From contig JAHFSZ010000018.1 of NCBI GenBank assembly GCA_023265515.1, positions 1 to 38,525 of the forward strand: a DNA stretch of 38,525 nucleotides, written 5' to 3'. Origin of the DNA: Verrucomicrobiota bacterium (GTDB lineage Bacteria > Verrucomicrobiota > Verrucomicrobiia > JABWAM01 > JAHFSZ01). The position numbers and the translations under genes are program-made. Below the pieces are notes generated by a model, which did no database searches, was not told where the DNA came from, and saw nothing but the letters and a program-made list of their open reading frames with translations. This document shows, piece by piece, positions 1 through 38,525 of this stretch. How positions within the stretch are numbered: the first letter of the stretch is position 1; every line of letters begins with the position of its first letter.

Positions 1-2387
1 TCCCAACTTCTTGCTTTCATCGCTTCACGAGCTTCCAGACTCATGCGCCGTCTGAGTTCCGGGTCTTCGACGATCTTCTTCATGGCCTGGTACAAACTCT
101 CCGCATCTTTCGCCCGCGTGACGAAGCCCGTTTTTCCATCGATCACCTGCTCCTTCGGACCGCCCTCGTCGGAGACGATGGCGGGCAGGCCGGAGGCCTG
201 GGCTTCGAGGACAACATTTCCGAAGGTGTCGGTAGTGCTCGGAAAAACAAACACATCGGCGCTCGCATAAGCCTTGCGCAGGGATTCATCCGATAGAAAA
301 CCGGTGAACACCGTGCTGTTCTTTGGAAGCGCCTGCTTCAGCTCGGACAGATAAGGTCCGTCGCCGACAATGGTCAGCACCACATCGGGGTGGTCGCGGT
401 GGAGCCGGCCGAACGCCTTGACAAGGACATCCAGGTCCTTTTCCTTGGAGACACGGCCGACATAGAGGAATTTCATCTGGCCGTTGGCGCCGAACATTTC
501 CCAAAAGCGCTGATCCTTGTTTTCGGGAGTGAAAAGGTTGCAATCAATTCCCCGGGGCATCACGCGGATGTTTTCGGCCGGTATGCCGTGGTCGAGCAGT
601 TGCGCGCGGTAAGCGTCGCTCGGCGCGTAGACGACGTCCATCGGGCCGTAAAACCATTCCATATACTTCCAGGCCAGCCGCGCCATCGCCTCGTCGCCGC
701 CGGAGAGCGACCTCGCGTACTGCGGAAAATCCGTGTGGTAGATCCCGCTCACCTTCAGCTTCAGGAACTGCGCCGCAAGACGCCCGACAAGACCCATCGG
801 CCCCGGCGTGCTGATGACGATTTCCGTGAATTCTTCCCGGTAAATATAATCGAGGACATCCAGGACCGGCGGAAAGGCAACCTTCTGCGATTCGTATTCG
901 GGCAGGCTGAATTCGCCGCACGGCTCGAAGTTTTTTACGGGGACGCCGAGATCCTGGTCCCGGAGGTCGAATTTGCAGGCGGCCACCGTGATGTCGCGGC
1001 CCTCGGCTTGCGCCACGCGGGCCATGTGGCGGATGGTGTGGCTGACGCCATTAACCTCGTCGAGCGTGTCGGTAACCCAGATCTTCTTCTCGCGGGCGCA
1101 GAACCCGGGCGGTTCGTTGAAAAATCTCTGGTGACATTCCTTGATGAGTTGCCGGTCTTTCGAATAGTTCTTGAACGCCATCAGGAATGCGGAGGCCCCG
1201 AGGCCAATGGGCCCGAGCGCGCTCATGGCCTGCAACGAATCGATCACGTTGCCCTGGGAAACCTTTTCAATCACCTTCCTGCAAAACGCAAACGCGAGCT
1301 GGTGGATGACACGGCTGGCCACCTTGAAGGTGCGGTCCTCAATGCGCTCGTCATCGCAATCGAGCGACCTCTGGAAATCCGACTGGACGAAGAGCTTCTT
1401 CAGCTCTTCGCGAAGGGAGACGTCCGAATTCTTGTCCGGTTTCTTTTTCTTGCCGGTCAGATTTTCCCACCGGAGTTTGCTGGCGAGATAGCCGGCCTTT
1501 TCCTTGAGGGTGAGCTTCGCGGGGTTCTCGCCGCCGACAAACTTGCCGAAGAGCTGGACGATGAGCTCATTGCCGCTCTTGCCGCCCCTAGCCAGCTTGT
1601 CGCTGTAATACTGGTAAGCGATGTTGTAGAAGCCAAGCGACATCGCCAGCGGCGAGCCGCACTCGCCCACCGTCTCAGCCTTCCCTTCGCGGACATTTTT
1701 CAAAAAGTCACGCAGGCCGGTGGAATGAGGCACCGCTGTATGAGCCCGCGCGATAAACAGGCTGGAATGGTCGTCCGATCCGCCCGTAAAAAACTTCAGG
1801 TGAGGCTCCGGCCAGAGCGGCGCGAGGTTGTGCCTATTGGCCAGCTCTTCGACGATCTTGGGGTTCAGCGAACGGAGGATTTTTGTGCTGACGAGGCTTC
1901 CCTGGGGATCGTGCATCCCGTTGAGCGCTTCGTAGTGCTTGAAGAGCAGGATGCATTTTTCGAACAGCTCGAGCGTCAGTTTCGCATTGTTGCTGTAAAG
2001 CGGGTGCGCCAGCGAATGCAGAATGTTCTGCTGCTTCAAGTAAGGAACCAGTTCATACACGTTGGCCCGGAGGCGCGAGATGTCGTGGTGCTGTTCCTCG
2101 GTGAAATCCCACGCCAGGATATGCAACTTGCAGCCGTTTTCCGGGCAGTGTGCGGTGATTTCCTGGCCAAGAAAGGTGTCGTCCGGATGCCGGGACTTGA
2201 GCTCGACTGCGCCCTGGATCGCGTCGTGGTCGGTGATCGTTACGAAGTCCATGCCCCGGGCTTTCGCGGTCTGATAGAGTGTCTCAGGATCGGTGAAACA
2301 CTCCGGCGCGCCGACGCGGCGCAGGATCCACTCCGACGGTTTGTCGGAATAGCGCGAATGGACGTGCATGTCGGCCCTGGATTTCAT
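1..2387 (-). CDS. PHP-domain / group 1 glycosyltransferase fusion protein (C-terminus cut by window edge)
   Basis: Reverse-strand translation from ATG at 2387: MKSRADMHVHSRYSDKPSEWILRRVG...FVTITDHDAIQGAVEL (PHP metal-binding HxH and TDHD), then a GT4-like part: IWVTDTLDEVNGVSHTIRHMAHVAQAEGRDITV...VSGIYHTDFPQYA...FLYVGRVSKEKDLDVLVKAF...DVFVFPSTTDTFGNVVLEAQASGLPAIVSDEGGPKEQV. Open through base 1, so absent from the ORF track. Confidence 0.9.
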   Translation of the reverse strand, partial: MKSRADMHVHSRYSDKPSEWILRRVGAPECFTDPETLYQTAKARGMDFVTITDHDAIQGAVELKSRHPDDTFLGQEITAHCPENGCKLHILAWDFTEEQHHDISRLRANVYELVPYLKQQNILHSLAHPLYSNNAKLTLELFEKCILLFKHYEALNGMHDPQGSLVSTKILRSLNPKIVEELANRHNLAPLWPEPHLKFFTGGSDDHSSLFIARAHTAVPHSTGLRDFLKNVREGKAETVGECGSPLAMSLGFYNIAYQYYSDKLARGGKSGNELIVQLFGKFVGGENPAKLTLKEKAGYLASKLRWENLTGKKKKPDKNSDVSLREELKKLFVQSDFQRSLDCDDERIEDRTFKVASRVIHQLAFAFCRKVIEKVSQGNVIDSLQAMSALGPIGLGASAFLMAFKNYSKDRQLIKECHQRFFNEPPGFCAREKKIWVTDTLDEVNGVSHTIRHMARVAQAEGRDITVAACKFDLRDQDLGVPVKNFEPCGEFSLPEYESQKVAFPPVLDVLDYIYREEFTEIVISTPGPMGLVGRLAAQFLKLKVSGIYHTDFPQYARSLSGGDEAMARLAWKYMEWFYGPMDVVYAPSDAYRAQLLDHGIPAENIRVMPRGIDCNLFTPENKDQRFWEMFGANGQMKFLYVGRVSKEKDLDVLVKAFGRLHRDHPDVVLTIVGDGPYLSELKQALPKNSTVFTGFLSDESLRKAYASADVFVFPSTTDTFGNVVLEAQASGLPAIVSDEGGPKEQVIDGKTGFVTRAKDAESLYQAMKKIVEDPELRRRMSLEAREAMKARSW

Positions 2388-2570
2388 CGCTTCAATTCCC
2401 TCTCCCTACCGAACCTGTGAATAACTTGCGAATAATGAACTGATAATTCGGCCGGTTCCATGTTACTTTTCGGCAACAACATGGGCCACTCGGTCTTTTC
2501 AAAGTTCTCAATGTCTTGATGCTCAATCACTTGCATAGGCACATGAAAGTAACGTTCCTATGACGGAATT

Positions 2571-3326
2571 TTATGCGCTCCCAACGCGAAGCCGGTCAAC
2601 AAAACCGATGTAAGTGAGGGTTTTCCGGCCTTTGACGGACCGGCGGACCAGCGATTCCAAGTGGTTCCACAGCATAGGGTAATGATATTCCAGGGGGTGA
2701 ATGCTCACCCGCACCACGTTTAAGCACCGGTTTCGGCGCCATAAACACTCGTTCCAGGCGACGGATGCCCAGCGCCTCCAGGCCGCGCGAGAACTGTAAA
2801 CCTGCGCCCAGGCATTCGAAACCCGCCCGGTCTTTAAATCAATGATTTTCTTGAGTGTGTTGGTGTATTCAAACCCCAGTTTCCCAAGCGCCTTGAGAAT
2901 CTCCTCATTCATCAGCCATGCCGGCGCAACGAAGCCTTTGGCCGCAAGGCCCACACGGGCAAAAACTTCCAGACCGAGGCGCAGGCGCTTCTCGGCCTCC
3001 GCGGCATCCAGTTCGAGAAATTCGCTCTCGCACGAGGTGTAAATATTCCGTAAAAACCGGCTCTTGAACCCCGCATTTTTCCCAGCGGCGTCTGCTTGAT
3101 GATAAAAACCGTGGAGGACCGTCTCATGACCCTCAGCCTGCCAGCGGTTCAGGCGGCTGGCCCATGCGGCGTTCCAGTCGGCGCGGCCGCCGTGATGGTA
3201 GTCGGGAACGACAAGCAGGCTGCAGCGCGCGACGCCGAGCTCCTGGACGCGGCCGAGGATCGCCTCGACCTCCGTTTCGAACGGCGGCGCAACGTCGTGA
3301 ATCGAGACGATGAGATAACGATTCAT
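2571..3326 (-). CDS. DUF2334 / polysaccharide deacetylase-like protein
   Basis: MNRYLIVSIHDVAPPFETEVEAIL...LLVVPDYHHGG...ETVLHGFYHQ...FVAPAWLMNEEIL: HDV, HGxxH and APAW motifs of the family. Confidence 0.85.
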   Translation of the reverse strand: MNRYLIVSIHDVAPPFETEVEAILGRVQELGVARCSLLVVPDYHHGGRADWNAAWASRLNRWQAEGHETVLHGFYHQADAAGKNAGFKSRFLRNIYTSCESEFLELDAAEAEKRLRLGLEVFARVGLAAKGFVAPAWLMNEEILKALGKLGFEYTNTLKKIIDLKTGRVSNAWAQVYSSRAAWRRWASVAWNECLWRRNRCLNVVRVSIHPLEYHYPMLWNHLESLVRRSVKGRKTLTYIGFVDRLRVGSA

Positions 3327-3426
3327 TTTTATAAGTATGCGTCACAAAATCGTCGCGTATCAACAAAAACAGTTCTCGATTCCGGGATGAAACTTATTTA
3401 TAGGTAGCCGCCTCCCCCAAATCTTT

Positions 3427-4077
3427 ATGAAAAAATACCTCGCTGAAATCATCGGAACCTTCGCCCTCGTGTTCGCGGGAGCGGGAGCGATCGTTGTCAA
3501 CGACCTCAGCAACGGCGCCGTCACCCACGTTGGCATCGCGCTCACCTTCGGCCTTGTGATCATGGTGATGATCTACGCGCTTGGCGATGTTTCCGGCGCG
3601 CATTTCAATCCCGCGGTCAGTTTCGGCTTCTGGGCGGCAGGCCGGTTTCCGGCGCGCGAAATGGGAATTTATGCCGCATGCCAGTGCCTGGGCGCCCTTC
3701 TGGCCGCCGCGATGCTGCGCATCCTCTTTCCGAGCAACCTCACTCTCGGCATCACCACCCCCGCAACGGGCGTTTCTGATATCAGGGCGGTCTGTTTCGA
3801 GGGCGTGCTGACCTTCTTTCTTGTGTTCGTGATCCTCAACGTCACGCAAGGCGCAAAGGAAAAGGGCGCGTTCGCTGGAACGGCGATCGGCGGCACGATT
3901 GCGCTGGATGCCCTTTTTGGCGGGCCGATCACGGGCGCGTCGATGAACCCTGCGCGCTCGATCGGACCGGCAGTGGTCGTCAGTCACTTCCAGGGCCTGT
4001 GGATCTACATTCTTGGCCCGCTTCTTGGCGCCTGGATCGCCTCCATGGCATGCAAGGTGATCCGGGACCACCACTGA
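3427..4077 (+). CDS. MIP family channel (aquaporin/glycerol facilitator)
   Basis: Two NPA boxes, SGAHFNPAVSFG and GASMNPARSIGP, in a 216-aa hydrophobic protein. Confidence 0.95.
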   Translation: MKKYLAEIIGTFALVFAGAGAIVVNDLSNGAVTHVGIALTFGLVIMVMIYALGDVSGAHFNPAVSFGFWAAGRFPAREMGIYAACQCLGALLAAAMLRILFPSNLTLGITTPATGVSDIRAVCFEGVLTFFLVFVILNVTQGAKEKGAFAGTAIGGTIALDALFGGPITGASMNPARSIGPAVVVSHFQGLWIYILGPLLGAWIASMACKVIRDHH

Positions 4078-4162
4078 TTCGGGGTGCGTTGCTCGGAGTT
4101 CGTGTGTCGAAGGGAGGCTACCGAGGTTTTCGCCTGTTCATTGGTGCAGACAGGCAGTCATA

Positions 4163-4190
4163 AACCACGAATCACGATTCACGAACCACT
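4163..4190. repeat. heptamer array: AACCACG-AATCACG-ATTCACG-AACCACT
   Basis: Read directly: four consecutive 7-mers with period 7 between convergent genes, ending in the EVE-gene stop codon. Confidence 0.8.
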
Positions 4191-4599
4191 AAGTAGCAAG
4201 TCGTTTGATCTCCGCCAGCTCCTTGGAGAGAACCGGCGAAACCGAGAGACGGGGCATCACGATGAACTTCATCTGCGAGAGAATCTTGTTGCGCTTGAGC
4301 TTGTCGAGAGAGATTTCCTTTTTGAAGCGAGTCTTGGGCTTCAGATCGCATACGACGAAGTGGCCGATGTCGTCGTGTGGGTCGGGATAGGCTCCCTTGG
4401 TCACCTCAGCGAGGCCGAACACCGATTTCTTGGGAGCGGTGTGGTAACAGACGATGAGATCGCCTTTCTTCACGTTCCGCAGGAATTTCTGGGCGTTTCG
4501 CCCGTTGATCCCATCCCAGCGGACGTGCTTGTCCTCCCAGAGCTTTTCGAAACCGTAGTCGTCCGGATCACTGACAAAAAACCAAATCTGTTTTGCCAT
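4189..4599 (-). CDS. EVE (PUA-like) domain protein
   Basis: MAKQIWFFVSDPDDYGFEKLWEDKHVRWDGINGRNAQKFLRNVKKGDLIVCYHTAPKKSVFGLAEVTKGAYPDP: EVE-domain signature. Confidence 0.9.
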   Translation of the reverse strand: MAKQIWFFVSDPDDYGFEKLWEDKHVRWDGINGRNAQKFLRNVKKGDLIVCYHTAPKKSVFGLAEVTKGAYPDPHDDIGHFVVCDLKPKTRFKKEISLDKLKRNKILSQMKFIVMPRLSVSPVLSKELAEIKRLAT

Positions 4600-4660
4600 A
4601 CCTGATCATTCAGCCGAAAAATGTGTTCAAATTCAGGGCCCTTCGTGCCATCAAACAGGC

Positions 4661-5440
4661 GTGACTCTTACTGAATTGAGAAAGGTACTGCAAGAACTCA
4701 ATCTTCGCCCGAGCCGCCGCCTTGGCCAAAACTACTTGTATGACCAGAACCTGGCCCGGATCATCGTGGAAGCGGCCCAAATCGGGCCTCTGGACCGGGT
4801 CGTCGAGATCGGGCCGGGGCTGGGCGCGCTCACCGAAATTCTCGTCCAAAAGACTTCCGAACTGGAGGTGATCGAGAAAGACTCCCGGGCGGCCGCCTTT
4901 CTAACGGCTCGTTTTCCAGGCCTGAAGGTTCGCCACGCCGACGCGCTGGATTTTGATTTTCCCGCCTCTCCGTCGTGGATCTGCATCGGCAATCTTCCTT
5001 ATTCCGTCGGCTCGCGGCTGATCGTGGATCTCTGCGGGCGGGAATGGCCCCCGGATCGGATGGTCTTTACCGTCCAGCGCGAGGTGGCTGACCGGCTGCT
5101 GGCCCGGCCGAACGTAAAGGACTATGGCCTCCTCACCCTGCTCACCCAGCCATTTTACGGGATCAAAATCATCCGGCATCTTCCTTCGAGCGTCTTTTTT
5201 CCGGAGCCGGACGTTGAATCGAGTGTCGTGCGGTTCGAGCGGCGGCAATCCCCCCTGCACGGAGTAATGGACGCGCGATACCGCCAGATCGTAAAGAAGG
5301 CATTCCAGCATCGCCGCAAGACGCTCGGGGCCATCTTCGGCCGCGAAATTCCAACATCGCTCAACCCCAAGTCGCGACCCGCTGAGATATCCGTGGGCGA
5401 ATGGATCACCGCGGCGGCCTCAAGAGCGGATAGCGCATAG
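4661..5440 (+). CDS. rsmA: 16S rRNA (adenine1518-N6/adenine1519-N6)-dimethyltransferase RsmA/KsgA
   Basis: PSRRLGQNYLYDQNLARIIVEAAQ...VVEIGPGLGALTEIL...CIGNLPYSVGSRLIVDL...FFPEPDVESSVVRF; SAM-binding loop and NLPY motif. Confidence 0.95.
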   Translation: MTLTELRKVLQELNLRPSRRLGQNYLYDQNLARIIVEAAQIGPLDRVVEIGPGLGALTEILVQKTSELEVIEKDSRAAAFLTARFPGLKVRHADALDFDFPASPSWICIGNLPYSVGSRLIVDLCGREWPPDRMVFTVQREVADRLLARPNVKDYGLLTLLTQPFYGIKIIRHLPSSVFFPEPDVESSVVRFERRQSPLHGVMDARYRQIVKKAFQHRRKTLGAIFGREIPTSLNPKSRPAEISVGEWITAAASRADSA

Positions 5441-5505
5441 CGTATGGCGTATAGAAAACCCTTCTCTGGATCCTCCCATCCGCTGTACGCTGTACGCTCT
5501 ACGCT
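5425..5505. repeat. paired inverted heptamer arrays (5425-5452 and 5478-5505)
   Basis: Left AGCGGAT-AGCGCAT-AGCGTAT-GGCGTAT; right ATCCGCT-GTACGCT-GTACGCT-CTACGCT, whose reverse complement is AGCGTAG-AGCGTAC-AGCGTAC-AGCGGAT. Confidence 0.85.
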
Positions 5506-6048
5506 ATGAAAGAAGATATCTTCGACGTGGTCAACGATCGGGACGAGGTGATCGGCCAGGAGAAACGGTCCCTGGTTCATAAAAAGGGGCTCAAGCACCG
5601 CGCTGTGCATATCCTGATCTTCAATTCCAGCGGCGAGTTGTTTCTTCAAAAACGCAGCATGAGCAAGGACGTCTCGCCCGGATGCTGGGATTCATCGTGC
5701 TGCGGCCATGTCGATTCTGGGGAAACCTACGAGGCCGCGGCCGTTCGCGAGCTCGATGAGGAGCTCGGCCTGAAAAACGTGCAGGCCTCAGAGCTCGCCC
5801 TCCTCTTCAAGATCAACGCCCGCGAGCAAACCGGCGAGGAATTCGTCCACGTCCACCGGCTTGAGCATGAAGGCCCGTTTGAATTGCATCCGCGGGAGAT
5901 TGATGAAGGCCGGTGGTTTACGATTGCAGAAGTAAACCGGCTCATTGTCGAAAAGCCCGAAGAGGTTGCCGCGTCGTTCCGGCACATTTGGAAGAAATAC
6001 AAAAATCATTCCTCACGCAAAGACGCCAAGGCGCAAAGAAAACCCTGA
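5506..6048 (+). CDS. Nudix hydrolase (IPP isomerase-like subgroup)
   Basis: GHVDSGETYEAAAVRELDEELGL matches the Nudix box GX5EX7REUXEEXGU; start MKEDIFDVVNDRDEVIG. The last residues (SSRKDAKAQRKP) are encoded by an intergenic-type repeat. Confidence 0.93.
   Translation: MKEDIFDVVNDRDEVIGQEKRSLVHKKGLKHRAVHILIFNSSGELFLQKRSMSKDVSPGCWDSSCCGHVDSGETYEAAAVRELDEELGLKNVQASELALLFKINAREQTGEEFVHVHRLEHEGPFELHPREIDEGRWFTIAEVNRLIVEKPEEVAASFRHIWKKYKNHSSRKDAKAQRKP
6016..6034 (+). repeat. 19-bp inverted repeat, left copy (CGCAAAGACGCCAAGGCGC)
   Basis: Exact reverse complement present at 6469-6487. Confidence 0.9.
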
Positions 6049-6106
6049 AAAACCCTTCGCCACGGCGCACACCGATCCCACAGATCTGAATGATAGGTTC
6101 GGGGTG

Positions 6107-6316
6107 TCATCTCGCCCGAAGTCGGTTTTCGAGGTTCGGGATCGAAATCGCCACACTCTTGAAAACCGCCATGATCTTGGGAGTCATGCCGTCCGGATGC
6201 GGGTCGGGATGGGTCGCAACCAGTTCCCAACCCGCCTCGCCCCAGTCGTCAAGTGACCGCTCCAGGGAGTGGGGATCGCGGATTTCCAATTTCACAACTT
6301 TGTATTCCCATCGCAT
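6107..6316 (-). CDS. DUF4177-like small protein
   Basis: MRWEYKVVKLEIRD...SLERSLDDWGEAGWELVATHPDP...MAVFKS: pattern YKVVK...LNxxGxxGWELV...FKR of DUF4177-type proteins. Confidence 0.75.
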   Translation of the reverse strand: MRWEYKVVKLEIRDPHSLERSLDDWGEAGWELVATHPDPHPDGMTPKIMAVFKSVAISIPNLENRLRAR

Positions 6317-6468
6317 ATTGATTTCTTGTGACGAGAAAGTAGGACGGAATGCTCCGCCCGTCCGTTACAATGGGAAACAAAATTTATAATGCCTCACACC
6401 GGGGCCTGGAGAGCGCCGCGACAGAAATCTCCGTGAAGCCCGCCAATTGTGTCAAAAAGATGCCCTTC

Positions 6469-6487
6469 GCGCCTTGGCGTCTTTGCG
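6469..6487 (-). repeat. 19-bp inverted repeat, right copy (GCGCCTTGGCGTCTTTGCG)
   Basis: Exact reverse complement of 6016-6034. Confidence 0.9.
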
Positions 6488-6499
6488 CGATGAAAAATC

Positions 6500-7219
6500 C
6501 TAAACCAACCTCACTTCACCCTTCTCCACTCTCGCCACGCGGTCAATCACATCGAACTGGGAGCAATATGTCACATCCTCGCCCAAGCCGACGCTTCTCA
6601 ATCGCAGGGCATTACGCGTGACGGCGAGAGTTTCCGCTGGATTCCTCTCTGCCGACCGCCAGATGGAACGGCAAGCTCGCGCGGAAGGCGCCAGCTTGGG
6701 CGATTTTGGCAGGAGTTTGGCCGCGAGCGCGCCGGCGGCGATGCCATCCTCAAGCGCGAAGTGCGAGTGGGTCCCGGCGCAGATCAGGAGCAGGGCCGCG
6801 GGTTTCAGGCATGCAAGCTCAGAAGCCAGGGCCGAAAGATTGAGAAGCGCACCCAAGTAAATGGACTTGGCCTGCGAACACGAGGCGAGAGCGAGCGTGC
6901 CATTCGTCGTCGTGTGCACGATTTTCCTGCCGCGGACCTGTTGCTCCGTGTATTCCAGCGGCGAGTTGCCGAAATCGAATCCATCCGGCTTGAAGCTGTT
7001 TCGCTCGCCGCCGAGGAGAACCGAAGCGTCTTTTTTCCTCATCGCCAGCGCTTCTTCGACCGTTCCCACCGGAACAATCGACTCGGCGCCGTTCGCGAGC
7101 GCGGTCAATTCGGTGGAGGTGGCTCGAAAGACATCGAAGACGACCGCCGTGTGTTCCGACAGGTTCCGCCGTTTGAGGGCAGAGAACTGACCGGGGCAGA
7201 GGATCGCTTCGATCAGCAT
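6500..7219 (-). CDS. comB: 2-phosphosulfolactate phosphatase (ComB-like)
   Basis: TAVVFDVFRATSTELTALANGAESIVPVGTVEEAL...LLGGERNSFKPDGFDFGNSPLEYT...HTTTNGTLAL: ComB family motifs. Confidence 0.88.
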   Translation of the reverse strand: MLIEAILCPGQFSALKRRNLSEHTAVVFDVFRATSTELTALANGAESIVPVGTVEEALAMRKKDASVLLGGERNSFKPDGFDFGNSPLEYTEQQVRGRKIVHTTTNGTLALASCSQAKSIYLGALLNLSALASELACLKPAALLLICAGTHSHFALEDGIAAGALAAKLLPKSPKLAPSARACRSIWRSAERNPAETLAVTRNALRLRSVGLGEDVTYCSQFDVIDRVARVEKGEVRLV

Positions 7220-7222
7220 ACG

Positions 7223-8074
7223 TTATTTGAGGACGCTGGGGTTGAGCCGGACATAGTGAAAAAGAAACTGCTGCGCGTAGCCGGCGTAAGGCCCAAAATA
7301 ATCGCGAATGAATCGCTCCAGCTTTTGCACCGAAGGCTTCCTTTTCCCGCGAAAATAAATTCGGTGGAGAACGCGGTGGATCCAGACATCGCGCGGAAAG
7401 GCGTCGAATTTTTGATAGGCATAGAGCAGGACACAGTCTGCGATTTTCACACCGACGCCAGGCAGCCGGGTCAGATAAGCCCTCGCCTCGCGCGTGGAAA
7501 GGTGGCGCGGGACATCGAGCCGGATTTTCTCGGCGGCGATGGCTCGCGCGGCTCCCAAAAGATACTCGGCTCGAAAACCCATCCGGCAGTCGCGAAGTGT
7601 TTTTTCATCAAGCGACGCGAGAACATCCGGCGCCGGAAAACGATGGAACTGGGCGCCGTCCCACTCGACATGCCCGCCGTGGCGCTCGGAAACGATCGCC
7701 CAGATTTGCTTGATGTGAACAATCTGCTTCATCGACGAGAGGATGAAGCCGGCCAGGCACTCCCAGGGATCTTGCTTGAGAATTCTCATGCCCGGCGCAA
7801 AGGCAATGGCTTCGCGCAAAAATGGATCGAGGTGTAAAAAAAACTTTCTCATCGGGCGCGTGTCGAAGCCGAGTTGAAGATATTCCGACAGGGCAGCAGG
7901 ATCGCCGCCGTCAGGCGATTCGAAGACGATCTGGCCATCCTGCTGCCAGATTCGATACAACCGGCCGCCGACCCAGCCCGTGCGCCGGCCGCCCTCGTCT
8001 TCTCTCCACTGGAAGACCTGGCCTGACTCGAGCGCCGCCGTCAGATCAAACTCGCCAACCGTCGAAAACCTCAT
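7223..8074 (-). CDS. 8-oxoguanine DNA glycosylase (OGG1-type, HhH-GPD)
   Basis: N-terminal VGEFDLTAALESGQVFQWREDEGG...GWVGGRLYRIWQ and ARAYLTRLPGVGVKIADCVLLYAYQKFDAFPRDVWIHRVL (HhH-GPD with catalytic Lys and Asp). Start at 8074 preferred to the ORF-track start at 8137. Confidence 0.9.
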   Translation of the reverse strand: MRFSTVGEFDLTAALESGQVFQWREDEGGRRTGWVGGRLYRIWQQDGQIVFESPDGGDPAALSEYLQLGFDTRPMRKFFLHLDPFLREAIAFAPGMRILKQDPWECLAGFILSSMKQIVHIKQIWAIVSERHGGHVEWDGAQFHRFPAPDVLASLDEKTLRDCRMGFRAEYLLGAARAIAAEKIRLDVPRHLSTREARAYLTRLPGVGVKIADCVLLYAYQKFDAFPRDVWIHRVLHRIYFRGKRKPSVQKLERFIRDYFGPYAGYAQQFLFHYVRLNPSVLK

Positions 8075-8125
8075 TCGGGGAGAAAAAGGTTGGACAATTA
8101 GGTCATTTTTCCCTATTTCAGCGAA

Positions 8126-9829
8126 ATGCTGTCTCATGGTGGAAAGTTGTTAATCATTGGTTTTACGCTACTTACGATATGCGCTCACGCACAATCCGGA
8201 TCCTCGCCCTCTTCGGGCTCCTCGTCAGACCGGCTTTCCCTGCCCAGCAGCCGGACCCAGTATCAAAACGATAACAAGTCCTACTGGGACAACAAGAAAT
8301 ACAACTTCGAAAAAGGTTATGTCGATGAAGCCCATGATTTGCCCCCGGTCTTTTACAATGCGAGGGGCGCCGCGATCTTTGGCAGCCATAACCACAGCTT
8401 TCAGGTCGAGCATCAGGCCGTGGTCCCGTTGTTCCGGGCCGAGGACATGGACGGACTCCTGTTCATGTACGAACACGAAGACCACACGCCGTTCGCCCGC
8501 GACAATGGCGGTTCCCAGGTTGAATCAGTCACCAACTTTGACAACCTCCGGATCGAATATGAGCTGACCGATGATCTCGCCTTCAAAACCATCGGCGGGT
8601 ACGACACTTACTCGAAGGTTGACCGCATCGGCGCGGTTGGCGGATACCGTGGCGGCATCGGCCTTGGCACGCCCTACGAGGACAATCTGGAGGACTTGCG
8701 CTGGGAAGTCACCGCCGGCGGTCTCGCTCGGAGCGAAAACCTGAAGTCCAACTGGTTCCTCGACGCTGATGTGTCGTACCGCGTGGTGGAAATCACGATC
8801 GGAAAATCGCCGGCCAACACGGAATTCAATCCGTCGATCCTGCTCGAAATGAAACAGCAGTCGACCAATGATGACAGCAAGTATCACTACTACGTCGAGG
8901 CAGGGCCCACACTGGAAATTCTCTCAGTCAACAATAACCGGTTCAGCTTTTACGTCCACTATTTCCGGAACAGCTTCAACGAGTTTCAGATGGTCCACGA
9001 CCGCGGTTTGATGGCCGGCATCCAGGGCACCACGTTTCGCGACATGCCCCAGGAGTTCAGCTACGACTGGGATTTCGAAGGGGTCCGCTGGATCCCGCGC
9101 ATGTGGGGCAAGGCTGAAGTTGCCGGCAGTCCGGACGGTTTTCTGCGCAAGATGAAGCTCTACCTCGACGCGTGGGACGTCAGCCTCGCGGGCCAGGTCG
9201 TTTCAGTGTACGGCGATTACGAGCACCGGCAGGACCAGATCGGCGATTTGAGCAGCACCTCGTTCTCGGTGGCCGCCGGAGCCAAGACCTACATCGAGCC
9301 GAACGACTGGCTGGGCGTCATCACCGACGGCCAGCACCTGGCTCCCTTCGCCCAATTTTTCCATCGCAGCGATCACGCGCTCAACATCAAGGACATCAAC
9401 CGCCTCCAGCCGACCACCACATCTAACGGTTATTTGAAGCGCATGAGCACGGATAACCTCGAAGCCGGCTTTCAGACGATCAGCTGGGGCAATCCAAACT
9501 ACCGGATCGAAAAATACCAGGACGACACAAGATTTGTGAATGAGTGGGATTGGATGATCAAGGCCGGCTACTCGACTACGAGTCAACGCCAACGCTCGCA
9601 GCCGCCTGCCTCAGCCGGCGTCAACTGGGACATCTTCAGCATCCACGGCTTTGTCTTTTACACACAGGGGATCGTCAGTACCGGCGAGGCCAGCCCTGAT
9701 TACCTTGCCGAGTTCGGCATCAAGCGCCCGAGCGGCAGTGTCTTCGTCCGGCTCGAGAACTACGGACTGCCCGCCCGCCTGGAGGATGAGAACAAGCCGG
9801 TCTATGTCGGGCTTGGCTTGAATCTCTAA
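8126..9829 (+). CDS. predicted secreted/outer-membrane beta-barrel-like protein, function unknown
   Basis: N-terminal signal-like hydrophobic stretch (LLIIGFTLLTICAHA), alternating amphipathic strands, C-terminus ending in GLGLNL. Confidence 0.65.
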   Translation: MLSHGGKLLIIGFTLLTICAHAQSGSSPSSGSSSDRLSLPSSRTQYQNDNKSYWDNKKYNFEKGYVDEAHDLPPVFYNARGAAIFGSHNHSFQVEHQAVVPLFRAEDMDGLLFMYEHEDHTPFARDNGGSQVESVTNFDNLRIEYELTDDLAFKTIGGYDTYSKVDRIGAVGGYRGGIGLGTPYEDNLEDLRWEVTAGGLARSENLKSNWFLDADVSYRVVEITIGKSPANTEFNPSILLEMKQQSTNDDSKYHYYVEAGPTLEILSVNNNRFSFYVHYFRNSFNEFQMVHDRGLMAGIQGTTFRDMPQEFSYDWDFEGVRWIPRMWGKAEVAGSPDGFLRKMKLYLDAWDVSLAGQVVSVYGDYEHRQDQIGDLSSTSFSVAAGAKTYIEPNDWLGVITDGQHLAPFAQFFHRSDHALNIKDINRLQPTTTSNGYLKRMSTDNLEAGFQTISWGNPNYRIEKYQDDTRFVNEWDWMIKAGYSTTSQRQRSQPPASAGVNWDIFSIHGFVFYTQGIVSTGEASPDYLAEFGIKRPSGSVFVRLENYGLPARLEDENKPVYVGLGLNL

Positions 9830-9833
9830 TTGG

Positions 9834-10883
9834 ATGTCCGTCCGTCACCTCTATCTCCACCTCCCGTTCTGCCCTTCGATCTGCCCCTACTGCTCCTTTC
9901 ACGTCGAACGGGTTGACCGGAAAAAAATGGACCGTTTCGCAGCGCGCCTGGAGGCGGATCTGCGTGACACAGGGCCGATGGATGCCCTTGAAACAGTTTA
10001 CTTTGGAGGGGGAACCCCGACCGCATTCTCAACGACGCAATTGGAGGCGATCCTCGACGTGGTCGATCGCTTCGTCCCGCGGCCACGGGACTGCGAGACC
10101 ACCATGGAGGCCAACCCTTCCACCCTGCCGGCCGAAAAATGCCGCATGCTTCGCGCGCGCGGCATCAACCGGATCTCGCTCGGAGCGCAGTCATTCGACG
10201 ACGAAGTTCTCAAGACGCTCGGACGCCATCACTCATCCGCGGCGATTCGCGTGGCATGGGAATATTTGCGCGCGGCAGGTTTTAACAATCTCAACCTTGA
10301 TCTGATATTCGGCGTGCCCGGCCAGACGCTTGAAACCTGGGAATCGACCTTGCGCGCCGCTCTTGAGCTCAAACCCGATCATCTCTCCTGCTACAACCTG
10401 ACCTATGAAGAGGATACCCCCTACATGGACCGCCTCCGGCAGGGGATCTGCCATGAGGATGATGATTGTAACGAAACAATGTTCACGCGCGCTGAGGATC
10501 TGCTCTCGGACGCGGGCTGGCATCACTATGAAATTTCCAATTATGCGCGGTCCGGATTCGAATGCCGGCACAACGTGGCGTACTGGACGGGCCGGGATTA
10601 TCTGGGCGTCGGGCCCAGCGCCGTCTCGACCGTGCGCGGAAAACGATGGAAGATGGCCGATGGGCGGCGTGTTGAGATGGAGTCTCTGTCCGCCGAATTG
10701 CGCGCTCGCGAACAGGCGCTTCTGGAGCTAAGGACGAGCCGGGGCACAGCGGCCGACTTCTTTCGATTCGAGCAATGGAAACCCCTCGTTGAGCATGGCT
10801 TTGCTGTGTTCGAGAACGACCGTCTTGTCTTGACGCGGGAGGGACGATTGCGGGCGGATGAGATCGCGGTGCATCTGTGCTGA
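9834..10883 (+). CDS. hemW: HemW-like radical SAM protein (coproporphyrinogen III oxidase-like)
   Basis: LYLHLPFCPSICPYCSFHVERV (CxxxCxxC), YFGGGTPTAFS, MEANPSTLPAEKCRMLRARGINRISLGAQSF, HYEISNYARSGFECRHNVAYW. Confidence 0.92.
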   Translation: MSVRHLYLHLPFCPSICPYCSFHVERVDRKKMDRFAARLEADLRDTGPMDALETVYFGGGTPTAFSTTQLEAILDVVDRFVPRPRDCETTMEANPSTLPAEKCRMLRARGINRISLGAQSFDDEVLKTLGRHHSSAAIRVAWEYLRAAGFNNLNLDLIFGVPGQTLETWESTLRAALELKPDHLSCYNLTYEEDTPYMDRLRQGICHEDDDCNETMFTRAEDLLSDAGWHHYEISNYARSGFECRHNVAYWTGRDYLGVGPSAVSTVRGKRWKMADGRRVEMESLSAELRAREQALLELRTSRGTAADFFRFEQWKPLVEHGFAVFENDRLVLTREGRLRADEIAVHLC

Positions 10884-10927
10884 AACGCGATCGTGCGCTG
10901 AAAATTTGAATTGAATTTCCACCCGGG

Positions 10928-11413
10928 TTGGAGCATCCCTCTCGTGAATTGAAAGCGCTCATCCAATCAAATATTCTTCCGTTGTTTTCCGTTCTTGTTC
11001 TGAGTTTGACGTTGCCCAGCTTCGCTCTCTCCGTCGAAGCGCCGACAGAAACAAAACCGGTGAAAAAAGACAAGGCGCAGCGGTATCTCGAATCCGCGGA
11101 CCGGCTGCGCAAGGAGGCTGACAACCTGGAGAAAAGAATTCCAAAGCTTCCCGAGGCCCAGCAGAAGGCCGCGCAGAATCTCGCGGTGGCGAAACGCGAC
11201 CTCGCCGACCGGAAAACGGACGCTGCGGCGCTTTGGAAACAGCATCTCGGCGAGCTGCCGGAGGACTTCAAACCCAAGCTCCGGGAGGCGCAATCCAAAC
11301 ACTCCTCCCTCCTCAAGGAATATTACCGGATCGGACGGGAGATCAAGGAGGCCGGAAAGGCTTCCTCCACCGCCACAAACCAGATTGCTCCTGCTTCGGT
11401 TCTCAGCCGGTAA
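10928..11413 (+). CDS. hypothetical small exported coiled-coil protein
   Basis: Hydrophobic N-terminus (ILPLFSVLVLSLTLPSFALS) followed by a charged helical region; no recognised domain. Start site uncertain. Confidence 0.5.
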   Translation: MEHPSRELKALIQSNILPLFSVLVLSLTLPSFALSVEAPTETKPVKKDKAQRYLESADRLRKEADNLEKRIPKLPEAQQKAAQNLAVAKRDLADRKTDAAALWKQHLGELPEDFKPKLREAQSKHSSLLKEYYRIGREIKEAGKASSTATNQIAPASVLSR

Positions 11414-11459
11414 AATCGTCTCCCCCTGTTGGCCACAGGTGTTCGTCATTGAAAGCCCC

Positions 11460-12563
11460 ATGCCGTGCGTCTATACCTCATGGCTTATGGTCACGGCATA
11501 TGCGCCCATGAGCCTGGAGATCCTTGGCAACCACACCGACTACAATGAAGGTCTGGCGCTGGCGGCCGCACTCCAGTTCGGCGTCACCCTGGAAGGCGAG
11601 GCCCGCCAGGACCAGGATGTGATCCTTCATCATGAGAGTCTCGGCGAAACGGAAAAGTTTTTTCTTCCGATCGCCCAGAAACACCACCAGCATCCCTGGG
11701 CCAACGCGGTCAAGGCCGTCGTCCAGGAACTCTTAAAATGCCAGATTCCCCTCTCGGGATTTGAGGCAACGATCCGCGATAACCTGCCGCCGATCTTCCA
11801 CACCAACAGCGGAAGCATGCTAACCTTGGCGGCCGTCATCTTCCTCCAGCGAGCTTTTGCCTTCGAGGCAAATGCCGGACGGCTTGCCACCCTCTGCCGC
11901 GATGCGGAAAACCAGATTGGCAACCCTTACAGCGGCCTTCTCAGCCCGATGACGAGTCTGGCCGCCCAGGCGGGCTGCATTTCGCAGATCGATTTCCGCG
12001 CCCTGGATGCGCGGCCGCTGGCGTTTCCGGCAACGCACAGGTTTGTCGTCTGCGACACGGGAACCAAGAACCTGCTCGTCCACTCGAAGATCAAGCTTCG
12101 TCATGACCAATGCCAGGAAGCCCTTCGCGTGGCCAGGGCCAATGCGCCGGAGATTCAAACCCTGAGGGACGTCAATCCGGTCGAGATGCAAAAGTTGGCC
12201 GGCCAGATGAACGAGTACGTCTTCCGCACGGCGATGCACGTCTGCACTGAGAACCAGCGCGTCCGCGAATCGGCTGAAGCCCTCGCCCGCGGCGACATCA
12301 CGGCCCTCGCGGCGAATATGAACCTTTCCCAGCTCAGCTCGAAGCAATCGATCGAAAATTCCGTCCAAGGAATCGACCAGCTCATCGAGGCGGCAAGGGA
12401 CCTGCCCGGCTTCAAGGCGTCACGCCTTTCGGGGTACGGCTTTGGAGGTCTTACCATCCATTTGGTCGCGTCCAAAGAGGCGGAGGCGTTTATGAACGCC
12501 CTCGGCGGACCTGATGCCTCGAAAGCCTTCGTCGTCGAACTATCGGCCGGCGCGCTCTCTTAA
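11460..12563 (+). CDS. galK: galactokinase (GHMP kinase)
   Basis: APMSLEILGNHTDYNEGLALAAAL (GHTDYNxG-type signature) and C-terminal ASRLSGYGFGGLTIHLVAS. Start could be 11460 or 11487; the ORF-track start at 11385 looks too long. Confidence 0.85.
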   Translation: MPCVYTSWLMVTAYAPMSLEILGNHTDYNEGLALAAALQFGVTLEGEARQDQDVILHHESLGETEKFFLPIAQKHHQHPWANAVKAVVQELLKCQIPLSGFEATIRDNLPPIFHTNSGSMLTLAAVIFLQRAFAFEANAGRLATLCRDAENQIGNPYSGLLSPMTSLAAQAGCISQIDFRALDARPLAFPATHRFVVCDTGTKNLLVHSKIKLRHDQCQEALRVARANAPEIQTLRDVNPVEMQKLAGQMNEYVFRTAMHVCTENQRVRESAEALARGDITALAANMNLSQLSSKQSIENSVQGIDQLIEAARDLPGFKASRLSGYGFGGLTIHLVASKEAEAFMNALGGPDASKAFVVELSAGALS

Positions 12564-15344
12564 ATGAACAGGAAGCACCACATCACCAAGGTCTTGACCC
12601 GGGCGCGCAAGCTCAAAACGGCCACGAACGGCAAGCCCGGCGACCAGCTCGATTCATATCGGGAGTTTCTCAAGCTCGAAGAGCACCGATTGCGCCTCCT
12701 GCATAGTCGCGGCGCCGGCGGACTTGAGTACGCCAATGCCCGCGCGCACTTGATTGATGTGCTGCTGCGCACGCTCTACAAAAACGCGTGCAGTTTTTGC
12801 CTCGTCAACCGTCCACGCAACCAGTTGCCGTTGATCATGATCGCAACGGGCGGTTACGGCCGCCGCGAACTGGCGCCGTTCAGCGACATTGATGTCTCCT
12901 TTATTCACGATTCGGCAAAGCCGAAGGACTTGGAGATCGTCGAGCGCATCGTCCAACAAATCCTCTACCTGCTCTGGGACGTGGGGTTGAAGGTGGGGCA
13001 TTTCACGGGATCATTCGCCAAGAGCTTCGAGCAGGCCGGGGCCGACGTCCAGACCAAGACCGCCCTGATCGAAGCCCGGCTGATCGAAGGCGACATCCGG
13101 TGTTTCCAAAAATGGCGGCATCAATTCCGCAATAAAGTACTCCAGCCGCGCATCGGTGAATACATCAAGGATCGGATGATGGACCGAATCGTCCGGTACG
13201 AAAAGTACGGCGCGACCGTATTCATGCAGGAACCCAACATCAAGAACGGCTGCGGAGGCCTGCGCGATTACCAAAACATCCTCTGGATGGCCGACGTAAA
13301 GTATGGCTTGCGCTCGCTTTCGAAGTTGCAGGAGCACGAGTACCTCACGGCCAAGGAGATGAAGAAACTTGAGGAGGCGCATGATTTCGAGTGGCGGCTG
13401 CGCAACGAACTTCACTATCTGAACAACCGCGCCGCTGACGTGATCCATCTCAATCAGCAGGACACGATCGCGGTGAACTTCGGCTATCGCCAGCGCGACG
13501 CGGTGCGGCGCACCGAGTCGCTGATGCGCGACTATTATCTGAAGGCCCGTGACATCTACGTGCTGAGCAAGGCGATCTTCGAGCGCCTTGCCATTGAAGA
13601 GCCTGCGGACGAATCGGCGAAGGGCTGGAAGAGCCGTTGGAACCCCTTTCGCAAGAAGCCCATTCTCCTGCTCGACGGCTTCATTTTGCACGGCACCACC
13701 ATCACGCATCCCGAGAAAAATCCCTTTTCCGGCGAGCCATCCCGGATGATCCGCGCCTTCCTCTACTGCCAGCAGCATGATGCGCGGCTCAGCACCCGCC
13801 TGCAGAGCCTCATCCGTGAAAATCTCGGCAAGATCACGAAGGAATTTCGCAATGCGAAATCCCCTCGCGAGACCTTCCTGACCATTCTCCGGCAGAAAGG
13901 GAAGGTCGGCCGAATCCTTCGGATGATGCATGAGGTCGGATTTCTGGGGCGCTATATTCCGGAGTTCGAGCCTCTGACCTGCCTCGTTCAGCACGAATTT
14001 TTTCACCGCTACACCGCTGACGAGCATACGCTCGTCGCCATGGAACTGCTCGACTCGATCATTGACGCAACCGAGCCGCCCTGCTCGAAGTACAAGAAAA
14101 TCTTCCAGGACATCGAACATCCCGACCTGCTCTACCTGGCGATCCTGATGCATGACACCGGAAAGGCCCAGCCGTCGCGCAGCCACAGCGACGCCAGCAC
14201 GGAGCTGGCCCAGAAACTCGCGCGCCGCTTTCAGTTGCCCGCCGAGGACCGCCGGACGCTGCTGATGCTCGTCGATCATCACCTGACTCTGGCCAGCGTT
14301 GCAACGAGGCGGGACTTGGACGACCCATCCACCATCCAGTCCGTCATGCCCATCTTCTCGAGCGAGGAGCAGCTCGACATGCTTCACCTGATGACGTTCG
14401 TTGACGGACTGGCGACTTCCGGCAAGAACTGGTCCGACTGGAAGGAGTCCCTCGGCTGGCAGCTTTATGACCGCGTGAAAAAGGCGCTCAAGGGCGACAC
14501 CGACTTCCAGGCGGAGGCGCTCACGCGCATGGAACGCCTGCGCAAGGAGATCGTCCAGTCGCTGCCGGCGGACATCCCGGCCCAGGAGATCGAGGCGCAT
14601 TTCTCACTCATGCCCGAGCGATACTGGTGGCGCGCCGATGTCCCCACCGTGATTCGCGATATCAAGCTCATCCATGATTTTTTTGTATCGCTGGCCGAGT
14701 CTGACGAGAACGCGTTGGTCCCCGTGTTCCAATGGCAGGACTTTCCCGACCAAGGCCATTCGATCGTGACCGTCTGCACATGGGACCGCCGCGGCCTGTT
14801 CATGAAGATTGCCGGGTCGTTTTCGGTGTCGCGCATCAACATTCTCAGCGCAGAAATCTACACGCGGGCGGATGGCTTTGTACTGGACACGTTCCTGGTT
14901 TGTAACGACGAACACTTGCCCGTCACGTCCGGTCTCATGAAACAAAAAATGCAGCGAACGCTCTGCTCGGCGCTCAGCGGCGAGATGTACCCATTCGACG
15001 AGGAGATCAAACAGGCGTATGCGGCCTACCGGCGCCAGCCTCGCCAGGAACGCGAGACGTTCCCCACGACGATCATCACCGACGAGGACAGTTCAGAGAG
15101 CTACACGCTGCTGGAGGTGCAGACGCCGGACCGGCTGGGTCTGCTATTCCATATCCTGCAAGTTCTCTCGAACCTCGAACTCGACGTCAATTTCGCGAGG
15201 ATCAACACTGAAAAAGGCGCGGCAATCGACACCTTCTACCTGACGGACAAAAACAAGAACAAGCTTGAGGATCACCATCTGATTGACGCGATTCGGCGTG
15301 GGATGCGGGAAAAGATTGAGGAGTTGAATCGTCCATATCGGTAG
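12564..15344 (+). CDS. glnD: [protein-PII] uridylyltransferase
   Basis: IATGGYGRRELAPFSDIDVSFIH nucleotidyltransferase motif, HD domain (HDTGKAQPSRSHSDAS), two C-terminal ACT-like domains (VTVCTWDRRGLFMKIAG; LEVQTPDRLGLLFHILQ). Confidence 0.95.
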   Translation: MNRKHHITKVLTRARKLKTATNGKPGDQLDSYREFLKLEEHRLRLLHSRGAGGLEYANARAHLIDVLLRTLYKNACSFCLVNRPRNQLPLIMIATGGYGRRELAPFSDIDVSFIHDSAKPKDLEIVERIVQQILYLLWDVGLKVGHFTGSFAKSFEQAGADVQTKTALIEARLIEGDIRCFQKWRHQFRNKVLQPRIGEYIKDRMMDRIVRYEKYGATVFMQEPNIKNGCGGLRDYQNILWMADVKYGLRSLSKLQEHEYLTAKEMKKLEEAHDFEWRLRNELHYLNNRAADVIHLNQQDTIAVNFGYRQRDAVRRTESLMRDYYLKARDIYVLSKAIFERLAIEEPADESAKGWKSRWNPFRKKPILLLDGFILHGTTITHPEKNPFSGEPSRMIRAFLYCQQHDARLSTRLQSLIRENLGKITKEFRNAKSPRETFLTILRQKGKVGRILRMMHEVGFLGRYIPEFEPLTCLVQHEFFHRYTADEHTLVAMELLDSIIDATEPPCSKYKKIFQDIEHPDLLYLAILMHDTGKAQPSRSHSDASTELAQKLARRFQLPAEDRRTLLMLVDHHLTLASVATRRDLDDPSTIQSVMPIFSSEEQLDMLHLMTFVDGLATSGKNWSDWKESLGWQLYDRVKKALKGDTDFQAEALTRMERLRKEIVQSLPADIPAQEIEAHFSLMPERYWWRADVPTVIRDIKLIHDFFVSLAESDENALVPVFQWQDFPDQGHSIVTVCTWDRRGLFMKIAGSFSVSRINILSAEIYTRADGFVLDTFLVCNDEHLPVTSGLMKQKMQRTLCSALSGEMYPFDEEIKQAYAAYRRQPRQERETFPTTIITDEDSSESYTLLEVQTPDRLGLLFHILQVLSNLELDVNFARINTEKGAAIDTFYLTDKNKNKLEDHHLIDAIRRGMREKIEELNRPYR

Positions 15345-15345
15345 A

Positions 15346-17070
15346 ATGAAGACCATGAAGAAAAAGAGAGCGGCAAGAAGGAGCAAGCGGGTCGAAAAAC
15401 TTGGCTTGTTACCGCAGCTCGCGCAGATCTTCAACGCAAAGCTTGATCCGCACGTTGTCCTGGAGCTGGTGCTGGTCGAGGCAGTCAAGAGGATGCGTGC
15501 GACAAGCGGTTCGCTTTGCCTGATCAACCCCAACGCGGATCTTCTCGAGATCGAGGTCGCCATCGGCCTGCCACCGGAAGCCAAACAGCTTCGTCTCCAG
15601 CTCGGCCAGGGGATTACGGGCTGGGTCGCCCTCCACGGCAAGCCTGCCCGCGTCCGCGATGTCGCGAGAGACGCCCGGTACGTTCCTGTCCGCAACAACG
15701 TTCGCTCTGAGTTGGCGGTTCCGCTGGAAATCGAAGGTACGGTGGCCGGTGTTCTCAATGTCGACAGCAACCGCGCCGGTCATTTCACCCGGGATGATGA
15801 AGACCTCCTGGTTGCGCTCGCAAGCCAGGCGTCAAAGTTGATCCAAAACGCCTGGCTTTACGCGCAGGTGAACAAGAAGGCGGCCCAGCTCGAGACGCTT
15901 TTTTCCATTGCCGAGACGATCATCACCCAGACGACGCTTGATGACGTGCTGACCCTCATCACGCGCGAGACATGCCAGCTGATGGGTGCGTCGCTCTGCA
16001 TTCTCTTCCTGCTCGACGATGAAAAGACCAGCCTGATTCAGCGCGCCCAGCACGGCGCCAAACGGCAGGCCCCGGGAGCCATCTCACTTCCCGTGGAAGA
16101 CAGCAGGCTCGGTGTGGCGATCAACAGCCGCAAGGCCGTCTACCTGTCCGACGCTCGAAAATCCGACACTTTCGAACACATGGAGATGGCCGAGCGGGAG
16201 GGCCTCGTCTCCATGCTCGCAGTGCCGCTCCTCGCCGCGCAGGAAGCACTCGGTGTATTGAATGTTTATACGGACTCCCCGCACCGATTCGCCAACGAGG
16301 AGATCAAGCTGCTCTCCACACTGGCGAACTACTCGGCCATTGCCATCCAACGGGCGCGGCTGCATGAACAAACCGTCACCATCGAGGAACAGCTCCGGCA
16401 AAATGAGCGGTTGAGCACGCTTGGGCTTCTTGCCGCCGAATTTTCACACGAGATCCGCAATCCGCTCACCGTGATGAAGATGTTGCTGCATTCGCTGGCC
16501 AAGACGATTCCGGAGGATTCACAGGGCCAAAAGGACCTCAGTATTATGATGCAGAAGGTGGACCAGCTCAATGAAACCACCGAGCGGGTCCTGCGATTCT
16601 CCCGGTCGAGTGAGCCGAAATTCGAAACGGTCGACTTGAACGACGTGGTGAATGAAGTGGTGCTGCTCACACGGCATCAATTTCGGCAAAACAGAATCCA
16701 GGTTACGAGCCTGCTCTCGACTGAACCGCCCTTTGTCGCCGGCGACCGGCTCCAGCTCGAGCAGGCCCTTCTCAACCTGGTTCTGAATGCCTCGCAGGCT
16801 CTCGATCAGGACCGGCGCATCTTCCTCTCGACGCAGGTTGAAGGTGGACGTTGTTCGATGGAGGTTCGGGACACCGGCCGGGGCATCTCCACGGAGAAGA
16901 AGGAAAGACTGTTTCAGCCTTTTTTCAGCAACAAGACAGGTGGAACCGGACTGGGACTGCCGATCGTCAAAAAAATTGTAGACCACCATGGAGGCGAAAT
17001 TCGCTGGGAATCATCGGAATCAGGCACTTCGTTCAAAATGCTCTTTCCCCGCCACGAAAGCGTAGCATGA
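15346..17070 (+). CDS. GAF-domain sensor histidine kinase
   Basis: Two GAF-like regions (LGQGITGWVALHGKPARVRDV; ...VLNVYTDSPHRFANEEIKLLSTLANYSAIAIQRARL), H-box EFSHEIRNPLTVMK, G-boxes DTGRGIS and GGTGLGLPIVKKIVDHHGGEI. Confidence 0.93.
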   Translation: MKTMKKKRAARRSKRVEKLGLLPQLAQIFNAKLDPHVVLELVLVEAVKRMRATSGSLCLINPNADLLEIEVAIGLPPEAKQLRLQLGQGITGWVALHGKPARVRDVARDARYVPVRNNVRSELAVPLEIEGTVAGVLNVDSNRAGHFTRDDEDLLVALASQASKLIQNAWLYAQVNKKAAQLETLFSIAETIITQTTLDDVLTLITRETCQLMGASLCILFLLDDEKTSLIQRAQHGAKRQAPGAISLPVEDSRLGVAINSRKAVYLSDARKSDTFEHMEMAEREGLVSMLAVPLLAAQEALGVLNVYTDSPHRFANEEIKLLSTLANYSAIAIQRARLHEQTVTIEEQLRQNERLSTLGLLAAEFSHEIRNPLTVMKMLLHSLAKTIPEDSQGQKDLSIMMQKVDQLNETTERVLRFSRSSEPKFETVDLNDVVNEVVLLTRHQFRQNRIQVTSLLSTEPPFVAGDRLQLEQALLNLVLNASQALDQDRRIFLSTQVEGGRCSMEVRDTGRGISTEKKERLFQPFFSNKTGGTGLGLPIVKKIVDHHGGEIRWESSESGTSFKMLFPRHESVA

Positions 17071-17124
17071 TGGTTCCCTTGACCGAACCGGCGTTTCAGC
17101 CCTATCTTACCAAGCCCGGACGTT

Positions 17125-17628
17125 ATGAACAACAAGGAGTCATCAGGCATTCTGGCCAGGATTGAGGGGGATGTCGTGGCGATCAAATTGGTCGGTAAGG
17201 GGACGCACTTGAACAGCCACCTTCTCAAGCAGTTTTTCCAGCAGGTCTTCGACCAGCCGGTCCACCGCATCCAGATTGACGTGGGCGAATGCAGTTACAT
17301 GGACAGCACGTTTCTGGGCACCCTGACGGGCATGGCCCTGCGGACACGGGAAAGGAATCTGCCGCCCATCCAGCTCGTCAATATGCATCAACGGATCAAA
17401 GACATGCTGACCAGCCTTGGTGTCATGTCGTTTTTCGAGGCCACCTCATTCTCCGAAAAAAATGGAGAGGAAATGCCGCAGTTGCAGGGCGATCCTCCAG
17501 GGATCCAGGAAAAAACGGAGGAAATGATCTCCGCCCACCAGGCCTTGATCAAGGCCAACGCAAGCAACCTGGCGAAATTTCAGGACGTCATCACCCTGAT
17601 GCAGAAAAAGTTGATGGGCGATTCCTAA
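17125..17628 (+). CDS. STAS-domain anti-sigma-factor antagonist-like protein
   Basis: IQIDVGECSYMDSTFLGTLTGMALRTRERNLPPIQLVNMHQRIKDMLTSLGVMSFF: STAS motif with phosphoacceptor-type DSTFLG. Confidence 0.85.
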   Translation: MNNKESSGILARIEGDVVAIKLVGKGTHLNSHLLKQFFQQVFDQPVHRIQIDVGECSYMDSTFLGTLTGMALRTRERNLPPIQLVNMHQRIKDMLTSLGVMSFFEATSFSEKNGEEMPQLQGDPPGIQEKTEEMISAHQALIKANASNLAKFQDVITLMQKKLMGDS

Positions 17629-17647
17629 TTCCCCCCCCGACAGGGTC

Positions 17648-19087
17648 ATGGAATTTCTTCTTTTACTCCTGGCTTGTCTGATTGGCGTTTGCAGCTTCCT
17701 CGCCTGGTCGCTCATCCGGGTAAGGAAGCGCATGGAGCTTGTCCAGGAGCACCGGCGCCAGCTCGTCAAGGAAAAGCAGATGGTGCTTGAATTCCTCCAT
17801 GACATCGGCGACGCGCTGGTGGCCGAGGCGACCCAGGGCGTGCTTCTCAGAAAAATGATCACCGCCACGGTGCGAATCATGGCGGCACGCTCCGGCGCGA
17901 TTTTTCTGGCCGACCCAAAGAAGGAATATCTGTCCGCAGTCGCGGTGGAGGGCCTCTTTCCGCCGCCCATCGCACCTCCCGACATGATGGAGGCCAAAAT
18001 GGCGAGCCGTTCGATCTACCTGGAGCAAGTCGTGTTCGCCCAGAAAGTCCCCATCGACACCAATTTTCTGGGCAGCGTCATCCGATTGGGCAAGTCCGTT
18101 TTGATCGCCGGCCGGCAAGAAGGCATGGGCCTGCCGGAATACGAGGAGGAGATCCTGCAAATCCACTCGATGATGCTGGTCCCACTGAAGTTCCGGGACG
18201 AAACGCTGGGCGTGCTCGCGGTCGTGAACAAAAAGGGAGAGCAGGAGTTCAGTGCCACGGAACTCTCCATGCTTGAATCTCTCAGCGAACAGGCGTCGTT
18301 CAGCATCTACAGCTCCCGCCTAAACAGCCTCGTGCGGGAAAAACAGCGGATTGACCGCGATCTGGAGATTGCCCACGACATTCAGCGCCTGCTCCTGCCC
18401 GACAGCTTTCCCAGCATCGCGAACGTGGATGTGTGCGCGATGAACCTCCCCGCCCAGGAGGTGGGCGGAGATTATTATGATTTCATTCAGGTCGACCCCG
18501 ACCACTGGGGGTTCGTCATTGCCGACGTGTCCGGCAAGGGGGTGGCCGGCGCACTGATCATGACGATGTGCCGGAGCGCCCTCCGGACCAAGGCGCCCGG
18601 CAACCGCTCACCCGCACAAGTCCTTCGCGAGGTGAACCACATCATATTTCAGGATATCAAGGATGACCTGTTCATCACGATCACCTACGGAATCCTCGAC
18701 GTGGCGACACGCGAATTTGTCTTCGCCCGCGCAGGACACGAGCCCGTGTTGGTCTGCCGCGCCGACAGCGGGCAAATCGAGGCGCTGTCGGGCAAGGGAA
18801 TGGCCATCGGCATTGACAGCGGGCCGGTTTTCGATAACCTGATCGCTGATGTGTCGTTGACGCTTCGCCCGCAGGACACGGTGGTTCTTTATACCGACGG
18901 AATCACCGAGGCCATCGACGACCAGGAACAGGAGTTCGGGCGGGACAATCTTTACGAAGCGATCCGGACATTTTCCAAGAGCCGTAACGCCAGCGAATGG
19001 ATCAACGGGCTGGAACAGCGGGTGAAGCGCTTTGTTGGCAATCACCCGCAAAATGATGACATAACATTGATGGTTGTGAAGGTTTAG
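17648..19087 (+). CDS. GAF-domain SpoIIE/RsbU-type PP2C phosphatase
   Basis: DLEIAHDIQRLLLPDSFPSIANVDVCAMNLPAQEVGGDYYDFIQVDPDHWGFVIADVSGKGVAGALIMTMCRSALR...LYTDGITEAIDDQEQEFG. Confidence 0.93.
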   Translation: MEFLLLLLACLIGVCSFLAWSLIRVRKRMELVQEHRRQLVKEKQMVLEFLHDIGDALVAEATQGVLLRKMITATVRIMAARSGAIFLADPKKEYLSAVAVEGLFPPPIAPPDMMEAKMASRSIYLEQVVFAQKVPIDTNFLGSVIRLGKSVLIAGRQEGMGLPEYEEEILQIHSMMLVPLKFRDETLGVLAVVNKKGEQEFSATELSMLESLSEQASFSIYSSRLNSLVREKQRIDRDLEIAHDIQRLLLPDSFPSIANVDVCAMNLPAQEVGGDYYDFIQVDPDHWGFVIADVSGKGVAGALIMTMCRSALRTKAPGNRSPAQVLREVNHIIFQDIKDDLFITITYGILDVATREFVFARAGHEPVLVCRADSGQIEALSGKGMAIGIDSGPVFDNLIADVSLTLRPQDTVVLYTDGITEAIDDQEQEFGRDNLYEAIRTFSKSRNASEWINGLEQRVKRFVGNHPQNDDITLMVVKV

Positions 19088-19093
19088 AACTGG

Positions 19094-19654
19094 ATGAAAA
19101 ACGAAGAGGATATGGACGAGGAATTGATCGAACAAAACGAGCCCCAGGATGAGGCCGGCGCCCAGGACCAGCCGTCGTCGCTCTCGGATTCCGAGCTCAA
19201 AGAGCTCCGCGAAAAGGCCGTCAAGGCGGATCAATATTATGACCAGCTTCTGCGCACGAAAGCCGACCTGGAAAACTTCCGCAAGCGGACGACCCGCGAG
19301 CGTGAGGAAATCATCCAGCGTGCCAATGAGCATCTTCTGAGGGAACTTTTCGTGGTGCTCGACCATTTCGACCTGGGCCTGCAGACGGCACGAGGGAGTG
19401 AAAGTAAGGAGGGTATTCTGGAGGGGTTGGAGCTCGTCCAAAAACAACTCGAAAGCTTCCTTCACAAGCTTGGAGTTGAACCGGTTGATGCGATTGGACA
19501 GGATTTTGATCCTGCCCTGCACGAGGCCGTCGCCCAGCAAGACGCGGATGTACCAGCCGGAAAGATTATCTCGCAGATCCGGAAAGGTTACCGGCTCAAA
19601 GGGCATCTCCTCCGCCCGGCCGCCGTCGTCGTTTCCAAAGGCCCGCCCGCCTGA
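19094..19654 (+). CDS. grpE: nucleotide exchange factor GrpE
   Basis: [48 protein letters not shown]...[48 protein letters not shown]. Confidence 0.95.
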
Positions 19655-19716
19655 GGGAGCCACGCTTCGTCGATGCTCAAAAAGGAACTTTTAGCATCAC
19701 AGATAAGGATCATTCC

Positions 19717-20856
19717 ATGGCTTCCACGGGCAAGAGAGACTGTTACGAGGTGCTGGGCATTTCCAGAAACGCGACCCCCGACGAGATCAAGAAGGCATAC
19801 CGCAAGCTCGCACTTCAGTACCACCCGGATAAAAACCGCGGCGAATCGGCTTCCGAAGAAAAGTTCAAGGAAGTCTCCGAGGCTTACGAGATCCTGCGCG
19901 ACCCGGAAAAGCGCGCTGCCTTCGACCGGTACGGGCACAATGCATTCGGGCCCGGATCCCGCGGCGGATGGGGTGGATTCCACAATCCTGAAGACATCTT
20001 CCGGGAAGTTTTCGGCGGCGGAATCGGCGGGATTTTCGAGGAATTTTTCGGCGGCGGTGGCCGCGGCGATCCGTCGGGCCCGGCGCCTGGCAGCGACCTC
20101 CGCTACAACCTGCAAATCACCTTCGAGGAAGCGTACTTCGGCGCCGAAAAGGAGATCACCTTTCACAAACTGGATGTGTGCCGCTCCTGCGCCGGCTCGG
20201 GAAGCGCCAAAGGATCGTCGACGAAGACCTGCCCGACCTGCCGGGGCGCCGGTCAGGTGACGGCGACGCGCGGTTTTTTCGCGATTCGTCAGACCTGTCC
20301 TGCCTGCCGTGGCAGCGGCACCTTCATCGAAAGGCCGTGTCTCGACTGCCGGGGCGAAGGCCGAGTCGAAACAAAGACGACAATCAAGGTCCGGATCCCG
20401 CCCGGGGTTGATGACGGGACACGGCTGCGCTCCTCCGGCGGCGGCGAGGGTGGAATGCGCGGTGGACCAGCCGGCGACCTCTACGTTGTCATCCACATCA
20501 AACCTCACGAGATATTCGCCCGCGAGGGCGATGATCTTTTCTGCGAGGTGCCGATCACTTTCACGATGGCCGCGCTGGGCGGCGAGATGGATACCCCAAC
20601 GCCAACCGGCAAGGAGAGGAAAAAAATACCCGCCGGCTCGCAGTCGGGAACTCTCTTCCGCCTTAAAGGCAAGGGGATGCCGCATGTCTCGGGACGCGGC
20701 AGCGGCGATTTGATCGTCAAAATCACGGTGGAAGTGCCCACCCGCATGAATTCGGAACAGAAGAAAAAGCTTCAAGAGTTTGCCGAGGTTTGTGACGAAA
20801 ATACCACGCCTTTGCGCAAATCCTTCCTTGAAAGAGCGAAGGAGTTTTTTAAGTGA
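19717..20856 (+). CDS. dnaJ: chaperone DnaJ
   Basis: [33 protein letters not shown] (J domain, HPD), G/F region and CxxCxGxG zinc-finger repeats. Confidence 0.97.
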
Positions 20857-20862
20857 TGCTCC

Positions 20863-20955
20863 AGAACCCAGAACTCAGAACTCAGAACTCAGAATTTCAT
20901 TCTGTTGTCGCGAATGGTTTCTCTTCTGGATTCTGGGTTCTGGGTTCTGAATTCT
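20863..20955. repeat. paired inverted heptamer arrays (20863-20897 and 20928-20955)
   Basis: Left AGAACCC-AGAACTC-AGAACTC-AGAACTC-AGAATTT; right GGATTCT-GGGTTCT-GGGTTCT-GAATTCT; dnaJ-rsmE intergenic. Confidence 0.88.
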
Positions 20956-20962
20956 AGAAAAC

Positions 20963-21730
20963 ATGCAAACTCATCGATTTTACCTGCCCCGGCGGACGAT
21001 CGAATCCGCCGGGTTGGTCCTCACTGGCACCGAGGCTCATCATTGCCATGATGTGCTCCGCCTCGAGACGGACTCCCGGGTTGTGGTCTTTGACGGCGAA
21101 GGCCACGAGCACCTTTGTAAAATCCAACGGGCCTCTTCCAAACAGGTCTGCCTGGTTGAAATCCAAAAGCAGAACACACCCCCTCTCCCGTTTCGCGTCA
21201 CCCTTGCCCAGGCCATTCCCAAGGGTAAGACCATGGAGGTGATCGTGCAGAAGGCCACCGAGCTTGGGGTTCACCGGCTGATTCCCGTCCTGAGCGAGCG
21301 CACCGTCGTCAGGATCGATCAGACGGATTCGGCAAAAAAAGCGGAGCGCTGGCATGACATTGTGGTCGATGCGGCGAAGCAGTCCGGAAACAACTGGATG
21401 CCCTCGATCGAGGCAATACAGAACGTCCGCCAACTGGCGCAGGAGGTCCGCCATTTCGATCTGGCGCTCATCGGCTCACTTCAGCCTGATTCGAAATTTC
21501 TCAAGTCGTTCCTCGACGATTTTGCGAGCGAGAGCAAACGACTCCCCGCCTCCGTGCTTGTTTGCATCGGGCCGGAAGGCGATTACACGCCCGCCGAGCT
21601 CTCGCTCCTGCAGGGGGCGGGATGCAAACCGATCACGTTGGGGCAGATTGTCCTTCGCAGCGATACGGCGGCCATTTATGCTTTATCGATACTCGTCTAT
21701 GAGCTGCAAGCCAGGCAGAGGCAAGGGTGA
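20963..21730 (+). CDS. rsmE: 16S rRNA (uracil1498-N3)-methyltransferase RsmE
   Basis: KGKTMEVIVQKATELGVHRLIPVLSERTVVR...CIGPEGDYTPAELSLLQGAGCKPITLGQIVLRSDTAAIYALSIL. Confidence 0.94.
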   Translation: MQTHRFYLPRRTIESAGLVLTGTEAHHCHDVLRLETDSRVVVFDGEGHEHLCKIQRASSKQVCLVEIQKQNTPPLPFRVTLAQAIPKGKTMEVIVQKATELGVHRLIPVLSERTVVRIDQTDSAKKAERWHDIVVDAAKQSGNNWMPSIEAIQNVRQLAQEVRHFDLALIGSLQPDSKFLKSFLDDFASESKRLPASVLVCIGPEGDYTPAELSLLQGAGCKPITLGQIVLRSDTAAIYALSILVYELQARQRQG

Positions 21731-21746
21731 CTAGAACCTATCCCAA
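21731..21746 (+). repeat. terminal-inverted-repeat-like copy CTAGAACCTATCCCAA
   Basis: Exact reverse complement at 31233-31248; core AGAACCTATCCCAA also at 31191-31204. Confidence 0.85.
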
Positions 21747-23125
21747 TGGAAAAAGAATTAAAAGCTTTGTACGAATCAGTCGACAGGGATTTTTATCTCG
21801 ATCAAACCAAATCAAAGAATCCGCTCAGAAAATGGTTTCACCTCAATCGATATCGAATTGCCAATTCGCTGGTCAAAGCCAAATACAAAAAGGGTTACAA
21901 GATCCTGGATTTAGGTTGCGGAAGTTGCGATTGGAACCGCGAACACCTGGATGTATTCGGGGTCGATCTCAACAAAAACATGCTTGAGGCCGCAAAGAAC
22001 GAACACAGACTGACCGATTACAAGATTGCGGAAGCCCACGACACCGGTTTGCCCAGTGAGACATTCGACATTGCGACAGCCTTTGAGTTCCTTGAGCACA
22101 TGCCCAATTATGAGGAAGTTATTGACGAAGCCGAGCGCCTGCTCAAGCCCGGGGGATATTTTGTTGCGTCCGTTCCTTACGACGTAGTCTTCAGCCTTTG
22201 GCAGCCGCTCTTCCTTTTGCACGCCTTATTCCAGGGATATGTCCTTCAAAAACAGTATTACAAGAATCGATGCGGCCACGTGAACCATTTCTCCATCGAA
22301 GCAATAACCAACGCCTTTGTGAAGCACGGCTATTCGATCGAAATTGTTTTTGACATGCGCAAGTTCACCATTTTTTTGTATGCTAAGAAAGAGGGGCTTC
22401 ACCCTGCTGATCCATCCCCCTCCTATGATGATCTCACGATCATCATGCCGACCCTCAACGAAGAAAAAGGGTTGTCTAAAATTCTTCCCACCCTCATCTC
22501 ACGTTATAAGGATTGCAGCATTATCATTTCGGACGACAGTTCTAAAGATTCTACGAAGGAAGTGGCTTTAAGCCTTCAGTATGAGAAATTAACGTTCATT
22601 GATCGAGCCTCTCGCCCGATCCATGGCTTGACGGCCAGCGTGGTCGAAGCTGCCGAATCAGTCAAAACAAAGCACTTCATTGTGATGGATGCGGATGGCC
22701 AGCATCCTCCTGAAAAGATTGAAGAGATCGTAAACATCATGAGACTGGGCGCCAACATCGTGGTGGCTTCTCGCATTGCCGTGAAAAAGAAATGGGGTTC
22801 ATTGCGCAAAATGCTCAGTTATATGGGAACCTCCCTGGGCAAAACCTCCTTGTTGCTCAGAGGAAAGAGCTACCTGAGCTATGACATTCTTGGAGGTTTC
22901 TTTGGATGCAACTCCAATTTTTGGAATGGGTGCGTTCCCAATCAAGAAAAGAAAAAACATTTTCGATTGAGGGGTTACAAAGTGATGTTTGATCTCTTGA
23001 AATGCGCGCCTTCGGGATTAGAAATCGAAGAGGTGTTTTATCGTTTCGAAACTCCCAACGCAGGGACATCCAAGATCAATCTGAAAGTGTGCCTGGAATA
23101 CTTAAAATCCTGCCTTTTACCCTAG
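21746..23125 (+). CDS. SAM-dependent methyltransferase fused to GT2 (dolichol-phosphate-mannose-synthase-like) glycosyltransferase
   Basis: N-terminal ILDLGCGSCDWNREHLDVFGVDLNKNMLEAAKN...FEFLEHMPNYEEVIDEAERLLKPGGYFVASVPYD; C-terminal LTIIMPTLNEEKGLSKILPTLI...IIISDDSSKDSTKEVAL...FIVMDADGQHPPEKI. Confidence 0.85.
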   Translation: MEKELKALYESVDRDFYLDQTKSKNPLRKWFHLNRYRIANSLVKAKYKKGYKILDLGCGSCDWNREHLDVFGVDLNKNMLEAAKNEHRLTDYKIAEAHDTGLPSETFDIATAFEFLEHMPNYEEVIDEAERLLKPGGYFVASVPYDVVFSLWQPLFLLHALFQGYVLQKQYYKNRCGHVNHFSIEAITNAFVKHGYSIEIVFDMRKFTIFLYAKKEGLHPADPSPSYDDLTIIMPTLNEEKGLSKILPTLISRYKDCSIIISDDSSKDSTKEVALSLQYEKLTFIDRASRPIHGLTASVVEAAESVKTKHFIVMDADGQHPPEKIEEIVNIMRLGANIVVASRIAVKKKWGSLRKMLSYMGTSLGKTSLLLRGKSYLSYDILGGFFGCNSNFWNGCVPNQEKKKHFRLRGYKVMFDLLKCAPSGLEIEEVFYRFETPNAGTSKINLKVCLEYLKSCLLP

Positions 23126-23142
23126 CCTCGACACCCACCCGG

Positions 23143-26100
23143 CTATTGAGTGATTTTTTGAAAGTCGAGCGACGCCCGTAAATTCTCCAGCCTCGGGTCT
23201 GTGCGAGCGTAGCTTTTCAGATTCGGGTTGAGCTGAATCGCGCGCTTCAGCGACTTGACGCCTTCTTCGATCTGCTCGCTCCATGACTGGGCTACAGCCA
23301 GATTGTACCAGATCTGGTAGTTGTTCGGCTGCGTCCTGGTCTCGTTCTTGAGCAACGCCGACATTCGGCCGATCACTTTGGCATTATCATACATCTGAAC
23401 CACCTTCTGCAAGGCGCCCGACTCGGGCGACATCGTCTTCAGGTAACGGGAAACCACGCTGTCGAGTTCGTCGAATTTTTGCAAATTCGCCAGAACGGTG
23501 GTCAGCTGCAAAAAAATAAAGCTGTCAGACGGATTGGCTTGAAAACGGATCGTCAAGGGCAGCCGGTTGACAGCCATTTGCATGATGAGCTCGATGTTCC
23601 TCAACACGTCAATCAGCGCCTTGTTGTCGGGATCGCTATCAAGCAAAAATAGGGCGACGACGCGCGCCTCGTCATACCGTTCCTGTTTGATGTAGATATC
23701 GATCAACCGGGTGGCGGCCTCCGAGCTGCCCTCGAAAAGAGCGAGTGCCTGACGAAGGGCGATTTCCGCCTCCTTCTTCATCCCGCGGAACGCGTAGAGG
23801 CCACCGGTGGTGCTTCTGAGCTTTGCGAACGCACGGCGGGCAACGATATCGTCCAAAAATCTTGGATCGGAAAGCAGGCGGGTCATATATTGATTCCAGA
23901 ACGCCATATCCCTGCGAACGGCCTCGTCCGGAATCTTCGGGATCGGCTCTTTGTTCAACTTCATGATCAGGCCAAAAGGCTCGAGATACGGGTACATCCA
24001 GTTGAGCGGAAAACTCTCCTCCACGTAAAATGCATGATCCTTCTTGTTGTTTTCAAAAATGTCCCTGGCAATCGCGCCGTTGATCGCAAAAATGGCATTG
24101 ACTCCTTCCGCGCCAAGCCGCTGTGTTCCATTCTCTTCTTTGATGATCGTGACGCCCGAGTTGGGTTGATTGCGGAGTTCCTCGCAGACCTGGTTGAAAA
24201 GCTCGTTACAGCGGTCCAGGTCCGGAATCTTGAGGGGCTTCCTGGGATAGGTTTTGTCGCGTCCAAGCCACTTTTCAATGCGGTTGTAATTCGTTGGCCG
24301 GGTTTCGGCATAGTGGTCGCGGATGTAAGACATGTAGGTCGAATCGGCAAGCGCATTCTGGGTGATGATGTAAAGGTCGCGCCGGTCAAAATCGCGGCCT
24401 TTGGAATAGCGATGTTCCGGTTTGGCAAAACTCTCGACGAAAATCATGTAGGTTGGAACGAAACGGCCGGGATCGGTGCCGCCAAACAGCACCGCGTCCC
24501 GGTCCATGTTCTTGAGCATGTCATAACCAAACATCCATCCGAAGTCATGTCCCCGCTGGTCGCTTCCCCACGGCCGCCAGTCATTTCTCCAGCCGTTGTT
24601 GATGGCCAGCAACGTGGGCAGGAAAAAGACGGCGATGTACCTTGTGCTTCTCAGCATCTGGAAACGGAATGAACACCAGAGAAAGATGATAAATATGAAG
24701 ATGAAGAACAGAAGCGTGGGATAGACCAGGAACTCCGATTTGAACCCCGCCGCCAGCAGCATGAGTGTCGTTACAAAACCCAGGGCGATGATCCAGGACT
24801 GGATCGTCCGAATCTGATTGACCAGGGTGAAAAGCACCACGATACCGAGGCCAACCCATATGGAAAAAATCATGTGTGCCGTCGCGTAGAAGACCCGGTA
24901 GACAAAGAGCGTCTGCTCCTCAAACGAGGTGTTGGTGATATAAGTCAGAACCAGACTGAGAAACAGCCAGCCCACCAGCAGCACCGCGGCGTATTTCTTT
25001 TCGGTCTCCCCGCTGTCAAAGATTCCGATGAGCGCCAGCACTGCCAGGAGCGCAATCGGAAGCGTGTAGTTTGAAACAAGGTTGGTGTAATAAAATTCGA
25101 TCTGTTTGAAAAAGTCCTTTGTGTCACGCCCCTCCCTGATCGCATCGTACTGACCGCGTGTGACGCTGTGAACAAATCCCGAAACTGTTCCAGCATAGCT
25201 CCAGTTCATGGGAGGATTGGTCTTTGCTGACAGAGGCAGATAAAAATAGGCGCTGACACCAAGAATGCCTGCCAGGATCAGCAACAGCGCGCTTCGTCCG
25301 TTCCAAAGAACGTTGCCGCGTCCGCGCGCCATCAAGGCCAGGGGAAGCATAGCAGCCACGATGACGATCAAAACGATGATGGCCGCCATCCCGATGTCCT
25401 GGAGACCTGCCGCTCCCACGGGGATCAGACGCGTGACGGCCAGCAGAGGGAACTCCCACTGCCGGCTGATGCAAGTCGCGGCCGCAGCCCCGCCAAGCAG
25501 CGGAAGAAGCAACAAGGCCAGCAACAAGACCAGCTGGAGAGGCCCGAACATTTGGCGGCGGGGACGGATGAATTCGACGGCGATGAAGGCTCCAAGGGCG
25601 ATCGTAATCCCGATAGCATATTCATCCTGCTTGGCAATGCTGATGGCACTCGCCAATACCAGTGCATAGGGCGCAAGTATGCGCCACGAACCGAAAAAGG
25701 ACAGCAGCAGCTGGAACCAAACGCAAAAAATCAGCAGCAGCAGCGCCCAGTGAAAGTCAATCCGGTTGGTCAGCGTCGAGAAGCTCGAAACGTCGTTCAC
25801 ACATTCGGCCGCCAGAAAGCCGGCGGCGACCGGCAGGACAAGCGAAATCGCCAGAAAAACGATTCGGTCAGCGTCGAGTGATTCCCGGCAGCTGTAAATC
25901 AGCATCGCGGCGTAAACGACATAAAGAAAACCCGTCACCACGATCGCGAACTTTGTTCGCGTGCACCAGCACATCGTGCTTCCTGCCATCAACACATAAG
26001 GCAGCAGATCCCGCAGGATCCGCCAGTTCACGAAAGCCACAAAGAGCAAAAGGGCCGGTGCGAAAAGCAGGAGCGTCTGATGGTTGGTAAGGCCCAGCCC

Positions 26101-26661
26101 ATAAAATAACAAAGTCAGGAAGCCCCACAGCAACCTACCTGGATCGTAAAGCCAGCGAAGCATGAAGAGCAGGATCAGCGAGAAGACGAACGCATTGAGG
26201 CTGTAGACCTCGATGATCACCGACTGAGACCAGAGGCTTTCCAAAAATCCGAGCGAGAGGCCCCCCAACACACCGGCTGCAAAGAAAAGAAACCCGGGAT
26301 ATGCATCCCGCGGAAGGTTTTTGCGGATCGCCGGCGCGTTACTGAAACGTTCCGCCAGAAACGAGGTGATCAGTGCGATCACCCCGCAGGAAAGGGCTCC
26401 AAAGAAGCCTGAACAAAGATTCGCCCGCCAGGCGATGTTTCCGAAGGGCACCAGATGAATGAAAAGCCAGGTGACCATCGTCCAGAACGGATAGCCAGGA
26501 GGATGCGGCACTCCGAAACTCGCCGCCGCCGTTCCCAATTCGCCCGAGTCTTCCAGCGTGACGCTCGGAGCCACTGTGTAACAATAAACCAACTGAACGA
26601 TCGCGTAGACCACCCAGAATGCAAGCCAGTGCGAACGAGAAAAAAACTTCCCACGGTTCAT
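23143..26661 (-). CDS. DUF2723-type multispanning membrane protein with soluble C-terminal TPR-like region (putative GT-C-like)
   Basis: APSVTLEDSGELGTAAASFGVPHPPGYPFWTMVTWLF (DUF2723 signature), many TM segments, then a soluble TPR-like tail (WYNLAVAQSWSEQIEEGVKSLKRAIQLNPNLKSY). Confidence 0.85.
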   Translation of the reverse strand: MNRGKFFSRSHWLAFWVVYAIVQLVYCYTVAPSVTLEDSGELGTAAASFGVPHPPGYPFWTMVTWLFIHLVPFGNIAWRANLCSGFFGALSCGVIALITSFLAERFSNAPAIRKNLPRDAYPGFLFFAAGVLGGLSLGFLESLWSQSVIIEVYSLNAFVFSLILLFMLRWLYDPGRLLWGFLTLLFYGLGLTNHQTLLLFAPALLLFVAFVNWRILRDLLPYVLMAGSTMCWCTRTKFAIVVTGFLYVVYAAMLIYSCRESLDADRIVFLAISLVLPVAAGFLAAECVNDVSSFSTLTNRIDFHWALLLLIFCVWFQLLLSFFGSWRILAPYALVLASAISIAKQDEYAIGITIALGAFIAVEFIRPRRQMFGPLQLVLLLALLLLPLLGGAAAATCISRQWEFPLLAVTRLIPVGAAGLQDIGMAAIIVLIVIVAAMLPLALMARGRGNVLWNGRSALLLILAGILGVSAYFYLPLSAKTNPPMNWSYAGTVSGFVHSVTRGQYDAIREGRDTKDFFKQIEFYYTNLVSNYTLPIALLAVLALIGIFDSGETEKKYAAVLLVGWLFLSLVLTYITNTSFEEQTLFVYRVFYATAHMIFSIWVGLGIVVLFTLVNQIRTIQSWIIALGFVTTLMLLAAGFKSEFLVYPTLLFFIFIFIIFLWCSFRFQMLRSTRYIAVFFLPTLLAINNGWRNDWRPWGSDQRGHDFGWMFGYDMLKNMDRDAVLFGGTDPGRFVPTYMIFVESFAKPEHRYSKGRDFDRRDLYIITQNALADSTYMSYIRDHYAETRPTNYNRIEKWLGRDKTYPRKPLKIPDLDRCNELFNQVCEELRNQPNSGVTIIKEENGTQRLGAEGVNAIFAINGAIARDIFENNKKDHAFYVEESFPLNWMYPYLEPFGLIMKLNKEPIPKIPDEAVRRDMAFWNQYMTRLLSDPRFLDDIVARRAFAKLRSTTGGLYAFRGMKKEAEIALRQALALFEGSSEAATRLIDIYIKQERYDEARVVALFLLDSDPDNKALIDVLRNIELIMQMAVNRLPLTIRFQANPSDSFIFLQLTTVLANLQKFDELDSVVSRYLKTMSPESGALQKVVQMYDNAKVIGRMSALLKNETRTQPNNYQIWYNLAVAQSWSEQIEEGVKSLKRAIQLNPNLKSYARTDPRLENLRASLDFQKITQ

Positions 26662-26686
26662 GCCGCGCGGACTCTACCCACAAAAT

Positions 26687-26714
26687 GATAAATGTTAAAT
26701 GTTAAATGCTGGAT
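26687..26714. repeat. heptamer array: GATAAAT-GTTAAAT-GTTAAAT-GCTGGAT
   Basis: Four consecutive 7-mers overlapping the stop codon of the 26702-27448 gene. Confidence 0.75.
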
Positions 26715-27448
26715 GATTTCCGGGAGAGCAAACCCAGGTGGGCTTGCATGGCAAGATAGGGTATTCGCCACATCGCTTCCCGAACAATGCGAGTGCTCAT
26801 CTTGGATTTGCCAAGCTGGCGTTCGGTGAAAACAATCGGCAGCTCGGCCAGCCTGAATCCCAGCTTCCAGGCGTAAAGATCCATCTCAATCTGAAAAACA
26901 TAGCCATTGCTGTACACCTTGCCCATGTCGATTGCCTGGAGCACCGGGCGGCGGAAACATTTGAATCCGCTGGTCGGATCTGTGACCGGCAGGCTCGTCC
27001 AGAACCGCGTGTAAATGGAGCCGCAGTAGGAGATGATCAATCGCCGGATCGGCCAGTTGATAATGCGCACGCCTTCGACGTAGCGCGAGCCAATCACCAG
27101 GTCATAGCCGGAGCGGCACTTCTCGACGAGACGCGGCACGTCCTGCGGGTTGTGGGAAAGGTCGGCATCCATCTCGACGACGTACTCGTAGTCGCGCGCA
27201 AGCGCCCATTCGAAACCCGCCAGGTAGGCCTTCCCCAGCCCCTGCTTGCCGGGACGCTGGAGCAGATGAAGCCATGGCCTTGTTCTCCCAAATTCCTCGA
27301 TCATCCGGGCGGTGCCGTCGGGCGAATGATCATCGACGATCAGGACTTCGAACGACGACTGAAGTGAATCAAGCTCCTTGATCAGCGGAGCCAGATTGCC
27401 AGCCTCGTTATAGGTCGGAATGATTACCAGCGTGTCTTTGGCGGACAT
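26702..27448 (-). CDS. polyprenol monophosphomannose synthase-like GT2 glycosyltransferase
   Basis: LVIIPTYNEAGNLAPLIKEL...VLIVDDHSPDGTARMIEEF...VVEMDADLSHNPQDVPRLVE...DPTSGFKCFRRPVLQAI. Confidence 0.93.
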   Translation of the reverse strand: MSAKDTLVIIPTYNEAGNLAPLIKELDSLQSSFEVLIVDDHSPDGTARMIEEFGRTRPWLHLLQRPGKQGLGKAYLAGFEWALARDYEYVVEMDADLSHNPQDVPRLVEKCRSGYDLVIGSRYVEGVRIINWPIRRLIISYCGSIYTRFWTSLPVTDPTSGFKCFRRPVLQAIDMGKVYSNGYVFQIEMDLYAWKLGFRLAELPIVFTERQLGKSKMSTRIVREAMWRIPYLAMQAHLGLLSRKSSSI

Positions 27449-27487
27449 GGCTCAAAATAGTTCCAGAACTGAAAGACGAATCGAACG

Positions 27488-30004
27488 CTACCCGGTCCGG
27501 TTCATCCCCTTGCCGGACCTCTTTCTTCCAGCGAAAACGCAAAAAAGACAACCGAAAAGGAGGACCAATGACCAGGCCCAAGTAGTGAAAATCAGCAGCC
27601 CGCGATCGAGATGGTAGGTGAAAACGACCTCCGCCCGGCCGGCCGGAATCGCCACGCCGCGCACGATGAAATTGGCGCGGAATATCCGGGCGGGCTGGCC
27701 ATTGACGGTCGCCCGCCAATCCGGATCGTATTTGTCGTTGAGCAACAGATAAGCCGGCTGGTCGGAATGCGCCTCGATCATGATCCGATTGTCGCTGTAC
27801 TCGCAGACCTGTGCCCCGAAATTTTTAGGCGCCGTGCCGGCTTTGGAAGCCGCGAGGCCGCTGGATGGCAGGGCCAGCACGGTTTTTTCGAAATCAATCC
27901 GGCCGCTTTTCATCAGGGCAAAAAGGTCGTCTGGATTTTTTGCAATTCGCATTTCGGGAACCACCAATGCCCTCGGCAGTGGATGACGGATTTGGAGCAG
28001 ACGATAGGCGCTTCCGGGCGCGTTTTCAGAAACTTCCGTGATGTGATCACCATCCGGTCCATTCTCCATCGCAAAGTCGGTCACCCACTCAAAGCGGTTC
28101 GACCCATACATCGCCGCAAGCTGCCCGGCAATGGCGCTCTGCGCGAGAACGTAACGCACGTTGCCCAGCTCCCACATCAGCACCTGATACGACTGCATCT
28201 GTTCGAAATAATACCTGTAATCGTCGGACGGGAGCGAACTAGCCGGGATGTCGATCGACTGAATTCGATGGTAGGGAATCTGGAAGAAGTAGAAACTGTT
28301 GAGGAGCGGATCAGTCACAATCATTTTGAACCTGGAAACCTCGTGCTTCTGGTCCTCGATGACGCGCTGGAGCATCGGATGGGTCGCAAGAACATCCTGA
28401 TACTTGAAGAACGACAGATAGTGCGACGCCACGAAGACCATCTCCGCGACGGAAAGCGCCACCCAGGCCAGCCCAATCCAAAGCAACCGTGCGGGGCGGC
28501 TTTCCGAGAAGCGCAGCGCGGCGACCACCAGGCCGCCCCAGCAGCCCCAGAAAAAAGCCGCTCTGAGCAGCGACCCGAACATCCCCCAGACGATCCTCAC
28601 AGCCTCGGACTGCGTCCGAAAATGCTCTGAAAACTGAAGTACCAGATCGTTCTGGTAAACCAGCACCAATACCGATCCGGCGGCCAAGCCAGCCGAAACA
28701 AACCAGAGACCCCGGGCGGCCTTGCGCGCCTGGCGTCGTCCGCCGGCACCGGTGGAGCCGGTCATGGCATCGACCATCACCTGGGCGCCAAATCCTGCAA
28801 GAAAGACGATGCAGAAGCTGGTCACGAAGAAAAACTTGTTGGGGTTCCGCCAAGCCTGAAAACCCGGAACATGTTCGAAAATCAGCCGGTAGCCCGGCAG
28901 GAATTTACCCAGTGAAAGCAGAAAACTGGCCATTGCCATCACGATGAAAAAACGGGCCAGCCCGGCCTGCCTGTCACGGATGTCATTGCCCGAATCCGCC
29001 GTGCGGCGCCGCCAGCATCCCCAGATTCCGAGCAGCGCCAGCGCCGCCACCGCCGTGCCCGTCGTCGGATTATCGATCCGGAAGTCGCGGAATCCCAGGT
29101 GGGTTTTTTCCCATCCCTCGGTCTGGCCAACCCGCCCCCAATAAGGCTGATCGGGATACCCCGTCTGCCATCCGAAAAAACCGGGGGCAACCAATTCAAA
29201 CACTTCCTCCGGAGCAAAGCTCCACTGCGCATGCCAATCCCACTTGTTCTCAGGCGACTCTCCCATTGGCGCGCCCAGATCATCGGCTCTGAGTCCGCTG
29301 GTTGCGCCGGGGATCAACGAGAAGAAAATCTGGCCACACAGCAGCAGGGTCACGATCGTTCCCAAGGCGGACTGCGCCCAAAACCGGACCATGCCGAGGG
29401 AGCGGTGGTTGAGCCAGATGAAAAAACAAACACCGCTGAGCGCGAGGATCGCTCCAGAATCGGCCAGTGCCCCGATCATCGTCGCGACCACGACCGACGC
29501 AAGCACCACGCCGCAAACGGGACGCGATTTCGATGCTTGCCAGAGGCCCAGATACATCAATGGGAGCACGCCCAACATCAATTGCCGGGAATGGTGGCCG
29601 CCGGGAATGTCCGTCAGACTGGATCCCACCAACTCCCATCCCAGCGCGAAGACCAGAGCTACGAAATCGGCGAATCCAAACGCGCGTCCGAGCGCAAACG
29701 CGCTCAACCCGCCAATTGCCAGGAAGAGCGGGATGCTCACTTTCGCGTAAACCACCGGCGGTAAAAGCCAGATCAGCACGTTCTCAAGACGCAAAAGAGG
29801 CAAGCCTGCTGGCAATCCCAGCCACCAGGAGTTGGACCAGTGCGCCTCCCATCCCTGACAAAGACGCTCATGTTGAACAATGAAGGTGGCGATGTTGCTG
29901 TCGCTGGTCATCACGAGCTGGCCCGACAGGAAGTTTTCCCAGAAGATCAGGAACGGCAAGACGAGCAGAAGGAGCAAATAGAGCCAGGGGCGATTGAGCT
30001 TCAT
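27488..30004 (-). CDS. YfhO-like large membrane protein (putative GT-C-like)
   Basis: 838 aa, about a dozen hydrophobic segments, C-terminal YSDNRIMIEAHSDQPAYLLLNDKYDPDWRATVNGQPARIFRANFIVRGVAIPAGRAEVVFTY characteristic of YfhO-type proteins. Confidence 0.78.
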   Translation of the reverse strand: MKLNRPWLYLLLLLVLPFLIFWENFLSGQLVMTSDSNIATFIVQHERLCQGWEAHWSNSWWLGLPAGLPLLRLENVLIWLLPPVVYAKVSIPLFLAIGGLSAFALGRAFGFADFVALVFALGWELVGSSLTDIPGGHHSRQLMLGVLPLMYLGLWQASKSRPVCGVVLASVVVATMIGALADSGAILALSGVCFFIWLNHRSLGMVRFWAQSALGTIVTLLLCGQIFFSLIPGATSGLRADDLGAPMGESPENKWDWHAQWSFAPEEVFELVAPGFFGWQTGYPDQPYWGRVGQTEGWEKTHLGFRDFRIDNPTTGTAVAALALLGIWGCWRRRTADSGNDIRDRQAGLARFFIVMAMASFLLSLGKFLPGYRLIFEHVPGFQAWRNPNKFFFVTSFCIVFLAGFGAQVMVDAMTGSTGAGGRRQARKAARGLWFVSAGLAAGSVLVLVYQNDLVLQFSEHFRTQSEAVRIVWGMFGSLLRAAFFWGCWGGLVVAALRFSESRPARLLWIGLAWVALSVAEMVFVASHYLSFFKYQDVLATHPMLQRVIEDQKHEVSRFKMIVTDPLLNSFYFFQIPYHRIQSIDIPASSLPSDDYRYYFEQMQSYQVLMWELGNVRYVLAQSAIAGQLAAMYGSNRFEWVTDFAMENGPDGDHITEVSENAPGSAYRLLQIRHPLPRALVVPEMRIAKNPDDLFALMKSGRIDFEKTVLALPSSGLAASKAGTAPKNFGAQVCEYSDNRIMIEAHSDQPAYLLLNDKYDPDWRATVNGQPARIFRANFIVRGVAIPAGRAEVVFTYHLDRGLLIFTTWAWSLVLLFGCLFCVFAGRKRSGKGMNRTG

Positions 30005-30011
30005 CGAAAAT

Positions 30012-30791
30012 TTACCATTTAAGCCACCGGTAGAAGATCAGTGTTTTCCAGAAATTGATGATGTGCATCACGTAGAGCCATGGCCTTCCGGCCGTGTAGG
30101 ATTTGACCAGCTCCAGTTCCCTCCCGAACTGCTCCCGGAGTTGGGAATTCTGGGTCTTCGATCCGGCATGGAAACGGAATTGCGAAAGCGGGCGCTCCAC
30201 GATGATGGGATCACCATTTTTACCCAGCCGCAGCCAGAATTCGTAATCCATGACGTAAAATTCCTTCTCGTTGAGAAATCCCAAACGGTCCAAGGCGCTC
30301 CGCCGGAAGAAGACGGATGGCTGGGGGCAGAGGTTCTCGGTCAGAAGCAGCCGGTAGGAGTAGTGACGGATCAGAAAGTTTTTGTAAGTGCTGTGGATTC
30401 GGCGGATCCGGGCCCCTTGCTCGTCGATCATCTGATACTCGCCGATCAGCCAGAGCGCGTCCGGTCTCGCAGCGAACCGCTCTGCAATAGTGTCCAGGGC
30501 GCCGGGGAGGTAAAGATCGTCGGCGTTGAGCCACGCGACGATTTGTCCCGTGGAATGCCGAAAACCTTCGTTGATCGCAGCCGACTGGCCCTCGTCCCTC
30601 TGGGAGGTCCAACGGATCCGGTCGCCGTAACTCTTCAGGATCTCGACGGTGCCATCGGTGGAACCTCCATCCATGACAATGTATTCCAGATCAAAGTCCC
30701 CGGCCTGAGACAAAACGCTCTCGATCGTCTGTCTCAGAAAAGGAGCCTGGTTGTAGGAGGGGGTGATGATGGAAATTGTCATTCCGATCAT
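30012..30791 (-). CDS. GT2 family glycosyltransferase
   Basis: MTISIITPSYNQAPFLRQTIESVLSQAGDFDLEYIVMDGGSTDGTVEILKSY...VAWLNADDLYLPGAL. ATG at 30791 or 30782 fits better than the ORF-track start at 30872. Confidence 0.92.
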   Translation of the reverse strand: MIGMTISIITPSYNQAPFLRQTIESVLSQAGDFDLEYIVMDGGSTDGTVEILKSYGDRIRWTSQRDEGQSAAINEGFRHSTGQIVAWLNADDLYLPGALDTIAERFAARPDALWLIGEYQMIDEQGARIRRIHSTYKNFLIRHYSYRLLLTENLCPQPSVFFRRSALDRLGFLNEKEFYVMDYEFWLRLGKNGDPIIVERPLSQFRFHAGSKTQNSQLREQFGRELELVKSYTAGRPWLYVMHIINFWKTLIFYRWLKW

Positions 30792-31190
30792 GTCGTTTTT
30801 CGGAAGGCAAAAATTTAGTCCTTCTGGTGGAAAATGGCCAGACCTTTGCGATGAAAGATATGCGGACCACATTCAAAGAAATTTCCTGAGGCGGAAGCAT
30901 CCCCAAAACAGCAACGACCTCACAGAAGTAGAAACGGTTTTCCAAACTCCACTTTTTTTAGCGTTGATTCCACCTGAATGTGGGTTAGATTGCTTCCGTG
31001 GCGTGATGGCCGCTCACCAGAAAAAAACGTCGCAACTCAATTTCAACTCCTTTGCCATGTCCTTTACAATGCGCCTTCAGCAAGTTGAATTTTCCGCTCA
31101 TCGCCAATTCATCCCTGGCTCTTCAATCGTGCAGGTGTCGCGGCTCGCCCAGGCCGGCAACATCACTCCCGCCGCAAGCCCGAGGAATCA

Positions 31191-31246
31191 AGAACCTATC
31201 CCAAAACTATCGGGGCATGCGTTGACTAGTTCTTGGGATAGGTTCT
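31191..31246. mobile_element. 56-bp MITE-like / IS-remnant hairpin with 14-bp perfect terminal inverted repeats
   Basis: Left end AGAACCTATCCCAA (31191-31204), right end TTGGGATAGGTTCT (31233-31246), 28-bp interior; no transposase. Confidence 0.7.
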
Positions 31247-31251
31247 AGACT
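31222..31251 (+). promoter_or_regulatory. possible sigma70-like promoter overlapping the MITE-like right end
   Basis: TTGACT (31222-31227), 18-bp spacer, TAGACT (31246-31251), about 38 bp upstream of the 31289 start codon. Eye-matched, weak -10. Confidence 0.3.
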
Positions 31252-31288
31252 AGATCGATGCCGAGGGCAGGAATCCTGGGATTCGCAG

Positions 31289-33694
31289 ATGGGCAACATA
31301 GCCAAGTTCAATTTTGGCACAAAAGCCGAAACGCTTGCGGCACTGAAGCCTGTCGTCAAAAAATCGCGCGTCCTTGATCTGATGTTCTTTCGTGTCGAGG
31401 ATTGGGAACACCGCAGAACGGAACTTCTGGAAGAGATATCTGACAAATTCAAAAACGGGTTGATTGCTATTCGCAGCAGTGCCATCGGCGAGGATGCCGA
31501 GCTCTCAGGCACAGCCGGAGCCTATAAAAGTTTGCTCCACGTCGAGCCACGAAACCGCCAAGCCGTGGAGGACGCTGTCAGGGCGGTGATCAGCGCCTAC
31601 AAAGGCAACCCACAGGACCAAATCCTACTGCAACCCATGCTCGCTGACGTCGCCATGAGCGGTGTGGTGATGACACGCGACCTCGAGGACGGCTCGCCCT
31701 ACTACGTCATCAATTACGACGACGAATCGGGAAAGACAGACTCCATCACGGGGGGTACCGGCGTCAACAAGACGGTACTCATCTACCATAAGGCGAACAA
31801 GAGCCATTTCACTTCGGAAAGAATCAGCAAGGTGATCGAGGTGGTCCAGGAGCTCGAGGCTTATTGCGGTTCGGTCCCGCTGGATATTGAGTTTGGAATG
31901 ACAAACGATGGCGAAGTCATCTTGTTCCAGGTGCGCCGCATCAGTGTCTGGAAAAACTGGCGTGCCGAGGTTGTTCTCGAAGTCGCCGAACGAATCCCCT
32001 CCATCGAAAACTTTGTCGCTGAAAGTTCCCTTCCGAGATCGGGCGTGCTTGGAAAGCGAACGATTCTGGGCGTGATGCCCGACTGGAATCCGGCGGAAAT
32101 GATTGGAACTACGCCCAACCCCCTCGCCGTCTCACTTTACCGGGAATTGATCACTCGCAGCACATGGCGCGATGCCAGGCTCAGCATGGGCTATCGCAAG
32201 CTCCCCGATCAGGAATTGATGATCGTCATTGGCGGTAGACCCTATATCGATGTCCGCAACAGCTTCAATTCGTTTCTTCCCGCCGGAGTGCCGGATGATG
32301 TCGGCGCAGCCATCGTGGATGCCTGGCTCGATCGCCTGGATGAGCATCCCGAGCTCCACGATAAGGTTGAATTCGAAGTCGCCCAAACATGCCTGGATTT
32401 CACCTTCCATGAAGTGTGCCAAGAACGATACGGAAACCTGCTCCCCGCCCCAATGTTCAGAGTTTTCCAGGATTGCCTAGGCACGCTCACGCGAAATGCC
32501 TTGGATCTGGGCGCGGGCGGAAGTCTTGCAAAAGCCGAAAGGACGATCGCCGATTTGGAAGAGCGCCAAAAATCGAGATCTTCAAAAAAATCCCCTGCGG
32601 GAAACCTCCCGCTCATCGCCCAGGTTGCCGAATTACTGGATCAATGCAGGGAAATGGGAGTCCTGCCGTTCAGCGTGCTTGCAAGACATGCCTTCATCGC
32701 TGAGTCCTTCCTCCGATCCACCGTTCGGAAAGAGGCGCTGACTGCCAGCAGAGTCAGTGTGTTCAAGCGTTCGATTCGGACCATCACCAACTCCCTGTCT
32801 GAGGACCTCTGCGCTGTGTCCACAGGCAAAACCAACCCCCAGCAATTCCTGGCACGTTATGGACATCTCCGGCCAAGCACCTATAGCATCAACTCATTCA
32901 GATATGCCGATCGGGATGACATATTCCAGGGATGCCTGCCATCGATTGAAATTCCTCGCGTCGAATTTCATCCAACTGCACGAGAAAAAGCGGCTCTTGA
33001 ACAGCTTCTCCGTGAGATCCAAATGCCTGAAATCAGCGCAGAACAACTCCTCGAGTACATCCGCAGGGCCATTGCCGGACGGGAGTATGCCAAATTTGTG
33101 TTCACGCGGGATCTCTCGGATGCCCTTGAATTGCTTGCGCTGTGGGGGGAAGAACTCAGTCTGAGTCGTGAAAATGTCGCGAACATCAAAATTTCGGAGA
33201 TCCTCGAAATGCTGACGATTCCTCATTTGACCGATCAACGGGCGCATTTTTTCAAAATTGCCGAAGCCGGCGTGAAACAGATGTCCATCGCACGGGCAAT
33301 CAAGCTCGGTTTTCTCATCCGGAGCGCGAAGGACATCTACGTGGTCCCCCTTCATCGAAGCGCACCCAACTTCATTGGATCGGCACATGTCCAAGGTCCG
33401 ATTGTTTTTATCGACACTCGATGCTTGGGGCCACTGGATTTGCATGACAAACTCGTCTGTATCAATAATGCTGATCCTGGATTCGATTTCATTTTTAGCA
33501 AAGGGATCCGCGGCTTGATCACCAAATACGGGGGCGCTAATTCGCACATGGCCATCCGATGCGCGGAGTTCGGCCTGCCTGCAGCGATTGGATGTGGCGA
33601 ACAAATCTTTGATCGGATCATCGCTGCGGGCTCTGTGGATCTCAACTGCCGCGAAAAAGTATTGCGCCCCCTGCATGAAAATGAAGCCGCTTAG
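31289..33694 (+). CDS. PEP-synthase-like ATP-dependent kinase; putative L-glutamine kinase (Cj1418-type)
   Basis: N-terminal ATP-binding region (GLIAIRSSAIGEDAELSGTAGAYKSLLHV...LDIEFGMTNDGEVILFQVRRIS) and C-terminal phosphohistidine swivel domain (GLITKYGGANSHMAIRCAEFGLPAAIG). Specific assignment relies on order with the next three genes. Confidence 0.85.
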   Translation: MGNIAKFNFGTKAETLAALKPVVKKSRVLDLMFFRVEDWEHRRTELLEEISDKFKNGLIAIRSSAIGEDAELSGTAGAYKSLLHVEPRNRQAVEDAVRAVISAYKGNPQDQILLQPMLADVAMSGVVMTRDLEDGSPYYVINYDDESGKTDSITGGTGVNKTVLIYHKANKSHFTSERISKVIEVVQELEAYCGSVPLDIEFGMTNDGEVILFQVRRISVWKNWRAEVVLEVAERIPSIENFVAESSLPRSGVLGKRTILGVMPDWNPAEMIGTTPNPLAVSLYRELITRSTWRDARLSMGYRKLPDQELMIVIGGRPYIDVRNSFNSFLPAGVPDDVGAAIVDAWLDRLDEHPELHDKVEFEVAQTCLDFTFHEVCQERYGNLLPAPMFRVFQDCLGTLTRNALDLGAGGSLAKAERTIADLEERQKSRSSKKSPAGNLPLIAQVAELLDQCREMGVLPFSVLARHAFIAESFLRSTVRKEALTASRVSVFKRSIRTITNSLSEDLCAVSTGKTNPQQFLARYGHLRPSTYSINSFRYADRDDIFQGCLPSIEIPRVEFHPTAREKAALEQLLREIQMPEISAEQLLEYIRRAIAGREYAKFVFTRDLSDALELLALWGEELSLSRENVANIKISEILEMLTIPHLTDQRAHFFKIAEAGVKQMSIARAIKLGFLIRSAKDIYVVPLHRSAPNFIGSAHVQGPIVFIDTRCLGPLDLHDKLVCINNADPGFDFIFSKGIRGLITKYGGANSHMAIRCAEFGLPAAIGCGEQIFDRIIAAGSVDLNCREKVLRPLHENEAA

Positions 33695-34352
33695 CATCGA
33701 ACGGATCGGCCTGACGATGCGGGTCGATCAGGCCCCAGAGAGCTCCGAATGGCGCGACGCCTTGGCACAGGATTGGTCCGAATTCATGGCTTATGCCTTG
33801 CCGGAAGTTGCCTGGATGCCCCTTCCCAACCTCGGCTCGAAAGTGATCGACTTTGCCCGGCGCTGGAAACTGGACGGCTTCATTCTCACTGGCGGAAATG
33901 ACGTGGGCGCTTGCCGTATCAAAGACGAAACCGATTACGCGCTCTTAAAGCACGCCGAGGCTGGCAACATTCCTGTGTATGGCGTCTGTCGCGGCTTGCA
34001 GGTCATCCAGAAATACCACGGTGGCAAACTAGAGGCTTGCCCTTCTTCCGAGCATGTTGCAAAGCAACACCAAGTAAGCTTTGCCGGCAATTTTAACGTC
34101 CGCAGCCTCGCGAACCGTACAAAAACCGTCAACTCCTTCCACAATTGGGGCATGAGACTCAGCGAACTGAGTCCTGCGCTCGCCCCTCTTGCAGTCATGG
34201 ATGGTGACTGGGTGGAAGCCGCTCATGCCAAGCAAGGAAGAGCCATTGCGGTGATGTGGCACCCGGAACGCCAAAGACCGTTTCAGGACTTCGATCGGGA
34301 TCTGATCCGCTACGCCTTCGGCCTTGAGGATCCTGTGACCCAATTCCCGTGA
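33675..34352 (+). CDS. class I glutamine amidotransferase-like (peptidase C26) hydrolase; putative gamma-glutamyl-CDP-amidate hydrolase (Cj1417-type)
   Basis: DGFILTGGNDVG, nucleophile elbow IPVYGVCRGLQVIQKYHGG, catalytic-His region IAVMWHPERQRPF. Start at 33675/33681 overlaps the preceding gene end; the ORF-track start at 33588 is probably too long. Confidence 0.87.
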   Translation: MKMKPLSIERIGLTMRVDQAPESSEWRDALAQDWSEFMAYALPEVAWMPLPNLGSKVIDFARRWKLDGFILTGGNDVGACRIKDETDYALLKHAEAGNIPVYGVCRGLQVIQKYHGGKLEACPSSEHVAKQHQVSFAGNFNVRSLANRTKTVNSFHNWGMRLSELSPALAPLAVMDGDWVEAAHAKQGRAIAVMWHPERQRPFQDFDRDLIRYAFGLEDPVTQFP

Positions 34353-35113
34353 CGGCAATCATTCTAGCAGCAGGGCGTGGTTCCCGTTTGAACCAGCTCA
34401 CCGACCAAAGGCCCAAATGCCTCGTCGAGCTACAAGGCCGTTCCCTCCTCAACTGGCAGACGTCGGCGCTCCGCAGCGCCGGGATTCAGGACATCGTCGT
34501 GGTCCGCGGCTATGGCAAGGATTCGCTGCCAGGTGATGGTTATTCGCTCATCGACAATCCCCGGTGGGAAAGCACAAACATGGTGGCAAGCCTTCAGTGT
34601 GCCTCTTCCATTCTGCAAAAAAAAATCACCCTCGTCTCTTATGGCGATATCGTTTACCATCCGTCGATCATCCTGCGGCTGATCCAATCGGATGGGGACC
34701 TCGTCATCACCTACGATCGGCTGTGGAAGGAACTCTGGGAGGCCCGATTTGAAGACCCCCTGAAAGATGCGGAGACGTTTCAAACGCGAAACGGGTATGT
34801 GATCGCCATCGGAAGCAAAACGGAACGAATCGACGAAATTGAAGGACAGTATATGGGACTTTTGAAGTTTACCCCCTCCGGCTGGGCTGCGGTGGAAGGA
34901 ATCCTGGCAGGAGTGTCCGATGAGATTCGGGATCGGATGGATATGACCGGACTGATCAGCCGCCTCATCGCTGTGGGCCATCGGATCCGCGCCATACCGG
35001 TGGAGGGCGGCTGGTGTGAGGTTGACACCGAACAGGATCTTCGTCTTTACAAGCGGAAGACGGCGGAGGCGGATCAAACCGGAACGAGATGGAACCACGA
35101 TTGGCGCTGGTGA
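34349..35113 (+). CDS. nucleotidyltransferase (LicC-like); putative CTP:phosphoglutamine cytidylyltransferase (Cj1416-type)
   Basis: TAIILAAGRGSRLNQLTDQRPKCLVELQGRSLLNWQ (pyrophosphorylase signature), YSLIDNPRWESTNMVASLQCA, VSYGDIVYHPSII. GTG start overlapping the previous stop (GTGA). Confidence 0.88.
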   Translation: MTAIILAAGRGSRLNQLTDQRPKCLVELQGRSLLNWQTSALRSAGIQDIVVVRGYGKDSLPGDGYSLIDNPRWESTNMVASLQCASSILQKKITLVSYGDIVYHPSIILRLIQSDGDLVITYDRLWKELWEARFEDPLKDAETFQTRNGYVIAIGSKTERIDEIEGQYMGLLKFTPSGWAAVEGILAGVSDEIRDRMDMTGLISRLIAVGHRIRAIPVEGGWCEVDTEQDLRLYKRKTAEADQTGTRWNHDWRW

Positions 35114-35119
35114 CGACGG

Positions 35120-35653
35120 ATGTGGACCATGGTGATCTGGCTCATAGGACTTTCGGGTGCGGGAAAAACAACGATCGGGAGGGAGGTCTGCCGGCTCTGG
35201 AAGGCAAAAGAACCCCAAACCGTCCTGATCGATGGCGATGAAATCCGCCGGATCTTCAAACAGGATCGGGAGCCGGATGCATACTCGATCAAAGGGCGGG
35301 CTGCCAATGCCGAGCGCATCGCCGAGGTGTGTCTTTGGCTCGACCGGCAGGGCATCAACGTCGTTTGCTGCATTCTCTCGATCTTCGAAGAAACCCGTTC
35401 CTGGAATCGGCATCATTACTCAAAATACTTCGAGGTGTACGTCTCCGTACCGCTCGAAATTTTAGCCGAACGGGACCCCAAAGGACTCTACCGAAGCGCA
35501 AAAGCGGGGCAAATTCGTAATGTTGTTGGAATCGACATTCCTTTCTCGCCGCCCAAAAATCCAGATTGGGTTTTTGACAATAGCAAACCTGGGCTTGATC
35601 CCGAGGCCGCCGCGAAGCAGATCCTTTCAAAAGCGGGAGTTTTTTTCCAATGA
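35120..35653 (+). CDS. adenylylsulfate kinase-like (CysC family); putative cytidine diphosphoramidate kinase (Cj1415-type)
   Basis: VIWLIGLSGAGKTTIGREV (P-loop), VLIDGDEIRRIF, NVVCCILSIFEETRSWNR, VSVPLEILAERDPKGLYRSAKAGQIRNVVGIDIPFSPPKNPDWV. Confidence 0.88.
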   Translation: MWTMVIWLIGLSGAGKTTIGREVCRLWKAKEPQTVLIDGDEIRRIFKQDREPDAYSIKGRAANAERIAEVCLWLDRQGINVVCCILSIFEETRSWNRHHYSKYFEVYVSVPLEILAERDPKGLYRSAKAGQIRNVVGIDIPFSPPKNPDWVFDNSKPGLDPEAAAKQILSKAGVFFQ

Positions 35654-36240
35654 AGTCCGGCCACTATCCTTATGCAACAGGCGATCTTCTCGATGACCGT
35701 CACAATTATTTCTACACACCCTACGAAGGTCTCACGTTTTTGAAAGCCTGGGAGGAAGATCGGAATCGTGTCCTTGCCTCCCTCCCCGCGCCGCAACCAG
35801 CTCCAAGAACAAACGGCTGCCCTGAATTTCGCGAAGGTGATCGCATCGACACAATATCCCTTTTGGAGTTTCTTTGCCACAAGCTTGAATCGAGCGCGCA
35901 AGAAATACCCGACTCCGTTCGGCCATGGCTTGACAGATTGCTCCAGCGATTTGAGGTGAACAAGCGTCTCCACGACGAATATGACTCTCACTTCCACCCG
36001 AACGACAGGAACGCATTCCGACGACTGGATCTCTATCTTCGTTTCGCCGAGGTGATGGCGGCGGCGCATCACCGCACCTCCAAGCTTACCTACCTGAACG
36101 TCCTTTTGAAATGCCTCGACACGCTGTCGGCCCTGCGGGACAGGCTCGATAAGGCAGGCCAGGCCCGCCTCGCCCATCTTATCCTGGAAGAACGCCGGTT
36201 TGTCCGTGCGGTCGCAGAGAAGGTCAAAGTGAAATTATGA
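35650..36240 (+). CDS. uncharacterised protein in phosphoramidate-type operon
   Basis: 196-aa ORF with ATGA overlap to the upstream gene and to the downstream gene; no recognised domain (MKSGHYPYATGDLLDDRHNYFYTPYEGLTFLKAWEEDRN...). Confidence 0.75.
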   Translation: MKSGHYPYATGDLLDDRHNYFYTPYEGLTFLKAWEEDRNRVLASLPAPQPAPRTNGCPEFREGDRIDTISLLEFLCHKLESSAQEIPDSVRPWLDRLLQRFEVNKRLHDEYDSHFHPNDRNAFRRLDLYLRFAEVMAAAHHRTSKLTYLNVLLKCLDTLSALRDRLDKAGQARLAHLILEERRFVRAVAEKVKVKL

Positions 36241-36968
36241 TGCAGCTGAATGGTGTTCTTTTCCTGGCTGCCTATACGAGCCGGTCGCAAACTTATGCCC
36301 AAGCCATGGCTGCCAAGGGTCTGCGACCCGCTGGAGCGTTGCTTTTTGGCGATGCTGCGGCCCAACACCCACAGGAACTGGGATTCCCGCTCCCGGGAGG
36401 CATTCCTGCAAACATTTTTCTCCCCAACCTCAAGTTTCCCTTACGAACAACGTGCGACCAGGCTGGGTGGCCCGTGACGGCTGTCGAGTCCGCAAACATC
36501 AACGACATCAAGGTTCATGACGCGGTACGAGACCTTAAACCCCGCCTGATCATTTATTCGGGTTATGGCGGCCAGATCATTAAAAAAGATCTCTTGGATC
36601 TTGGAACTCCCTTCCTTCATTTCCACGCCGGCTGGCTGCCCGATGAGCGCGGAAGCACCACCATCTATTACAGCCTGCTGATGAACGGCGATTGCAGTGT
36701 CACGGCGCTCCTCCTGGACAAACAGATCGACACCGGCGCGATTCTGGCCCGCCGCCGCTATTCCAGACCGCCTCCCCGTCTCAACGTGGACCATTATTAT
36801 GACAGTGCAATCCGCGCCGACCTGTTGGTGGACATCCTGATTGGCCTGCACAAGGAAGGGCGGTTGCCCGTTCCGATCCCGCAGGAACCGCGTCAGGGCA
36901 CAACCTATTACGTCATCCATCCGGTTCTCAAGCACATCACCCTCCTCTCCCTCGAAGAAGATTCCTGA
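36237..36968 (+). CDS. formyltransferase-family protein
   Basis: LIIYSGYGGQIIKKDLLDLGTPFLHFHAGWLPDERGSTTIYYSLLMNGDCSVTALLLDKQIDTGAILARRRY resembles the formyltransferase catalytic N-terminal domain (HxxxLP...GxxT/S...D.G.I). ATGA overlap with upstream gene. Confidence 0.8.
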   Translation: MMQLNGVLFLAAYTSRSQTYAQAMAAKGLRPAGALLFGDAAAQHPQELGFPLPGGIPANIFLPNLKFPLRTTCDQAGWPVTAVESANINDIKVHDAVRDLKPRLIIYSGYGGQIIKKDLLDLGTPFLHFHAGWLPDERGSTTIYYSLLMNGDCSVTALLLDKQIDTGAILARRRYSRPPPRLNVDHYYDSAIRADLLVDILIGLHKEGRLPVPIPQEPRQGTTYYVIHPVLKHITLLSLEEDS

Positions 36969-36991
36969 TCCTGAACCAGGCCGCCAAAACG

Positions 36992-38525
36992 ATGAAGAAC
37001 GTCATCTGCATCATCGTGGACTCACTTCGATACGACCGCCTCGGGTTCGCAGGCCATGCCCCGGACCCGTCCCCGACGATCAACCGCCTGATGTCCTCCG
37101 GTCTTGCTTTCAAGAACTGTTTCGCTGTCGGGTGCCCGACCGACTTTTCTTATCCGGGGCTGTTCACTTCGACACTCCCTCTGGACCGCGGCGGGTATAC
37201 TTTAGGCATCAGCAACCGGAAAAAGAACCTGGCCGAGGTTTTCAGGGACGCCGGATATCGAACCGCCTTCTTCGTTCAGGACGCCTGGCCATCCAACTGG
37301 GGTTATACGCGCGGCTCCGATGACATCTATCCGTTATACGACCTGGCGCGTTTCAAAACCGAAGTCCTCGGCAGCCAGAAGTTTTACAATAATCTTTGGA
37401 AAGCCAACCCGGCTGGGAAACGCGAGTACGTGGCCAGATTTCAAACCTACCTTTCGGGGTTCTTCGAGGATCTCCGAAGCTATTGCACCCGGATGACCAC
37501 CCCATCGAGCGAACCAGCGATTCTTCGCTCACTGATGCTTCATGACCACGACTTCAATGCGATGTTGAAAATGGTCCACGAGGCAGAGTCTGAATTTCGC
37601 GCTGACCCCGAGCGCACCGCCCTGCGCTTCCTCGAAGCAAGCGACGATCCCTTTTACACTCAACTCGCCTCGCTCGTGGCGGCCCGCACGGACAACCCGC
37701 ACACCATCGATGTCGACCGGCCGCTTCGCGCTCTTCTCATCCTGGTTTTGCTTCATCTGACCATGCAAGTCGCGCTCGACAAGGCGAGCGTGATCGTGAC
37801 GCTCAAGTGCATGCAACGACTTTTGAAAAAACAGAGTAAATCGGTCTGGTATTCATCAGCCGGCTACATGTTCAACAACTTATTCAGCTGGTTGGATGGC
37901 GTTGGAGACCGGCGTTTCTTTGCATGGATCCACACCGCCGACGTCCACGAGCTCAACTTCACCTCGTACGACATTCCCGGCGCCGGATCGATCGTCGCGG
38001 ACGAAATCCGGGAGGCGAAGAAACTTTATTCAGGCATGACATCGCGCCTCGCTTCATACCGGGGCAATCCGATGTATGATTTCTCCATCCGCTACACGGA
38101 CGCCCAAATCGCCCGCCTTCTGGAATATCTCAAACAACGCGATCTCCTGAAGGACACGTTGATTCTCATCACCGCCGACCACGGGCACTTTCACGCGGGC
38201 TGGCCGGTTCGCAACAAGGTGCATGTCACGTCACATTTTTACGACGACCTTTACCATGTACCGCTCGTGTTCGCGGGCGACGGTGTCCCTGCTCGTGTTT
38301 TCGATGGATTATGTTCCTCACTGGATGTGGGCCCTACTTTACTCGATCTGGTCGGCTTGCCCGCCCCGGAATGTTTTCAAGGAACTCCCCTGAATCGGAA
38401 AGACTCCGTTGGCCGCACACACGTCCTCATGGAGCACATGGGCAGCGGGTTTTGCGATTTCCAGGCCAAACCTATCGGCATCTGTGTGCGCAGCAGCCAA
38501 TGGAAGCTTGTTTATGTCATGCCAC
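36992..38525 (+). CDS. sulfatase-like / alkaline phosphatase superfamily protein (C-terminus cut by window edge)
   Basis: ATG at 36992: MKNVICIIVDSLRYDRLGFAGHAPDPSPTINRLMSSGLAFKNCFAVGCPTDFSYPGLFTSTLP...DAQIARLLEYLKQRDLLKDTLILITADHGHFHAGWPVRNKVHVTSHFYDDLYHVPLVFAGDGV. Open at the window end, so absent from the ORF track. Confidence 0.88.
   Translation, partial: MKNVICIIVDSLRYDRLGFAGHAPDPSPTINRLMSSGLAFKNCFAVGCPTDFSYPGLFTSTLPLDRGGYTLGISNRKKNLAEVFRDAGYRTAFFVQDAWPSNWGYTRGSDDIYPLYDLARFKTEVLGSQKFYNNLWKANPAGKREYVARFQTYLSGFFEDLRSYCTRMTTPSSEPAILRSLMLHDHDFNAMLKMVHEAESEFRADPERTALRFLEASDDPFYTQLASLVAARTDNPHTIDVDRPLRALLILVLLHLTMQVALDKASVIVTLKCMQRLLKKQSKSVWYSSAGYMFNNLFSWLDGVGDRRFFAWIHTADVHELNFTSYDIPGAGSIVADEIREAKKLYSGMTSRLASYRGNPMYDFSIRYTDAQIARLLEYLKQRDLLKDTLILITADHGHFHAGWPVRNKVHVTSHFYDDLYHVPLVFAGDGVPARVFDGLCSSLDVGPTLLDLVGLPAPECFQGTPLNRKDSVGRTHVLMEHMGSGFCDFQAKPIGICVRSSQWKLVYVMP

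Follow-up and report, generated by a model that had tools for sequence, protein, structure and literature searches.

A predicted phosphoramidate operon with a formyltransferase-like back end in a Verrucomicrobiota bacterium and its relatives in about 15 phyla

Gene organization of the locus

Here, we analyse a contig stretch of 38,525 nucleotides from a Verrucomicrobiota bacterium (hereafter the window), with a focus on a plus-strand operon near its 3′ end and on the related loci found in other genomes. Four genes on the + strand, encoding a kinase, a hydrolase, a cytidylyltransferase and a CysC-like kinase, lie at 31289-35653, exactly where an earlier note on this DNA had placed a four-gene set. 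The four genes are as that note described them, but the operon runs past 35653 and includes at least seven genes, which are as follows:

KIN, 31289..33694, + strand: L-glutamine kinase-like protein of 801 aa (NF004508, PF01326, PF00391)
GAT, 33681..34352 (start ATG 33675 or 33681), + strand: class I GATase/C26-type hydrolase, candidate gamma-glutamyl-CDP-amidate hydrolase (best family NF045546)
NTT, 34349..35113, + strand: LicC/MobA-like nucleotidyltransferase, candidate CTP:L-glutamine-phosphate cytidylyltransferase (PF12804; nearest solved structure LicC 1jyk)
APSK, 35120..35653, + strand: APS-kinase-like P-loop kinase, candidate CDP-amidate 3′-kinase, type B (PF01583, NF004041)
U196, 35650..36240, + strand: all-helical protein of 196 aa without a family, which travels with APSK and FORM
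FORM, 36237..36968, + strand: formyltransferase-fold, PF00551-like protein
SULF, 36992..38525, + strand, cut by the contig end: sulfatase/alkaline-phosphatase-superfamily protein (PF00884)

The nearly fused arrangement reported earlier is borne out, as the 5′ end of the hydrolase gene lies within the final stretch of the kinase gene, and its stop shares GTGA with the cytidylyltransferase gene. Further downstream, ATGA overlaps join APSK to U196 and U196 to FORM, and a gap of 23 nt precedes SULF. For GAT, a start at the listed TTG 33588 was rejected as too far upstream, and either of the two ATG codons is preferred. The contig ends at 38525, inside SULF, and transferase and acceptor genes may lie beyond this point. 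An Rfam scan gave zero matches, and scans for promoters and terminators gave signals no more than in shuffled sequences.

The front end and its relation to the Campylobacter pathway

P-N bonds are rare in biology. In Campylobacter jejuni, enzymes have been proven to phosphorylate L-glutamine, form CDP-L-glutamine, release cytidine diphosphoramidate and phosphorylate it at the 3′ position, leading to O-methyl phosphoramidate decoration of the capsule; to our knowledge, the Campylobacter route to glycan phosphoramidates is the only one known at the enzyme level. The first four genes of the operon appear to belong to the same four enzyme families as Cj1415-Cj1418, with orthology judged through NCBIfam models only, and they follow the order kinase, hydrolase, cytidylyltransferase and CysC-like kinase that the earlier note gives for C. 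jejuni. Unlike the C. jejuni set, the window set has at least seven genes, with U196, FORM and SULF added and no MT1-type methyltransferase, and its host is a member of Verrucomicrobiota.

KIN matches NF004508 with 891 bits (E 6e-268; cut-off 501), whereas the next best family, PEP synthase models included, reaches 44 bits. It combines an N-terminal PPDK_N ATP-binding domain (PF01326) with a C-terminal swivelling phospho-His domain (PF00391), in which His753 lies in the GGANSHM motif; this His is invariant in 76/76 homologues, and the ATP-site residues are invariant too. The top family of GAT is NF045546 (GCDPHdlase) at 91.6 bits, under its cut-off of 250, and the same model is the top match of ten out of ten GAT homologues from both locus types described below (75-127 bits, all below the cut-off). 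The Cys of VCRG and the His and Glu of WHPER are each conserved in 73/73 GAT homologues, leaving the Cys-His-Glu set invariant. A LicC-like candidate cytidylyltransferase, NTT, is predicted in the same operon as KIN; its closest solved structure by sequence is LicC, and the Lys of its RPK motif is present in 74/74 homologues. All the motifs quoted in the earlier note (GGANSHM, VCRG, RPK and the P-loop) were found, with active-site residues invariant or nearly so among homologues. Moreover, NTT is fused to KIN in five loci (L003, L006, L086, L088 and L089), and KIN to GAT in one.

Distribution and two types of back end

The module was found at 89 loci in about 15 phyla, including one archaeon, with GAT in 75/89 and NTT in 75/89. 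Two main back ends were distinguished: type A, which consists of a methyltransferase (MT1) and APSK (for example, L002, L012, L020 and L139), and type B, which consists of APSK, U196 and FORM and is the type found in the window and, for example, at L019 of Methylotenera oryzisoli. Type A loci have the KIN-GAT-NTT front end in common with the window, and the nearest relative of the window KIN is the type A kinase of L013 (53%), whereas their back end comprises MT1 and an APSK of one or more other subclades. FORM and MT1 never occurred in one locus among the 89, and FORM was absent from 13/13 checked genomes bearing methyltransferase-type loci. No MT1-type methyltransferase was present in the window, which ends with the contig at 38525, and an MT2 match was weak and 8.9 kb off. 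Among 249 Pseudomonas genomes, KIN was found in 22 and FORM in 8, and all eight genomes with FORM have KIN (hypergeometric p about 1e-9, uncorrected for relatedness). Formyl and methyl are not a strict either-or, since eight FORM loci also carry the other methyltransferase, MT2. No viral contigs were found to carry the window kinase, and zero Campylobacter copies were retrieved by the plasmid and phage searches.

An APS kinase-like protein distinct from CysC

APSK matches PF01583 with 121 bits and NF004041 with 163 bits, and the P-loop G and K are kept in 65/65 homologues. It has the P-loop and the DGD-x-x-R core in common with CysC/APS kinase, but it belongs to a separate clade and has an altered nucleotide-binding region, having lost a conserved block that surrounds the nucleotide in CysC. 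In the tree, APSK falls outside the CysC clade (support 97/92) and inside a U196/FORM-linked clade (100/97), and the APSKs from locus contexts group in a clade of their own, separate from 13 true CysC proteins, among them the CysNC of the host genome itself, which is encoded separately (G000:C15). A true CysC role for APSK was rejected on the basis of this tree split and the separate CysNC. The window APSK lies in another subclade than the methyltransferase-linked APSKs, and the latter are the better formal match to the gene content of C. jejuni, where the methyltransferase gene for the O-methyl group is unassigned (PMC11800397).

U196 and FORM

U196 has no family match in Pfam, NCBIfam or PHROG. 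Its AlphaFold model is all-helical (pLDDT 93.6) and gave zero significant matches to PDB folds. Thirty-three loci contain both U196 and FORM, and U196 is fused to APSK or to FORM in 8 loci (APSK~U196, U196~FORM). The window FORM scores 23.7 against PF00551, just under the gathering score of 26.1, and a formyltransferase fold is indicated by a Foldseek match to ArnA (E 3.5e-11), with the U196~FORM homologue L018 as query.

FORM resembles ArnA, Fmt and the sugar N-formyltransferases WbkC and FdtF in its fold and in its catalytic His and Asp (H130 and D165 are kept), but differs from them in several respects. The position of the catalytic Asn is occupied by His (H128 in the motif H128-x-H130) in 34/34 proteins, so that the Asn-His-Asp triad seen in the solved relatives shown is replaced by His-His-Asp. 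FORM also has no C-terminal OB domain, is coupled or fused to U196, and carries invariant residues absent from Fmt and ArnA, namely D185, D189, R193 and a C-terminal HPxLxH motif (HPxLKH in nearly all). A separate candidate, the protein X415, was considered as a diverged fusion of U196 and FORM and rejected, as HHalign revealed no similarity and a weak GDSL/SGNH match was obtained instead.

Proposed pathway and alternative readings

The earlier proposal that the organism makes an activated phosphoramidate gains support at the sequence level from the enzyme families, the catalytic residues, the gene sets in about 15 phyla, the fusions and the non-CysC nature of APSK. By analogy with the C. jejuni enzymes, KIN would phosphorylate the side-chain amide of L-glutamine, and NTT would add CMP from CTP to form CDP-L-glutamine. 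GAT would then hydrolyse the gamma-glutamyl amide, freeing glutamate and leaving cytidine diphosphoramidate (P-NH2), whose 3′-OH would be phosphorylated by APSK. U196 and FORM would modify the activated phosphoramidate or its carrier intermediate, most likely with a formyl group from N10-formyl-tetrahydrofolate, in a step that would stand in for the methyltransferase of the other common version. Finally, a transferase would place the group onto an acceptor, probably a surface glycan. We infer these reactions and the acceptor from families, residues, gene order, conservation and co-occurrence, which are themselves observed directly; the formyl step is the most conjectural of them.

The candidate transferase differs among lineages: in Beta- and Gammaproteobacteria it would be a CDP-glycerol-glycerophosphotransferase-like protein, and in the window the adjoining Thr-nucleophile phosphatase-superfamily protein SULF. 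SULF was found in only three loci, and Thr50 occupies the nucleophile position, in place of the sulfatase Cys, in the proteins of the window and of L075 and L086, which are phosphoramidate loci too; the formylglycine-sulfatase motif C/S-x-P-S/A-R is absent from all three.

Taken as a whole, the reading of these genes as a single operon for the production and use of an activated phosphoramidate, with modification by U196 and FORM and transfer to an acceptor, appears likely to us. O-methyl phosphoramidate is not necessarily the product, because MT1 is absent and a formyltransferase-like pair stands in its place; the pair probably yields a product other than that of Campylobacter. That this product is a formylated phosphoramidate (P-NH-CHO or a formylated precursor), replacing O-methyl phosphoramidate in many phyla, is put forward only tentatively.

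Two rather unlikely alternatives retain the same front end and differ in the role of FORM. In the first, FORM is an amino-sugar N-formyltransferase of the same glycan, with U196 as its partner, and the phosphoramidate stays bare (P-NH2). The fold of FORM does match WbkC and FdtF, and the FdtA sugar genes were found exclusively in FORM loci (15/15), which is compatible with a sugar role as well. In addition, the LPS of Xanthomonas campestris and of Shewanella is known to contain phosphoramidate in the bare form (PMC3907429). However, many U196/FORM loci, the window included, have neither FdtA nor DegT, and fusions couple U196 to APSK. Furthermore, at least five type B loci have a separate canonical Asn-x-His sugar formyltransferase besides FORM, and three have a hexapeptide acyltransferase. 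Because the amino-sugar loci carry such enzymes of their own, FORM is not simply a sugar formylase, and a role as the sole sugar formylase was rejected for loci having the second, canonical formyltransferase. In the other alternative, which we regard as similarly doubtful, U196 and FORM move no formyl group and the altered site is re-used, for example for phosphoramidyl transfer or hydrolysis. The universal Asn-to-His change and the new invariant residues would agree with this, and the change is also kept in the distant Pseudomonas U196~FORM fusions L141, L146 and L088; yet the fold is intact, and so are the LP-x-x-(R/K)G loop and the two remaining triad residues.

It is also possible, though improbable in our judgement, that the activated phosphoramidate is destined for a small molecule instead of a surface glycan. 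A plasmid locus of Agrobacterium vitis, where KIN-GAT-NTT lies beside a LysE exporter and a CDP-alcohol phosphatidyltransferase, is in line with such a fate, whereas the other-strand neighbours in the window are glycosyltransferases and YfhO/TMEM260-type glycan proteins, and many related loci hold the glycan genes DegT, FdtA and GT61. That the four genes encode an ordinary PEP synthase, PuuD, LicC and CysC, the very names given by the general domain families, is highly implausible: in the case of the kinase, the hydrolase and APSK, the scores, the gene context and the trees all speak against it, and none of these three was seen to group with PEP synthase, PuuD or CysC.

Implications for phosphoramidate biology

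The kinase has been termed C. jejuni-specific in a review (PMC9561416), and phosphoramidate modification has been stated to be known in Campylobacter only (PMC6429109). Judged by sequence relationships, the kinase is not specific to C. jejuni, as it has at least 568 relatives in genomes. We found no paper on the pathway outside Campylobacter in the open-access literature, and homologues elsewhere may have been mentioned before. The occurrence of these relatives in about 15 phyla, one archaeon included, points to a general pathway that is testable in harmless laboratory species. From the different back ends one would expect phosphoramidates with a range of caps, and they supply candidate genes for capping and transfer. 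The loci might also account genetically for the phosphoramidates known from the LPS of Xanthomonas campestris and Shewanella sp. MR-4. If the formyl reading is true, formylated phosphoramidate would be an undescribed surface decoration, built by a helical partner and a His-His-Asp formyltransferase.

Operon extent and host

All four genes that the earlier note had read as a pathway like that of Campylobacter jejuni Cj1415-Cj1418 are present in the window, in the order and with the overlaps it gave: an L-glutamine kinase-like gene (KIN), a C26/GATase hydrolase (GAT), and a LicC-like cytidylyltransferase (NTT), together the front end, plus a CysC-like kinase (APSK). The operon runs on unbroken through three more genes:

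35650-36240, + strand: U196, a 196-aa protein, its start joined to the preceding gene by an ATGA overlap
36237-36968, + strand: FORM, its start joined to U196 by an ATGA overlap
36992-38525, + strand: SULF, a sulfatase/alkaline-phosphatase-superfamily protein whose reading frame leaves the contig at 38525

The contig (C44, 38,525 bases, the entire window) belongs to a 2.2 Mb assembly that is 88.5% complete in 103 contigs. Its DnaJ is 57% identical to DnaJ in four genomes labelled Verrucomicrobiota versus at most 51% to full-length DnaJ from other phyla tested, and the host is therefore a member of Verrucomicrobiota. The operon looks acquired, since third-position GC is 0.61-0.69 in the cluster genes versus 0.70-0.79 in six other contig genes checked, and since the kinase occurs in only 7 of 384 genomes of the host's class and FORM in one, the host itself. 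Beside the operon, two genes on the opposite strand (23143-26661 and 27488-30004, both - strand) encode large membrane proteins, one TMEM260-like and one of the YfhO type; they adjoin GT2 genes and are probably glycan-related.

Front end and APSK

In profile searches, KIN scored 891 bits against NF004508 and at most 44 bits against PEP synthase models, which bears out its reading as something other than a true PEP synthase. The top family for GAT was gamma-glutamyl-CDP-amidate hydrolase (NF045546), a model that bears the name of the Cj1417 reaction, although the 92 bits fall short of the family cut-off of 250. This family also ranked first for ten homologues, drawn from the two types of locus described below, at 75-127 bits. 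NTT is LicC-like, and catalytic residues are invariant or nearly so among 65-76 aligned homologues. GAT and NTT each occur in 75 of the 89 related loci compared, some of which are cut by contig ends. One locus, L070, comes from a record named Akkermansia muciniphila, but its genome measures 5.2 Mb, more than fits that species, which makes the name doubtful. Natural fusions, NTT~KIN in L003, L006, L086, L088, and L089 and KIN~GAT in L010, tie the three activities together. In L010, a 9.5 kb gut contig filed as phage, the fusion is a single 1011-aa frame (652-3687), and neither a cytidylyltransferase nor APSK was detected there. A scan of named genomes confirmed at least 568 kinase relatives, the best 80 of which span about 15 phyla and include isolates of Oceanibacterium, Methylotenera, Roseivirga, Pseudomonas, and the archaeon Haloferax elongans.

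An 80-sequence tree set the 13 true CysC domains, among them E. coli CysC and the host's own CysNC, apart from the locus APSKs (support 97/92), three odd long-branched or CysC-like APSKs excepted. Residues that CysC conserves are missing from the locus APSKs, which have others of their own in common. They divide into groups linked to a methyltransferase (MT1) and one clade of 41 (100/97), containing the window APSK, linked to U196/FORM or X415. The latter, of ~400 aa with a weak GDSL/SGNH match, adjoins APSK in place of U196 and FORM (L056:12344-13639, L057, L060, L071, L078); HHalign ruled it out as their relative.

Two main, exchangeable back ends

Type A loci combine the front end with MT1 and APSK, the content one would expect from C. 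jejuni, and type B loci, the window among them, carry APSK, U196, and FORM. Many of the latter also encode a CDP-glycerol-glycerophosphotransferase-like protein of family PF04464 (GPT), which accompanies FORM in 17 of 18 occurrences and is a natural candidate for a transferase taking a group from a CDP-linked donor. MT1 (22 of 89 loci) and FORM (35 of 89) share no locus (Fisher p 2e-6, indicative only since rows are related), and a genome-level search, positive in five type-B controls, found no FORM anywhere in 13 genomes with MT1 loci. Among 249 Pseudomonas genomes, all 8 with FORM fall within the 22 with KIN (hypergeometric 1e-9). Back-end labels switch at least ten times on the kinase tree versus about four on the APSK tree; front and back ends have therefore been exchanged as modules. 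L046, of type A, and L091, of type B, both Desulfovibrionaceae, have sister kinases, the mark of a recent swap of the tailoring module.

U196, FORM, and SULF

No U196 family was found in Pfam, NCBIfam, or PHROGs; its confident model is all-helical (pLDDT 93.6), with no significant match to PDB folds (best E 0.018). FORM has a formyltransferase fold, but in 34 of 34 members His takes the place of Asn in the Asn-His-Asp triad, and solved relatives shown keep Asn there. The natural U196~FORM fusion of L018 is predicted with high confidence as one unit (pLDDT 91.3, pTM 0.89). The replacement by His is also present, with His-x-His kept, in distant Pseudomonas U196~FORM fusions:

L141, 1321-2685
L146, 1337-2713
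L088, 14904-16268

These three loci carry NTT~KIN, GAT, NTT, and a GPT-like gene without APSK. FORM is unlikely to be merely a sugar formylase, because L047, L076, and L082 have a hexapeptide acyltransferase and five loci (L018, L024, L034, L038, L044) have a second, ordinary Asn-motif formyltransferase. Three of these five enzymes were checked against Pfam; the remaining two were identified from their cluster and motif.

SULF also occurs in two other loci: L075 has it between NTT and APSK, L086 upstream of NTT~KIN. The CxPSR motif of sulfatases is missing from it, and the nucleophile position is taken by an invariant Thr50; EptA and like phosphotransferases of its superfamily have Thr there. 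Speculatively, SULF may transfer the phosphoramidyl group.

Proposed pathway and its distribution

L-Glutamine would most likely be converted to L-glutamine phosphate, then to CDP-L-glutamine, cytidine diphosphoramidate, and the 3'-phosphate of the latter, with modification by U196/FORM and transfer presumably last; a formyl step is a tentative hypothesis, somewhat less likely than not. In an Agrobacterium vitis plasmid locus (L009:8914-14003), genes for a LysE exporter and a CDP-alcohol phosphatidyltransferase come after KIN-GAT-NTT and APSK is absent; the product may be a secreted phosphoramidate small molecule. On a Vibrio alfacsensis plasmid, a PF04464 transferase (L006:12951-14033) directly follows NTT~KIN, GAT, and NTT without APSK, which suggests direct use of the CDP-amidate.

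The literature examined contained no description of the pathway outside Campylobacter: the kinase has been termed C. jejuni-specific (PMC9561416), identification of the modification has been limited to Campylobacter (PMC6429109), and the bare phosphoramidates known from Xanthomonas and Shewanella LPS are reported without genes named (PMC3907429). Relative to that literature, therefore, the window system is a new variant of the Campylobacter-type pathway, whose distribution is far wider than the first two of these sources state.
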